A DNA stretch of 53,342 nt from contig JAJDBT010000015.1 of the NCBI GenBank assembly GCA_029261215.1, positions 1 through 53,342 on the forward strand, read 5' to 3'. This document shows, piece after piece, positions 1 to 53,342 of this stretch. The stretch comes from Nitrospirota bacterium (lineage in GTDB: Bacteria > Nitrospirota > Nitrospiria > SBBL01 > JAADHI01). The first letter of the stretch is position 1, and each line of letters opens with the position of its first letter. Below the pieces are notes generated by a model. That model saw only the letters and a program-made list of their open reading frames with translations. It ran no database searches and was not told the DNA's origin. A program made the translations under genes and the position numbers.

Positions 1-48
1 ATGAAGGAGTCTTAAAACGGCTGCGAACAATATTTGATGTGTCTGCGT

Positions 49-82
49 CTTCATATTTGGGATTATATTCCCAAATATGAAG
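49..82. repeat. 14-bp perfect inverted repeat
   Basis: The arms at 49-62 and 69-82 are exact reverse complements around a 6-nt AT-rich loop. No gene was recognised on either side in the first 450 bases, so it may be a terminator for a gene left of the window. It has no clear T-run. Confidence 0.5.
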
Positions 83-452
83 AAAAGCAAGCTAAAATTT
101 AAACTATTTTTAAAACCCACTCCCTCTATGAATATAAAAAAGGATAAAGGCTCTGGGTTCACCTTATGAAAATGCGCTCGGATTTCGGTCTCTTCCTTTT
201 GGATTGTTTGAGTAAAAATAAGGTGCGATGCTGTATGCATTTCATTGCCTCGTTTGGTCTTGATCTTTTCTTATCGCAAGTCCTATGCCAAGGATGGAGA
301 GAGGAGGTTAAGCCGAGGATGAAATCGAAGGGATGCTCTTAACACATTCAAAATGAAGTGTTTTTTGTATTAAAAATAGGTTTGGGCCAAACAAAAATAT
401 GGGAATGTGTTTGCCTGTTTTATCGGGTTTGGTTGGGCGTGGGGGATTTCAC
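83..452. other. Non-coding stretch without recognised gene
   Basis: About 370 bases with no convincing open reading frame on either strand. The composition is ordinary, and no tRNA, repeat or promoter-like pair stood out. An open frame running from 399 into 830 is antisense to the receiver gene and is not considered real. Confidence 0.4.
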
Positions 453-489
453 CTGGGGCATACCCCCCAGTCTGGGGGATATGCCCCAG
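453..489 (-). terminator. Strong GC-rich hairpin after the receiver gene
   Basis: Arms 453-469 and 473-489 pair over 17 positions with one mismatch around a 3-nt loop, and contain C6/G5 runs. It starts 2 bases beyond the stop of the minus-strand receiver gene, so it most likely ends the three-gene signalling operon. Confidence 0.7.
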
Positions 490-490
490 A

Positions 491-940
491 TCAATGTTGT
501 TGTTTTTCTCTCATTGAAATGACCGAAAACTGGGATGTTTTTGAGTGCGGATTTTTCATGATTTCCAGAATCGCTTCATTTAATTGTTTCAACATAAATG
601 GTTTAATAAGAAAGGCCGCTGCACCCAGCCGTCTTGCTCGGTCGATATTTTCGAAGGAATCCTGGGCGCTCATGACAATCACATTTCCCCCCGAGAGAGA
701 CCCACAGATCTCTTCCAGCAGGTCAAGCCCGTTGCAATCAGGCAAAAAAATATCGAGCAGAACTAATCCTACGGGTGTCACTTTAAGAATTTTTTTAGTT
801 TCTTCAGCACTTGAGGCCCCTAATGTTTGATAGCCGGCCCTCCGCAAACTCAGGGTGATATTTTTTTGAAGAATGACGTCGTCTTCAATGACTAAAATCT
901 GAGGGGTGCTAGTATTTTTGTTTTTTTGAATCGTATTCAT
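491..940 (-). CDS. Stand-alone response-regulator receiver protein
   Basis: A 149-residue CheY-like protein made of a single receiver domain (about residues 13-135). The acidic pocket ED at 19-21, the phospho-acceptor Asp63 in LLDIFLPD, the Ser in VMSAQD and the Lys in LIKPF are all present. There is no output domain, so it probably relays phosphate or acts by protein contact. It is the last gene of a minus-strand operon, 63 bp after the NtrC-type regulator and 1486 bp after the kinase, so the kinase may phosphorylate both. Its specific partner cannot be read from the sequence. Confidence 0.85.
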   Translation of the reverse strand: MNTIQKNKNTSTPQILVIEDDVILQKNITLSLRRAGYQTLGASSAEETKKILKVTPVGLVLLDIFLPDCNGLDLLEEICGSLSGGNVIVMSAQDSFENIDRARRLGAAAFLIKPFMLKQLNEAILEIMKNPHSKTSQFSVISMREKQQH

Positions 941-1003
941 GGCATGAAGTACAGCAAGGATGATGCCAGCTCATGAAGGTGTAAAGACTGCAATGTCTCT
1001 TTA

Positions 1004-2422
1004 TTAAGATGATTGAGGCGGGCTCAGCTTGTGTTTTTCCATGCGATATCTGAGGGTATCTCGCGACAGTCCAAGCAGTTTAGCGGAATGGGTAATATTC
1101 CAGGAGGTTTGTTTGAGGGCCTTTAATAAATAACTTCGTTCAATGTTTTCGAGAGAAATCCCTTCCGGAGGCAGATCTTCCCCTAAATAGGCATCAGGAT
1201 GAAAGGCATCTTCCGGGTTTGAGTTCGCAAGGGTTGTGCTGAAAGTCAATTGATTGGCTTCGATGACATTGTTTTTGGAAAGAATCACGATTTGTTCAAC
1301 CATGTTTCTCAGTTCTCTGACATTTCCCGGCCAGAAATAACTCAAAAGATGTTTTTCTGCTTCCGGACTAAAATACAGGTCTTTTTTCCGGTACCGTTTG
1401 CTCTGCATTTCCAGAAAATGATGTGCGAGCAGTAAGATGTCATTGCCCCGTTTTCGAAGCGGCGGCAAAGTCAGATGAATAATACGGAGTCTAAAAAACA
1501 GATCGGCTCGAAACTTTCCTTGTCGAACCTGTTCTTCAAGGGATTGATTGGTCGCAGCGACGATGCGCGCACTGACGCGTTGCTCGCGGATACTCCCCAG
1601 GCGTTTAATCATCTTGTCTTCCAGTACTTTCAGTAATTTTGACTGCAAGGCAATATCCATATCTCCGATTTCGTCGAGAAAGAGCGTGCCTTTATTTGCA
1701 GCCTCAAACAGTCCAATTTTTTTTGTCTTTGCATCTGTAAAAGCGCCACGCTCATAACCAAAAAGCTCCGATTCCAGAAGGTTGAGTGGAATCGAAGCGC
1801 AGTTTATTTCAATAAAGGGTTCGTTTTTCCGAGGACCGTTGTAATGCAGTGCGCGTGCGACCAATTCTTTCCCGGTACCGGTTTCTCCTGTCACCAGCAG
1901 GGCGGGTGGATCGGCATCCCCCAAAGAAATGTCGGATTGAATGACTTGTGAAATTTGCTCTTTTAAGGTTTTCATCGGGAGGGATTTTCCGATAAAAAAA
2001 GCATCGGTCGTTTTTTCCGTTGCGCGTTCCCGATAATATGCAAGAACCCCTTCCCTGCGGGTTTCTCCCACAGCCTTATCCAGCAGAATCTTTAGTTTGG
2101 CCAAAACAAGAGGCTTGCTTAGAAAATCATAAGCGCCCGCTTTCATGGCATCTACGGCCGTTTCCACATTGCCATGTCCTGTAATGAGAATGATTTTAAC
2201 CTGAGGATCATCCTTGAGTATTTTGGACAAGGTTTCAAGTCCATCCATTTGAGGGAGTCTCAGATCTAAAAGAATGGCATCCGGTTTAGACGTTTCAATT
2301 TGGAGCAGCCCATCTTCTGCGGTTAAGGCGATTCGGACCTCGTAATCATGGCGTTCGAGGTATCGCTTGATATTGTTCGCAAATGTTTCTTCATCGTCTA
2401 TGACCAATATACCGTGGGACAT
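1004..2422 (-). CDS. NtrC-family sigma-54-dependent response regulator
   Basis: The 472 residues show the full three-part layout: a receiver (1-120, phospho-acceptor Asp53), an AAA+ domain (about 145-375) with Walker A GETGTGKE at 179-186 and Walker B ending in LFLDE near 247-251, and a Fis-type helix-turn-helix at about 432-470. The sigma-54 contact loop reads GAFTDA (226-231) rather than the canonical GAFTGA. Family members use ATP to open sigma-54 promoter complexes. The kinase gene ends 4 bp upstream, so the two are almost certainly a cognate pair. I found no convincing -24/-12 site in the window, so the target is unknown. Confidence 0.92.
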   Translation of the reverse strand: MSHGILVIDDEETFANNIKRYLERHDYEVRIALTAEDGLLQIETSKPDAILLDLRLPQMDGLETLSKILKDDPQVKIILITGHGNVETAVDAMKAGAYDFLSKPLVLAKLKILLDKAVGETRREGVLAYYRERATEKTTDAFFIGKSLPMKTLKEQISQVIQSDISLGDADPPALLVTGETGTGKELVARALHYNGPRKNEPFIEINCASIPLNLLESELFGYERGAFTDAKTKKIGLFEAANKGTLFLDEIGDMDIALQSKLLKVLEDKMIKRLGSIREQRVSARIVAATNQSLEEQVRQGKFRADLFFRLRIIHLTLPPLRKRGNDILLLAHHFLEMQSKRYRKKDLYFSPEAEKHLLSYFWPGNVRELRNMVEQIVILSKNNVIEANQLTFSTTLANSNPEDAFHPDAYLGEDLPPEGISLENIERSYLLKALKQTSWNITHSAKLLGLSRDTLRYRMEKHKLSPPQSS

Positions 2423-2426
2423 GTGA

Positions 2427-3779
2427 TTATCTCTGAATGGGAATCTGAAGGGTCACGGTTGTGCCTTTTCCTTCCTGGCTGGCGAGGTGAATCGTTCCGC
2501 CATGCCGTTCTACAATGTGTTGTGTCAATGAAAGCCCGACACCGAGCCCCTTGGATTTGATGGTAAAAAAAGGTTTGAGTACTTGATCGAGTTTCTCCGC
2601 CGCGATACCCGAACCCGTATCTTTCACGATAATTTCCATTAGATTTGATTTTTGAATGGTGCGGCTCTGTATGGATATGAGCCCACCGTCGGGCATTGCA
2701 TCCATGGCATTATTGACAAGATTCATGATCGCATGCGTTAAGAGGGGTTCATCAAGAAGCATTTGAGGCGAATCTTCAAGATCCAGAGTCAGCGTTATTT
2801 TTTGGTCGTTTATTTCGTGCTCAAGGGAAGCCAGTGCAAGTCGAATCATGTCATCAATTTTAGCCAGGGAAAATTTAGTTTGAGTCGGTCGCGCGTATGT
2901 TAAAAGTTCCCGAATCCAATCCTCAAGACGGTCTGCTTGCTCAATAATTTCTGTTGAAGCACTTTTATACGAGATCAGCTGGTGCTCTTCCAATGCCACT
3001 TCCGCAGAAGAACGGATTGAAGCGAGAGGATTTCGAATGCCATGTGCAACCGCTGAAGACATCAATCCGATCGCGGCCATTGTTTCAGCGCTGACAAGCC
3101 GCGCTTGTTGATTTTGGATGAGCAATCCGGCGCGACGCACAATCCAGAACAGGGAAATATAGAGGAAAATTCCGCCAAAAATTCCATTCAGGCCGATCAA
3201 AAGGTTTCCCCGCTTTATGGCGTGAAAAAGCGTGAGCGGTGTTTTGTAGACTTCTACGACACCCATGACTTTATCATTGGATTCATTCCAGATAGGAATG
3301 TATATTTCAGAAAAAAAAGCAACTTCTTCATCAAAAATATGTTCCCCTTTCCCAGGTTTACCGGCAGTGCCGCTTGAGACGGCCAATTCCCCGGTCAGGG
3401 CCATGTCGAGATGTGGATTTGGGCTGAAGCGATGACCAATAAACCTGGCATCATTTGACCAAAGGATTTCTCCCTCATGATTATAGACATTTGAACGGAC
3501 CACTTCCGGCATTGCCACGATCCGTTCAAAAAAAGGCTCAAGGAGCGCCTTGTTTTTTTCTCTGGATTCAGACTCAAAATAAGCGCTCGCATTGACTGAA
3601 TGAAGGTTGCTTTGGACAAATTCCATCGCAAGATTCGCATCTCGTTTTAATATATTGTCCGTCAGAAATTGAGAAAGGAGGAAGGCGGAGACCGCCGTGA
3701 TTAAACTAATTGAAATAAAACTGAGCAAGGAGAACCACCGAGTCAGATTAAAATGCGTGGTGTCTGTGCCTTGTTCCAC
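2427..3779 (-). CDS. Membrane-bound sensor histidine kinase
   Basis: The 450-residue protein has transmembrane segments near 16-40 and 193-215 flanking an extracytoplasmic sensor of about 150 residues that looks like a single Cache/PAS-type domain. An H-box follows with His246 in AVAHGIRNPL, then a HATPase domain with DTGSGI and a GLGVGLSL glycine-rich lid. Such kinases phosphorylate their NtrC-type partner; the regulator gene lies 4 bp downstream. The start is GTG at 3779, preceded by a weak AGGG. The ligand cannot be deduced. The operon diverges from the Crp/Fnr gene across about 226 bp. Confidence 0.9.
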   Translation of the reverse strand: MEQGTDTTHFNLTRWFSLLSFISISLITAVSAFLLSQFLTDNILKRDANLAMEFVQSNLHSVNASAYFESESREKNKALLEPFFERIVAMPEVVRSNVYNHEGEILWSNDARFIGHRFSPNPHLDMALTGELAVSSGTAGKPGKGEHIFDEEVAFFSEIYIPIWNESNDKVMGVVEVYKTPLTLFHAIKRGNLLIGLNGIFGGIFLYISLFWIVRRAGLLIQNQQARLVSAETMAAIGLMSSAVAHGIRNPLASIRSSAEVALEEHQLISYKSASTEIIEQADRLEDWIRELLTYARPTQTKFSLAKIDDMIRLALASLEHEINDQKITLTLDLEDSPQMLLDEPLLTHAIMNLVNNAMDAMPDGGLISIQSRTIQKSNLMEIIVKDTGSGIAAEKLDQVLKPFFTIKSKGLGVGLSLTQHIVERHGGTIHLASQEGKGTTVTLQIPIQR

Positions 3780-4005
3780 AACGATGCCCTAAAGAAAGAA
3801 TAAACCTACTCCTGTTAAGGGTATCGTAGTCGCGGCCGCTTCAAAAGGCAATAAAAGACTCCCTGAAGGTATCGAAAAAGTATTTTTTTCATGTTCCCTT
3901 GGTCTTAAATGCGTCCGTGTCGCGTTTCCTTTTTTCTTAATCAAGACGGATAAGGTGATAGGCAACATCTTGACAAGGATCAGATGCACTCTATAAGCTG
4001 ACTAA
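3780..4005. promoter_or_regulatory. Divergent intergenic region with a TTGACA/TATAAG promoter
   Basis: This region separates the kinase operon from the crp/fnr gene. On the plus strand TTGACA (3970-3975), a 16-nt spacer and TATAAG (3992-3997) form a sigma-70-type promoter. The expected start site is near 4004, one or two bases before the ATG at 4006, and no Shine-Dalgarno lies there. This suggests a leaderless crp/fnr transcript. A 66-residue open frame on the minus strand here has no ribosome-binding site or recognisable family and is not annotated. Confidence 0.6.
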
Positions 4006-4662
4006 ATGCAAAATAAAAAGCCTCCTGCTTTTGACCCGGATACCTTTCTTTCAATCGTCGGTAGCGGAAAAACAATTCTGAAATCCCCAAAGAACACGGT
4101 TCTGTTCTCGCAAGGAGACCCTGCCGATTCTGTTTTTTATGTCAAAGCGGGGAAGGTTAAACTCACCGTCGTATCCCCCCAGGGTAAAGAAGCGGTCGTT
4201 AGCATGATTGAGCCCGCCCACTTTTTTGGGGAAGGGGGCCTGGCCGGGCAGCCCCTCCGCATGTCCACGGCCTTATCGGTCGAAGACTCGACCATTGTTC
4301 GTATCGAAAAGGGGGCCATGATCCGCGTCCTTCATGACGAACCCGTCTTTTCGGAACGCTTCATGGCCTATCTGCTCTCCAGAAATGTCCGGATTGAAGA
4401 AGATCTCATCGACCAGCTTTTTAATTCGAGCGAGAAGCGTCTCGCCCGGATTCTGCTCCTGCTCGCCCGTTTCGGGAAAGAAGGCCACACAGAGCTGATC
4501 GTCATCCCGAAGATCAGCCAGGAAACGCTGGCGGAAATGATTGGCACCACTCGATCGCGGGTCAGTTTCTTTATGAACAAGTTCAAAAAACTTGGCCTGA
4601 TTGAGTACAACGGTGAATTGCGCATTCACAGCTCCCTCATCAATATCATCCTTCACGATTAA
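4006..4662 (+). CDS. Crp/Fnr-family transcriptional regulator
   Basis: The 218 residues comprise an N-terminal cyclic-nucleotide-binding-type beta-barrel (about 20-130, with GDPADSVFYVKAGKVKL), a dimerisation helix, and a winged helix-turn-helix (about 165-215) whose recognition region is IGTTRSRVSFFMNKF. No Fnr-type cysteine cluster is seen, so the effector is unknown. A likely promoter leaves almost no 5' leader. Directly downstream is the first of five similar promoter modules with a Crp/Fnr-like dyad, and at least two others carry copies of this gene's 3' end. The protein is therefore the best candidate to bind the dyad, but that is inference. Confidence 0.92.
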   Translation: MQNKKPPAFDPDTFLSIVGSGKTILKSPKNTVLFSQGDPADSVFYVKAGKVKLTVVSPQGKEAVVSMIEPAHFFGEGGLAGQPLRMSTALSVEDSTIVRIEKGAMIRVLHDEPVFSERFMAYLLSRNVRIEEDLIDQLFNSSEKRLARILLLLARFGKEGHTELIVIPKISQETLAEMIGTTRSRVSFFMNKFKKLGLIEYNGELRIHSSLINIILHD

Positions 4663-4715
4663 TTTTCCTGTAGCTCTTACAGTATCAACCCTCGCCACGC
4701 CACTTATTTTTCCGA

Positions 4716-4760
4716 TGTGAGCAATATTGACCAGCCGGGGATCTTCCTTTGCGGTATGTT
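4716..4760 (+). promoter_or_regulatory. Promoter module copy 1 (dyad plus -10)
   Basis: The 20-nt dyad TGTGAGCAATATTGACCAGC at 4716-4735 is followed by exactly 19 nt and TATGTT (4755-4760). The dyad centre would lie near -41.5, the class II Crp/Fnr activator position. The -10 is the weakest of the five copies. It sits 54 bp after the crp/fnr stop and upstream of the small gene at 4873. Confidence 0.65.
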
Positions 4761-4872
4761 GACGCTTGTCTGAGATCATTCAGCTGAAATAAAAATGACC
4801 TTTTGAATTGTTTTGTAGCAGGTCACATAGAGCACAGCGCGTTCAATGGGAACGAGGAGGGGGTTAGGACTG

Positions 4873-5106
4873 ATGAATGAGTTACCTGAAGAGCAACAAG
4901 AAGCGGCCTTGAAATATGAACAAGCCATACTCAGTCAATTTCCTGCGACGAAACCCATTGAGATTCAACTCAAACTGGTTTCAAGTGATCAAAAGGTTCC
5001 CAGGAACATCAAAAGTGTCACAGTGATGCTCTCAAGCCTGGAAGAGGCATGGCATATCTTTGACGACCTGACGAACCTTGCCTGGGAAAAAGTCATTCAA
5101 AAATAG
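4873..5106 (+). CDS. Small hypothetical protein (77 aa)
   Basis: A soluble, acidic-start protein of unknown family with no signal peptide, membrane segment or metal motif. The ATG at 4873 is chosen because a purine-rich GAGGAGGGGG lies about 10 bases upstream; an in-frame ATG at 4846 has no such site. It lies downstream of promoter module copy 1, so it may belong to the same regulon as the lipoproteins and beta-barrel protein further right. No function is proposed. Confidence 0.6.
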   Translation: MNELPEEQQEAALKYEQAILSQFPATKPIEIQLKLVSSDQKVPRNIKSVTVMLSSLEEAWHIFDDLTNLAWEKVIQK

Positions 5107-5114
5107 GCTTTACC

Positions 5115-5134
5115 CCCTTCGATGGATCGAAGGG
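5115..5134 (+). terminator. Short hairpin after the 77-aa gene
   Basis: CCCTTCG and CGAAGGG pair around a 6-nt loop just after the stop at 5106. It lacks a T-run, so it may be a weak terminator or an RNA-stabilising stem. Confidence 0.4.
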
Positions 5135-5199
5135 CTGGATGGGGACAGCCTCATTTCCGGTATTTAAGGGTTTCGTCATTGTAAAAAGGGAGGATTTAA

Positions 5200-5517
5200 A
5201 TGAAAACAAAGATTTTAGGATTCATCGCGGTATTCTTGGTATTTACAGGGAGCGCCATCGCAGGTCTGGGGAATATCTCGGGAGAAGTCACCCAAATTAA
5301 AGGAGAAATGGTGACCATCAAAACAAGCGAAGACAAGACGGTAAAATTTCATATGGATCCAAAAAGCACTAAAAAAGAAGGCAAGATTGAAATTGGTGCT
5401 CAAGTCACAGCGGACGTGGACGAAAAAGGCCATGCCAAGTCAATTACAGTGGTCAAGAACATGAAGATGGACATGGATAAGAAGATGAACAAAAACATGG
5501 AAATAAACAAGAAATAG
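5200..5517 (+). CDS. Small exported protein with Lys/Met-rich tail
   Basis: The 105-residue protein has an N-terminal signal peptide (cleavage probably after SAIA near residue 21) and about 60 residues alternating beta-type segments (ISGEVTQIKGEMVTIKT, VKFHMDP, AQVTADVDEKG) that resemble a small OB-like barrel. The tail is rich in Met, Asp and Lys (KNMKMDMDKKMNKNM). A periplasmic location is likely, and the Met-rich tail could bind metal, but this is speculation. A good Shine-Dalgarno (GGGAGG) precedes the ATG, and a hairpin follows the stop, so it is a single-gene unit. Confidence 0.7.
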   Translation: MKTKILGFIAVFLVFTGSAIAGLGNISGEVTQIKGEMVTIKTSEDKTVKFHMDPKSTKKEGKIEIGAQVTADVDEKGHAKSITVVKNMKMDMDKKMNKNMEINKK

Positions 5518-5537
5518 AGTCGGCCAGGCATGTGGCA

Positions 5538-5567
5538 GAACGGCGTCCGGAGATTCCGGCGCCGTTC
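5538..5567 (+). terminator. GC-rich hairpin terminator
   Basis: GAACGGCG and CGCCGTTC, extended by CCGG/CCGG with one bulge, enclose a 5-nt loop 20 bases after the 105-aa gene. TTTATT follows a few bases later. It is likely a rho-independent terminator. Confidence 0.65.
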
Positions 5568-5902
5568 CGCTTTATTCTCTGAAGGTTCTTGGTCTTTGGT
5601 GCCAAATGGTTTTAGGGCGACGTCCAATTTTAAGGGAATCATCTTATCTCAACTCTTGATTGAGTACATGTGAAAACCCGCGCACGCAATCAAGGGAAGG
5701 GCCATGTCACAAACCGCCATTATAGTAGACCTCACAACCATCACTGAGTCGTGAGGCAGGAAAATCTCAGTTGTCTTACATTAATCCCGGTGGGAAGCAA
5801 AAAGAACGACCGGGATGAAGTGGCCGGTGATGGGCACTTCAAAAAACAAAAAAATAAGTTATGGGTGGTCGTTTTTAATCTGCCTGTGCATGAGGAGTCC
5901 AT
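5568..5902. other. Intergenic stretch with a possible 16-codon ORF
   Basis: No confident gene here. A 16-codon open frame (5706-5756) has a plausible ribosome-binding site (AAGGGAAGG), but it is too short to judge and could be a leader peptide or a gene remnant. The open frame on the opposite strand has no support. Confidence 0.3.
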
Positions 5903-6085
5903 ATGACAATCTGTCCAAAATGTAAATACCAGCAATACCTAGAGAAGGTTTATACCATCCAGGGGGTACTGTTTCTCTGGAGATGCATCGGGTGTGGGAA
6001 TGCCACGGATGAGGTTATCCTTAGACACAGACAAGATCGAATCAAAAATAAATTAAATCCCATAAAGGTGCGTAATATGACATAG
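5903..6085 (+). CDS. Small zinc-ribbon protein (60 aa)
   Basis: Two CxxC pairs (CPKC near residues 4-7 and CIGC near 28-31), spaced 20 residues apart, form a zinc-ribbon knuckle pair. The second half is basic (RHRQDRIKNKLN), suggesting nucleic-acid or protein contact. GAGGAG lies 7 bases before the ATG. It stands alone, between an empty stretch and the duplicated crp fragment. No specific function can be assigned. Confidence 0.6.
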   Translation: MTICPKCKYQQYLEKVYTIQGVLFLWRCIGCGNATDEVILRHRQDRIKNKLNPIKVRNMT

Positions 6086-6207
6086 AATTAGATTGGAAGG
6101 ATTGCCTCGTAAGCCTGTTATGTATAGATTGGATCAATCCTCCCCTCTGGGTTTATAACGCTTCTCCGGAGGGAAATGCCTATAGAAGGTCGCTCGTCCA
6201 ATATTAA

Positions 6208-6416
6208 CCTGCTCTCCCGCTTCGGGAAAGAGCCCACACAGAGAGCTGATCGTCATCCCAAAGATCAGCCAGAAGACGTTGGCGGAAATGATTTGCACCA
6301 CCCGCTCGCGGGTCAGTATCTTTATGAACAAGTTCAAAAAGCTTGGCCTGATTGAGTATAACGGTGAATTGCGCATTCACAGCTCCCTCATCAATATCAT
6401 CCTTCACGATTAATTT
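6208..6416 (+). pseudogene. Truncated duplicate of the crp/fnr 3' end
   Basis: The bases from about 6213 to 6412 closely match the last 200 bases of the Crp/Fnr gene at 4006-4662 (around 4469-4662), including the HTH and the C-terminal codons for NIILHD. An extra GA near 6240 breaks the frame and the 5' two thirds are missing. It continues without a break into promoter module copy 2, so gene tail and promoter were duplicated as one segment. The sequence just upstream shows no match to the gene. Confidence 0.85.
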
Positions 6417-6467
6417 TCCTTATCGTTCTTAAAAGATCAATCCTTGATGCGTCACTTATTTTTCCGA

Positions 6468-6512
6468 TGTGAGCAATATTGAACATACGGAACTCTACCC
6501 TTACGGTATAAT
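6468..6512 (+). promoter_or_regulatory. Promoter module copy 2 (dyad plus -10)
   Basis: Dyad TGTGAGCAATATTGAACATA at 6468-6487, exactly 19 nt, then a perfect TATAAT at 6507-6512. The initially transcribed region is cut at 6530 by a 46-bp palindrome, unlike the other copies. The nearest confident downstream gene is the 39-aa membrane peptide at 6906. Confidence 0.7.
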
Positions 6513-6530
6513 ATCGCTTATCTGAAATAA

Positions 6531-6576
6531 GGCTCTGTTGCAAAAACCTGATTTTTGAGGTTTTTGCAACAGAGCC
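6531..6576. mobile_element. 46-bp palindrome resembling fused IS6-family ends
   Basis: Perfect 19-bp inverted arms at 6531-6549 and 6558-6576 begin GGCTCTGTTGCAAA, which resembles the terminal repeat of IS6-family elements, and are separated by only 8 bases. It may be an internally deleted IS or a MITE. It interrupts promoter module copy 2 just after the -10. No 8-bp target duplication is evident. Confidence 0.5.
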
Positions 6577-6905
6577 CAAAAAAGAATGGGAAATGCATTC
6601 AAAAACTGGCGTGCCATGCCTGATGGCGGTAGCGATGCCATTTGCCATTTAATTGAGTCAGAAGAGGTGACTCATCATGTCAATGAGACAGGTTCGGGCA
6701 ACGCAGGATTACGTAAGATGATGGGTTATGTCTGAAGTGCTTAAAAACACATTGTAACTCGAAAGAAAAATGAAGAAAACAACGGCAAGCACAGTGATTG
6801 TGGCGATTAATACGCGCATGCTGAAAATAAAACCGGGTAGTAAAATTTAAATCATTTGGTCTTCAGATGATAGGTGATGGGCAGAGTAATGAAAGGGGAT
6901 TTATC
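6577..6905. other. Degenerate intergenic stretch
   Basis: No confident gene. Several very short ATG frames exist, for example one of 26 codons at 6770-6850 with a weak purine-rich upstream region. None has recognisable similarity. The area lies between duplicated debris and looks like decayed sequence. Confidence 0.3.
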
Positions 6906-7025
6906 ATGATGGATTATATGAACGGATGGATGGAAGGCGCGATGGGTGGAGGTATTGGGGTCGTCATAGGCGTGCTGGTGGTCGTCCTGCTGGTGATCGT
7001 GATTATCAACCAGTCAAAGAAATAA
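6906..7025 (+). CDS. Tiny membrane peptide (39 aa)
   Basis: An ATG with AAAGGGGA 6 bases upstream opens a 39-codon frame: a Met-rich amphipathic start (MMDYMNGWMEGAM), a Gly triplet, a single hydrophobic helix (GVVIGVLVVVLLVIVII) and a basic end (NQSKK). The helix is strikingly like that of the 21-aa peptide at 8347 (about 14 of 17 positions the same), so the two look paralogous. It probably inserts in the inner membrane. Function unknown; a stress role is only suggested by the neighbours. Confidence 0.65.
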   Translation: MMDYMNGWMEGAMGGGIGVVIGVLVVVLLVIVIINQSKK

Positions 7026-7265
7026 TGGGGTGTTCACGGCCTGCGACCTGTCGATCTGCCAGATTTTTCTCTGCGACAACCCGCTATATGTTCAATGCCG
7101 TCCCCGCGCTTGAAGTACGCCGCGTGTATCTAGAGACCTCTTCCGTGAGCATTTTAAGTTACGACCATGATTTAGAAGAACCTGTCATTCGAGTATTGAA
7201 CGATGCGCGGCACACTTAGCGCCGCAGTTCAAACTATCGGATCGCCAATAACCGAGAGAGGTTTT
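7026..7265. other. GC-richer unassigned remnant
   Basis: A frame ending at 7219 reads ...NAVPALEVRRVYLETSSV... but has no credible start, because its beginning is antiphase within the 39-aa gene. I do not recognise the family. It may be the 3' end of a lost gene, fitting the debris on both sides. Confidence 0.3.
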
Positions 7266-7484
7266 ATGCCCATATCCACACAAGCGTTAGCCAAGACGGT
7301 AGCCGACTAACGGTGCCAGGTAAAGGCATTCTCGCGGCCGACGAGAGCGACGGCACGATCGCGAAGCGGCTCAAGGGAGTGGACGTTGCATCCAGGGAGG
7401 AGACGCGACGCGATTACCGGGAGCTGTTATTTTCCACGTCCGACCTCGGCGATTTTATCAGTGGCGTCATTCTGTTCGGGAAAT
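7266..7484 (+). pseudogene. Fragment of class I fructose-bisphosphate aldolase
   Basis: The ATG at 7266 with GAGAGG upstream starts MPISTQALAKTVAD. After a one-base loss near 7308 the second frame continues TVPGKGILAADESDGTIAKRL and then REETRRDYRELLF...ISGVILF. This is the conserved N-terminal signature of class I aldolases (GKGILAADES, RxxYRELLF, SGVILF). Only about 70 of some 300-350 codons remain; the active-site lysine region is gone. It ends just before the third duplicated crp-tail/promoter segment, so the rearrangement that brought that segment may have truncated the gene. Confidence 0.85.
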
Positions 7485-7544
7485 GCTCAAGCAAAAAAGC
7501 CCAGCCGATGTCCACTGCCGGAGCTATTTAGAATGCAGGGAATC

Positions 7545-7590
7545 GTGCTCCCTCATCAATATCATCCTTCACGATTAATTTTCCTTATCG
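7545..7590 (+). repeat. Third copy of the crp/fnr 3' tail
   Basis: Bases 7546-7583 repeat the last dozen codons of the Crp/Fnr gene (...SLINIILHD and stop), and the following 50 bases match copy 2 nearly base for base up to promoter module copy 3. This shows that copies 2 and 3 share a more recent origin with each other than with copy 1. Confidence 0.8.
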
Positions 7591-7632
7591 TTCTTAAAAG
7601 ATCAATCCTCGATGCGTCACTTATTTTTCCGA

Positions 7633-7677
7633 TGTGAGCAATATTGACCAGACGGCGTTTTACCCTGCCGGTATAAT
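7633..7677 (+). promoter_or_regulatory. Promoter module copy 3 (dyad plus -10)
   Basis: Dyad TGTGAGCAATATTGACCAGA at 7633-7652, 19 nt, then TATAAT at 7672-7677. The start site would be near 7684, giving a 5' leader of about 38 nt to the Big_5 lipoprotein at 7722. The leader contains the small palindrome AATTCAGCTGAATT. Confidence 0.75.
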
Positions 7678-7721
7678 ATCGCTCATCTGAAATAATTCAG
7701 CTGAATTTTAAAGGAGAGAAA

Positions 7722-8210
7722 ATGCGTAGAAACGGGATAAATAATCAGGGCAATCGAAAGATGTGGGGGGTGATTTTACTCTCGGTCATTTTTGTATCAG
7801 GGTGTACTGGTAGTGGCAACAATAGCGCTGACAGTGCCGCAGACCTGAGTGTTCCAAGTGTGAGCGCCACAAATCCAGATGATGCCGCCACAGGGGTTGC
7901 GATGAACGAGAAAATCACAGCCACCTTTAGCAAAGGGATGGATGCGGACACAATCACCTCTACGACCTTCACTTTATTGCAAGGCACAACGCCGGTATTG
8001 GGCACAGTGACCTACGAAGGGACCACTGCGGTTTTTAGCCCCACAAACACCCTGGATCAGAATGCCTCCTTTACCGCCAGCCTGAGTACCGGAGTTAAAG
8101 ACCTAGCAGGCAAGACGCTGGCAGCAAATAAAACCTGGAGCTTTATGACTGACGTTACGCCTGATTCTGAATCAGACTCCGACTCCGAAATTAAGCCAAC
8201 AATGGAATAG
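7722..8210 (+). CDS. Big_5 (bacterial Ig-like) lipoprotein
   Basis: The 162-residue protein has a lipoprotein signal with lipobox VSGC (Cys near 28), a Ser/Gly/Asn-rich linker and one Big_5-type Ig-like domain (about 45-145), recognised from SATNPDDAATGVAMNEKITATFSK and the closing WSF. The tail is acidic and Ser/Asp-rich. AAAGGAGAG precedes the ATG. It is clearly paralogous to the N-terminal half of the 369-aa lipoprotein at 15089, and both follow a copy of the same promoter module. It is probably attached to the outer membrane or cell surface; the ligand is unknown. Confidence 0.85.
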   Translation: MRRNGINNQGNRKMWGVILLSVIFVSGCTGSGNNSADSAADLSVPSVSATNPDDAATGVAMNEKITATFSKGMDADTITSTTFTLLQGTTPVLGTVTYEGTTAVFSPTNTLDQNASFTASLSTGVKDLAGKTLAANKTWSFMTDVTPDSESDSDSEIKPTME

Positions 8211-8346
8211 ATGGAGGAAATCCCATATCAAGTACCAGATGGGCTGAGTATTTGTTCTTGACGGATGGGTCGTTGAGATAGAGCCGTTCGAGGCGGAAGA
8301 CCGAGATTAAATCAGCTAGGCTCATATTTTAAGAAAGGGGGAAATC

Positions 8347-8412
8347 ATGGGATTCGTCATTGCAGTATTGGTTGTGGTCATTTTAGTGATTGTCATTACA
8401 CGCTTGGTATAA
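8347..8412 (+). CDS. Tiny membrane peptide (21 aa)
   Basis: GAAAGGGGGAA followed by ATG opens a 21-codon frame that is almost entirely one hydrophobic helix (GFVIAVLVVVILVIVITRLV). Its strong ribosome-binding site and close likeness to the helix of the 39-aa peptide at 6906 argue that it is real. It ends 15 bp before the ABC ATPase gene and may be co-transcribed with it, perhaps as a small accessory membrane peptide. That role is inference. Confidence 0.55.
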   Translation: MGFVIAVLVVVILVIVITRLV

Positions 8413-8427
8413 GGACAGAGATTACTC

Positions 8428-9108
8428 ATGCTGATAGAGGTTCAGAACCTTAAAAAAGTCTATCAGGGAAATAGAGGCCTTCTCCCCATCTGTTTTGAAG
8501 TAGAAAAAGGGGAGTTTATCGCTATTGTTGGGCATAATGGTGCGGGTAAATCCACCCTTTTAAAGATTTTGGGGGGGTGGATCCTGCCGAGTGGCGGTCA
8601 GGCCTGGATCGATGGCATCGATCTAAAAAACAGATTAGCACTTGTCAGAAAGATCGGTTTTGTCCCAGAAACACCCAAGCTGTTTGAATTTTTTTCTGTA
8701 GAGTACAATCTTAAGCTTTTTGCCCGTCTTTTTAAAATGCCCTTCTCACGGATCGAAGCGGTTTTAAACGCGTTTAACTTGCTGCCATTTCGTCACGATC
8801 AAGTACAGGTTTTATCAAAGGGTTTAAAACAGAGGGTCAGCATCGGGCGCTCGCTTTTAGACGATCCTCCGGTGCTTCTTTTGGATGAACCCACATCCGG
8901 CCTGGATTTTGAGATGACGAAAGATATTTATAAACATCTTCAAACGGTTCATGCCTTGGGAAAAACAATTCTCTTTACTTCTCATCGGCCGGAAGAGGTT
9001 AGAACCCTGGCAACCCGCATCCTTGTCTTGCATCAGGGGGCTCTGGTCTTCGACGGCCAGCCCGATGACTATTTTCAGTCAAAAACACACGAGAAGCTCT
9101 TCTTATGA
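8428..9108 (+). CDS. ABC transporter ATP-binding protein
   Basis: The 226 residues form one ABC ATPase domain: Walker A GHNGAGKST near 35-43, the signature LSKGLKQR near 130-137 (in place of LSGGQ), Walker B VLLLDEP and an H-loop SHRPEE. The type matches ATPases of ABC-2 exporters (CcmA/NatA-like). It overlaps the permease gene by 4 bp (ATGA), so the two are translated together as one exporter. The substrate is unknown; the setting among envelope genes suggests a lipid, peptide or toxic compound. Confidence 0.9.
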   Translation: MLIEVQNLKKVYQGNRGLLPICFEVEKGEFIAIVGHNGAGKSTLLKILGGWILPSGGQAWIDGIDLKNRLALVRKIGFVPETPKLFEFFSVEYNLKLFARLFKMPFSRIEAVLNAFNLLPFRHDQVQVLSKGLKQRVSIGRSLLDDPPVLLLDEPTSGLDFEMTKDIYKHLQTVHALGKTILFTSHRPEEVRTLATRILVLHQGALVFDGQPDDYFQSKTHEKLFL

Positions 9109-10133
9109 TCAGAAATATCATCACTTTGATCTTTAATGATTTGGCCATCGCAGTGAAGAACAAAACATTCTACCTGATTCTGTTTATTCCTTTGTTTGTC
9201 TTTCTATCCTTGAAATTATTGGAGCCGACCGGTGCAAATAATCAAAAAATAAAGATCGGGCTGATACAACAAGAAAACGATGCGCCTGTTCTGATTCAAA
9301 GCATTCAATCAGCCGAGAGCCTATTCGATATTTCTTGGTTTTCCCACGAAGAAGCAGGTCGCCAGGGTTTAAAAGAACGAAAAGTGGACGGACTTCTGCT
9401 AAGGGCTGAAAAAAATCCGAAACAGTGGGTGCTGGTCGTTTTAAAAAAAGAATCCTTCCAAACCCTCGCCATCATAGAAAGCCTTTCCACATTACAAATT
9501 GCGGTTGAAGGACAGGGTAAAAACTGGATCTCGGAGATTAAGGCACTTCAGGAAAGCGGGATTCAAAACCAGACGCTGCCCACATGGGTTTTGATGCTGA
9601 TATTGCTTGTCGGCTTTATCATCATGCCTGCCCAGGTGGGTGAAGAAAAGGAAAAAAAATTGATTCTGGGGCTTTTGCAAACCCCGATGCGCGAAATAGA
9701 GTGGTTACTGGCTAAGGTATTTTCAGGAATGGTTTTAATGAATGTATCGGTTCTATTCCTTCATCTACCGGGGCAATTTGCTTTCGGGACAGGGATAGAC
9801 TATATCGCCTTTCTGATCGTGGGGAGTTTCTGCTTTAGCGCTTTTGGTGTTCTCTTGGGTTTTTTATGTCGTAATCAAGCCAGCGCGAGGACCTTAGGTG
9901 TTCTTTTTTATCTTCCGCACCTGCTTCCTTCCGCATTGTCCGATTTTTCACCACGATTAAATCAGGTTGCCCCTTTATTTCCTTCGCACCAGTTTTACGG
10001 GCCGATTAAAGGCATCCTTTTGGAAGGAGACCTATTATCCCATTCTTACCTGCAATGGGTATATCTTTTTTTCCTCGGACTATTTACCTGTTTTTTGTCC
10101 TACCTACTCATGAAAAAACGCTGGTTGATGTAA
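9105..10133 (+). CDS. ABC-2 type permease
   Basis: The 342 residues have one transmembrane helix near 18-36, a large extracytoplasmic loop (about 40-160), then five hydrophobic helices, ending in the basic KKRWLM. This is the usual topology of ABC-2 (NatB/YhaP-like) permeases. It overlaps the ATPase gene by 4 bp. The phrase EEKEKKLILGLLQTPM just after the first helix of the C-terminal half is typical of the family's coupling region. It is the membrane half of the exporter; the substrate is unresolved. Confidence 0.85.
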   Translation: MIRNIITLIFNDLAIAVKNKTFYLILFIPLFVFLSLKLLEPTGANNQKIKIGLIQQENDAPVLIQSIQSAESLFDISWFSHEEAGRQGLKERKVDGLLLRAEKNPKQWVLVVLKKESFQTLAIIESLSTLQIAVEGQGKNWISEIKALQESGIQNQTLPTWVLMLILLVGFIIMPAQVGEEKEKKLILGLLQTPMREIEWLLAKVFSGMVLMNVSVLFLHLPGQFAFGTGIDYIAFLIVGSFCFSAFGVLLGFLCRNQASARTLGVLFYLPHLLPSALSDFSPRLNQVAPLFPSHQFYGPIKGILLEGDLLSHSYLQWVYLFFLGLFTCFLSYLLMKKRWLM

Positions 10134-10320
10134 TTTCATCCCTATCTTAAGAATGTCTCATCGTTGCAAATTCTGCTTCTTCCCGAAACATGATGCAATC
10201 ATCCTCCGACCGCTGTGATCATTGACGGTAAATCGCAGATGCCGTTTTGGGCTGCCCTGCGTGGCTTGTTTCGCAGGATATGTTTCTTATTCATTCCTTA
10301 TTTAAATAAATAGTTCTTAA
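10134..10320. other. Intergenic region before module copy 4
   Basis: No gene recognised. The sequence has short repeats but no strong hairpin or promoter-like pair before the module at 10321. Confidence 0.3.
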
Positions 10321-10365
10321 TGTGAGCAATATTGACCAGACGGGTATCTTTCCTGCCGGTATAAT
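10321..10365 (+). promoter_or_regulatory. Promoter module copy 4 (dyad plus -10)
   Basis: Dyad TGTGAGCAATATTGACCAGA at 10321-10340, 19 nt, then TATAAT at 10360-10365. The crp tail seen with copies 2 and 3 is absent, so only the promoter part remains. The beta-barrel gene starts at 10598, leaving a leader of about 225 nt. Within that leader a 35-codon frame (10412-10519) has only a weak ribosome-binding site and is not called. Confidence 0.75.
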
Positions 10366-10597
10366 ACCGCTCATCTCAATGAATTGCATTTAAATTTGGC
10401 GATGGATGTTCATGCTGAGTAAAAAACGAAGAGATGATTGTCTGAGCAAAAGTCCGAAGGAAGTCATTACTCAAGGAATATACGTTCAGAAAAAGACAAC
10501 CCACACGAAAGCAGAATGAGGAAAGACGCGCTTACTTTTCAAAATTCGGCCCGCGAGATTATTCATATAAATAGGATTCAATCCTAGAGGAGAAGTC

Positions 10598-11194
10598 ATG
10601 AAATACAAGTTTGTTTTATCCCTGGTTGTTGCCGTGTCACTTATTGGAATGATGCAGTCAATGTCTTTAGCGGAGGAATCCTCTGACTATATGGTGCTTA
10701 AGTACGGGAGCTACTCGCCTAGCCAGGAATACGATATCAATAATATCAACGTCGATAATGAGAGCGGGTTTGATGCAGAGATCGCTGTCGGGCATTACTA
10801 CAACCCCATCTTCGCCATGGAACTGGGAGCTGGATACTTCGAGAGCAAGGGTTCCCTCTCTCCATCTGCGGGCGAAACGAAGCTGAAGGTTATCCCCATC
10901 CTCCTGACCGCCAAGGTTTTTCTCCCTATCGGGCCGCTTATTGAGCCTTATGGTGCCTTCGGTATTGGTTATTACCTTACGAAATTAAACGTCTCAGGGT
11001 TTGGCCCTTCTTTTAGTAGTGACCGCGAAGACGTTGTCGGGCTTCATGCCGGGGCGGGTTTGAATGTGAATATCGCACCTACCGTCTTTCTGGGCGTAGA
11101 GGGGAGATATCTCTGGGCCAAACCGGAGTTTGGGGGTGAGGACATCAAGCTGGATGGGTTCCTCGTGACGGCTGATCTGGGATTCCGATTCTAA
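10598..11194 (+). CDS. Outer-membrane beta-barrel protein (OmpA/OmpW-like fold)
   Basis: The 198 residues begin with a signal peptide (cleavage near SLAEE, residue 26) and continue as alternating hydrophobic beta strands such as FDAEIAVGHYY and AMELGAGYFES. The chain ends in DLGFRF, the C-terminal aromatic typical of outer-membrane barrels. An eight-stranded barrel is likely. GAGGAG precedes the ATG. It is the first gene after promoter module copy 4 and leads into the CsbD, BON and YqjD-like genes, so a role in envelope stress is likely. No pore or enzyme function can be assigned. Confidence 0.85.
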   Translation: MKYKFVLSLVVAVSLIGMMQSMSLAEESSDYMVLKYGSYSPSQEYDINNINVDNESGFDAEIAVGHYYNPIFAMELGAGYFESKGSLSPSAGETKLKVIPILLTAKVFLPIGPLIEPYGAFGIGYYLTKLNVSGFGPSFSSDREDVVGLHAGAGLNVNIAPTVFLGVEGRYLWAKPEFGGEDIKLDGFLVTADLGFRF

Positions 11195-11255
11195 AGTTTC
11201 CCGTATCTCTAAAACAGGTCATTGTAATGTGTGATTTTAACGTGCAGGAGGATTT

Positions 11256-11459
11256 ATGAACTGGGACAAAATCGAAGGCAACTGGAAGCAGCTTAAAGGT
11301 GAAGTGAAGGAGAAGTGGGGGAAGTTTACAGATGATGATCTCGATGTGATCAACGGCAAAAGAGAAAAATTCATTGGTAAGCTACAGGAAAGATATGGCA
11401 TCGCGAAAGATGAGGCGGAAGCGCAGTTGAAGAAATTTCAGGAAAAAAAGCGCGCTTAA
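11256..11459 (+). CDS. CsbD family stress protein
   Basis: The 67-residue protein matches the CsbD family across its length: MNWDKIEGNWKQLKGEVKEKWGK, then DDLDVINGKREKFIGKLQERYG. These are small hydrophilic helical proteins induced by general stress in many bacteria; the biochemical role is not known. AGGAGG precedes the ATG. It lies 61 bp after the beta-barrel gene and before the BON protein, a combination common in stress islands. Confidence 0.95.
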   Translation: MNWDKIEGNWKQLKGEVKEKWGKFTDDDLDVINGKREKFIGKLQERYGIAKDEAEAQLKKFQEKKRA

Positions 11460-11470
11460 TGGACTTCATC

Positions 11471-11507
11471 TTGGGGACACTTACTGGGCTTCGGCCCCTT
11501 AAGTCAC
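11471..11507 (+). terminator. Imperfect hairpin with CTTAAG after csbD
   Basis: GACACTTACTGGGC pairs imperfectly with GGCCCCTTAAGTC around a tight UUCG-like loop. A related hairpin with the same CTTAAGTCACC right flank follows the BON gene at 12370. It may terminate or partly attenuate transcription, or protect the csbD message. Confidence 0.45.
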
Positions 11508-11583
11508 CGTTGATGTCGTGGAAAAGCCTTGCTCCATGTAGCGACAAATCAGAAACACAAACCAACAGACAGGAGAACATGCA

Positions 11584-12363
11584 ATGAAGATACAGTATAC
11601 CTTATCACTCATGGCGGCTGCCGCAGTCGTGCTCATCGCCAGCGGACCGCTACAAGCGTCCGTAACCGATGACCGGATCGAGTCATCTGCCAAGGAGTCT
11701 TTTGTATTCAGAACATTTTTGAAGAATGATGAAGTCGAGATCAAATCCAAGGAGGGTGTCGTTGTCTTGACGGGAACCGTCTCAGAGGAATCTCACAAGA
11801 GCCTGGCCGAGAATACCGTAGACGTTCTGCCCGGGGTCAAGAGCGTTGAAAATCGTTTAAAGATAGAGGGGAGCATTTCTGAGAAGGGTTCGGATGCATG
11901 GCTCACCACGAAAGTCAAAACGGCCTTGTTATTTCATCGGAACGTCAGCGGTATTCAAACGAAAGTGAGCTCAAAAGATGGTGTTGTGACTCTGGAAGGT
12001 GAAGCAGACACCACGCTCGAAAAGGATCTGACGAGCGAATACGCCAAAGATATTGAAGGCGTCAAAAGTGTCGAGAATAAGATGAGCGTGGCCAAGCGCT
12101 CAAAAAAGTCTGGTGAAACGATGGTCGAAAATATCGACGATGCCTCCATTACCTCATTGGTCAAGATGACCTTGCTCGTTAATCGCTCGACGGATGCAAA
12201 TAATACTCAAGTTGAGACAAATCAGGGCATTGTCAAACTAGGTGGCAAGGCTCAGAGTGAGGCTCAAAAAGATCTGACCGGAAAACTGGTCGCCGATGTC
12301 CACGGCGTGAAGCGTGTGCTCAATAACATGACTGTTTCCGAGTCGATGTCGGAAAATAACTAA
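11584..12363 (+). CDS. Periplasmic protein with three BON domains
   Basis: The 259 residues have a signal peptide (to about residue 25, ...GPLQAS) and three successive BON domains (about 28-98, 102-170 and 184-252). Each carries the hallmark pattern of a strand with G(V/I)V.L.G followed by (V/I)xGVKxVxN. BON proteins such as OsmY bind membranes or envelope polymers and rise under osmotic and envelope stress. A good Shine-Dalgarno (CAGGAG) precedes the ATG. It sits between csbD and an lmo0937-type peptide, in the stretch likely driven by module copy 4. Confidence 0.92.
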   Translation: MKIQYTLSLMAAAAVVLIASGPLQASVTDDRIESSAKESFVFRTFLKNDEVEIKSKEGVVVLTGTVSEESHKSLAENTVDVLPGVKSVENRLKIEGSISEKGSDAWLTTKVKTALLFHRNVSGIQTKVSSKDGVVTLEGEADTTLEKDLTSEYAKDIEGVKSVENKMSVAKRSKKSGETMVENIDDASITSLVKMTLLVNRSTDANNTQVETNQGIVKLGGKAQSEAQKDLTGKLVADVHGVKRVLNNMTVSESMSENN

Positions 12364-12369
12364 ATAGAT

Positions 12370-12413
12370 GACTTAAGCCCCGGCGATCCTTTGCGCTCGC
12401 CGGTCCTTAAGTC
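12370..12413 (+). terminator. Compound hairpin after the BON gene
   Basis: Outer arms GACTTAAG/CTTAAGTC (12370-12377 and 12406-12413) enclose inner arms CCGGCGA/TCGCCGG (12380-12386 and 12397-12403). It begins 7 bases after the BON stop and lies 25 bases before the next start codon. There is no T-run, so partial termination or message processing is plausible. Confidence 0.5.
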
Positions 12414-12437
12414 ACCACAAAGTGAAAGGAAGATCAT

Positions 12438-12587
12438 ATGTTGTGGACAATTTCTGTCGTGCTCATCGTTTTATGGGCCTTGGGTTTGGTGAGTAGTTAC
12501 ACCATGGGTGGTTTTATACACGTATTGCTGGTGTTGGCGGTGATCAGCATCCTGGTCAGTCTCATTCAGGGTCGCCGAGTCTTATAA
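12438..12587 (+). CDS. lmo0937-type small membrane protein (49 aa)
   Basis: The frame encodes 49 residues with two hydrophobic helices: MLWTISVVLIVLWALGL, then SSYTMGGFIHVLLVLAVIS and a basic end LIQGRRVL. This matches the widespread lmo0937 family of two-helix peptides, recognised by the opening MLWT and the SYTMGGFIHVLLV centre. AAAGGAAG lies upstream of the ATG. Function is unknown, but family members are commonly found next to CsbD, BON and YqjD-type stress genes, as here. Confidence 0.85.
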   Translation: MLWTISVVLIVLWALGLVSSYTMGGFIHVLLVLAVISILVSLIQGRRVL

Positions 12588-12736
12588 GGCCCCAACGAAT
12601 GACAATATCATTCACCTCAGAATACCAAAGAGACCGGACGCATACGGGGGATCCTGTTTAGATCTCCCGTAATTTCACAATGCCGGGTTTCTTGAGTTTG
12701 TAGTTTAATGAAATCGATACCATAAGGAGAACCATC

Positions 12737-13060
12737 ATGGCTGAAGATCAAATACGTAAGGAAATCGACGCACTGAAAAACGACATTGCCCAGTTTCGCA
12801 AAGACATCGGAGGACTGACCGATGCCTTAAAAACGGTACTTGGCGAAAAGGTTGACGAAACCAAGCGTAACACAAAAGATAAGGCCAGCAAGGCCATGGA
12901 GGACCTCGAAAGCAAAATAGAGGCGCTCTTGGCGCAAGGGTCGGGCGCGGTGAAAAGCGCTGGGGAGAAAGTTTCCGAGCACCCCGGCACGAGTCTGCTC
13001 ACGGCCTTCGGAGTGGGTTTTATTATCGCCAAACTGTTGGGTGCGGGAGACCGACGCTGA
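12737..13060 (+). CDS. YqjD/ElaB-like (DUF883) membrane-anchored protein
   Basis: The 107 residues form a long charged helix (about 1-75), then the motif EHPGTSLLTAFGVGFIIAKLLG, a C-terminal membrane anchor, and a final basic GDRR. This is the DUF883 layout of YqjD, ElaB and YgaM, inner-membrane proteins that in E. coli bind ribosomes in stationary phase. AAGGAG precedes the ATG. The stop abuts the next gene, so it is coupled to the YqjE-like gene. Confidence 0.9.
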   Translation: MAEDQIRKEIDALKNDIAQFRKDIGGLTDALKTVLGEKVDETKRNTKDKASKAMEDLESKIEALLAQGSGAVKSAGEKVSEHPGTSLLTAFGVGFIIAKLLGAGDRR

Positions 13061-13074
13061 ACAGCCTGATTGAA

Positions 13075-13332
13075 GTGATCATCGCTCTGGCGGATTTGCT
13101 GGAGGCGGAAGGGCGGGCGCTCAGACGTTCGGCGCTGCGTACTGCCGTCGCCGTGGCTTGCGTGGGGACTGTTGTTGTCTTGGCGTGGGTGGGCCTCGCC
13201 TTCTTCGCCTGGGCTGGGTATCAATATCTGCTTGTCCGTTCAGGGCCGGCCACGGCCAGTTTGATCTGTGGTTTAGTTCTCATCTTTTTTGCGGGGGTAT
13301 TGGCGTGGCGAATGAAACGTCTCCTCTCTTGA
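13075..13332 (+). CDS. YqjE-like two-helix membrane protein
   Basis: The 85-residue protein has two hydrophobic helices (about 25-48 and 58-78) separated by a short loop and preceded by an amphipathic segment ADLLEAEGRALRRSA. This is the phage-holin-superfamily/DUF1469 pattern of YqjE. The GTG at 13075 is taken as the start; there is no good ATG, and the in-frame codons back to the stop of the previous gene would allow an earlier non-ATG start. It follows the YqjD-like gene as in yqjDE operons. Confidence 0.7.
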   Translation: MIIALADLLEAEGRALRRSALRTAVAVACVGTVVVLAWVGLAFFAWAGYQYLLVRSGPATASLICGLVLIFFAGVLAWRMKRLLS

Positions 13333-13574
13333 CGCCTGACGAAGCCAAGGCACGTTTACGCCTGGCTGCCCAGCGTCTCAGCCCGGTCATTTTAATACAG
13401 CAATATCCGTGCATCGCGACTGGCGTAACACTGGTCGGCGGTTTCGTCTTCGGCCGGGCGCAAATGGAATCTGTCTCCTCTCGTCGATGGCTTACGTCAG
13501 TGTTGTGGCGGGTGATGTTCCGTACTTTATGGAGACTCTCAGTAAAATCCTCCTGCCGGTCGTCAAGAGATTGA
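13305..13574 (+). CDS. Third gene of the yqjDE-like cluster (89 aa)
   Basis: A frame starting with GTG at 13305, overlapping the previous gene by 28 bp, encodes VANETSPLLTPDEAKARLRLAAQRLSP, a short hydrophobic segment (PCIATGVTLVGGFVFG) and a basic tail. Third genes of yqjDE clusters (such as yqjK) are also small and charged, but similarity is too weak to name it. Longer upstream starts would lie within the YqjE-like gene in another phase and are unlikely. Confidence 0.5.
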   Translation: MANETSPLLTPDEAKARLRLAAQRLSPVILIQQYPCIATGVTLVGGFVFGRAQMESVSSRRWLTSVLWRVMFRTLWRLSVKSSCRSSRD

Positions 13575-13754
13575 ACCAAAGAAGAAAACGCTGCCTACCC
13601 TGGAGTGCTGCGTGGTGGATTGGCCCGTTGTTAAGGTGTTATGAGTGAGATGGATTGTTTGTTAACGAAATTGCTTCTCGATCCCAGTTTTTCCTCTTGG
13701 GATGTAGTCATGGCGAACCCATTGCTTAGTGTTTTATCCGTATAAACGAATTAT

Positions 13755-14873
13755 GTGCTTCCTATAATAATGCAAAAAGAACCTAGCGATCATAAGCTCG
13801 CTCCTTCTACCCCCTCAAGGGTTGCCGCAACGCCGCCGTCACAATTATTTTTGTTGGTGCTCGGTACAATTGCGTTTCTTTACCTTGCCCGGCCTGTTGC
13901 CATGCCGGTCTTCCTGGCCTGTATTGCAGGAATGACCTTGAAGCCACTCATCCGCTGGCTTTCCTGCTTTCATATTCCAAAGGCGTTCTCTGCTGCAGTC
14001 GTGATCTCCCTCCTCGTGGTGGTCACCGGAGTTGGGTTTTTTGAGCTGGTTCAACCGGCTTTGGAATGGGTGAATAAGGCCCCTCAACATATGACCAACT
14101 TGCGACGGCGGGTTCAGAAGTTATCTCCAGGGATCTCCCGTTTAAACCTGGCGGCAGAGGCCGTGACGGACCTGGGCGCCACCGAAGCAGAAAAAAAAGC
14201 GGAACAAAAGAAGTCCCCTACGGTCGTGTTGAAAGAGAATCGAGGGGCCAATTCAATTCTTAACTGGACAGGAACGCTCCTGATGGGTGCGAGCGAGACA
14301 CTGGTCTTGCTGTACCTCTTGCTGGCTTCTGGTGACCTCTTTACAAGAAAACTCGTCCATGTAATGCCGACGCTGAGTGACAAGAAACACGTGGTGGAGG
14401 TCAGCCGTCAAATTGAGCAACAGATCTCCAAATACCTGATTTCAGTTTCGATTGTTAATGTCGGTTTAGGTGTTCTTGTCGGTGGGGGACTCCATTTCAT
14501 GGGCGTATCTAATCCTGCAATGTGGGGTATGGTCGTGGTGATTCTGAATTATGTCCCTTACTTTGGCCCCTTCGTGGGTGTGATTTTGCTGTTCATTGTG
14601 GGTTTGCTTACGTTTGATACCTTCTGGGTGGTCCTTCTGCCGCCAGGATGGTACCTGCTGCTTCATCTGATAGAAGCGAATCTGATTACGCCGGTGTTGA
14701 TCGGACACCGCTTCTCTCTCAATCCCGTGGTCATATTTGTTTCATTAATTTTCTGGTCTTGGCTCTGGGGCGTGCCAGGCACCCTAATGTCGGTTCCGAT
14801 TCTGGTGTCCATCAAGGTCGTATGTGACCGAATTCCCAGGCTGTCATTGGTCAGCGAACTGCTCGCGAACTGA
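13755..14873 (+). CDS. AI-2E family (PerM/TqsA-type) transporter
   Basis: The 372 residues have paired hydrophobic helices near 30-75, a soluble central segment (about 100-165), and a block of helices with the family hallmark NYVPYFGPFVGVILL and, near the end, the SLIFWSWLWGVPGTLMSVPILVS region. Family members export small molecules or ions; TqsA exports AI-2 and some members act as Na+(Li+)/H+ antiporters. The substrate here is unknown. The start is GTG at 13755 or ATG at 13770, neither with a clear Shine-Dalgarno. It ends the stress-gene run. Confidence 0.9.
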   Translation: MLPIIMQKEPSDHKLAPSTPSRVAATPPSQLFLLVLGTIAFLYLARPVAMPVFLACIAGMTLKPLIRWLSCFHIPKAFSAAVVISLLVVVTGVGFFELVQPALEWVNKAPQHMTNLRRRVQKLSPGISRLNLAAEAVTDLGATEAEKKAEQKKSPTVVLKENRGANSILNWTGTLLMGASETLVLLYLLLASGDLFTRKLVHVMPTLSDKKHVVEVSRQIEQQISKYLISVSIVNVGLGVLVGGGLHFMGVSNPAMWGMVVVILNYVPYFGPFVGVILLFIVGLLTFDTFWVVLLPPGWYLLLHLIEANLITPVLIGHRFSLNPVVIFVSLIFWSWLWGVPGTLMSVPILVSIKVVCDRIPRLSLVSELLAN

Positions 14874-15000
14874 GCCCAGAACAGGATAGGGCCGCGAGGG
14901 CCTACTGGAGGATTGTTACACTTTTGAACCGTCTTATCGTCTGGTGGTATGTCGAGGGAACGTTCAAGCTTTTATCCCTAAAAGCCACTTATTCTTCCAA

Positions 15001-15045
15001 TATGAGCAATATTGAACATACGACGATTGATACTGCCTCTATAAT
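15001..15045 (+). promoter_or_regulatory. Promoter module copy 5 (dyad plus -10)
   Basis: Dyad TATGAGCAATATTGAACATA at 15001-15020 is the most symmetrical copy (16 of 20 positions self-complementary). Exactly 19 nt later comes TATAAT at 15040-15045. The start site would be near 15052, about 37 nt before the lipoprotein ATG at 15089, as with copy 3. Confidence 0.75.
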
Positions 15046-15088
15046 ACCGCATATCTGAATGAATTTAATTTAAATAGAGGGAAGAAAA

Positions 15089-16198
15089 ATGCATGGATCT
15101 AAAATGAATAAGAAAAATAATTCAAAAATGTGGTTGTTGGTCTTGCTGTCGGTCATTTTTATTTCAGGATGCAGTGACAATGATAGCCCTGGAGCTGGCG
15201 CGAATCTAATTCTCGCAAACGTAAGCACCACAAACCCTGACGACGCTGCCACAGGCGTTGCAATTAACCGGAAAATCACGGCAACCTTCAGTAAAACAAT
15301 GGATGCAGCCACGATCACTTCTGCGACATTCACCTTGGTGCAAGGCACAACGCCTGTCTCGGGCACCGTGACCTATACAGGCACCACAGCGGTCTTCAGC
15401 CCCGCCAACGATCTGGCTTCCAATGCCTCCTTTACCGCCAACCTGAGCACCGAAATTAAAGATTCATCAGGCAAGGCGCTAGCAGCAAACAAATCGTGGA
15501 GTTTCACAACTGGTGCCACGGCTGCGTCGGGACCAGATCCTCTGATGCTGGGAACGGCGGAAAATTATGTCATCTTGGCGAAAGCAGGGGTTTCCACTAC
15601 GGGAACCACCGCAGTCGTGGGAGATATCGGACTGAGCCCAGCCGCCGCGAGTGCCTTGACCGGTTTTTCAGAAACCCTCGATGCCACGGGCACCTTTTCG
15701 ACAGCGGCACAAGTCACCGGAGAACTATTCGCCGCCGACTACAGTCCTCCGACGCCGTCTAAACTGACCACGGCGGTCCTCGATATGCAAACCGCTTACA
15801 CAGACGCCGCTGGACGGGTCTTACCCGACTTCACCGAACTGGGCGCCGGAAATATCGATGGGATGACGCTTGATCCGGGTCTTTATAAATGGGGAACCGG
15901 TGTAAGCGTTCCGATCGGGGTCACCCTATCTGGGGGAGCCAACGACGTCTGGATTTTTCAGATCGCAGAAGACCTCACTGTTGGAAACGCGGCGATTGTC
16001 ACCCTGAGCGGAGGCGCGCAGGCCAAAAATGTTTTCTGGCAGGTCGCCGGACAGGTGACGCTTGGAACGACATCCAATTTCAAGGGAATCCTCCTGTCTC
16101 AGACCTTGATTGCGCTGAATACCGGCGCAAAGCTGAACGGCAGGGCCTTGGCACAGACCGCAATTACATTAGATGCCAACGACATCACGGCACCTTAA
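15089..16198 (+). CDS. Lipoprotein with Big_5 and DUF3494 (ice-binding-like) domains
   Basis: The 369 residues comprise a lipoprotein signal with lipobox ISGC (Cys near 27), a Big_5 Ig-like domain (about 40-148), and a C-terminal DUF3494 domain (about 152-368) with its markers AENYVILAKAGVSTTG, VVGDIGLSP, GLYKWGTGV, WIFQIAEDL and ILLSQTLIALNTGAKLNGRALAQTAITLDAN. DUF3494 forms a beta-solenoid; some members bind ice and others act as surface adhesins. GAGGGAAG precedes the ATG. The N-terminal half is paralogous to the 162-aa protein at 7722. An adhesive or matrix role is a reasonable guess. Confidence 0.9.
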   Translation: MHGSKMNKKNNSKMWLLVLLSVIFISGCSDNDSPGAGANLILANVSTTNPDDAATGVAINRKITATFSKTMDAATITSATFTLVQGTTPVSGTVTYTGTTAVFSPANDLASNASFTANLSTEIKDSSGKALAANKSWSFTTGATAASGPDPLMLGTAENYVILAKAGVSTTGTTAVVGDIGLSPAAASALTGFSETLDATGTFSTAAQVTGELFAADYSPPTPSKLTTAVLDMQTAYTDAAGRVLPDFTELGAGNIDGMTLDPGLYKWGTGVSVPIGVTLSGGANDVWIFQIAEDLTVGNAAIVTLSGGAQAKNVFWQVAGQVTLGTTSNFKGILLSQTLIALNTGAKLNGRALAQTAITLDANDITAP

Positions 16199-16220
16199 GG
16201 CGGCAGGCACTTAAGTTGGA

Positions 16221-16249
16221 CTTCCCCGTGTTTCTAAAATACGGGGAAG
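16221..16249 (+). terminator. Hairpin terminator after the DUF3494 gene
   Basis: CTTCCCCGT and ACGGGGAAG pair exactly around an 11-nt loop, followed by TCTGTTTTGTT. It is a clear rho-independent terminator 22 bp after the stop. Confidence 0.8.
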
Positions 16250-16278
16250 TCTGTTTTGTTATGAAACGTTGTTTGTAA

Positions 16279-16317
16279 GCCCATCAGGAGATTCACGTTC
16301 TTTTTCCCCTGATGGGC
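16279..16317 (+). repeat. Inverted repeat upstream of the OmpA-type gene
   Basis: GCCCATCAGG (16279-16288) and CCTGATGGGC (16308-16317) pair exactly around a 19-nt loop. It lies between the previous terminator and the start at 16356 and could be a second terminator or a leader structure. Confidence 0.5.
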
Positions 16318-16355
16318 ACTTAAAAAAATTACCCCGTACTCAAAGGAGAGTGAAG

Positions 16356-18035
16356 ATGAAGATAAGGATAAGGAAGATGAATATAAGAAGCAGTCTGTTT
16401 TCTATCGGTCTCGCGATGGCCGTGGTCACCGTAAGTGGCTGCGCCTCACAACCGAAACTGACACATGAACAAATTCTGACTCAATATCAAGAAGTGGGTC
16501 AACTTGAATCTGCAGTCCAGAATGCCAGAATCAAAGATGCTGAATTGCTTGCGCCGAAAGGCTTTGTCGCGGCCAGCACTTCCCTAGAGCGTGCCATGAA
16601 GGCCGCTCGCAACAACAAGTCCGAAGTTGCAAAAACGGAGGCGAATGAAGGTCTTCAGATAATGGAAAAACTCAATCGTGATGTTGTGAGCAGCCGAGAA
16701 ATCCTGGCTGAGGTGATGAATACGCGGGAGCGTGCTTATGTCGCTGGGGCCAAAACCTTACAGGGTGACAAAATTACAGCATTGGATGAAGATCTGAAAG
16801 AAACCGCTGCACTGGTCGAAAAGGGCAATGCCGAACAGGCGAAACAGCGTCGTCCCAAACTGATCGCAGATTATGCGCAACTTGAATTGGTGGCCTTGAA
16901 ACAAGGCACCGTCGAACAAGCCAAGTCTGCCATTGCCAATGCCAAACAGCAAGGCGCTGAGAAACATGCCTCCAAAACCTTTGCCCAGGCTCAGGAGGAA
17001 ATGGCGCTTGCCGTATCCATTTTGGATGCTGATCGGACCCAAATTGATAAGGCCGATTTACATGCAAAAAAGACAAAGTGGCTTGCAGAACAAAGTGCGG
17101 CAATCTCAGAAACGGTCAAAGACTTCGATCGGCGCGATTACACCATGGAAGATGTCGTGCTTTGGCACCAGGAACAACTTGGCACAGTCAACCAGCCATT
17201 AGGCGGACAACTTCCGTTTAACGAACCCAGCGACAGTGCGGTACTTAGTTTAAAAGGTGCCGTGATCAACGTGATGGAAGAAAGAAATCTAGCGCGTCAT
17301 CAGCTGCAAGACGTAGAGCGGAAATCACAAGTCCAACTTAAGGATGCAGAGCATAAGATCAACTCACTGATGTCTGCCAATCAAGAAGAGCTACAGAATC
17401 TACGTGCTCAGCATGAACAGCAGTTGGCAAAAACAGAAAAAGAGCAGATGGCCTTGGCGCAAAAAGAGCTTATTGCGCAACAAAACGCAGACCGTCAGAT
17501 TGCAGCCCTGAAGTCTGCCAATCAAGAAGAATTGGGGAAACTACGGACTCAGCAAGAAAAGCAGTTGGCGAGTACCGAAAAAGAGCGTCTGGCCTTTGAG
17601 AAAAAAGATCAGGCCGAGCAACAACAATTTGAAACAGTACAAGCCATGTTTTCGGGGAATGAAGCCAACGTCTATCGGCAGCGAAAAAATATTCTGATTT
17701 CCGCACATGGATTTCAGTTTCTATCCGGCCAAAGTGAAATCGAAGCGAAGAACTTCCCGATGATGAACAAAATCATCAAGGCCATCAAGACTTTTCCCAA
17801 TGCGCGTATTGAGGTGGCCGGGCATTCGGATTCGATGGGAAATGATCAAAGTAACCAAAAGCTCTCGCAATCACGAGCCGAAAAGGTGGCCAAATTCTTA
17901 AAAGAAGTGGGTGGCGTCGCGCCGGATCACATTATGTCGCGTGGCTTTGGGGAAAGTAAGCCCGTCTCTTCCAATGAAACCCCGGAAGGTCGTGCTGAAA
18001 ACCGTCGTATAGAGATTCAAATTGTGAATGACTAA
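16356..18035 (+). CDS. OmpA-family lipoprotein with DUF4398 and coiled-coil region
   Basis: The ATG at 16356 is preferred because AAAGGAGAG lies just upstream; it gives 559 residues. The order is: a lipobox VSGC, a DUF4398-type helical region with repeated Ala/Lys-rich helices (about 35-230), a long Gln/Glu/Lys coiled coil (about 290-430) with the internal repeat SANQEEL, and a C-terminal OmpA domain (about 445-559) with IEVAGHSDSMG, LSQSRAEKVAKFL and GRAENRRIEI. The OmpA domain binds peptidoglycan, so the protein should tether an outer-membrane lipid anchor to the wall. A hairpin terminator follows. Confidence 0.92.
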   Translation: MKIRIRKMNIRSSLFSIGLAMAVVTVSGCASQPKLTHEQILTQYQEVGQLESAVQNARIKDAELLAPKGFVAASTSLERAMKAARNNKSEVAKTEANEGLQIMEKLNRDVVSSREILAEVMNTRERAYVAGAKTLQGDKITALDEDLKETAALVEKGNAEQAKQRRPKLIADYAQLELVALKQGTVEQAKSAIANAKQQGAEKHASKTFAQAQEEMALAVSILDADRTQIDKADLHAKKTKWLAEQSAAISETVKDFDRRDYTMEDVVLWHQEQLGTVNQPLGGQLPFNEPSDSAVLSLKGAVINVMEERNLARHQLQDVERKSQVQLKDAEHKINSLMSANQEELQNLRAQHEQQLAKTEKEQMALAQKELIAQQNADRQIAALKSANQEELGKLRTQQEKQLASTEKERLAFEKKDQAEQQQFETVQAMFSGNEANVYRQRKNILISAHGFQFLSGQSEIEAKNFPMMNKIIKAIKTFPNARIEVAGHSDSMGNDQSNQKLSQSRAEKVAKFLKEVGGVAPDHIMSRGFGESKPVSSNETPEGRAENRRIEIQIVND

Positions 18036-18038
18036 AAC

Positions 18039-18070
18039 GATGTGCTCCTGTCATCTGACAGGAGCACATC
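18039..18070 (+). terminator. 15-bp perfect hairpin after the OmpA-type gene
   Basis: Arms 18039-18053 and 18056-18070 are exact complements with a 2-nt spacer. It starts 4 bases after the stop. A second small palindrome, CCCCCAATATGGGGG, overlaps its end. Confidence 0.7.
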
Positions 18071-18123
18071 CCCCAATATGGGGGAAAAATAGAATCAGAA
18101 ACAGAACACAAGGAGCATCCACA

Positions 18124-18159
18124 ATGAAAATACAATGCTCTGTTCTAAGCTCCCCTTAA
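18124..18159 (+). pseudogene. Orphan gene start (11 codons)
   Basis: AGGAG at 18111-18115 and ATG at 18124 begin MKIQCSVLSSP and stop. The leader and first codons resemble the start of the BON gene (ACAGGAGAACATGCA then ATGAAGATACAGTA). It looks like a duplicated 5' end cut off after a few codons. Confidence 0.4.
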
Positions 18160-18392
18160 TTTGGATAGGTTTAGACCTTGCTTCACACGCTTCCAATCTA
18201 CATTTTAAATCCAATATCCGTGTTACGAAATCATAATGCGAGTGAGCCGGGGGTTTTCCTCAGGGATTAAGCCTGGGTCGTTACCGATCTACTTTAAAAA
18301 AAATCGTACCATTTCATATAGAAATCAAATCGTTACACAATTCTATCCTATTCGCTTAAAGCCATTTTAAATCATCGTGAATGATAGAGGTG
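18160..18392. other. AT-rich intergenic stretch
   Basis: About 230 bases with no open frame worth calling. A GC-rich patch around 18245-18285 stands out but matched no riboswitch or small-RNA pattern I know. Its place between an orphan gene start and a terminator-like hairpin would allow a small RNA, but there is no direct sign of one. Confidence 0.3.
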
Positions 18393-18420
18393 ATCCCCCT
18401 CTTTTGAGGGGATTGTTTTA
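18393..18420 (+). terminator. Hairpin with T-rich tail
   Basis: ATCCCCCTC pairs with GAGGGGAT around a TTTT loop and is followed by TGTTTTA. No gene ends just upstream, so it could end a small RNA from the preceding stretch or read-through from the OmpA-type gene. Confidence 0.55.
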
Positions 18421-18498
18421 ATATTGTGGTTGCTATAAACTTTTATGCATGTATTAAATCCATTTAATTTGTATATTATCTGTATGGAGGAGCTTAAG

Positions 18499-19119
18499 GT
18501 GGGTCATGAAAAAATAAAAAAAATGCTTGTTTTTTTATTACTCTCCTTCTTCTATTTCACACCCTCACATACTTGTGCAGCAGAATTTTCTGATTTAATC
18601 CAAACGGGTGCAGCCTTTTTAAGCCATGTCGCGGCGCATGAAACCGGGCATAATGCGATGGGGCATATGGCAGGCGCTCAGGATGTAAAGACGAGTTTTT
18701 TTCAAACCCAGGGCGGAAGTTTTTTTGTTGGCGTGTCTTCAGCAGGTGCACTGGAACAAGAATCTGTACTGCCTTTTCGGGCGGCCGGGGTTGTAGCGTC
18801 CAACCATACATTTAATTTTGCATTATCCAGTTATCGTGCGCAGCCGACAACCTATAATAAAGCCCTCTTATTTTTTTCCGGGACAGATTTTCTTTGGTAT
18901 TCGGTCTGGTCCTTTTACATCAAAGGAAGCGATGACCCCACTTATGACCCCGTTGGCATTTCACAGGAAACCGGACTTTCTTCTGAAGCTGTACTGAGTA
19001 TTGCCTTGTTACAAACGGCAGTCAATGCGTTTAGGGCAGTGACAGGAGATGATACCTATATCCCTTATGTTTCTGTGGATGAAGGAAAAATGCGTGCTGG
19101 TGTCCGTATCCACTTTTGA
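18499..19119 (+). CDS. Exported protein with an HExxH motif
   Basis: The GTG at 18499 is chosen because GGAGGAG ends 7 bases upstream; it gives 206 residues. A signal peptide (about 1-29, ending THTCAAE) is followed by FLSHVAAHETGHNAMGHMAG. HETGH fits the zinc-metalloprotease HExxH pattern within a hydrophobic helix, and further His residues follow. Later segments include two moderately hydrophobic stretches (ALLFFSGTDFLWYSVWSFYI and AVLSIALLQTAVNAFRAV), so a membrane-embedded protease-like fold is possible. I do not recognise the family, and no third ligand is certain. Confidence 0.7.
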   Translation: MGHEKIKKMLVFLLLSFFYFTPSHTCAAEFSDLIQTGAAFLSHVAAHETGHNAMGHMAGAQDVKTSFFQTQGGSFFVGVSSAGALEQESVLPFRAAGVVASNHTFNFALSSYRAQPTTYNKALLFFSGTDFLWYSVWSFYIKGSDDPTYDPVGISQETGLSSEAVLSIALLQTAVNAFRAVTGDDTYIPYVSVDEGKMRAGVRIHF

Positions 19120-19395
19120 CCCTGCTCCCCTTATTTTTGCCACTTGATAAACATAGTCTCTGTGTAAAGAGGACTACTTGCAGTTTCTCAGTAAGCTGTG
19201 TCATCAATAAATCCATGTTTTTTCTATAACGTTTGTCTCCACAATGATCTATCCTGTTCAACCCGACGTGCGCTCTGTACTCGGTCTTTTGGAACTTGTT
19301 ATAATTCAATCCAACTCTATGTTGTGGGGCGTTCTCTTTATTTGACATGATGTCCCTGGGTTTCGTTGTCTTCAGTATTGTGTGAAGGGAGGGTC
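19120..19395. other. Intergenic region
   Basis: About 275 bases without a convincing gene; an antisense frame here has no ribosome-binding site or family signature. TTATAAT near 19300 could be part of a promoter for the DCC-family gene, but no matching -35 is clear. Confidence 0.3.
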
Positions 19396-19434
19396 ATGAC
19401 GGTGAACTGGGCTTTTTATTTTTATGGACAATGA
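19396..19434 (+). CDS. Possible 12-codon leader peptide
   Basis: GGGAGGG followed by ATG at 19396 opens a 12-codon frame (MTVNWAFYFYGQ) whose stop at 19432-19434 overlaps the first codons of the DCC-family gene in another phase. The main gene's own ATG has no ribosome-binding site, so its translation may depend on ribosomes that finish this peptide. Confidence 0.35.
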   Translation: MTVNWAFYFYGQ

Positions 19435-19789
19435 ACCTGATATTCTCGTTTTATTTGATGACGGCTGTAATGTTTGCGCGGGTTCAGTCGCGTTTCTTAC
19501 ACGACACGATTCACAATGCCGCTTTCAATATCTTTCCATTCAATCCGCAGATGGTCGGAAATTATATGAAAATGAAGGACTTGACCCGGAGAATATTCAA
19601 ACCTTTGTCTTGATCAGAAATAAAAGGGCTTTTTTCAAAAGTGATGCGGCCATAGAAGCGGCCAATGCCCTTGGCGGGTTTTGGAGATGTTTGAATGTCT
19701 TTCGGATTGTGCCTAAATTGATCCGGGATGCGGCTTATGCGTACTTTGCAAAAAACCGTTACCGTTGGTTTGGGAGGCGAGAGCTTTAG
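19424..19789 (+). CDS. DCC family (DUF393) thiol-disulfide protein
   Basis: The 121 residues match the DUF393 family: LVLFDDGCNVCAGSVAFLTRHD, with the CxxC (here CNVC) near residues 15-18, then FQYLSIQS, the central region with SDAAIEAANALGG, and YRWFGRREL at the end. Family members are thioredoxin-like and thought to act in thiol-disulfide exchange; substrates are mostly unknown. The ATG has only an A/T-rich run upstream and may be coupled to the short frame at 19396. A textbook terminator follows. Confidence 0.9.
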   Translation: MDNEPDILVLFDDGCNVCAGSVAFLTRHDSQCRFQYLSIQSADGRKLYENEGLDPENIQTFVLIRNKRAFFKSDAAIEAANALGGFWRCLNVFRIVPKLIRDAAYAYFAKNRYRWFGRREL

Positions 19790-19820
19790 AGTTTTATTTT
19801 TAAGCGTATTTCATAGATCG

Positions 19821-19861
19821 AGCGGCGCTATCGTGTACAAAGGTAGCGCCGCTATTTTTTT
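19821..19861 (+). terminator. Rho-independent terminator
   Basis: AGCGGCGCTA (19821-19830) and TAGCGCCGCT (19844-19853) pair exactly and are followed by seven T residues. It ends the DCC-family gene and may also stop transcription converging from the minus strand. Confidence 0.9.
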
Positions 19862-19889
19862 GAACCCTGCATAGATTTTTCAAGGATAT

Positions 19890-20255
19890 CTATGTTTTAA
19901 GGTTTGCTTCGATCTCTGAGAGCTTATGTCGTGCAAGTGCAAGGTTTGATTTATCTCGATGAAGGGCCAGGTACATAAAGAGGTTCCCCTGTGTTCCCAG
20001 CATCCGAATGATGTGATACTGTGTACCCAAAGTGATCAATATGTCTTCGATATTCTCTTTCAAGCCCAAAGAGGACATGATTTTCATTTTGGCACGAACG
20101 ACTTCGGTATTCCCTGCTGCGGCCACTTCCATATTCAGGTGATCTCCACCGCCTGCGGTTCCCAAAAACATACCGCTCTTTACATCCACCAGGGCGGCCC
20201 CAATTGCACCCTCAATTTCCATACATGCAGCGAGAGATTCTTTGACATTTGCCAT
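19890..20255 (-). CDS. Roadblock/LC7-domain protein
   Basis: The 121-residue protein (start taken at MANVKESL, with GGAGG 12 bases upstream; a longer start at 20285 would add ten very basic residues) has the roadblock/LC7 pattern: ACMEIEGAIGAALVDVKSGMFLG, a central helix, then ITLGTQYHIIRML...NLFMYLALHRDKSNLALARHKL. Such domains usually dimerise and partner with small GTPases of the MglA type or regulate motility and polarity. No GTPase gene is nearby, so the partner is elsewhere. It reads toward the DCC-family gene. Confidence 0.8.
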   Translation of the reverse strand: MANVKESLAACMEIEGAIGAALVDVKSGMFLGTAGGGDHLNMEVAAAGNTEVVRAKMKIMSSLGLKENIEDILITLGTQYHIIRMLGTQGNLFMYLALHRDKSNLALARHKLSEIEANLKT

Positions 20256-20518
20256 TTTTTTATTTTTCCTCCGTCTCTTTGCCATATTCGGTTAAGAAAT
20301 GTGAAATGCAGCGACTATTCTAATGATCGCGTCATTGTTGTTTTAAATGTGCTCTATGCCTTCATGGCATTAAAATTGATCCTTTTTATGTTTACCTGAG
20401 TAAAGTTACCACACTATAGCGGATCGTCAAGTGGGTGAAATCTGTGTGAGATTAATCATTTAAAGGGGAAATTCAGGTGTTTCAGAAATGGACTTGAGTG
20501 AATAAAAAGGAGCTTCTT
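20256..20518. other. Intergenic region
   Basis: Upstream region of the roadblock gene and the stretch up to the PAP2 remnant. No gene or clear signal was recognised. Confidence 0.3.
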
Positions 20519-21204
20519 TTAAGTTTGTGGTTCTTCATAATAGTGATGCACTTTTTGAGAAATGAGTAAGATCATTAACCAGGCCAGCAGCATTGTGACG
20601 AGGGTATGACTTAAAAAATGATCGCCAATAAACATTTTATAAAGCCCTAAAGCCCATCCGATGCTTATGGCCATAATGACTGCGACGGTTTTATTTTTTT
20701 TCTTTTTAAACAAAAAATAGAGCGATAAGAGTGCAAAGCCTCCACTGGCATGGCCTGCGGGAAAACATTTTATTGTTTCGTTTTGGATAAAGTCTTTGGG
20801 GTAGCTTGTTAAAACCGTCACATAAGGATAGCGGCCGCCATAGTGAATGAGGTCTCTTGGGCAAGGGGTATTGGTGGTGGCTTTGAGGGTGCCGACAAGC
20901 AAAGAGAAGGCACGGACAAGCAGGAAAAGAGCACGATGAATAAGCCGGGCTTGTAGTCGCGAACGATCTTCTTTTTTCTAAAAAAAAGGAGTGAAATCAA
21001 AACCATCAGGATAATCAAAATATAGACGACTTTAATGCCGTCATAAAATATGAATTTTAAGACAGGTTCATTCCGATCCACGATCCATCGGTTCAGCTCA
21101 AAATTATAAAAATAATCCTGCAGCCACAGATCGATATTCAGCCACTCTAGAATAATAATGGAAAAAAACAGAAAAAAAATTGTTAATCCGATGTTTTTAG
21201 TCAT
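20519..21204 (-). pseudogene. PAP2-family phosphatase with frameshift
   Basis: Two overlapping minus-strand frames together give one PAP2-type protein of about 225 residues. The first (from 21204) holds the N-terminal membrane helices; the second (to 20519) carries the catalytic motifs KATTNTPCPRDL, FPAGHASGGFALL and a final GDHFLSHTL. The overall pattern resembles LpxT/YeiU-like lipid phosphatases. The frame changes by one base somewhere around 20900-20930. It could be a true inactivating mutation or a sequencing or assembly error in a functional gene. Confidence 0.75.
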
Positions 21205-21284
21205 GTGTTATGGGTGGACGATCCAACGAGATAGAACACTTATTAAAATAAGCTCAGGGTCTGTAAAGAAATAAGGTGTGCAGA

Positions 21285-22916
21285 TTACGAACTGCACGAA
21301 AGCATCGAGCATCCTGCGCGTGAGCGTGCCCAGTCGGGGCGCTTTTTTGCGTATTCTTCCTTGCCGGGCTGCTCGTCGTAGGGACGGCGTAGGAGTTCGA
21401 GCAAGTCGTTCACCATCGTGTGGTCGCCTTGTTCGGATTTGTCGATGGCGAGTTGGGCGAGGTAGTTGCGCAGCACATATTTTGGGTTGACCGCATTCAT
21501 CTTTTTACGCCGGGCATCGTCGTTCACACCGTCTTTTTGAAGACGGGTGAGATAGCGCCGCAGCCATTGAGCCATTTTGCTTCGGTAGCTTGTACTCAGC
21601 TGGTCAAGCACATAGTAGGCATCCAGTATTGGCATCATTAACATGTCATCGCTGACTTGATCCAGGGCCTTTCCATTAAGCTCCAGTTGGGAAAGGTTGC
21701 GGTAGAAAATCGTCATGTCCGTTTCGACTATCTGCAAAAGTGTGAGCAGATCACTGATCAAGTCTTCGTCCGTTTCGGCTTCGTATGTCTGGAAGCCCAG
21801 TTTTTGGGTCATCATGGTTTGCCACTGCGATTCATAGCTTTTGGCGTATTGATTGAGTGAGGTTTCAAAGGGTTCGGTTTCGCCGACCAAAGGATAAATG
21901 GCGTGGGCCAGTTGCAGGAGGTTCCATTGGGCGATTTGGGCCTGATGGCCAAAACGGTAGCGTTTGCCGTTTGCGTCTGTGGTGTTCGGGGTCCAGTTCG
22001 GATCGTAATTTTCAAGCCAGCCGTAGGGGCCATAATCAATGGTAAGCCCTAAAATAGACATGTTGTCGGTGTTCATCACGCCATGAACAAAACCGACACG
22101 CATCCAGTGTACAATCATTTCTGCTGTCCTCTGACACACTTCATCAAACCAGGTGAGGATGGTTTCTTTTGAGGCTTCTTCAGTATCTTTGTGCAAGTGC
22201 GGAAAATCGGTACGCAGGGTGAAGTTGACGAGTTGTTTTAGAATATCGTTTTCCCCGCGTGACGCTAAAATCTGAAAATTGCCAAAACGGGTGAAAGAGG
22301 GCGCGACCCGGCAGACAATCGCCCCCGGCTCCTGTTTTGGATGACCGTCATAAAACATATCGCGAAGAACCATCTCGCCTGTCGTGACGAGGCTTAAGGC
22401 CCGTGTTGTTGGTACTCCAAGGTGAAACATTGCTTCGCTGCAAAGAAATTCCCGTACGGATGAACGCAGTACGGCCAAACCGTCGGCGGTGCGTGAATAG
22501 GGTGTTGGCCCGGCGCCTTTTAATTGCAAGGCCCAACGTGTGTTGTTTTGATTGACAACTTCGCCGAGGTTAATCGCGCGCCCGTCGCCGAGTTGTCCGG
22601 CCCAGTTGCCAAATTGATGCCCGCCATAACACATGGCGTAGGGGTCCATGTCCGGCAAAAGACGGTTTCCCGCAAAGGTTTGTGTAAAGGCTTCGCTTGT
22701 GCAGTCTTCCGGGGAAAGATCGAGTGCTTCGGCGACCTCCCGTGCATAGGCGACCAATGTGGGCTCCGCCATCTTTTTGGGCTGCACACGGGAATAGCAG
22801 GCCCCCACGACCTCGCGCCGGTGATTGGCCAGGGCGGGATCCGCCGGAAGTTCGCGTGTAAAACGGTTGTCGAAACGCAAGGTATCGAGTGTTTTATATG
22901 TTTTTCGATCAGTCAT
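21285..22916 (-). CDS. selO: SelO (YdiU/UPF0061) protein adenylyltransferase
   Basis: With the start at 22916 (MTDRKTYKTL, AGGAG upstream) the protein has 543 residues. It contains the family landmarks YAMCYGGHQFGNWAGQLGDGRA, LQLKGAGPTPYSR, REFLCSEAM, GFVHGVMNTDN and IDYGPYGW. SelO is a pseudokinase that transfers AMP to Ser, Thr or Tyr of redox proteins. The C-terminus ends GCSMLSCSS, with cysteine rather than selenocysteine. It diverges from prmA across about 200 bp. An upstream in-frame ATG at 22997 would add 27 residues without family support. Confidence 0.95.
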   Translation of the reverse strand: MTDRKTYKTLDTLRFDNRFTRELPADPALANHRREVVGACYSRVQPKKMAEPTLVAYAREVAEALDLSPEDCTSEAFTQTFAGNRLLPDMDPYAMCYGGHQFGNWAGQLGDGRAINLGEVVNQNNTRWALQLKGAGPTPYSRTADGLAVLRSSVREFLCSEAMFHLGVPTTRALSLVTTGEMVLRDMFYDGHPKQEPGAIVCRVAPSFTRFGNFQILASRGENDILKQLVNFTLRTDFPHLHKDTEEASKETILTWFDEVCQRTAEMIVHWMRVGFVHGVMNTDNMSILGLTIDYGPYGWLENYDPNWTPNTTDANGKRYRFGHQAQIAQWNLLQLAHAIYPLVGETEPFETSLNQYAKSYESQWQTMMTQKLGFQTYEAETDEDLISDLLTLLQIVETDMTIFYRNLSQLELNGKALDQVSDDMLMMPILDAYYVLDQLSTSYRSKMAQWLRRYLTRLQKDGVNDDARRKKMNAVNPKYVLRNYLAQLAIDKSEQGDHTMVNDLLELLRRPYDEQPGKEEYAKKRPDWARSRAGCSMLSCSS

Positions 22917-23112
22917 GATATATTTTGTGACTCCTATATTCAACAAGATGTCGTATTGGCATCGAAGCTCTGCAAACAGTATAAGGCATGCTATCAATCC
23001 TCGTCTCCCTTCTTTTTTATTTTTCTCAGGAAAACTTGAAGATCGTCATGACTGTTTCTATACTCAGGGCCTTGAAGATAGCGGTAATTAACGGAAGTGG
23101 AGTTGTGCCTCG

Positions 23113-23973
23113 GTGAAGCTTGGGTTTTGGCATAAAATGACTGTCACGATTCCGGCGGCCTTGGAAGAGCGTGGATCGGCCTTATTGGTCGCGCTCGGAG
23201 CACAAGGGGTATGGGTCGAAGAGGCGGGAGAACAGGTGCATCTCAATGTGTTTTTCCCAGAATCTGTTTCAGTCGCGGATGCGGAGGGCTTGATTCAAGG
23301 GGCGTTTGTGGCTTTGCTTCCTGAAAAACTGGAGATCCGATCTGAAAGACTGCCAGAAGAGGAATGGCAGACGGCTTGGCAGACGCACTCGATTCCCATT
23401 CAACAGATCGGCGAAAAACTGGTGATTGTGCCACCCTGGGAAAAAAACCGACTTATTGCCTCAAATCGTAAGGTGATTGTGCTTTCTCCGGGCATGGCCT
23501 TTGGCACCGGCACACACGCCACGACACACAACTGTTTGGTGATGCTGGAAAAGGCGGTTTTGAAGGTCGGGGAGGGGCGTCTCTTGGATGTTGGCACGGG
23601 CAGCGGCATTCTGGCCATTGCCGCCGCAAAGCTCGGTGTGCGGCATATTACGGCCACGGAGATCGATCCTGTGGCTTTGGCCGTGGCCCAAGAAAATGCC
23701 AAAGCAAACAGGGTGGTTTCGAAAATGATTTTTCGGGCATCTATCCCCGCACACAGCCGATACAATTGTTTGCTGGCAAATTTGACCTCGTCTGTTTTAC
23801 TCGAATTAAGCGAAAGGTTAACGCAGGCCGTTTTACCCGGTGGGACCCTTGTTTTATCGGGGATGTTGAAAGGCGCACATGAAGCCGTGCTTGCACGTTT
23901 CCAGACTGCCTGCACCCTCATTCAATTAAAAGAAAAAGACAATTGGGTGAGCCTTTTCATGCAGAAAAAATAA
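23113..23973 (+). CDS. prmA: Ribosomal protein L11 methyltransferase PrmA
   Basis: The 286 residues have an N-terminal substrate-binding domain with the typical WQTAWQTHSIP region, then the methyltransferase domain: PGMAFGTGTHATTHNCL, the SAM-binding DVGTGSGILAIAAAKLG, TEIDPVALAVAQENAKAN and LLANLTSSVLLEL. PrmA methylates lysines and the N-terminus of L11 using SAM in the cytoplasm. The start is GTG at 23113, with GGAAGTGGAG about 9 bases upstream. It stands alone between selO and two small minus-strand genes. Confidence 0.93.
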   Translation: MKLGFWHKMTVTIPAALEERGSALLVALGAQGVWVEEAGEQVHLNVFFPESVSVADAEGLIQGAFVALLPEKLEIRSERLPEEEWQTAWQTHSIPIQQIGEKLVIVPPWEKNRLIASNRKVIVLSPGMAFGTGTHATTHNCLVMLEKAVLKVGEGRLLDVGTGSGILAIAAAKLGVRHITATEIDPVALAVAQENAKANRVVSKMIFRASIPAHSRYNCLLANLTSSVLLELSERLTQAVLPGGTLVLSGMLKGAHEAVLARFQTACTLIQLKEKDNWVSLFMQKK

Positions 23974-24015
23974 GACCCGCTGTTCAGCGATTCAAGGCCC
24001 GTATTGCTCGGTGTT

Positions 24016-24243
24016 TTATGCGGTGCGTTTCTCAATTTCCTGTATTTTCTGGTCGATGATGTTTCGTGCGTATTTCAGTGTCTCTGTCTGAATTTGGGTT
24101 AAAAGCGGGTTTTTTTGTTTTGGAAGCGCCACTTTCATTTCGATGTAATTTGAGGCCATTTCAAAATCCCGATGATCCGCAATCAGAATTTCGACTTCAG
24201 AGGCATCGCTTGTTTCTGAAACTTCTGTATATTGTATGTCCAT
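24016..24243 (-). CDS. Small hypothetical protein (75 aa)
   Basis: A soluble, charged protein of 75 residues with a C-terminal amphipathic helix (TLKYARNIIDQKIQEIEKRTA). The start at MDIQYTEVS is preferred because GGGAGAG sits just upstream; an earlier in-frame ATG lies before that site. No known family is recognised. It is the second of two minus-strand genes after the coiled-coil gene at 24749, separated from it by a strong hairpin. Confidence 0.5.
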   Translation of the reverse strand: MDIQYTEVSETSDASEVEILIADHRDFEMASNYIEMKVALPKQKNPLLTQIQTETLKYARNIIDQKIQEIEKRTA

Positions 24244-24310
24244 GATCTCTCCCATTCGATGATTTAATGATGTTGTCTCAAGCTGCGCTTTTCACGACCT
24301 TTGAATCAGG

Positions 24311-24349
24311 GTAATGGCCGCCCGTGATGAAAGCTGGGGCGGCCATTAC
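24311..24349 (-). terminator. GC-rich hairpin between two small genes
   Basis: GTAATGGCCGCCC and GGGCGGCCATTAC pair exactly over 13 bp around a 13-nt loop. It lies 14 bp beyond the stop of the coiled-coil gene on the minus strand. There is no long T-run on that strand. Confidence 0.65.
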
Positions 24350-24362
24350 AGAAAAAAGTGGA

Positions 24363-24749
24363 TTAGTTTTTTTCTTTTTCTTCTTCTTGCGCTTCAGCCT
24401 CTTCAGTCTCTTCAGTCTCTTCGGGTTCTTCTTTCACATCCAGTTCTTTATGAAGTCGTGTATCGATATCCACGATACGTGCTTCCCGTTCGGCCAGTTC
24501 CTTTATTTTTTCCTGAACCCCTAATTCTGCGGCCATTTTGTCCAGCCGGTTTTGAGAGATTTTTTCATAAACCGCATTGCCCAATTCTGCCAAAAGTTTG
24601 GTCAATTGTGTTTCAATGCGAACCCTTTCACGGCGGAGCAGGGTAATTTCGACCCCTTCGCCCGCCTTTTCGGTCAAGGTGTGTACCGCTGACAAAGCCG
24701 AATCAAAACCCATTTCCATGCCTCTGTAAATCCTGTCCCACAATTTCAT
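24363..24749 (-). CDS. Coiled-coil protein with acidic tail (128 aa)
   Basis: A 128-residue, mostly helical protein with long heptad-like stretches (RRERVRIETQLTKLLAELG, KIKELAEREARIVDIDTRL) and a C-terminal run of about 25 residues rich in Glu. GGAGG lies 8 bases before the ATG. No signal peptide or membrane segment is seen. It follows nuoN by 183 bp on the same strand but is probably separately transcribed. Function unknown. Confidence 0.65.
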   Translation of the reverse strand: MKLWDRIYRGMEMGFDSALSAVHTLTEKAGEGVEITLLRRERVRIETQLTKLLAELGNAVYEKISQNRLDKMAAELGVQEKIKELAEREARIVDIDTRLHKELDVKEEPEETEETEEAEAQEEEKEKN

Positions 24750-24932
24750 CGTGCTCGCCTCCGTTTAAAAGGGGTCTTTGTGATCCCTTTTTCAATAATC
24801 CAACATGCGCTATTTATGTTTCATATGACTTTTATAGAGATAAGACGCGCCGAGCTCAAAATCAAGGGGGAGAAGGTGTGACTTTATTATGAATATATGA
24901 ATAATTTGGCCTCTTCACTCAAAGCAGAAACT

Positions 24933-26417
24933 TTAGCGCAAGATCAAATCTGTAAAGACAGAGCCTGCGGCGATGGCGGCGTTGATGAAGGGTTTGGGCC
25001 AGACGCCAAGGAAGATCACCCCTGCGATGCTGACATAAAGCGCAACTTTAAGCGGCGCGGGGATATGAATGGGCGTGGTTTCTTTGGGTTCGACGGAATA
25101 GATTTTTTTGACGACAATCAGATAATAATAAAAAGAAATGACCATGTTAATGAGGGCGACGGAGACCAGAAAGATGAGCCCCTGATTCACGGCGGCGGTG
25201 ATGATATAGACCTTCCCGATAAATCCGGCGAGCGGTGGTACCCCGGCGAGTGAAAGCAAAAATACCAGCATGGCAAAAGCCATTAAAGGGGAGCGGCGGT
25301 TGAGTCCGGCAAAATCGTCAATTTCGTCTTTGTCGGTGAGATTCTGAAAGATGATGACGACGACAAAGGCCCCGATATTGGCAAAAAGGTAGGTGAGGAT
25401 GTAAAAGAGAATGGCTTCGATGCCGAGCCGCGTACCAGCGGCCATGCCGATGAGCACGGTGCCAATCTGCGCGATGCCGGAGTAGGCCAGCAGGCGTTTC
25501 ATATTTTTTTGTGCAATGGCGGTGATGTTGCCATAGGTCATGGAAAGGATGGAAATCGTGACAATCATCCATTGCCAGTCAGCTTTTAATCCGAGAAAGG
25601 CCCCGAACACAACGCGTAAAAAGATGCCAAAGGTCGCCGCTTTTGGAACGACGGAAAGATAGGCCGTTACCGTGGTGGGCGCACCTTGATAAACATCCGG
25701 AACCCAAGTGTGAAAAGGCACTGCGCCCAGTTTATAGCCGATGCCGATAAAAACAAAGAGTAGTCCGATGACAAGACCCAATGTGGCTTCTGGCGGATTT
25801 TGTGCAATTTCCTGAAAGAGGATAGTGCCTGTTGAGCCGTAAATGAGGCTGACGCCGTAAGTAATCAGACCGGCCGAAAGCGCACCCAGAATAAAGAATT
25901 TAATCGCGGCTTCGTTTGATTTGAGATCGTCTCTTAAGTAGGCGACCAGAATGTAAAAACCAAAGGTCGAAAATTCGAGTGTGATGAAAAGCGATAGAAA
26001 ATCGTTGGCAGAGACCATGAACATCATGCCGAGTGCCGCAAAGAGCATCAGAAAATAATATTCGCCTCTAAAATAAGGAATTTTTTCAACGGCATTGATG
26101 GAGGCGAGGGTCATCAGAATAGTCGAGAGGAGTATGAAAATCTTAAAAAAGATTGCCAGACGATCAAGAACGAACATGGTGCCGAAAGAGGTGCCACTTG
26201 TGCCGTCCACAGCATAAAGAACGAGTAGGGCGGTGATCAGGGTCATGCCTGCAATCGAAAAATAGGCGACCTTTGATTTATGTGTTTTAGGGAAAGCCAG
26301 ATCCATACCCAGCACGAGACAAGAAAGCAGAACCATCCAGAGCTCGGGCGCGATGAGTCGTAAGTTTAAATCAGCGAGGCTCAGGGTCGGCGGTATCATC
26401 TCAGGAATCGTCTCCAT
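24933..26417 (-). CDS. nuoN: Complex I subunit N
   Basis: The 494-residue membrane protein has about 14 helices and the proton-antiporter core of NuoN: Glu148 in LFITLEFSTFG (helix 5), Lys229 in GIGYKLGAVPFHTWVPDVYQGAPT (helix 7), and QKNMKRLLAYSGIAQIG in the second half. NuoN is one of the ion-translocating subunits that border NuoK. It is the last gene of the operon and overlaps the second NuoM gene by 17 bp. All expected polar residues are present, so it should be active. Confidence 0.95.
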   Translation of the reverse strand: METIPEMIPPTLSLADLNLRLIAPELWMVLLSCLVLGMDLAFPKTHKSKVAYFSIAGMTLITALLVLYAVDGTSGTSFGTMFVLDRLAIFFKIFILLSTILMTLASINAVEKIPYFRGEYYFLMLFAALGMMFMVSANDFLSLFITLEFSTFGFYILVAYLRDDLKSNEAAIKFFILGALSAGLITYGVSLIYGSTGTILFQEIAQNPPEATLGLVIGLLFVFIGIGYKLGAVPFHTWVPDVYQGAPTTVTAYLSVVPKAATFGIFLRVVFGAFLGLKADWQWMIVTISILSMTYGNITAIAQKNMKRLLAYSGIAQIGTVLIGMAAGTRLGIEAILFYILTYLFANIGAFVVVIIFQNLTDKDEIDDFAGLNRRSPLMAFAMLVFLLSLAGVPPLAGFIGKVYIITAAVNQGLIFLVSVALINMVISFYYYLIVVKKIYSVEPKETTPIHIPAPLKVALYVSIAGVIFLGVWPKPFINAAIAAGSVFTDLILR

Positions 26418-28026
26418 CTTTTAGCGTGGGCTGAATTTGTTGGGCGATGGCTGCGGCCGGTTTGCTGTCAAATCGGGCCAAAATGGGGTGGATGCCTTTT
26501 TCAATCACGCTGATAAATCGGCCTGGGAAAATGCCAAAAAAGAGGGTGAAAAAGACGAGGAGCACCAGAGGCAGGCGTTCGTACCATGTTGTGGCATCTT
26601 TGACTTTTGCCATTTTGGGGTTTAATTCTCCAAAAAACATATCGCGTGTCATCCGGAAATAATAGGCCCAGGTAATCGTTACGGCCAGGGCGGCAATAAT
26701 GGTTTGCACGGGATAGACACGCCACGCCCCCATAAAGACCATGAGTTCCCCGACAAAGTTCATCCCGCCTGGCAGCCCAAAAGACGCTGCGGCTCCGACG
26801 ACAAAACATGAGGTGACAAAAGGCATTTTGTGCACCAGTCCACCGAGGGAGGGGATATCGAGTGTATCGGTTTGATAATAAATAAAACCGGCGAGAGCAA
26901 AGAGCAGCCCCATGGCCATTGCGTCGGCATAGAGGAAGAAGACTGCACCGGTAAGGCTGATATGGTTGAGCGAAGCCAGGCCGAGAAAGATGTATCCCAT
27001 GTGGCCGACGGAAGAATAGCCGATGACAAACTTTGTGTCTTTTTGAAGAAAGGCGACCAGACCGCCATAGACGATGTTGATGACACAAAGAATGGCGATG
27101 AGCGGCATCCATTCTGCTGTGGCTTCCGGGAAGAGATAAAAACAAATACGGATGATTGTGAAATGCCCCAGTTTTTTCAAAACCCCCGCGTGCATCATAC
27201 TTGCGGCGGGCGGCGCGGCGGCATACCCGACCGGAGACCAGGAATGGAAGGGGAATATGGCGGCAATGGGCGCGAATCCTACAAAAATGAGTAAAAAGGC
27301 GATTTCTTTAATCCCGCTTGAAAGCTGTCCCTTTTCGGCGATATCGATGATGTTAAAGGTGTTGAGGCCGGTTTTAACATAGACGAGCAAAATGCCTAAA
27401 AGTGCGATGACGGCGCCGAGCGAGAGGTAGATGGTCAACTTCATCGCCGCGTATTCTTTACTGTTTTTGTTAAAGTTCAGAATGAAAGAGACAGACTGGC
27501 GCTTCTCTTCCCCCTTCATGTTGACCTCTCCTTTCATGTCTTTGTAGCCTTTGGTATGTCTCCCCCAAATGGTGAGAAAAAGGTACATAGGAATCACGGA
27601 CAGCTCATAAAAGAAGAAGAGGAAAAAGAGGTCAAGCGACATGTAGACCCCCATTGTTGCGGAGCCTAAGATCAGAAGGTTGATATAAAATTCTTTCAAA
27701 CGGTCTTTGACATCCCAGGAGACAAAAATACCGCAAAACATCAGGAGTGAAGAGGCCAGAACCATCGGTGCGCCAATACCGTCTACACCTAAAAAGAAGG
27801 AAATACCGAGGTTTTCGGACCAGACAGATTGTTCGATAAACTGAAAACCACCTTTGTTAATGTCAAAGGCATAGAAGAGATAAAGCGAAAAAAGGAATGA
27901 AAGTCCGGCGAAAGATGCGGCAAGGCCCTGAACCAAACCTCGTTGTTTGTTGGGAATAAAAAACAGGATCGTTGCCCCAATAAAGGGCGTAAAAAGAATG
28001 ATGGATAAGAGGTGGGCCTGAATCAT
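26401..28026 (-). CDS. Second NuoM-like complex I subunit, helix-7 Lys missing
   Basis: The 541-residue antiporter-like subunit keeps the helix-5 Glu (Glu141 in FFFYELSVIPMY) and the later QKDTKFVIGYSSVGHMGY region. In the helix-7 motif, where NuoM has F-K-x-P before PFHxW, it reads GFAPIAAIFPFHSW, so the pumping lysine is replaced by Ile254. A charged insert (about 155-190, KDMKGEVNMKGEEKRQ) is also unusual for NuoM. It overlaps the HicB-like gene by 4 bp and nuoN by 17 bp. It could be an altered channel or a structural spacer in a longer membrane arm, comparable to the 2M-type complex I known from nitrite oxidisers. Confidence 0.88.
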   Translation of the reverse strand: MIQAHLLSIILFTPFIGATILFFIPNKQRGLVQGLAASFAGLSFLFSLYLFYAFDINKGGFQFIEQSVWSENLGISFFLGVDGIGAPMVLASSLLMFCGIFVSWDVKDRLKEFYINLLILGSATMGVYMSLDLFFLFFFYELSVIPMYLFLTIWGRHTKGYKDMKGEVNMKGEEKRQSVSFILNFNKNSKEYAAMKLTIYLSLGAVIALLGILLVYVKTGLNTFNIIDIAEKGQLSSGIKEIAFLLIFVGFAPIAAIFPFHSWSPVGYAAAPPAASMMHAGVLKKLGHFTIIRICFYLFPEATAEWMPLIAILCVINIVYGGLVAFLQKDTKFVIGYSSVGHMGYIFLGLASLNHISLTGAVFFLYADAMAMGLLFALAGFIYYQTDTLDIPSLGGLVHKMPFVTSCFVVGAAASFGLPGGMNFVGELMVFMGAWRVYPVQTIIAALAVTITWAYYFRMTRDMFFGELNPKMAKVKDATTWYERLPLVLLVFFTLFFGIFPGRFISVIEKGIHPILARFDSKPAAAIAQQIQPTLKDGDDS

Positions 28027-28226
28027 CCTTGTTCCTTAAATTGAAGGTCTGAAATATTGAAAGTCTCCTGACGATTAAAAAGCAGGGTTTCTTCCAGCAT
28101 TGTGGTCAGGCTTTTTTGGAGGGCTTCACGTGAAGCTTCCAGGCAGTTGATTCCCGGAACCTCTTCGATCCATCCAATCCATGCGTCTGCATCTTTGATG
28201 ATCGCCGCTGTATATTGTTCACTCAT
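28023..28226 (-). CDS. HicB-like small protein inside the nuo operon
   Basis: The 67 residues match the HicB/UPF0150 fold: YTAAIIKDADAWIGWIEEVPGINCLEASREALQKSLTTMLEETL. HicB proteins usually are antitoxins that mask the HicA ribonuclease, but solitary members occur widely. No HicA-like gene is adjacent; neighbours are two NuoM genes, 13 bp away on one side and overlapping by 4 bp on the other. It must be translated with the complex. It may be a passenger, a regulator or an accessory factor. Confidence 0.75.
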   Translation of the reverse strand: MSEQYTAAIIKDADAWIGWIEEVPGINCLEASREALQKSLTTMLEETLLFNRQETFNISDLQFKEQG

Positions 28227-28239
28227 GATGCGTCCTAAA

Positions 28240-29826
28240 TTAAGGTGACTGATTTATTTTTGATTGAATCAGTAATGTGTCGTTTTTCGGACTTTCAGCC
28301 ATTTTCTGCGTTGCGGCAACCCGGTCTGTAATGAAGGTGACCGAGCTATCCATCATTCTCAAAAAAGGAAAGGGATAGATGCCCATCCAGAGTATGACCA
28401 CGACCAGCGCCGTGCAAATGCCGATTTCTATCCGGTCGAGATCCAGCAATTTTTTGTTTTCCGGATTGTTGAGTTCCCCCATCATTGTTCGCTGATACAA
28501 CCAAAGCAAGTAGGCACCAGCCAGAAGCACTCCAATGAAGGCGGGGGCCGCGATGTATAAATTACTTTTCATTGCGCCGATCAAAATGAGCAACTCTCCG
28601 ACAAAACCGTTTGTGCCTGGAAAAGCGAGTGATGAAAGGCTGATGACAAGGTAAAAACCGGCCAGTATCGGCACCTGTTTGGCCAGACCGCCATATTCCT
28701 TGATATCGCGTGTGTGACGTCGGTTGTAGAGAAAGCCAACGATAAAAAAGAGGCCGGAGGTCGAGATGCCGTGGTTGATCATTTGAATGATACCGCCCTG
28801 AATCCCTTCGGAATTGAGCGCAAAAATACCCAAAATCACAAAACCCAGATGGCTGATGGAAGAATAGGCAATTAATTTTTTGATGTCGTTTTGAGCGAGC
28901 GCGAGCAGTGCGCCGTAAATAATGCCGATGACCCCTAAAATGGACATGAGGGGGACAAAATAGGTCGAGGCTTCAGGCAAGAGTGGCAGTGAAAAGCGCA
29001 CAAATCCATAGGTGCCCATTTTCAAAAGGACGCCGGCCAGTAAAACGCTTCCGGTCGTTGGGGCTTCGACATGGGCATCGGGCAGCCAGGTATGAAAAGG
29101 AAACATCGGAACCTTGAAGGCAAAACCAAAAAAGAGCAGTGTAAAGACCCATATTTGTTTCTCTGATGTAAGCGGCACTTTAAATAGATCTAACAAGTCA
29201 AAAGAGTAGATGCCAGTCGCACTCTGATGATTTAAATAGAGAATGACAAAGCCGACGAGCATCATCACACTGCCCAGCAGGGTGTAGAGCACAAATTTAA
29301 GGGAGGCATAGTTTCTTCGCGCGCCGCCCCATGTTTTGATCAGGAAATACATGGGCAGCAGCATAATCTCCCAAAGCAGGAAAAACAGGAAGAGATCCAG
29401 TGCGCAAAACACGCCGATGACCGTGGTTTCCAGTACAAGCAGGCAAATGACATATTCTTTAAAATAGTGGTCGATGCCTTTCCAGGAAAAAAGCAGGGTG
29501 AGCACAGAAAGAAAGGTGGTCAGTACGACGAGCAGGACACTCACGCCATCGACCCCGACGTGATAGGTGATGCCCAAAGGCGCAATCCAGTCGAGACGCT
29601 CGACAAACTGCATATCTGGTGTGCCCTCACGGAAAAAAATAAGAAGCAGGGTCGAAAGTAAAAAAGAGGTGAGGGTGGCGAGCAAGCCGAATTTTTTGAT
29701 TTGTTTTTCATCATTTACAAAAACAAGCAAGACTGCGACAAGCAAGGGAATGAAGATCGTGAAGGACAAAACGGAAAATCCAAGCTGATCTTTCGCAAAT
29801 ATTTCACCAAGGGTACTGAGCATCAA
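28240..29826 (-). CDS. nuoM: Complex I subunit M
   Basis: The 528-residue subunit is a canonical NuoM: Glu153 in FFLLWEIMLLPMYFLIKTWGG, Lys238 in GFAFKVPMFPFHTWLPDAHVEAPT, a lysine in LLAGVLLKMGTYGF, and QNDIKKLIAYSSISHLGFV. NuoM is a proton-translocating subunit of the distal membrane arm. It starts 11 bp after the NuoL/Mrp-like gene and ends 13 bp before the HicB-like gene. All key residues are present, unlike the second NuoM copy. Confidence 0.95.
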   Translation of the reverse strand: MMLSTLGEIFAKDQLGFSVLSFTIFIPLLVAVLLVFVNDEKQIKKFGLLATLTSFLLSTLLLIFFREGTPDMQFVERLDWIAPLGITYHVGVDGVSVLLVVLTTFLSVLTLLFSWKGIDHYFKEYVICLLVLETTVIGVFCALDLFLFFLLWEIMLLPMYFLIKTWGGARRNYASLKFVLYTLLGSVMMLVGFVILYLNHQSATGIYSFDLLDLFKVPLTSEKQIWVFTLLFFGFAFKVPMFPFHTWLPDAHVEAPTTGSVLLAGVLLKMGTYGFVRFSLPLLPEASTYFVPLMSILGVIGIIYGALLALAQNDIKKLIAYSSISHLGFVILGIFALNSEGIQGGIIQMINHGISTSGLFFIVGFLYNRRHTRDIKEYGGLAKQVPILAGFYLVISLSSLAFPGTNGFVGELLILIGAMKSNLYIAAPAFIGVLLAGAYLLWLYQRTMMGELNNPENKKLLDLDRIEIGICTALVVVILWMGIYPFPFLRMMDSSVTFITDRVAATQKMAESPKNDTLLIQSKINQSP

Positions 29827-29837
29827 TACATCACTTT

Positions 29838-31706
29838 CTATTTAACCGCGACCATAAATTGTATGAGTTGATCTCCAAGAAGGACATAGAGGTTCACCAG
29901 AATAAAAATACCAATGATAATCATCATTGCATAGTTGTGAACAGAGCCTGTCTGGAGGCGTTTAAGAATATGGGCGGCGATATGATTGAGATAGCCGATG
30001 ACATTAATGAATGCATATACGACATACTTTTCAAAGGCATTTGAAAACCAGCTGCCACCAAAAACCCCACGGCCAATTTCGTTGACGATGCGGTCAATGA
30101 CGCCTGTATCAAATTTTTGGCAAAGGACGATAAACCATTTTGTCGGAGCGATAATGGCTTTTTTGTAGACCACGATAATAAATTCTTCCCAGATGGAAAT
30201 CGGCCCATTCGCAAATTTCATAAAGAATGTTCCCGCTTTCCGATAAAACCAGTCTGTATCGAGGCTGATGGTCTCATGAGGGCGGAGCTTTTCGACAAAC
30301 ATGAGGAATACGACTAGGGCGGTCAGAAGGATCTGAAACTGTATCACGAAATGACTCATTGTGAAGGCATGGTATTCCACGTCCGGGAAGGGCAAATAAT
30401 CGGTCAGATAATGGGGTTGTACTCCGAGCATAAAACAGAATATGGCCGCCAATGACATGCCAATGATCATATTCGGAGGTGGGTCAGTGACTTTAAGTCT
30501 TTTATCCCGGCCGACAAAAACATTAAAAGGCAGTTTGAGTGTTGTGGAGAGGAAGGTTCCTGATGCCGCCAGCGTTAAAAGCAGTGTCGTAATGGGGCGA
30601 TGGGCTTCCGCTGCGCTGGAAATAATCATGCCTTTGCTTATAAAACCGTTAAAGAAAGGTACGCCAGAGATTGAGAAGCCGCCGATCATGTAGAGCGCTG
30701 CTGTAATTGGCATCACCTTGCCGAGTCCGCCGAGCTCCGTCGCTTTGCGTTTTCCGGTCATGTAAATCACTGCACCCATGCCCATCATCAACAAACCTTT
30801 AAAGAGAATATTATTAATGGCGTGGGCCACGGCCCCATTTAAGGCCAGTTCTGATCCGATCCCAACCGCAGTGACCATGTATCCAACCTGGCTGATGATG
30901 TGGTAAGAAAGGAGCCGCCGAATATCGTTTTCCAGAATGGTCATCCCCAAGCCAAAAAGAGTCATGAAGAGGCCGACATAAATCAAGACCTCTGCACCCG
31001 GAAAGCCGCGCACAAGTGTATAAACGGCGACTTTTGTCGTAAAGGTGGCAAGCCAAATCGTCCCCGTCACGCTTCCTTCAGGATAGGCATCCGGTAGCCA
31101 GGCGTGAAGGGGGGGGCCGCCTGCATTGACTAAAAATCCAAAAAGCATGAGTCCGCCGGCCCACCCACTTGGGGAAATTGCACCAAAGCTGGCGTCACCC
31201 GTATTTACAACATGAACGATAATCCCACCCAGGAGCATCACTCCCCCAAAGGTATGGATCAGTAAATAGCGAAAACCGGCTCCAGCTGAGCGGGAATATC
31301 CTCCAAACCATATGATAAAGACCGAGGAAAAGGACATGATTTCCCAAAACAAAAAGAGGCTAAAGAGGTCACCGGCAAAAACAGCGCCCATTGCGCCGCC
31401 AGCGTACACAAAGGCTGCGATGTGTTCTCGAACTGTTTTTAAATGAAAACCATAAACCATACCGATGAATCCGATAATGCTGAAAATAAAAGCAAAGACG
31501 AGGCTTAAGTTATCTACACGGCCAAAAATCAGTTCTTGTCCCATAACATTCAGGACTCCGTGTGTCCCTTTTGAAGCATAATAAAGAGGGAGGATGGAGA
31601 GTAAGGGGACTCCCAATTGAACCAACTTTCTTTTGGTCTCATTTAAAAAAGGGAGTATGGCCGCTCCGATGAAGAAAAAGAGTGCTGGATGAACCCAATG
31701 AATCAT
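29838..31706 (-). CDS. NuoL/Mrp-like antiporter subunit with long C-terminus
   Basis: The 622 residues contain the antiporter core with Glu122 (LFLFWEIMSFS). In the helix-7 position the sequence is FLVNAGGPPLHAWLPDAYPEG, with Asn194 where most homologues have Lys. From about residue 455 a C-terminal extension follows with amphipathic helical stretches, ending LQTGSVHNYAMMIIIGIFI, like the lateral helix and last helix of NuoL. It probably occupies the distal NuoL position. The Asn variant also occurs, as far as I recall, in a family of MrpD-like subunits of anaerobes. It overlaps the MrpD-like gene by 4 bp. Confidence 0.85.
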   Translation of the reverse strand: MIHWVHPALFFFIGAAILPFLNETKRKLVQLGVPLLSILPLYYASKGTHGVLNVMGQELIFGRVDNLSLVFAFIFSIIGFIGMVYGFHLKTVREHIAAFVYAGGAMGAVFAGDLFSLFLFWEIMSFSSVFIIWFGGYSRSAGAGFRYLLIHTFGGVMLLGGIIVHVVNTGDASFGAISPSGWAGGLMLFGFLVNAGGPPLHAWLPDAYPEGSVTGTIWLATFTTKVAVYTLVRGFPGAEVLIYVGLFMTLFGLGMTILENDIRRLLSYHIISQVGYMVTAVGIGSELALNGAVAHAINNILFKGLLMMGMGAVIYMTGKRKATELGGLGKVMPITAALYMIGGFSISGVPFFNGFISKGMIISSAAEAHRPITTLLLTLAASGTFLSTTLKLPFNVFVGRDKRLKVTDPPPNMIIGMSLAAIFCFMLGVQPHYLTDYLPFPDVEYHAFTMSHFVIQFQILLTALVVFLMFVEKLRPHETISLDTDWFYRKAGTFFMKFANGPISIWEEFIIVVYKKAIIAPTKWFIVLCQKFDTGVIDRIVNEIGRGVFGGSWFSNAFEKYVVYAFINVIGYLNHIAAHILKRLQTGSVHNYAMMIIIGIFILVNLYVLLGDQLIQFMVAVK

Positions 31707-33196
31707 TGAATCACCGCCTGGGTTAAGGCCATGAAATAACTTGGGAAGAGGCCGATTAAGAGGGACATGACCGCAGTAAAGACCAGTGGCACAACCACGA
31801 AGTAGGGGGCTTCTTTTATATCGTCATGATGAATCCCGTAATTCCCTTCCGCATCTGCGGCGAGTTCTGCGGGTTTATGGAAAAAAGCTTTGTAGACGAT
31901 GGGGACAAAATAAGCCACATTTAAAACGGTACTGGTCAGCAAAACAAAGAGAATTGGAAGTTGATTGGCCTCAATTGAGCCGATCGCCAAATACCATTTT
32001 GTGATGAATCCGGCAGCCGGAGGAACCCCAATCATACTAAGGGTTCCGATGGCAAAGGCGGTCATTGTCCAGGGCATTTTTCTGCCGATGCCATTGAGTT
32101 CGCTGATTTTGATTTTGTGCGTTGCAACATAAATAGATCCCGCGCAAAAAAACAGGGTGATTTTAGAAAAAGCGTGATTGGCGATGTGCATCACACTGCC
32201 GGTCATGCTGCTTGGGGTTAGTAAGGCTGCGCCTAGGATAATGTATGAAAGCTGGCTGATAGTGGAGTAAGCGAGTCGCGCTTTGAGATTGTCCCGCGTA
32301 AGGGCATAAATCGAGGCCATAATAATGGTAAATGAAACAAAAAAGGCTGTGGGAATGCCTAAATTTAAGGAAGCCATTAAGTCTACGCCAAAGACGTGGA
32401 AAATCACCCGAAGCACGGTAAACACACCCACTTTGACGACAGCAACGGCATGCAAGAGTGCACTCACGGGTGTAGGGGCGACCATGGCCGCGGGTAACCA
32501 GGCATGAAAAGGCATGATGCCTGCTTTTGCGATACCGGCAATAAAAAGAATATAAATGACCGTCAGCATCATGGGCGAGCCTTGACCGTTAAAAAGACCG
32601 CCTTTTGCAAAATCGAGTGTGCCCGCGACATTGTAGGTGAGGATCAGCGCCGCCAGAAAGAACGTTTTTGAAGTACCAAAGAGGTAGATCATGTATTTCT
32701 TGGCACCTTCAAACGCGGTCTGGTTTCCTTTATGGGAAACCAATGGGAAAGTGGCAAAACTTAAAATTTCGTAAAAAATAAACAGGGTCAGCAAGTTTGC
32801 AGAAAAGGCGATGGCCAGGGCTGAGGAAACACTGATGGCAAAACAGGAGTAATAACGGGTTTGATGGATTTCCTTGGCCGTCCTCATGTAGCCGATGGAA
32901 TAACATGAGGTAACAATCCAAAGAAAAGATGCGACCGTGGCAAAAAATAACCCGAGCGGATCGGCTTTAAATGCGATTTCCAAACCCGGAACAAAGGTAA
33001 ATAGCGTGTAATGGAAGGTCGCTCCTGCAAGTACGGCAGGGGCCATTGATATCACGATGAGGAATTTTATGATTCCCGCGCCGATGGAGATCGCTTCTCT
33101 TTGGTTGGGATGATGATCGAATTTTAAGATCAGCCCTGCAGCGACTAAAGAAACCAGGACAGCTAAAAAAGGCCGGATCGACTCGATGGACTCCAC
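31703..33196 (-). CDS. MrpD-like antiporter subunit of complex I
   Basis: The 497-residue protein resembles the MrpD/NuoN group: Glu143 in FIFYEILSFATFPLVSHKG, Lys224 in IAKAGIMPFHAWLPAAMVAPTPVSALLHAVAVVKVG, and RDNLKARLAYSTISQLSY. MrpD subunits belong to Na+/H+ antiporter complexes and share the ion path of NuoL/M/N. Here it sits between nuoK and the NuoL-like gene, where canonical operons have nuoL, so it likely extends the membrane arm. Whether it moves Na+ or H+ cannot be told. The 30-bp gap after nuoK is the largest before the distal genes. Confidence 0.88.
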   Translation of the reverse strand: MESIESIRPFLAVLVSLVAAGLILKFDHHPNQREAISIGAGIIKFLIVISMAPAVLAGATFHYTLFTFVPGLEIAFKADPLGLFFATVASFLWIVTSCYSIGYMRTAKEIHQTRYYSCFAISVSSALAIAFSANLLTLFIFYEILSFATFPLVSHKGNQTAFEGAKKYMIYLFGTSKTFFLAALILTYNVAGTLDFAKGGLFNGQGSPMMLTVIYILFIAGIAKAGIMPFHAWLPAAMVAPTPVSALLHAVAVVKVGVFTVLRVIFHVFGVDLMASLNLGIPTAFFVSFTIIMASIYALTRDNLKARLAYSTISQLSYIILGAALLTPSSMTGSVMHIANHAFSKITLFFCAGSIYVATHKIKISELNGIGRKMPWTMTAFAIGTLSMIGVPPAAGFITKWYLAIGSIEANQLPILFVLLTSTVLNVAYFVPIVYKAFFHKPAELAADAEGNYGIHHDDIKEAPYFVVVPLVFTAVMSLLIGLFPSYFMALTQAVIQ

Positions 33197-33226
33197 GCTA
33201 CATTTTTCCTGACGATATATTCAAAA

Positions 33227-33529
33227 TTACCACTTCATTAAGTTCAGTTCGTCCACATTGGTCGTTGCTTTACGACGAAAGAGGACAATAATAATGGCCA
33301 GCCCCACAGCGGCTTCTGCTGCCGCGACGGTAATAATAAAAAGAGAAATAACCTGCCCATCAACCTCGCCAAAATGATGTGAAAAAGCAACCAGATTAAT
33401 ATTGGCCGCATTCAACATGAGCTCAATGGAAAAAAGAATAATCAAAAAGTTTTTTCTGATCAGAATGCCGACTAATCCGATCACAAACATCATGGTTGAA
33501 ACAGTGACATAGTAGGATAAGGGGATCAT
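33227..33529 (-). CDS. nuoK: Complex I subunit K
   Basis: The 100-residue three-helix protein is a clear NuoK: the second helix carries a conserved Glu in ILFSIELMLNAANINLVAF and the third has AAAEAAVGLAIIIVLFRR with its Glu. These two glutamates link the E-channel to the antiporter-like subunits. It lies 18 bp after nuoJ and leads into the MrpD-like gene. The length is normal. Confidence 0.95.
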   Translation of the reverse strand: MIPLSYYVTVSTMMFVIGLVGILIRKNFLIILFSIELMLNAANINLVAFSHHFGEVDGQVISLFIITVAAAEAAVGLAIIIVLFRRKATTNVDELNLMKW

Positions 33530-33547
33530 GGGAGCCTTCTTCCTGAT

Positions 33548-34063
33548 TTATGCATCGGCTTCCCGGTATTTTTTTGCCAGAACCAATGCGCCAATAACGG
33601 CACCGAGCAGAATCATGCCCACGATTTCGAAAGGGAGTAAATATTTGTTAAACAGGGAAAGCCCGATTTCTGCTGTATTGCCCAAGGCGGCTAACTCTTC
33701 TGATTTGGCGACGGGTGGTTTTGAAAAAAAAGGGGCTTTAAAAAGACCGATCAATATTTCGATGAGAATCACGACCCCAAAAAAGAGGGCCACCCAAACC
33801 TGTTTATGCAGAAAGTCTTCGGGGGTTTTCAAATTAAGGAGCATCAAGACAAAGAGGTAGAGCACCAGAACGGCCCCTGCGTATACGATCATTTGAATTG
33901 CGGCGACAAATTCGGCATTGAGCAATATAAATAAGCCAGCCACATGAAGCAATGTGGAGAGCAGCGCCAGCGTACAATAGATCGGACTGCGGAACCCGAT
34001 TGTCATAATTGAGGACAAAATCGTGAGTACCGCGAAATAGAGGAAAAAGGATATTTCAACCAT
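33548..34063 (-). CDS. nuoJ: Complex I subunit J
   Basis: The 171-residue membrane protein has five helices. The third holds the NuoJ hallmark AAIQMIVYAGAVLVLYLFVLMLLN, whose pi-bulge is part of the central water channel. It overlaps nuoI by 8 bp and is followed by nuoK at 18 bp. The length and helices are normal. Confidence 0.93.
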   Translation of the reverse strand: MVEISFFLYFAVLTILSSIMTIGFRSPIYCTLALLSTLLHVAGLFILLNAEFVAAIQMIVYAGAVLVLYLFVLMLLNLKTPEDFLHKQVWVALFFGVVILIEILIGLFKAPFFSKPPVAKSEELAALGNTAEIGLSLFNKYLLPFEIVGMILLGAVIGALVLAKKYREADA

Positions 34064-34640
34064 CTACTTGTGCTTCAACCTCTTCTTTTTGTTCTTCTTC
34101 TTGTTTTCTTGAAGAGGGGAAGCGGTATCGATATTCACTGACCGTTTCATCCTCGCCTTCCTGGTTATGGGCAATAAGGTAACCTTTTGCCTGACCATGC
34201 CACTTTTCCCCAATTTCATAGAGTTTGGCTTTATCAAAAACGAGGTCTCTTTTGTTACTCGTTGAATATTCATACATTTTGGTCATGCCAAGTGCATTCA
34301 CGGGACAGGCTTCAACACAAAATCCGCAGAAGACACACTTTGTCATATCGATATCAAAAGACGTGGCAAAACGTCTGACGACATGGTCATTTTCCTCGAC
34401 AGCGCTCACGACGGTAATGCAGTAAGAGGGGCAGGCCGCATTGCAAAGATCACATCCGACACAGCGCTCTTCGCCACTTTCGTATCGTAGCAGACAGAGT
34501 GCGCCGCGATGCGTATCGGGCAAGGTGTTTTTTTCATGCGGATATTGAAGGGTGACCTCCTTTACGAAGTAATGACCAAAGACCATTCTCAAGGCTTTGA
34601 GAATTTCAGTAAAGAAGGCACTATGAAATAATTTATTCAT
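34056..34640 (-). CDS. nuoI: Complex I subunit I (two 4Fe-4S clusters)
   Basis: The 194 residues contain two CxxCxxCxxxCP ferredoxin motifs: CVGCDLCNAACPSY (about 60-73) and CVFCGFCVEACPVNA (about 102-116). These hold clusters N6a and N6b that pass electrons to NuoB. The C-terminal tail is unusually rich in Lys and Glu. It overlaps nuoG by 4 bp, which shows directly that the usual nuoH between G and I is missing here. Confidence 0.95.
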   Translation of the reverse strand: MNKLFHSAFFTEILKALRMVFGHYFVKEVTLQYPHEKNTLPDTHRGALCLLRYESGEERCVGCDLCNAACPSYCITVVSAVEENDHVVRRFATSFDIDMTKCVFCGFCVEACPVNALGMTKMYEYSTSNKRDLVFDKAKLYEIGEKWHGQAKGYLIAHNQEGEDETVSEYRYRFPSSRKQEEEQKEEVEAQVDG

Positions 34641-37435
34641 GATACTTCGGTATCCTCTTCAGATGGAGTCTCTTGAGCCTCTTGCTGGATGGTTTCCGGT
34701 GGTGTTTCCATAGGCAAAACACGTAAATCCACTGAAGCCGGACGTTCGAGCGTAACTACTCCTTTTTTAAAGTAGATGACTTTTGTTAAAGGGTCGACTT
34801 CGACTTTAAGCAAATCCTTGACGGGAGGGTCATTAAAATGGATAGGGAATTGAACCAGGCCCTTTGGTAGATTCGGGGAAACTTCAATCTTGACTTCAAG
34901 CTGGCCCAGTTCTGATTGAATATGAACCGGATCTCCCGTAATCAATCCACCCAGTGTTTCGGCATCGGCTTCGCTCATGAGTAGAACCGATTTGTTGTAA
35001 ATTTTCATCAAACCTTTGTCACGGGTGGTGAGTTTTCCTGAGTGATAGAGAACTTGTTCCATAGACAAATGGATTTCTGTTTCCGCATCTTGCGGCGGTT
35101 TTGTTGCGGCATACCGCCCGGAGATGTGACTGATAAATTGTGCATCAAGGTAGGCCTCCGGCTGAGGCTTAGGAGGATCGGCCTGATAATAACCCGGCAC
35201 CATCTTTGCTATTTCATCATGGATTTCTTCGACCGAGCGATATTGAATGGGGTGACCCAGGTGTTTGGATAAATCGGTGAAAATTTTCCAGTCGGGTCTT
35301 GCCTCACCACGCGGATCGAAGGCTTCTGAGACACGATTGACTGCGCCAGCCATATTGGTATAGGTTCCTTCGTTTTCTGCAAAGACGGCGGCAGGAAGGA
35401 CATAATCTGCCATTTCCCCTGTTTCGGTCAGGAAAGGATCCTGGCAGATGATGAGGTCGACTTTTTCCAGAGCTTCCCGAACCTTCATTTCCGCAGGCAA
35501 TGTTCCCAGAGGATTTTCACCGACCAGGTAAAGCGCTTTGATTTCGCCGCGATGCGCGGCTTCGATGATTTCGGGTAATGTGAACCCGCTTGTTTCCTGG
35601 CCGGGTTCCGGGAGTGCCGCATGCCATGTACTTGAAAAACGCTCACGGTCGGATTGAGACAAAAAGTCAATCTGGCCTGGCAGAAATTCGGGCACCCCTC
35701 CCATATCGACCGCGCCTTGTTCATTGTTTTCTTCGCAAACGGGAAGTACCCCTGCCCCTTCTTTTCTAAACAAGCCGCATAAAAGGGCGAGGTCGATTAA
35801 ACGCAAGACGTTTTCATAAGCGTCGGGTTTGGAGACGATCCCTTCACCCCAGAGCAAAACCCCGCGTTTTGAGTTTGCCAGTGCCTCGGCGGTTTCCTCG
35901 ATTTTTCCCCATTCCAAAGCGGTTTTTTCTGAAAGGGCCGTTTGAGAAAGCGCTGCGGCGGCGCTTTTCATGTTCTCATAGGCTTTGGGGTATTTTTCGA
36001 TAAAATCTGGATCGGCCAGATCTTTTTCAATAACGACCTTAACCAGGGCTTGAATCAGATCTGTTTCAGAATCGAGCGCAATTTGCAGGGGGTGCGTTGC
36101 GAGATTGAGAATATTGGTTTTGCTGGTGTCGGCTACAAAAAGCTGTCCGCCATATTCTGTCATGGACGCCTTGGGCCGAAGGGCCGCAATGGGGTTGGTT
36201 TCGGTCAGGTTTGAACCGACCATGAAAATGGCGTCAGAAAGCGCGAGTTGTTCGTAGGTGATGGTTGCTTTGCCAATTTTTAAGGCGGTTTGCATCGCAT
36301 GGACTGAATTCATATGTCCGTATCGTGCTGCGGTGTCGATGTTGTTTGTTTTTAAAACGGAGCGCATCAACCTCTGAAAAAGATAGACGGACTCATTGGT
36401 GCATCGGCCGCTCACGAGCCCTGCAATGGCCTGTGGCCCGTAGGTTGTTTTAATGTCGTTTAGCTGTTTGCCAATTTGCATCAACGCGGTAAACCATGCG
36501 GTTGGCTGAAGGCTGCCATTTTCTCTGCTGAGGGGCTTCGAAAGTCGGTCTTTGCTCATGACATAGTCAAAGCCAAAACGGCCCCGGACACAGATGCCGC
36601 CATGTCCTTCTCCGGGTTCGACCTCATATCCAAATTTAGAGGTGTAAGAAAGTTCCGAGGTGACGACCTGAATATCCCGGTCACTGGTTTCTAAGGTGAT
36701 GGTACAGCCGTCTGAGCAGAAACTACAGGTGGTTTCTGTCTTTTTAAGCTGCCAGGGTTTGAAAGTGTATTTTGAAAATTTGCTGACAATAGCTCCAACG
36801 GGGCAAACGGCCAGACAGTCGCCGCAAAACTCACAATAAAGCGTTTCACCGCCGTGGGCACCGACGTGTTTTTGTTTGTCTTTCTTATAGAAGCAGAGGG
36901 CGTCCACCAACTGCACTTCTTTGCAGACATTGATGCACTGTCCGCAGAGAATACAGCGCTCCATATTAAAATCGAGCACGATGCTCCGTGTGTCTTCGGG
37001 GATTTCTTTTCGTTTTGCTTCCTTGATGTCGTAGACTTCAAGATCGTAAGCCATGTCCTGAAGTTCGCATTGGCCGTCTTTGTCGCACACAGGGCAGTCC
37101 AGCGGATGAGTCGTCAAGTGTTTTTCGACGGCCCCTTTTCGGGCTTCGACCATTTCGTCTGTTCCGGTACGGACGACCATGCCTTCGATGACTTTGGCTG
37201 TGCAGGCACGGACGTTATTTTTCTTTCCTTCGACTTCGACCAGACAAAGACCGCAGGAGCCGAAAGGAGAGAAGCTGTAGTGATAACACATGGCAGGCAG
37301 TTCGACCCCTGTCCACTTCACTGCATTGAAGAGAGAAGAGCCTTCTTCTGCAGTGACAATGTTTCCATCGATGGTAATTTCAACCATGTTTTTGACTGCA
37401 CCGGGTGCAGTACTTTGTTTTCCGACGCTACTCAT
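34637..37435 (-). CDS. nuoG: Complex I subunit G (large iron-sulfur subunit)
   Basis: The 932-residue protein begins with a 2Fe-2S domain (C in MCYHYSFSPFGSCGLC, then RACTAK), a His-Cys cluster motif HPLDCPVCDKDGQCELQD, and two 4Fe-4S motifs, CILCGQCINVCKE and CEFCGDCLAVCPVGA. A further CSFCSDGC matches the N7-type/formate-dehydrogenase motif. A long molybdopterin-oxidoreductase-like domain without a catalytic Cys/Sec follows. NuoG normally takes electrons from NuoF, but nuoE and nuoF are absent, so the electron donor may be ferredoxin or a distant module. The start codon shares one base with the nuoD stop. Confidence 0.93.
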   Translation of the reverse strand: MSSVGKQSTAPGAVKNMVEITIDGNIVTAEEGSSLFNAVKWTGVELPAMCYHYSFSPFGSCGLCLVEVEGKKNNVRACTAKVIEGMVVRTGTDEMVEARKGAVEKHLTTHPLDCPVCDKDGQCELQDMAYDLEVYDIKEAKRKEIPEDTRSIVLDFNMERCILCGQCINVCKEVQLVDALCFYKKDKQKHVGAHGGETLYCEFCGDCLAVCPVGAIVSKFSKYTFKPWQLKKTETTCSFCSDGCTITLETSDRDIQVVTSELSYTSKFGYEVEPGEGHGGICVRGRFGFDYVMSKDRLSKPLSRENGSLQPTAWFTALMQIGKQLNDIKTTYGPQAIAGLVSGRCTNESVYLFQRLMRSVLKTNNIDTAARYGHMNSVHAMQTALKIGKATITYEQLALSDAIFMVGSNLTETNPIAALRPKASMTEYGGQLFVADTSKTNILNLATHPLQIALDSETDLIQALVKVVIEKDLADPDFIEKYPKAYENMKSAAAALSQTALSEKTALEWGKIEETAEALANSKRGVLLWGEGIVSKPDAYENVLRLIDLALLCGLFRKEGAGVLPVCEENNEQGAVDMGGVPEFLPGQIDFLSQSDRERFSSTWHAALPEPGQETSGFTLPEIIEAAHRGEIKALYLVGENPLGTLPAEMKVREALEKVDLIICQDPFLTETGEMADYVLPAAVFAENEGTYTNMAGAVNRVSEAFDPRGEARPDWKIFTDLSKHLGHPIQYRSVEEIHDEIAKMVPGYYQADPPKPQPEAYLDAQFISHISGRYAATKPPQDAETEIHLSMEQVLYHSGKLTTRDKGLMKIYNKSVLLMSEADAETLGGLITGDPVHIQSELGQLEVKIEVSPNLPKGLVQFPIHFNDPPVKDLLKVEVDPLTKVIYFKKGVVTLERPASVDLRVLPMETPPETIQQEAQETPSEEDTEVS

Positions 37436-38655
37436 TAACGGTCACACTCTCCCATCACAATATCGTATGTTCCAAAAATAGTGATCACATCTGCGATCAT
37501 ATATCCTTTGGCCATGAAATCAAAGGCACCCATGTGGATAAAAGAGGGGGCGCGAATTTTAAGCCGATAGGGTTTGCCTCCGCCCTGGCTAACAATGTAA
37601 AAGCCGAGTTCCCCTTTGTGGGCTTCCGTTCCGCAATAGACATCGCCTTCAGGGACTTTGAAGCCATCCGTATAGAGCTTAAATTGATAGATCATACTTT
37701 CCATATCCGTAAACACCCGCTCTTTAGGAGGGGCAACCACTTGGGGGAGGTAGGCTTTGTATTCTCCCTCCGGAAGTTGAGCAAGACATTGCCGGATAAT
37801 TTTGGTGCTTTCTTTGAGCTCTTCCATCCTCACCCAATAGCGGTCGTAGGTATCGCCTTTTGTACCGAGGGGAACGCTCCATTCTACCTTGTCGTATGCA
37901 CCATAGGGGCTGACTTTTCGAAGATCGTAATCTACCCCCGATCCGCGTAAAACAGATCCTGAAAGGCCGTAGGCCACGGCATCCTCTCCGGAGATGACGG
38001 CAATGTCTTTTGTTCTGGCGAGCCAGATGCGATTATTGACGAGAAGGGTGTCATATTCTTCAATTTTAGTATGAAAACTTTCAATAAAGCGACTCAGGTC
38101 ATCTATAAATTTTTGAGTGAAATCGCGTTCGACGCCTCCGACGCGATACCAGCTTGTTGTTAATCGTGCCCCGCAGAGTTCCTCAAAAAGATCCAGCAAG
38201 ACTTCACGGTCCCTGAAGGTAAAGAAAAAAACGGTCATTGCGCCGATATCAAGCGCCTGGGTGCCTAACCAGAAAAGATGGCCAATAATGCGCTGTACTT
38301 CAGCAACGATGGTTCTGAGATATTCTGCCCTTTCAGGAACGGAAATATTCAGTATTTTCTCAACGGCCCGGACATAGGCGAAGTTGTTGTACATGGCACA
38401 AACATAATCCAGTCGGTCCGTATGAGGAATAAACTGATTGTAGGTGACCGTTTCCGCAATTTTTTCAACACCGCGATGCAAGAAGCCCAAAATGGGTTCT
38501 GATTTCACGACCTTTTCCCCTTCAAGGGTAAGGATGACCTTCAGAACGCCATGCGTTGAAGGGTGCTGTGGCCCCAGGTTGAGTAAGAGTTCTTCCGTGC
38601 GTAGTAATGGAAGTGTCTTTTTCTCTTCAGTTGTATGCGGTGTTTCTACAGCCAT
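37435..38655 (-). CDS. nuoD: Complex I subunit D (49-kDa)
   Basis: The 406 residues show the 49-kDa signature LLNLGPQHPSTHGVLKV, GFLHRGVEKIAE, and a normal C-terminal MGECDR. The histidine of GPQHPSTHG and the FDVVMGECDR-type end shape the quinone site with NuoB. NuoD is separate from NuoC here, whereas they are fused in enterobacteria. It lies 15 bp after nuoC. The protein is complete, so quinone reduction should be possible if NuoH is supplied. Confidence 0.95.
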   Translation of the reverse strand: MAVETPHTTEEKKTLPLLRTEELLLNLGPQHPSTHGVLKVILTLEGEKVVKSEPILGFLHRGVEKIAETVTYNQFIPHTDRLDYVCAMYNNFAYVRAVEKILNISVPERAEYLRTIVAEVQRIIGHLFWLGTQALDIGAMTVFFFTFRDREVLLDLFEELCGARLTTSWYRVGGVERDFTQKFIDDLSRFIESFHTKIEEYDTLLVNNRIWLARTKDIAVISGEDAVAYGLSGSVLRGSGVDYDLRKVSPYGAYDKVEWSVPLGTKGDTYDRYWVRMEELKESTKIIRQCLAQLPEGEYKAYLPQVVAPPKERVFTDMESMIYQFKLYTDGFKVPEGDVYCGTEAHKGELGFYIVSQGGGKPYRLKIRAPSFIHMGAFDFMAKGYMIADVITIFGTYDIVMGECDR

Positions 38656-38670
38656 GCTGTGGTGCCTCTG

Positions 38671-39207
38671 TTATTTTTGAAAATCAAATGTATCCCGCCA
38701 ACCCCGACCTTGAATTGGAAAGTTTTTCCGAAGCGGATATCCCTCATCATAATCATCGGGCAGTAAAATCCGTTTTAAGTCAGGGTGATTGTTAAATCGG
38801 ATGCCCATCATATCATAAACTTCTCTTTCCAAAAAATTGGCTCCGGGCCAAAGAGCGGTGAGTGAGTCAATCGTGCAATCATCCTCAGGCACTCGTGCTT
38901 TTAGTCGAATCTGGTGTTTTTGACGTATTGAAAAAAATTCATAGACGACCTCAAATCGTTCCGGATCATTCGGATAGTCTACAGAAGTAATGTGTACCGG
39001 ATAATCAAAATCAAGTGCCGGATCGTTTTTTAAAAGTGTGCAGACAGGAACGATCTCTTCCCTGTTCAGGTGAACAGAGAGATCTCCTCTGAAAATCGTT
39101 GCCCCCAGATATGCCGAAGGAAAATCGGTCTGTATCCTTTTGGCCAGTGCGTGATCTGTGCCACTCTCCATCCCTCGCGGAACTCTAAACGGTCGGATTT
39201 TTTTCAT
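38671..39207 (-). CDS. nuoC: Complex I subunit C (30-kDa)
   Basis: The 178-residue protein carries the NuoC signature with [20 protein letters not shown] and [14 protein letters not shown]. It scaffolds the peripheral arm with NuoD and has no cofactor. It overlaps nuoB by 4 bp. The length is normal for a free-standing NuoC. Confidence 0.95.
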
Positions 39208-39683
39208 GCTTTTACAAAGACCTTTTTCTTCATGATTTGATCCTGAAGCCGCATTAATCCTTCGAGCAGCGCTTCCGGAGTCGGCGGACAGCCCGGAACA
39301 TACACATCGACCGGAATAAAACGATCAACCCCTTGAACGACGCTATAGGTATCATAGAAATTTCCTGAAGTTGCGCAAGACCCCATGGCGATGACGTATC
39401 TGGGTTCCGGCATTTGGTCATATACTTTTCGAATGACCGGGGCCATCCTGCGGCAGACGGTGCCGGAGACGATCATCAGGTCTGATTGTCTCGGGGATCC
39501 CCGGAAAATGCCTGCCCCAAAACGATCCATGTCGTAACGAGAGGCGACTGCGGCAATCATTTCAATTGCGCAACAGGCCAGACCAAAAACCATGGGCCAA
39601 AGTGAGCCTTTTCTTGCCCAGTTGACGGCCTGATCCAACTTTAAAGTGACGTAGTTTGCTTCAAATTTTCCGGTCAGTCCCAT
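39204..39683 (-). CDS. nuoB: Complex I subunit B (N2 cluster)
   Basis: The 159 residues contain the N2-cluster ligands: the tandem Cys in [11 protein letters not shown] in [12 protein letters not shown], and C in [13 protein letters not shown]2 is the last iron-sulfur cluster before quinone. It overlaps nuoA by 10 bp and nuoC by 4 bp. The sequence is complete. Confidence 0.96.
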
Positions 39684-40045
39684 TCAAGACCTCCTTTTTT
39701 CCAGGCGTAAACATAGGCGACGAGAAATAGGGCAATAAAGACAATCATTTCGATGAGTCCAAAAAGTCCAATCTTGTCGAAAACAACCGCCCAGGGATAG
39801 AGAAACGCGACTTCCACATCGAAAATGACAAAGAGCATTGCGATGATGTAATACCGCGCAGGAAAGGGATTCCGCGCATCAGAAATGGGCTCGCTGCCAC
39901 ATTCGTAAGTCGAAAGTTTTTCAGGATCGTCGATGCGAACCTGAACAAAATAACTGATGACGAGTGTGCCTATACCAAAGACAAGAGAAATAACAATAAA
40001 GATGAAGATAGGGATGTAATTAATTGATGTGGCGCTGCCAATCAT
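39674..40045 (-). CDS. nuoA: Complex I subunit A
   Basis: The 123-residue protein has three membrane helices and the NuoA hallmarks [25 protein letters not shown] and [12 protein letters not shown]. It helps close the quinone cavity together with NuoH, which makes the missing nuoH more striking. It is the first gene of the operon; upstream lies a 17-bp perfect hairpin that separates it from the TPR lipoprotein. No clear promoter was identified in the 150 bp between. Confidence 0.95.
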
Positions 40046-40194
40046 CTAATAAAACCCGATTCCTGATAAATAATAAGTGCATCGAGAAAATTGGGTCATT
40101 CTAGCGTGTTAACTGTAAGATCTTCAATGAAGGAAAAGGCCTAGTCTTTAGGGGTTGAATAGGTCTTTTGGACTAATTCTGTACTATATGTAGC

Positions 40195-40238
40195 GTTTTA
40201 TGAGATTCCCTCATGTTTTGGAGGGAATCTCATAAAAC
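40195..40238 (-). terminator. 17-bp perfect hairpin upstream of nuoA
   Basis: TTTTATGAGATTCCCTC (40196-40212) and GAGGGAATCTCATAAAA (40221-40237) pair exactly around an 8-nt loop. It begins directly after the TPR lipoprotein stop on the minus strand and lies about 150 bp before nuoA. Flanking GTAGCG and CGCTAC add a second short stem. It is likely a terminator that isolates the nuo operon from the dab genes. Confidence 0.75.
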
Positions 40239-40243
40239 CAGCG

Positions 40244-40639
40244 CTACAAATTTAAATGTTTCTTTAAAACGGTATTTTCGACGATTTTTTGATTATCGCC
40301 GCCAAACTCTTTTGCTTTTTTAAAGGCGTCTGTCGCTTCTGCATGTTTTCCCATACCGTCTAAAGCAATGGCCATATTAAAATGAGCTTCCGCAAAGTTG
40401 GGTTTTGCGCTGAGAGCCTCTTGAAAGTATTTGAGCGAGACATCATAGTGTCCCTGAACCAAGTGATCGACTCCTTCATTATTTTTACTCGCAGCGTCTC
40501 CTGTCACAGAGGCTGGAGACATGAGCGATGGAATTTGGGCTCGGGAGCTGCTGCCACTTCCGGAACAGGCAGATAACCATAATGCGGATGCTATCGCTAA
40601 AACCGAGAAGTTCAAATAAATCTGTTGTCTTTGTTTCAT
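40244..40639 (-). CDS. TPR-containing lipoprotein
   Basis: The 131-residue protein has a lipoprotein signal with lipobox LSAC (Cys near 25), a Ser/Gly-rich linker and two TPR repeats: VDHLVQGHYDVSLKYFQEALSAKPN and FAEAHFNMAIALDGMGKHAEATDAFKKAKE. TPR lipoproteins usually scaffold envelope assemblies. GGAGG precedes the ATG. It is 172 bp downstream of the PII-like gene on the same strand; a functional link to carbon uptake is not shown. Confidence 0.85.
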   Translation of the reverse strand: MKQRQQIYLNFSVLAIASALWLSACSGSGSSSRAQIPSLMSPASVTGDAASKNNEGVDHLVQGHYDVSLKYFQEALSAKPNFAEAHFNMAIALDGMGKHAEATDAFKKAKEFGGDNQKIVENTVLKKHLNL

Positions 40640-40811
40640 GATGACACCTCCAGTGTATGGCGATATTAATGATAATGGGGTGAATATATCGTTTTATACG
40701 AACGAGAACAATACCACGAAATAGGTATTTCAGCTCTCAAATATACCTGAAGGTGTTCTTGCTCATGCGATCTGATCTGTTCGTCAACAGGAAGCGTTTA
40801 GTGAGTCATTT

Positions 40812-41147
40812 TTATTTTGAGGGGTTTGCAAAGTATTCTGCACGGGTGACCGAAACGTCTGATACAAGCATAATGCCGGTATAACGAGGGAAAATAGGTC
40901 TTAAGCCAGAAAGAATGGCTTCCATTTTTTCTTCCGGCACGACGGTCATGACCATCTGCATGCTGTCCATTTCATTGAACATCGGATGTGCCGTGTGAAC
41001 TCCATGATGTCCTTTGCCTGAAAGGTTACTAATGATGGTGTAGCCACCGGCTTCAATGTTTTCGAGTAACTCGATAACAAATCCAATTTGTTCTCCGTGA
41101 ATAATGATTCGAACTTCCTTCATAGGATACAGTGTTAATTTTGTCAT
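40812..41147 (-). CDS. PII-like regulatory protein of the DAB cluster
   Basis: The 111-residue protein has the ferredoxin-like core of PII-type proteins: VRIIIHGEQIGFVIELLENIEAGGYTIISNLSGKGHHG, with a T-loop-like stretch containing GVHTAHPMFNEMDSMQ. The tyrosine of the classical uridylylation loop is absent. PII-like genes accompany bicarbonate transporters (for example SbtB) and dabA in several autotrophs, where they sense nucleotides. It starts 54 bp after dabA with GGAAGG upstream, so it probably tunes inorganic-carbon uptake. Confidence 0.8.
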   Translation of the reverse strand: MTKLTLYPMKEVRIIIHGEQIGFVIELLENIEAGGYTIISNLSGKGHHGVHTAHPMFNEMDSMQMVMTVVPEEKMEAILSGLRPIFPRYTGIMLVSDVSVTRAEYFANPSK

Positions 41148-41201
41148 TGCCTTGTTTCCTTCCCTTTCTCTAATATGTGAGGATTGATTTTGTTTCTTGA
41201 A

Positions 41202-44200
41202 CTATTTCTGGGTTTCTTCACGCCATGTCCCATCTGGGAAGTAGCGATAAAAATGCTTGTTTTCCAGGGCGACCAAATGAACCCATTGATGATTAAAATG
41301 GTTTTGCAGAACACGGTGTCGCATCATGATTTTTTTGATGGTTTTTCTGGGGGCTTCGATAATTGTAAAAAGGCGTATCGGCTCATGGTAAGGCTGTGCT
41401 CCATTAAAAAGCGTTTGGGTGGGAAGCCCCATCCGGAGATCGCCTGTTGCGCCGGACATTACGCCGACCCGACCTGCCACGTTGTGATAGATTTTATTGC
41501 CGCTCCCATACACTTCGTTATCGGTGGTTGAAAAGTAGTATCCCATGTTAATCCATTGGGCCACAACCAGTGGGCCGGTCATGATAATTTCCAAAAATTG
41601 CCCTGTGGGGTCTTCTTCATGCCGATAAGAATGTAAAAAGACGCGGCCTTCAAGGTCAGTTCCCTCGATCAGCTTATTTCTGGCAATCAGAAATGCGCCG
41701 TTTCTGGAGAGACCCCATTCGGGGCGGGTGTGGCTCCATGTGGTACTTCGTCGCGTGACCTCGAGGGCGATTTTTTCTGGCTTTTTGAGTTCAGGCTTAA
41801 AGTCTGGGAAACGTTTATAGCGTTCCTGGATGTTGCTTGACGTGGTGTGCTGCAGATCGAGAATCAATTCGTCCAGGACATTTTTATGCGTGAGCGGGAG
41901 GTCTTCAATGTCGAAGATGATGACCTCATCTGTCGTTGTATTATGTTCGCCAGCGATAAAGTGCGTGTCATCGGGGATGTGGATTCCCTCTTTTTTAAGA
42001 TGTTCTCGAACATGGGTTTTATTGGCCAGGGCCGCAATCACTCGGGCATTTGGGCCGCCGGAGTTGCCCCCGCAGGCTCCGCAATCCAGTGAGGCCTCGT
42101 AAGGGTTGTTTTCTGAAGTGCTTCCGTGCCCACAAAAGAGAACGAGTTTAGCAAAGTTTTTTGTAAATCCCAACATTTTTAGCGCAGTTTTTACCGTGAA
42201 AATTTGCTCATTTAAGGTGAAGCCGGTTCGTGTAATGCGCTCCATACGTGCGGAGGCCCAGGCTTCTGTGATGAAGTGTTCTTCTCGCAGGGTGTGAACA
42301 AATGCGTTTAATTTTTCAGGTGTTGGAAACAGTCTTTTGAGTGTTTTTTGTTCTGATTCGTTCAGTAGTGTCTCTGGTTGTCCAGGCTCAAGTGCCAGCT
42401 TTCTCAGAGCTTCTATCGATTCGGGAGAGGCCATTTTTTTATGTGCATCTGGTCGAGCCCGGAGGACTTCTTTAATGATCATCCGTTGTTCAGATGCGAT
42501 GATTTTGTAGACCGAGTCACGTGTGAGCTTGTCAACGGTCAGTGTGGTCGAGATCGGGGGTGCAAGCTGTTCTCGCAACCATCTCGACAATTTTTGATAA
42601 CTTAAAGGGAAAAGTGTCTTGCCAATGAGCGGAATGCCAAAAAACCATCCGATGGATTCAACCATGACATAGGGGGTGATGACATTTTCTTTTAGGTCAT
42701 GAAGCAGGGTATGGGCGCCGTGGATGAAGGCCGCTCCCGCGTGGTAACGAGGGACTTTTTCTTCCTGAAAAGGCCGGGGAATTTCCTTAATGGCGTTTTT
42801 CTCTTTTGCGACAGCCGGAAAAAGGTCGGTCTCATGATGGTGACCAAAGGCGAGGTAACGGATGAAGACTGTAAAAAATCCTGCAAATCCAAAGGTCTTG
42901 TAACGCCCTGTTTTTTCCAGGTGACGGCGAAATGACTCGGAGCGGGCATCAATGCAGAAAATGGCCTGCGCATGAGGTCTTTCTTCCTCAAGGTGATCGA
43001 TGGAAGGTTCGCTTGTGTCAATATTTGGACCGAGCTTTTTGATCAGGTTTTCCTGAAAGCCGATTTCGAGGGCTTCAAGCCAGATCGGGCCGTGGGCTGA
43101 TTCGGGCAGGGCATCAATCCAGTTGATGATTTGCTTCAGATCCTCTGCATCGCTTTGCAGAAGGGTTTCCGGCGAAATACGGCGGATCTTCGCAAGTGAA
43201 ACAAGCCGCCAGGCTTCAGATAAGGAAAGAAGGTGTACTTGCTGCGGGCCAAGGTTTTTTATATAACGCCCCAGAAGGTCGTCCCATGCTGTGTCTTCGG
43301 GTTTTAAAGTGCGATAACAAAGGTGATCGACGGCTTCTGCGTATGAGGCGGGGAGCTGATTTGTGATCCGTTCCTTCCGTAAGAATAATTCTGCTGGATG
43401 GTCTGTGATATAGGCCAGGAGGGCGTCTCGTGTGCCATGAACCCCGATGTGTTTCTGACACGCCTCTTCTACCCATTGGCGCTCGTACCACAGACGAATG
43501 GCCAAGTATTGAATGAGATCGATTGGGTAGGCCTCCTGCCAGGCGTAATCTTTATGGTCCGCCCGCCATTTAATTAAGGATGTCCAGCCTGGCAGGCTGG
43601 ACAGATGGAGGCCGAAATAATCTTCCCAGGCTTCTTCGGGAATACCGAGGGCTTCTAGATTTTGAAGGATCATATCTGTTGGCCGTTCAGGTGTTTTTTT
43701 GATGTTCTCGATACTTTTTCGAGCCGATCCAAAGGCCCATCCCTTTACGGCAAGTGTCTTCCATGATCGATAAAGGCCCTTTTCCCGAAAAGGCAGCGGC
43801 CAGGGGGCCTGTCCTTCATCCAGAAATGGCAGGCACCACTTGATCATTTCCTGATTTATTTTTTCTCTAATGTTGCTGCCAAAGGTTTGATCACACCAAG
43901 CGGAGAGCGTGATCGTCTGGCCGAGTCCGGAACGGATGTCATTGAGAAACTGATTTTTTTTGCCTTCGAAATCAGCGGAAGAGGCAAAAGGCCGCAATTG
44001 ATCAGCGAGTGTTTCAATGATCTGAGCATTGGAACTATTGTTGATGGCAGTCTCCAATATTTCTGGAGCAGGTGCAGAAATACCCTCAATCATGTGAGCA
44101 CGAAGGACATTAATATGAGTGATTTTTTGATTTTTTAGGGTGATTTCAGTTTGTGAGGCGAAGCTTTTTAACGCTGCATCCAGGTCTGATTCGCGAATTC

Positions 44201-44441
44201 TGCCGCTTTTAAGGTAGTTCTGGTAAACAAGGTTTGGAAGATAGCCCTCTCCACCGAGGTGACGTTTTCCCTGAAGGATGGCTTCATTGAAATCAAGATG
44301 TTCAAAGTCGTGGAGCGGGTTATTATAAATGAAGGTGTGCATCGGCCAGGTCATTGCGGCGCGCGTTCTTGCAAGCCTAACCAGACCCAGCAAGCTCATC
44401 CGATCCAGATCGTTATATTTTTTTTGCTCTAACGATTCCAT
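41202..44441 (-). CDS. dabA: DabA-type inorganic carbon uptake protein (UPF0753/DUF2309)
   Basis: The 1079-residue protein belongs to UPF0753/DUF2309. It keeps the zinc and catalytic residues of DabA: Cys496 and Asp498 in IFCIDARSES, His772 in LFCGHGSTSENN and Cys787 in DCGACGG, with the same 15-residue His-to-Cys spacing as in Halothiobacillus DabA. DabA is a vectorial beta-carbonic-anhydrase-like protein that works with an ion-motive partner to trap CO2 as bicarbonate. At 1079 residues it is longer than the about 830-residue founding member. It overlaps the previous membrane gene by 13 bp. Confidence 0.93.
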   Translation of the reverse strand: MESLEQKKYNDLDRMSLLGLVRLARTRAAMTWPMHTFIYNNPLHDFEHLDFNEAILQGKRHLGGEGYLPNLVYQNYLKSGRIRESDLDAALKSFASQTEITLKNQKITHINVLRAHMIEGISAPAPEILETAINNSSNAQIIETLADQLRPFASSADFEGKKNQFLNDIRSGLGQTITLSAWCDQTFGSNIREKINQEMIKWCLPFLDEGQAPWPLPFREKGLYRSWKTLAVKGWAFGSARKSIENIKKTPERPTDMILQNLEALGIPEEAWEDYFGLHLSSLPGWTSLIKWRADHKDYAWQEAYPIDLIQYLAIRLWYERQWVEEACQKHIGVHGTRDALLAYITDHPAELFLRKERITNQLPASYAEAVDHLCYRTLKPEDTAWDDLLGRYIKNLGPQQVHLLSLSEAWRLVSLAKIRRISPETLLQSDAEDLKQIINWIDALPESAHGPIWLEALEIGFQENLIKKLGPNIDTSEPSIDHLEEERPHAQAIFCIDARSESFRRHLEKTGRYKTFGFAGFFTVFIRYLAFGHHHETDLFPAVAKEKNAIKEIPRPFQEEKVPRYHAGAAFIHGAHTLLHDLKENVITPYVMVESIGWFFGIPLIGKTLFPLSYQKLSRWLREQLAPPISTTLTVDKLTRDSVYKIIASEQRMIIKEVLRARPDAHKKMASPESIEALRKLALEPGQPETLLNESEQKTLKRLFPTPEKLNAFVHTLREEHFITEAWASARMERITRTGFTLNEQIFTVKTALKMLGFTKNFAKLVLFCGHGSTSENNPYEASLDCGACGGNSGGPNARVIAALANKTHVREHLKKEGIHIPDDTHFIAGEHNTTTDEVIIFDIEDLPLTHKNVLDELILDLQHTTSSNIQERYKRFPDFKPELKKPEKIALEVTRRSTTWSHTRPEWGLSRNGAFLIARNKLIEGTDLEGRVFLHSYRHEEDPTGQFLEIIMTGPLVVAQWINMGYYFSTTDNEVYGSGNKIYHNVAGRVGVMSGATGDLRMGLPTQTLFNGAQPYHEPIRLFTIIEAPRKTIKKIMMRHRVLQNHFNHQWVHLVALENKHFYRYFPDGTWREETQK

Positions 44442-45733
44442 AAAGCAGCTCCCATTGTCTCTGAGGATAAATGGACACTATGTTCAATGCCTAACAGGGA
44501 ATAGGGGGCGATCCCCAAGATAAGCAAGATGATCAGGATGAGTGAAAGTGCTGCAACTTCCCGAAAGCCTAAGTCGCGATAAACCCAGCCCGGGTTGGGT
44601 TTTCCAAACAGCGTTTTCTGCATCAGTGTTGGAAATCGCCATGACGCAAAAAACCAGGACCCTAGAATAATGATGAAGCTCCAGGAAAAAGCCATTGAAG
44701 GCGAAAAGGCCAACGCGATAAAACCGGAAAAAACACCGAAGAAGGGGAGTCCCATCGCAGCCATGATCAGCAAGGAAAATAAGATTGAAAAGCGCGGCAT
44801 TACGGATACAAGCCCACCAAAACAATCCAAGTTCAAATCACCATAGCGGCCTTTGAGTTCGTGTGAGGCCAGAAAAAGCCCACATAGGGCCAAGGATATG
44901 GCGCTTGAAAAAATAATGCTTGCCGGTATGTTGATTTCTAAATGAGATAGAGACCACCATAAAATCGACCAGAAAACCAGGGCCGTCTGAGCCAAAACCT
45001 GGGGTATACGGGCCTGAACGAGGCTTCTGAGAGAAGCAATGATGACACCCAAAATAGCGCAAAGCAGGACGATTTGTCTGACCCCAGGGGGTAACAGGGG
45101 CAATACAGGAAGCAGTCCATAAAGACCTAATGCTGGAAGATAAAGCGCCAAAAATGCGGGCAAGACCCCGGATAATCCATTCAGAAGTGATATGTAGGCG
45201 CCATGAAGTGGAAACAGTGGAAGCAGTGTGGCATAAGCTAAAAATAAGACCAGGTGTTTGTTCGCACCTGTTAAAGAGAAAGAAAGAATGATTAATAAGA
45301 TGGCAGCGCCGTATAGTCCGCTGACCCACCGTGTTCTTCGATTTGAAAAATCTTCGGTCCTGAGCTGAATGGTGATCAATAAGGCAAAGACCCCGATCAG
45401 AAAGCCTGATCCGAGGTGATTGTCATTCAATAAAAACCCGAGTCCAAGTCCGGTGAGTACCAATACTTCAAAGAGGTCGTAGGCGGGTTTTATGTCCAGG
45501 TGTCGTCCCAGAATCACTAAAGCTGCTGATAGCGTCATGATAAAGGCCAGCGGAATACTCGTTGGTGCTTTTATAAAACCTGAAAGAATAAATACTAAAA
45601 TCAGTTCGAGGATGGCCAGGGCTTGAAGCCATGCCATGAGGATCTTCGGTTTCTTGCGGAAGAAGAAGCCCAAACATGCGCCGAGAATTGGAGTGATGAC
45701 CAAAAGTTGTGAAAAAGTGAATGACGCTTCCAT
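44429..45733 (-). CDS. Degenerate antiporter-like membrane subunit of the DAB cluster
   Basis: The 434-residue, 12-14 helix protein resembles the NuoN/MrpD fold, but the helix-7 motif reads LAYATLLPLFPLHGAY, with no lysine before PLH, and there is no clear helix-5 Glu. It is nearly adjacent to dabB on one side and overlaps dabA by 13 bp on the other, so it must belong to the complex. It may be a structural partner or an extra membrane subunit next to DabB. Two-gene dabAB systems lack it. Confidence 0.75.
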   Translation of the reverse strand: MEASFTFSQLLVITPILGACLGFFFRKKPKILMAWLQALAILELILVFILSGFIKAPTSIPLAFIMTLSAALVILGRHLDIKPAYDLFEVLVLTGLGLGFLLNDNHLGSGFLIGVFALLITIQLRTEDFSNRRTRWVSGLYGAAILLIILSFSLTGANKHLVLFLAYATLLPLFPLHGAYISLLNGLSGVLPAFLALYLPALGLYGLLPVLPLLPPGVRQIVLLCAILGVIIASLRSLVQARIPQVLAQTALVFWSILWWSLSHLEINIPASIIFSSAISLALCGLFLASHELKGRYGDLNLDCFGGLVSVMPRFSILFSLLIMAAMGLPFFGVFSGFIALAFSPSMAFSWSFIIILGSWFFASWRFPTLMQKTLFGKPNPGWVYRDLGFREVAALSLILIILLILGIAPYSLLGIEHSVHLSSETMGAALWNR

Positions 45734-47473
45734 CTAGGGCAACCAGAAAAGATATTTTTTATCGAGTTTTTGGGCCAATTGGATCACATTTCGGGTGAGT
45801 CTTTGGTAAAAAAAATCCAGATACAGGCGATTCATAAAAAGAACATAAAATTTTTCTTTGAGCCGATCAACCCATGATGGCATTAAAATATGCTGCCCCC
45901 GGGCATTGGCATAAAGAAAAACCCAGACAGAGGTCATCATGATTAAGGTGATGATCACAAAAAAATCGAAGAGCAGCGTGGGCAGGGCAGCGGTTTCGAA
46001 ATAGAATGCCGATTCCCCAGGCTTGGGATAAAGAAAAATGGTGAATAGCTCTCCAGCGAAGAGGTAGGTGAAGGTGATCAGGACAAGCGCTGAGATCATC
46101 GCACCGACCACCTTCCATGAGGCGGCGGCATTCATCCGATAAATGCTGATAATGGCTTGCGAAGAAGTGACCCATCCAAAAAACAGGAAAATGACTGCAC
46201 CATGCGCCTCATTTGACAACGGAATATGAAAAACATCGTGTGCTGCAAGCAGGGTGATCAAAGGGAGAATCAGTGTGATGATAAAACCGGTAAACCAGAT
46301 TAATCGTGAAAAATCCTTTGTGGCGATGGGTTCTGAGAGAATTTGTGCTGTTTTAGAGGGTTTGGGCGATTTGGGGTCGGCACGTGTTGAGTGTATTACG
46401 CTTCCTGCACTTAAAAATAAAGAGGCCTTAAAGAGACCGTGCGCGATAAAATGAAAAATAGCGAGGGCAAATGCGCCCAAGCCACATTCCATAATCATGT
46501 AGCCCATTTGCGCGATGGTAGAATAGCCCAGCATTTTTTTGACGTCGTTTTGTGTCAGCATCATGCTTGCGCCCAAAAATGTTGTAAAGGCACCAAGGAT
46601 AAAAATAAGATTGAGGCTCACCGAAGATAATCCGTAGAGGGGCGCAAGCCGATTTAAGAGGAAGCCGCCTGAATTGACGATGCCAGCGTGCATCAAGGCC
46701 GAAACCGGCGTGGGACCAAACATGGTGTCTGGAAGCCAAAGGTGCAAGGGAAACTGGGCCGACTTGCTCATTGCACCCACAAATATCAGGAGCGAAATGG
46801 CAGTGACCCCTTTTATTTTGAATAAATCACCCGGAAAGAGCGACAATGTAATATCAGTTGTCGCGGCTTTTTCAAAAAGGAGTGGAAAGTCGAGTGTCCC
46901 GTAGAGATGATAGGCCAAAAATACCCCTGCCAGAAAAAAAAGATCCCCTAATCTAAAAGTAATCAGCGTTTTAAACGCGGCCCGGTAGGTTTCGTGATGT
47001 GCGGTGTTGAAAGCCAAAAGAAGATAAAGAAGCCAGCCGATGAGCTGCCAAAAAATAAATAGGATAAAGAGGTTTGGACTTGTAACCAGGCACAAAAGCG
47101 CGAAGGTAATAAGTGAAAGCAATGAGAAGAAGCGTGCATATCCTGCCTCTTGCTGGAGATATGTTTTTGAGTAAATATGAACGATTAAACTCACACCTGT
47201 TACCAGGACCAGCATGACTGCAGACAGACGGTCGATATAGAGTCCAAACCCGAGAAAGGGGTTGAGTGTTGCCAATGATGGAAGCAGTGTGATTTTGATC
47301 GGAGGGTTTTGCGTCAGATCATAGACTATAATGGTAGAGAGGGTCAGCGAGACTGTTTGGGCAAATATTCCAATTATGGCGACTTTTTCTCCCCAGCGAC
47401 TGGAAAGAAGAGGAATAAGAAGAGCAGCCAGGAATGGAAATAACAGAATTAAAATGGGGTGCGGCATACTCAC
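45734..47473 (-). CDS. dabB: DabB-type NuoL-like membrane subunit
   Basis: The 579-residue membrane protein has the NuoL/MrpA-type antiporter core: Lys237 in FVGAMSKSAQFPLHLWLPDTMFGPTPVSALMHAG, NSGGFLLNRLAPLYG, and QNDVKKMLGYSTIAQMGY. In helix 5 the usual Glu is replaced by Gln143 (IFWQLIGWLLY). DabB couples cation flow to DabA. It is the first gene of the minus-strand cluster and diverges from the 2-oxoacid oxidoreductase operon. The start is GTG at 47473 or ATG at 47467, neither with a strong Shine-Dalgarno. Confidence 0.88.
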   Translation of the reverse strand: MSMPHPILILLFPFLAALLIPLLSSRWGEKVAIIGIFAQTVSLTLSTIIVYDLTQNPPIKITLLPSLATLNPFLGFGLYIDRLSAVMLVLVTGVSLIVHIYSKTYLQQEAGYARFFSLLSLITFALLCLVTSPNLFILFIFWQLIGWLLYLLLAFNTAHHETYRAAFKTLITFRLGDLFFLAGVFLAYHLYGTLDFPLLFEKAATTDITLSLFPGDLFKIKGVTAISLLIFVGAMSKSAQFPLHLWLPDTMFGPTPVSALMHAGIVNSGGFLLNRLAPLYGLSSVSLNLIFILGAFTTFLGASMMLTQNDVKKMLGYSTIAQMGYMIMECGLGAFALAIFHFIAHGLFKASLFLSAGSVIHSTRADPKSPKPSKTAQILSEPIATKDFSRLIWFTGFIITLILPLITLLAAHDVFHIPLSNEAHGAVIFLFFGWVTSSQAIISIYRMNAAASWKVVGAMISALVLITFTYLFAGELFTIFLYPKPGESAFYFETAALPTLLFDFFVIITLIMMTSVWVFLYANARGQHILMPSWVDRLKEKFYVLFMNRLYLDFFYQRLTRNVIQLAQKLDKKYLFWLP

Positions 47474-47912
47474 AGTGACGTGACTTTCAATGTTTTCCCA
47501 AAAAAACAGCGTGTCTCCTGTAAAAACAAGGACTCGAGTAATTATGATGAATGTTTATTAAAGAGTCTGTTTAAAAAATCATTTGCCAAAAATCATTAGA
47601 CAACAAGGGCAAAGCGCTCTTCAACAAAAAATTGAAAAATAATGACATCTGTTCCAGATGAAACTGAAATGCAGGAGGCCCGTTTCTGCAAGACTTGATC
47701 TGGAGATAAGAAAGGGAAGGTTTGAATGAAGATTTATGTCGATATCTATTTGGAAATCTTCAGCAAATCAATATTAAGATCTAGATTTTTTTTTGAATTG
47801 ACAAGACTTTAGCCCCTGCCTTATCATTGAAAAAATTAATCGCCTTTCCTCATTGGGAAGCTTACGATAAAATATCAGCGTACATTTAGTGATCAATAGC
47901 ATATAAGGAGTA
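47474..47912. promoter_or_regulatory. Divergent control region with a TTGACA/TATCAT promoter
   Basis: The 440-bp gap serves dabB to the left and the oxidoreductase operon to the right. On the plus strand TTGACA (47798-47803), 18 nt, and TATCAT (47822-47827) make a good sigma-70 promoter with a start near 47834 and an 80-nt leader. AAGGAG lies before the first gene. The minus-strand promoter of dabB is not obvious. No gene was seen, and the dyad module of the left region is absent. Confidence 0.55.
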
Positions 47913-47915
47913 ATG

Positions 47916-48671
47916 ATGACACAAGGAAATAAAGTCGCCTATCCTGTTGTTCCAGGCCCAGAGGGCATTCTTCCCCCAGCCGCGACGATGATGGGTGTTC
48001 CCCTTCCTGAAGAAGGCGAAGGGTTGGTTGAGGGTAGAATCGTTGGCGAACAAGAAGCACTCGAAACAGCTGCGATTGCCCTCTTGACCAGAAAGAATGC
48101 AACGCTTTTCCCTGGGCCATTAGTTCTCTGGGGTTGGAATGACCACACCAATGAAAAGGCAAAATATTTTTTTGATGTCGCAAACGAGCTTCCGGGAATT
48201 CGGATCATTCCGATGCCTGACTATCGTCCGATCTATCCAAAGATTGATCCAGAAGCAGTGATCAATCCTTGTCATCCTAACTTGACGATCTGGCATAATA
48301 AAATAGAGGCGTGTGTCTTTATTGGTGTTCATTGCCATTTTGCAAACATCACATTGAAAATGGTGCGCGCTGGAACAAATTGTTACACCATTGCCCTTTG
48401 CGCAGAGGCGGGACACGAAGATGCGATGTGTTCTGTTCCAAATTTTGACATCGAGAAGCTTGTGCGTTTTCGAGATGCGATCATCAAGGTAAAGAAGAAT
48501 GGGATTAAGCCTCTTTATGAAGGTAAAGGCATTATTCCAACAGGATGGGCTCAGATTTCCAGGTTATCGGGAAAACCCGTAGAAAAACCCAAAGATGACT
48601 TGCTTGAAGTGGGCGTAACGGGCGCGTTTTCTCATGAGCTTGAGACTGGTTTAGACGATACAGCAGAATAA
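47916..48671 (+). CDS. porE: 2-oxoacid:ferredoxin oxidoreductase, accessory (E-type) subunit
   Basis: The 251-residue soluble protein has no cofactor motif but is rich in conserved Cys/His, such as VFIGVHCHFANITLKMVRAG and CAEAGHEDAMCS. It matches the fifth subunit (PorE/ForE) found only in five-subunit oxidoreductases of autotrophs such as Hydrogenobacter and Nitrospira. Its job is not well known. The ATG at 47916 has AAGGAG 5 bases upstream; another ATG 3 bases earlier is also possible. It opens the operon. Confidence 0.85.
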   Translation: MTQGNKVAYPVVPGPEGILPPAATMMGVPLPEEGEGLVEGRIVGEQEALETAAIALLTRKNATLFPGPLVLWGWNDHTNEKAKYFFDVANELPGIRIIPMPDYRPIYPKIDPEAVINPCHPNLTIWHNKIEACVFIGVHCHFANITLKMVRAGTNCYTIALCAEAGHEDAMCSVPNFDIEKLVRFRDAIIKVKKNGIKPLYEGKGIIPTGWAQISRLSGKPVEKPKDDLLEVGVTGAFSHELETGLDDTAE

Positions 48672-48687
48672 CGAAGGAGATTATGTT

Positions 48688-49938
48688 ATGAGCGAAGGAA
48701 CAAAAGCAACAACCGAACCTCAAGTAAGTAAAAACGACACAAGTCCTGGTGCAGGTATACCTAAAGAAACGCCTAAAAAGGAAGAAGTCAAAAAAGGTGC
48801 GGCAGCACAGCGTGTTGTCGATCCCGACTATCTTATATTAGAAGCCCCAAGGGAAAGAGAATTTATTACGGGTAGTGAAGCCGCAAAAGAAGCCATTCGT
48901 CGTGCGAATGTGGATATTGCCATTGCGTATCCCATTACGCCTCAGAGCGAAACAATGCAACAGGTTGGGTATCTTTACGCTGAAGGCTACATCAAGGATT
49001 ATTATCGCGGAGAGGAAGAAATTGGGGTCATGTCGGCGGTTGCCGGTGCCTCTCGTGCGGGTGTGCGTGTTTTGACTGCAACGGCAGGCCCAGGTTTGAT
49101 GCGAGGGATGGAAGCCATTGTTTCGTGGCCAGGTGCCAGACTTCCTTCCGTTTTACTTGTCATGTGCCGCGTGGTGAATACGCCACTTGCCATTCAGCCA
49201 GATAACGTCGAGATTTCCTATCTCCTAAATGCCGGTGGAATTGTTCTACATGGTGAAGGGCAGCAGGATTTTTATGATTTTCCGCTCGTAGGTTTTATGG
49301 TCGGAGAAAAACCCGAAGTGACCTTGCCCGTTGCCGTTGCAGTGGATGGCTTTTTCGTGACACATGCGCGGGGTTGGGTGAGTATGCCCGCAGAAGATCT
49401 GAAATTGCCTCCTCGTGATTGTTATCATGAAGCCGTGCCGATGATGGATAATGAAAATCCTCCCATCCGAATTTCTCGTGACGCGCCAATTCAGAAGTCG
49501 AATTTTATTTCGTATCAAATGCATGCAGCATGGCAGCAAGAGGTCTGGGCTGCACAGGAACGCGCAAAAAAGTGGCTTGATCGATGGTTAGGTGGTTTAA
49601 TTGAAATTGTGAATCCAAATGCGAAGACGATGATCGTCGCTTCTGGTGCAGCTGTTTCACAAGGCCGGGAAGCGGTGCGCCAAGCAGAAGAGCAAGGGCT
49701 TGATGTTGGATTAATTAAAGTGAAGTCCCTTCGGCCTTTTCCGGGGAAGGAACTTGACGAAGCACTAGCACATGCGGATAGAATTGTTATTCCAGAGTTC
49801 AACTATATTGGTTGGTTGGCAAGAGAAGTAAAATCTGCCATTAAAAACAGTGACCGGGTTATTGCTGGTCCAAGGGTTTTTGGCGGAATGACGATGCCAA
49901 CAGAGATGATTTTGGAAACCATTACAGGTTCTAAATAA
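48688..49938 (+). CDS. porA: 2-oxoacid:ferredoxin oxidoreductase, alpha subunit
   Basis: The 416-residue subunit holds the pyrimidine-binding domain: FITGSEAAKEAIRRANVDIAIAYPITPQSETMQQVGYL, EEIGVMSAVAGASRAGVRVLTATAGPGL, and a C-terminal domain with MIVASGAAVSQGREAV. A 45-residue Lys/Glu/Pro-rich N-terminal extension is unusual. With the beta subunit it binds TPP and catalyses reductive carboxylation of acetyl-CoA or succinyl-CoA with ferredoxin in the reductive TCA cycle. Whether the substrate is pyruvate or 2-oxoglutarate is not resolvable. It lies 16 bp after the E gene, with AAGGAG upstream. Confidence 0.93.
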   Translation: MSEGTKATTEPQVSKNDTSPGAGIPKETPKKEEVKKGAAAQRVVDPDYLILEAPREREFITGSEAAKEAIRRANVDIAIAYPITPQSETMQQVGYLYAEGYIKDYYRGEEEIGVMSAVAGASRAGVRVLTATAGPGLMRGMEAIVSWPGARLPSVLLVMCRVVNTPLAIQPDNVEISYLLNAGGIVLHGEGQQDFYDFPLVGFMVGEKPEVTLPVAVAVDGFFVTHARGWVSMPAEDLKLPPRDCYHEAVPMMDNENPPIRISRDAPIQKSNFISYQMHAAWQQEVWAAQERAKKWLDRWLGGLIEIVNPNAKTMIVASGAAVSQGREAVRQAEEQGLDVGLIKVKSLRPFPGKELDEALAHADRIVIPEFNYIGWLAREVKSAIKNSDRVIAGPRVFGGMTMPTEMILETITGSK

Positions 49939-49954
49939 GGAGAAAGGGTCAAAT

Positions 49955-50830
49955 ATGTCATTAAAAACGATTCAAGCTGCACCTGGTTTTCAGGATTATT
50001 TGCCAAAAGAGTATCAAGATTTACTCGAAGATGGTCCATTTTTTCAACAGCGTAAGGTTTCGGAGCTGGGTTCCTTTAAGGAAGCCATTGAAGAACATCC
50101 TATGTGTGCCGGTTGTGCAATGACATTGTTCATTCGCCTTGTATATGTTGGACTCCCAAGCTTGGAACATACCGTAATCTGCGGAACTGCAGGTTGCGGG
50201 CGACTCGCCATATCTCAAGGGGCAGTGCCTTTTGTATATGGTAACTATGGTGATACGAATGCTGTCGCAACCGGACTCAAAAGAGGGCTTGATATTCGAT
50301 TCAAGGATCAACCTAAAGACGTTGTCGTTATGGCTGGAGACGGTGGGCTTGCAGATATCGGATTTCATGCAGTTATGCATAGCTGGTTCAGAAAAGAGAA
50401 GTTTACAACCATCATGCTGGATAATGAGGTCTACGGAAATACCGGTGGACAAGATAGTGGGATGACCCAAAAAGGGATGGTCATGAAAATGGCCCCAACA
50501 GGGAAGAAGTTTGAAAAAATGGATATGTTGGGTCTCGCAAAAACCGCAGGGGTGGCGTATACCGCAAGAATTTCGCCAACAAACCCAACCCGAGTAGCGA
50601 ATACGGTACGAAAGGCCGTTTTAATCGCCCGTGAAGTGGGTCCGACTTTTATTCAAGCCTATACCTCGTGCAACATTGAGTACGCAATCCCGACGCCAAA
50701 GGTCATGGACGATGCAAGGGAAGTCGAAAAAGATCGTTATGGATACCTTGAGTATTTCAGTGACGAAGCCAAAACCTATTGGGAAGAAAGCGAAAAAGAG
50801 AGAAAACGGCTTCGCAAAGCAGAAAAATAA
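49955..50830 (+). CDS. porB: 2-oxoacid:ferredoxin oxidoreductase, beta subunit (TPP)
   Basis: The 291 residues carry the TPP-binding motif GDGGLADIGFHAVMHSWFRKEKFTTIMLDNEVYGNTGGQ with the usual Mg-TPP GDG...N pattern, and an N-terminal CAGC plus a later CGTAGCG whose cysteines belong to a 4Fe-4S cluster. The C-terminal part holds YTSCNIEYAI. It pairs with the alpha subunit to form the active site. It starts 16 bp after porA with AAGGAG. The length is normal for this class. Confidence 0.93.
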   Translation: MSLKTIQAAPGFQDYLPKEYQDLLEDGPFFQQRKVSELGSFKEAIEEHPMCAGCAMTLFIRLVYVGLPSLEHTVICGTAGCGRLAISQGAVPFVYGNYGDTNAVATGLKRGLDIRFKDQPKDVVVMAGDGGLADIGFHAVMHSWFRKEKFTTIMLDNEVYGNTGGQDSGMTQKGMVMKMAPTGKKFEKMDMLGLAKTAGVAYTARISPTNPTRVANTVRKAVLIAREVGPTFIQAYTSCNIEYAIPTPKVMDDAREVEKDRYGYLEYFSDEAKTYWEESEKERKRLRKAEK

Positions 50831-50868
50831 TCATTCAAGAAAATTGCTTGTAAGGAGGGGTTTTAGTT

Positions 50869-51621
50869 ATGGCGAAAGTAAAAGCGAAGCGGTTTAGTGT
50901 CCGTATGGCCGGTATTGGTGGTCAGGGTGTTGTTACTGCTTCTCATGTCTTAAGTAACGGCGTGATCATCGATAAAGGGGAAAGCACAATGGTTCCTTTT
51001 TTCGGATCTGAAAAGCGTATGGCTCCAGTCGAGAGTTATGTCCGAATCTCCGAGGATGCGATCTACGAGATTGGGGAGATTATTTACCCGAATGTGATTG
51101 TTATTTTCCACACACAGGTCATTACGCATGGAAAGTCGTATACAATGCCCTTTTATTGGGGATTAAAGCCTAACGGGGTTGTCATTATCAACAGTGAAAC
51201 AGAGTTGCAGCTTAATATTGATGAAGAAAGAGAACTTCGAGAAATGAATGCCAAGGTTTTTCATATCCCCGCATCAAGACTCGCAGTTGAAGTGGCGGAT
51301 ACGGAATTGGCCACAAATATGGGCATGGTGGGCGCAATCGCCGGTATTTTAGGTATGCCACAACCTAAAGCCATAGAGCAGTCGATTAAAGAACGTTTTA
51401 TCGGAAAGGGAATTGTAACCTCCGGTGGAACAGCTGCACTTGATAATGTCATTGAAAGGAAATTTGCCAAAAAGGCTGAGCTTGTCTCAAAAAATAATGA
51501 CGTGGCTCAGGCCGCACGTCAATATGTTATTGAGAGGGGCTGGGATAAGTGGTGGGAAGAAGGTTACCTTGGCGGCGTAAGTACGAAAAAGTCTCAAACC
51601 GTGGGTGCCAGTACAAGCTAA
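50869..51621 (+). CDS. porG: 2-oxoacid:ferredoxin oxidoreductase, gamma subunit
   Basis: The 250-residue protein has the gamma-subunit start VRMAGIGGQGVVTASHVLSN, then STMVPFFGSEKRMAPVESYVRIS and a central helix bundle, ending in a basic C-terminal arm. The gamma subunit binds CoA with the alpha subunit. AAGGAGG lies upstream of the ATG. It follows porB by 38 bp. The sequence is complete. Confidence 0.92.
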   Translation: MAKVKAKRFSVRMAGIGGQGVVTASHVLSNGVIIDKGESTMVPFFGSEKRMAPVESYVRISEDAIYEIGEIIYPNVIVIFHTQVITHGKSYTMPFYWGLKPNGVVIINSETELQLNIDEERELREMNAKVFHIPASRLAVEVADTELATNMGMVGAIAGILGMPQPKAIEQSIKERFIGKGIVTSGGTAALDNVIERKFAKKAELVSKNNDVAQAARQYVIERGWDKWWEEGYLGGVSTKKSQTVGASTS

Positions 51622-51643
51622 TTAACGGCAGAAGGAGTATTGA

Positions 51644-51913
51644 ATGTACACAGTAGCAGAAATTGACGTAGAAATTTGCTCTTCGACCAAATGCCGTCTT
51701 TGCACACAGTTTTGTCCTGAAGGAAATACGATTCTTTACGATGAAACGCGTGGAACGGCTTATGTTGCAGTGGATCGCTGTAAAGGTTGCGAGATTTGTG
51801 TGGGTATTTGTGATGATCTTGCAAAACACCATGCGATAAAGATGGTTCCAATCGACCAAGTCAAGGATGGTTTTGAGATCAGTAAAGTCGGTTTTAAAAG
51901 ATCCCTCGTCTAG
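51644..51913 (+). CDS. porD: 2-oxoacid:ferredoxin oxidoreductase, delta (ferredoxin) subunit
   Basis: The 89-residue protein carries two cysteine motifs, CSSTKCRLCTQFCPEG and CKGCEICVGICDD, for two 4Fe-4S clusters, though the second lacks the usual proline after its last Cys. The delta subunit passes electrons between the enzyme and free ferredoxin. AAGGAG precedes the ATG 22 bp after porG. It closes the five-gene operon. Confidence 0.9.
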   Translation: MYTVAEIDVEICSSTKCRLCTQFCPEGNTILYDETRGTAYVAVDRCKGCEICVGICDDLAKHHAIKMVPIDQVKDGFEISKVGFKRSLV

Positions 51914-51965
51914 GTCTTACTCGGAATTTCTGGGGATACATGGTCTATAGGAAATAAGGCAAGGT

Positions 51966-52151
51966 ATGAAGTGTCTTAAGTGTGGCCATGAAAATCCCCC
52001 AGAACTTCCTTGGTGTGATAAGTGTTTAACCCCCTTTCCTTCCTCGAAAATTCATTATTTATACTGTCCTGAATGCCGCCACGAAAATGATCGGGATGCC
52101 GTTTATTGTGAAATCTGTCATGAACCCATGCGTCCCGGACAAACAGAGTGA
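51966..52151 (+). CDS. Double zinc-ribbon protein (61 aa)
   Basis: Four CxxC pairs form two zinc ribbons: CLKC/CDKC near 3-20 and CPEC/CEIC near 35-52. The rest is short linkers. Such double zinc ribbons usually mediate protein contacts. It begins 52 bp after the ferredoxin subunit, and its stop overlaps the start of the glycosylase gene by 4 bp, so it is coupled to DNA repair rather than clearly to the oxidoreductase. An AAGGCAAGG precedes the ATG. Confidence 0.7.
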   Translation: MKCLKCGHENPPELPWCDKCLTPFPSSKIHYLYCPECRHENDRDAVYCEICHEPMRPGQTE

Positions 52152-52657
52152 GCACCTCACTTCCAGATATTCTGGAGGGTGGTCTTGGCCTTGTTTTTGT
52201 CGGTATTAATCCAGGAACATGCTCTGCTCAAGTTGGGCATTATTATGCGCAAGCCACAAATCGATTTTGGCCTCAGCTTTTTTTGAGTGGGTGTATTCCT
52301 TCTCCTTTAAAACCTGAAGATGATTGGAAACTCCCTCGATTTGGAATTGGTTTAACGGATGTCGTTAAGCGTGTTACGGCTAGTTCCAGTGATTTGACTT
52401 CTGAAGAGCTTAGAAATGGAGGGGAAATCTTATTAAGAAAAATTCGCTTTTATCAGCCTCGTATCGTTTGTTTTAATGGCTTAACCGCTTATTATGCCTT
52501 GTTTGATCATCAGCGGGGCCCTGGCTTAAAGTCGCATCTTCTTGGCGGTAGCCGTGTCTTTGTTCTGCCTTCTACAAGTTCGCGGAACGCCTACTATACA
52601 ACAAAGAAACTGCTTCTCTTTTTTAATCAACTTCAGAAACTTCAAAAAAATATCTAG
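52148..52657 (+). CDS. Mug-family (UDG family 2) mismatch DNA glycosylase
   Basis: The 169 residues show the family-2 uracil-DNA glycosylase motifs: GINPGTCSAQVGHYYA near 18-33 and the wedge loop LPSTSSRNA near 137-145. The enzyme removes uracil or thymine mispaired with guanine. The start is GTG, with the stop of the zinc-ribbon gene overlapping by 4 bp. The length is typical. It is followed by mobile-element debris. Confidence 0.9.
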   Translation: MSTSLPDILEGGLGLVFVGINPGTCSAQVGHYYAQATNRFWPQLFLSGCIPSPLKPEDDWKLPRFGIGLTDVVKRVTASSSDLTSEELRNGGEILLRKIRFYQPRIVCFNGLTAYYALFDHQRGPGLKSHLLGGSRVFVLPSTSSRNAYYTTKKLLLFFNQLQKLQKNI

Positions 52658-52774
52658 TCGCTCATGTAATGGCATTGGGATAATGATCCACGTGGCGGAT
52701 CAAAAGGCACCGCAAAAGTGAGCCACCGTCTAAACTCTCCATCAGAATTAACAACATTGATGGAAGGGGAAGGA

Positions 52775-53068
52775 TGGATCACGTGGACATATATGCCAAA
52801 GTTCGAAGATTTTGTTTTGTAGAAGGTCACATCTCGCGATACGATCCGAGTATTTGGGCTAAGCCGCAGGACGGTTTCAAAGATGCTCACCTATTCCGAG
52901 CCCCCGGGTTACCGTCGTAAGCAGCCGGTGCAGCGTCCCGTGCTCGGTTCTTTCACCCCTGTCATTGATATGATTTTAGAGGACGACAAGCTTCGTCCAA
53001 AAAAGCAGCGACATACTGCCCAGCGGACTTCGGAGAAGCCTTGGCTGTCATGGGTGGTGTCGAGATGA
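52775..53068 (+). pseudogene. Decayed IS21-family istA transposase fragment
   Basis: An N-terminal frame (MDHVDIYAKVRRFCFVEGHISRYD) and a shifted one (RVFGLSRRTVSKMLTYSEPPGYRRKQP, then GSFTPVIDMILEDDKLRPKKQRHTAQR) match the HTH and beginning of the catalytic domain of IS21 IstA. At least two frameshifts (about 52838 and 53030) and a missing 3' half make it inactive; no IstB is present. Confidence 0.85.
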
Positions 53069-53191
53069 AGATTCATTTTTATGTATCAGCCTTCCCATAG
53101 TGACGCGATATTCTTGAAGGCCCCCTGTGTCAGGATAGATGTCGTATTGGGGAATTAAATCATAGCGGGCGGAGAAGATGGGAATGGACAA

Positions 53192-53342
53192 ATGGAAAGC
53201 TCAAAATATTCTGAGGAATTTAAGAAGGCTGTTGTGGAGAAGTTATTGAATCGAGGGACACGACCGGTCACTGCGATTTTGGAGGCGGCGGGAGTATCGT
53301 CTCCTACGCTGTATCGGTGGAAGGCTGATTTTGCTAATATTC
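53192..53342 (+). mobile_element. Transposase OrfA-like gene start (cut by window edge)
   Basis: A frame from ATG 53192 reads SSKYSEEFKKAVVEKLLNRG, then VTAILEAAGVSSPTLYRWKADF and runs off the window. The pattern of an HTH transposase (IS3/IS2-type OrfA) is clear; the family is not resolved. It lies about 120 bp from the IS21 remnant, suggesting nested elements. Confidence 0.75.

Follow-up and report, generated by a model that had tools for sequence, protein, structure and literature searches.

A DAB1-type CO2 pump operon in a Nitrospirota bacterium, with a full-length NuoM-like third subunit that lacks the pump residues

We analyzed a window of 53,342 nucleotides from a Nitrospirota bacterium (contig JAJDBT010000015.1) and found an operon which, judging from its sequence, is a variant of DAB1, the known type of CO2 pump with three membrane subunits. 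The third membrane subunit, which we name DabC, resembles a NuoM protein that has lost its pump residues. The operon comprises four minus-strand genes over 47473-40812: dabB (45734-47473; 579 aa, GTG start), dabC (44429-45733; 434 aa), dabA (41202-44441; 1079 aa), and a gene for a PII-like regulator (40812-41147; 111 aa). DabB is NuoL-like (187 bits to PF00361, as well as a match to PF00662), and residues 160-358 of DabC match PF00361 with 33 bits. DabA is a long catalytic subunit of the DAB1 type (PF10070, 831 bits), and the regulator matches PF00543 with 71 bits. dabC abuts dabB and overlaps dabA by 13 bp.

The sequence-only reading of this DNA had proposed a regulated DIC pump of a distinct class. 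The antiporter-like third subunit without its lysine and the PII-like gene stand, but the class is not new, as the gene order is already in print. For Halothiobacillus neapolitanus, sections of PMC4633670 give a NuoL homologue followed by a membrane protein, a DUF2309 protein of 1046 aa, and PII; a 2026 paper (PMC13144422, in part) describes DAB1 as a three-subunit system with the small membrane protein hneap_0908; and an excerpt of PMC5700660 describes a PII clade. A MAG titled H. neapolitanus (L128) has the DAB1 order as well, with proteins of 570, 250, and 1052 aa plus PII. In the window, too, a membrane gene lies between the gene for the NuoL-like protein and the gene for a DabA of ~1000 aa, and a PII gene follows dabA. 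However, at 434 aa the third protein is longer than the small DAB1 protein (~250 aa) by a TM1-6 half, so the operon is a DAB1 variant and not a plain copy. The order of NuoL homologue, membrane protein, DabA, and PII recurs in Nitrospirota, Pseudomonadota, and Aquificota, and also in Campylobacterota without PII, so it is far beyond chance.

To count these genes, we used 143 deduplicated DabA proteins from hand-picked genome regions, three plasmid records, and the best 80 of 579 confirmed loci from one scan. The scan was led by a long DabA, and proportions in the sample are not natural frequencies. The earlier reading would have been refuted if ordinary dabAB operons always contained the third gene, and this applies only in part. 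In this sample, which includes the best 80 of 579 loci, DabC is a regular part of DAB1-type operons (100 of the 110 operons with a long DabA and DabB) and is not found in two-gene, DAB2-type operons (0/11 with a short DabA). In the same sample, with its best 80 of 579 loci, PII is present in 98 of the 110 operons, and DabB and DabC are fused into a single protein in 14 of them, from two separate DabA clades. Excluded from the 110 are 11 long DabA that have no DabB beside them and another 7 that lie at the ends of records. Fifteen DabA proteins are shorter than 930 aa, but 4 of these (L067, L068, L102, and L155) are long DabA with a truncation or frameshift. Among the 11 short loci, PII is present at one (from Nocardia, L119) and absent from nine, and one record ends too early. 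Two of the 100 DabC proteins (L145 and L149) were called from position only, and three fusions (L153, L158, and L171) were called from their length and their kinship to another fusion, L151. Also, with no more than two DabA candidates scored in each genome, the initial search missed some copies.

The AlphaFold model of the window's DabC (pLDDT 90.3) has the full 14-helix NuoM fold, including the broken TM7 and TM12 of NuoM and MrpD, and matches the ND4/NuoM fold with a Z of 43.1 over 414 residues (rmsd 2.6). While the predicted fold is that of NuoM/MrpD, all four of the expected pump residues are missing: the TM5 Glu, the TM7 Lys (L170), the TM8 Lys (A201), and the TM12 Lys/Glu (F338). An antiporter-like fold without the key lysine was thus correctly noticed at first, as was the overlap with dabA, and the loss extends to every expected charged residue. 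It also holds across the aligned rows of the DabC family: in a count over 101 rows, the few K or E at pump positions are as many as the window's own two NuoM proteins contribute. Other positions (P, G, W, R, and D) are invariant in DabC from Aquificota to Pseudomonadota to Nitrospirota. The conserved charged residues R296, R314, and D387 (full-protein numbering) may have a charge role.

Pseudomonadota and Campylobacterota have only half of this fold, and TM7-14 are kept in all DabC proteins. In an hhalign comparison, the half-length DabC of Pseudomonadota corresponds over its whole length to residues 162-409 of the window's DabC (E 9.5e-18). By this alignment, the small protein of the H. neapolitanus type represents TM7-14, the C-terminal half, of a NuoM-like subunit. 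Its kinship to NuoM rests on the match to full-length DabC, because the half-length profile scores poorly (probability 11%, E 0.0027) in a direct hhalign comparison with a single NuoM from the window. When plasmids were searched with the third protein, the one match was a NuoM. In complex I, the TM7-14 half of an antiporter subunit faces the next subunit. The predicted model of the DabB-DabC fusion from Aquificota (L151) is of low confidence (pLDDT 77, pTM 0.71), too weak for an interface, and VIA coverage of this fusion is of the DabB half only.

The window's DabA has the features of a catalytic subunit. Its zinc ligands C496, H772, and C787 and its dyad D498/R500 align with C351, H524, C539, and D353/R355 of PDB 9rd0, and these five residues are invariant in 81/81 grouped DabA rows. 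Glu595, which by alignment would be the counterpart of the finger Glu444 in DabA2, is invariant in 64/64 rows (9/9 short and 55/55 long). A PF10070 protein beside a NuoL-like subunit with a conserved proton path is what characterizes the DAB/DAC CO2 pumps. As stated in the sequence-only reading, this DabA is about 250 residues longer than the founding member (1079 aa, as compared to ~827 residues described for DabA2). The extra segments (102-110, 127-175, 333-382, 401-443, 611-619, and 660-728; 229 residues) are missing from most of 9 short DabA. Long DabA is the norm for the DAB1 type and does not distinguish the window's operon. In a tree of 84 DabA rows (built by a quick method with LG+G4, and with a long-branch warning), the window's DabA falls among 68 long DabA; on the other side are the 9 short rows and 7 long rows that lack DabB or have an incomplete record. 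By sequence, then, it groups with DAB1-type DabA, apart from the short DabA2.

In the alignment, DabB keeps the residues that match the tested pathway of DabB2 (R174, D177, K237, H262, K312, H341, H345, and K349), whose roles and mutants are described in part of PMC13144422. According to the same source, MpsAB, a relative of DabAB, is argued to use sodium, so proton coupling in the window's pump is by analogy only. The window's DabB does have Gln143 at the helix-5 position, where antiporter subunits of complex I have the TM5 Glu. We rejected this as the mark of a distinct class: Glu is found there in 0/131 aligned DabB rows, and the DabB of DAB2 has Ile151 (PMC13144422, in part).

Changes in DabB where DabC is missing suggest where the two proteins meet. 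Among 10 DabB from operons without DabC, 14/41 conserved columns within residues 121-240 are altered, versus 14/153 in the rest of the protein (Fisher p 0.0002, for one clade with one loss event and for columns that are not independent). The changes include Q143 to H and R174 to G/S. Q143 and R174 match an ion pair of NuoL, which is placed near the subunit interface in the section of PMC13144422 on this pair. As read from these alignments, one clade that lacks DabC has an altered DabB face, the one that meets NuoM in complex I.

For the PII-like protein, the closest solved relative is PDB 5d4n (a match over 106 of 111 residues, E 4e-25), which we take to be the carboxysome-associated CPII. CPII reportedly responds to bicarbonate, to go by the title of Wheatley's work from 2016. 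The two proteins are alike in sequence and in having carbon-acquisition genes as neighbors.

The neighbor here is a plus-strand operon for a 2-oxoacid:ferredoxin oxidoreductase (47913-51621; four genes, for CO_dh-like, alpha, beta, and gamma subunits). This carbon-fixation neighbor is divergent from the dab operon in 4/5 family members examined, and a complex I operon is nearby in the window as well. The intergenic region between the two divergent operons (47474-47912) presumably contains the promoters; it has a single match to TTGACA-18-TATCAT (47798-47827, plus strand), but across 40640-47912, promoter-motif matches are no more numerous than the shuffle mean. A search of the genome for Rubisco, beta-CA, and alpha-CA gave zero matches.

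Taken as a whole, the operon probably encodes a vectorial carbonic anhydrase of the DAB1 type that is driven by the PMF, has a NuoM-like scaffold that does not conduct, is regulated by a CPII protein, and supplies a reductive TCA cycle. DabA would be the beta-CA-like catalyst, with intact zinc ligands and finger glutamate, and DabB, by analogy to DAB2, would be the NuoL-like proton path that receives DabA's finger. DabC, a NuoM-like paralogue without pump residues and probably non-conducting, would pack on the TM5-TM6 face of DabB, as NuoM does on NuoL, and hold DabB in a proton-passing state. The CPII-like protein would report the energy or bicarbonate state and throttle the pump. Because of the oxidoreductase neighbors and the lack of Rubisco matches in the genome, we suggest that the bicarbonate feeds the reductive TCA cycle rather than Rubisco in this organism. 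A more specific idea, which we hold to be somewhat less likely than not, is that in DAB1 pumps the membrane arm of complex I has been reduced to a minimal L-M pair and converted to pumping CO2. The proton path would stay with DabB, and DabC, a NuoM stripped of its own path, would dock as NuoM does on NuoL, with a fixed or PII-controlled setting in place of the redox-driven switch of the ion pair. Nitrospirota would keep the full M fold, and other lineages the half that makes the contact.

DabC might instead be an assembly or regulatory platform that carries the extra DabA segments and a docking site for PII, with no tuning of DabB's ion pair. Long DabA, DabC, and PII do mostly occur together (PII in those 98 of 110 operons, from a sample with the best 80 of 579 loci), and the Campylobacterota and Hydrogenothermaceae without PII have shortened DabA segments (49 versus ~65 residues for 660-728, and 31 versus 43 for 401-443). 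But a Nitrospira clade that lacks DabC keeps PII and all of the extra segments, so neither needs DabC there, and DabC is not essential for every long-DabA pump; conversely, Campylobacterota have DabC without PII, and their segments are shortened rather than lost. These cases show that a long DabA requires neither DabC nor PII, and we consider a platform unlikely.

Less likely still, DabC could be a second active ion path, so that two ions would pass through the DabB-DabC pair for each CO2 hydrated, just as complex I moves more ions when it has more membrane subunits. It is proposed in a passage of PMC5700660 that how many ions are moved depends on how many membrane genes there are, and the predicted model of the window's DabC keeps the whole antiporter fold with its broken helices. 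Yet the four pump residues are missing in the aligned DabC rows, and Pseudomonadota and Campylobacterota retain only half the fold. The same loss of all pump residues, along with the absence of DabC from one Nitrospira clade, would fit a functionless remnant of complex I/Mrp ancestry. We think this very improbable, given the retention of DabC with its invariant positions from Aquificota to Pseudomonadota to Nitrospirota and its fusion to DabB in two clades.

The literature found, as far as its text was available, goes no further than calling the third DAB1 subunit a small hypothetical membrane protein. Our analysis adds that it appears to be a disarmed NuoM, full-length in the window and half-length in the H. 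neapolitanus type. This identity leads to the hypothesis that an antiporter subunit of complex I can be held in a conducting state without redox chemistry, and the natural forms of DabC (split, fused, half, full, or missing) are tests of it. It also links pumps of the DAB1 type to autotrophs that lack Rubisco and probably use the reductive TCA cycle, among them Nitrospirota that oxidize nitrite and possibly manganese.

Among known systems, the DAB1 of H. neapolitanus (hneap_0907/0908/0909 plus PII) has the same gene order as the window. Its third protein is the TM7-14 half (~250 aa) whereas the window's DabC has the full fold, and its neighbors are carboxysome genes (PMC4633670, in part) instead of oxidoreductase and complex I operons. 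The DAB2 of H. neapolitanus (PDB 9rd0) and MpsAB share the catalytic zinc site, the finger Glu, and the proton-path residues of DabB with the window, but they have two genes, a short DabA (~827 aa), and no third subunit. The cyanobacterial NDH-1MS (NdhF3-NdhD3-CupA) likewise pairs a protein that hydrates CO2 with antiporter-like subunits of the L and M types, and 6tjv_D, its chain D, ranks among the top structural matches of DabC (Z 41.5), a match that is common to all NuoM proteins. As a complex I, NDH-1MS is driven by redox reactions and has the pump residues in its M subunit; in contrast, the window's dab operon has no redox subunits.

Four consecutive minus-strand genes, from 47473 to 40812, encode DabB (579 aa, with a GTG start; PF00361 and PF00662 in Pfam), a third membrane protein (434 aa; PF00361, 33 bits, residues 160-358 only), DabA (1079 aa; PF10070, 831 bits), and a PII-like protein (111 aa; PF00543). 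We call the third protein DabC, a convenience label coined here, without a source. Its gene starts at the base adjoining the dabB stop and, as the sequence-only reading had noticed, overlaps dabA by 13 bp. No second PF10070 match is present in the 3.37-Mb genome (97% complete). Divergent from the dab operon is a four-gene 2-oxoacid:ferredoxin oxidoreductase operon (47913-51621); from its family and the phylum, we infer that it serves the reductive TCA cycle. Three of the homologous loci that we compared with the window (L063, L064, and L065) share this divergent pair; none turned up in the 15.5 kb of L061. Searches of the genome for Rubisco large subunit, for beta-CA, and for alpha-CA gave no match. 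Downstream of the dab operon is a complex I operon, in which five PF00361 genes follow each other (24933-33196): by best NCBIfam hits, one is NuoN-like, two are NuoM-like, and two are MrpD-like.

By sequence, DabC is nearest to NuoM/ND4. We read its AlphaFold2 model (pLDDT 90.3, from a 32-row alignment) as 14 predicted transmembrane helices, with the seventh and twelfth broken. The model lies on NuoM/ND4 chains over almost its full length (Foldseek, VIA; for 8e73_4M, Z is 43.1 over 414 residues at 2.6 A). The third gene had been described as antiporter-like without the key lysine, which is correct, and other pump residues are gone too: when DabC is aligned with the window's own NuoM, L170 stands in place of the TM7 Lys, A201 of the TM8 Lys, and F338 of the TM12 Glu (full-protein numbering, offset by 9 from the alignment), and the TM5 Glu is missing as well. 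Across 101 rows, which include two NuoM proteins from the window that got through the filter, Lys or Glu at the pump positions is no more common than those two contribute; the other rows have neither, and one has His at TM8.

DabC proteins from Pseudomonadota have only about 234-298 aa, judging by ORF lengths. A profile of 18 Pseudomonadota-type proteins aligns with residues 162-409 of the extended DabC (hhalign probability 99%, E 9.5e-18); for Campylobacterota-type proteins the match is weaker (92.5%, E 4.8e-7). By these matches to the extended family, the small DabC is the TM7-14 half, to which the window's form adds a TM1-6 half. The 253-aa DabC of Nitrobacter hamburgensis, annotated as hypothetical, has a NuoL-like gene on one side and, on the other, a gene for a 1037-aa DUF2309 protein; PII, a LysR-type gene, Rubisco, and carboxysome genes come next.

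The DabC profile, built from Nitrospirota sequences only, matches 113 ORFs in the loci used. All but three adjoin a dabA (110/113), and those three are the window's own NuoM/NuoN proteins. Our non-random sample contains 143 deduplicated DabA, of which 128 have at least 930 aa, and DabB adjoins 110 of these 128. These 110 operons contain an extended DabC (43), a short DabC (41), a short ORF at its place (2), DabB and DabC as one protein (14), or no DabC (10). Among genuinely short-DabA loci, 11/11 have DabB and 0/11 have DabC. So the third gene is not a constant part of ordinary dabAB operons, although most long-DabA operons have it. In two loci from the window's order (L067 and L068), dabA is interrupted, as is the DabB-DabC gene of L067, which suggests decay or sequencing error.

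PII follows DabA in 98 of the 110 operons; 4 records end too soon, and 8 were scored as lacking it. Seven of the 8 are from Campylobacterota or Hydrogenothermaceae, and in the other, L150, PII is in frame with DabA: a single open frame (6932-10267) encodes both, with PII at residues 1009-1109. This is either a natural fusion or a MAG frame error. On a Nocardia plasmid (L119:3217-7786), a PII-like gene comes after a short DabA, and the third gene is absent; PII is therefore not confined to long DabA. The window's PII-like protein matches 5d4n/5d4l (E 4e-25, 106 residues), which we take to be the carboxysome-associated CPII (Wheatley 2016).

In a DUF2309 tree with the third gene mapped, as the sequence-only reading had proposed, every DabC operon falls within one 68-row part, which also holds one clade without DabC. 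(The tree has 84 rows and was built by a quick method, with a long-branch warning from the tool.) All 10 operons that have DabB but no DabC are Nitrospira-type loci. Seven of them are in the tree, where they form a (starred) clade nested among the DabC-bearing Nitrospirota, for which a loss of DabC is the simplest explanation. Fusions occur at two separate places: in the Aquificota and in one Nitrospirota group to which relatives from the window's order belong.

The DabC-less operons suggest where DabC may sit. Of 194 DabB columns that are 90% conserved in 52 Nitrospirota rows with DabC, 28 are changed in the 10 rows without it: 14/41 in residues 121-240 (TM4-TM7 region) vs. 14/153 elsewhere (Fisher p 0.0002, which is no strict probability; the range was picked after the counts were seen, and the pattern stems from a single evolutionary event). 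By range, the changes number 0/27 in 241-280, 0/17 in 441-480, and 6/22 in 281-320. Among the changed residues are Q143, which becomes His, and R174, which becomes Gly or Ser; the equivalent NuoL pair, Glu144/Arg175, is placed near the subunit interface (PMC13144422). DabA has no comparable cluster (15/299 columns changed, scattered). The DabB pattern fits with DabC packing on the face of DabB that NuoM occupies in complex I.

DabB does have Gln143 in place of the helix-5 Glu, as first noticed, yet Glu is found in 0/131 DabB rows, so Gln143 is a family trait. Gln is the sole residue of the 42 rows with extended DabC, as is His of the 10 rows that lack DabC. Fused rows (14) show Gln, His, or Ser; short-DabC rows (43), His, Gln, Phe, Tyr, or Asn; 15 other DabB rows, Gln or His; and DAB2-type rows (7), Val, Ile, Leu, or Ser (DAB2 itself has Ile151, according to PMC13144422). 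By our own mapping via alignment offsets, DabB retains H262, K312, H341, H345, and K349, which are the mappable DabB2 positions whose alanine mutants fail (PMC13144422), as well as the ion-pair residues D177, K237, and R174. A tandem DabB pair precedes DabC-DabA-PII in the Nitrospira-type loci L104, L105, L109, L110, L114, L115, L163, L188, and L196.

In DabA, C496, D498, R500, H772, and C787 align with the zinc ligands and Asp-Arg dyad of DabA2 (9rd0), and R906, W909, and L911 with its R653, W656, and L658 (for their roles, see PMC13144422). No variation in the zinc-site residues occurs across 81/84 tree rows, which comprise short DabA (9), long DabA with DabC (55) or without it (7), and DabB-less DabA (10); the other 3 rows belong to none of these groups. 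The finger glutamate, E595, is unchanged in 9/9 short and 55/55 long DabA. The extra length of DabA is in four main insertions (127-175, 333-382, 401-443, and 660-728).

Some DabA proteins have other surroundings. A DabB-less DabA heads an Mrp antiporter gene cluster in L093 (5757-14961), L112 (5377-15000), and L113 (4590-8387), and may work on the whole Mrp complex; the L093 cluster has MnhE, F, G, MbhD/E-like, MnhB, C, and D genes and a 730-aa NuoL/MrpA-like gene. L086 and L106 have a second, DabB-less DabA (about 1005 aa) tail to tail with a B-C-A-PII operon, with SulP-family permease genes close by and, in L086, an Mrp gene cluster. In L103 (8744-13401, Nitrospira-type), the genes after DabB-DabA-PII encode a sensor kinase, a sigma-54 regulator, a PAPS-reductase/CysD-like protein, and then a second DabA.

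In open-licence PMC papers, which do not cover the founding 2019 DAB paper, our searches turned up neither a NuoM-like reading of hneap_0908-type proteins nor an account of the 434-aa form or of DabB-DabC fusions. The identity of the third subunit and its full-length variant are new here. PMC5700660 describes clades of ybcC/nuoL operons, one with PII and one with NuoM and SulP (comparable to the DabA neighborhoods of L093, L112, and L113), and suggests that more membrane genes mean more ions. In H. neapolitanus, the order is NuoL, a putative transmembrane hypothetical, a 1046-aa DUF2309 protein, and PII (PMC4633670), and DAB1 is a three-subunit complex that includes hneap_0908 (PMC13144422). 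Because this order is already published, we do not retain the proposal of a distinct class of DIC pump: the window's operon is a real, well conserved pump of the DAB1 type.
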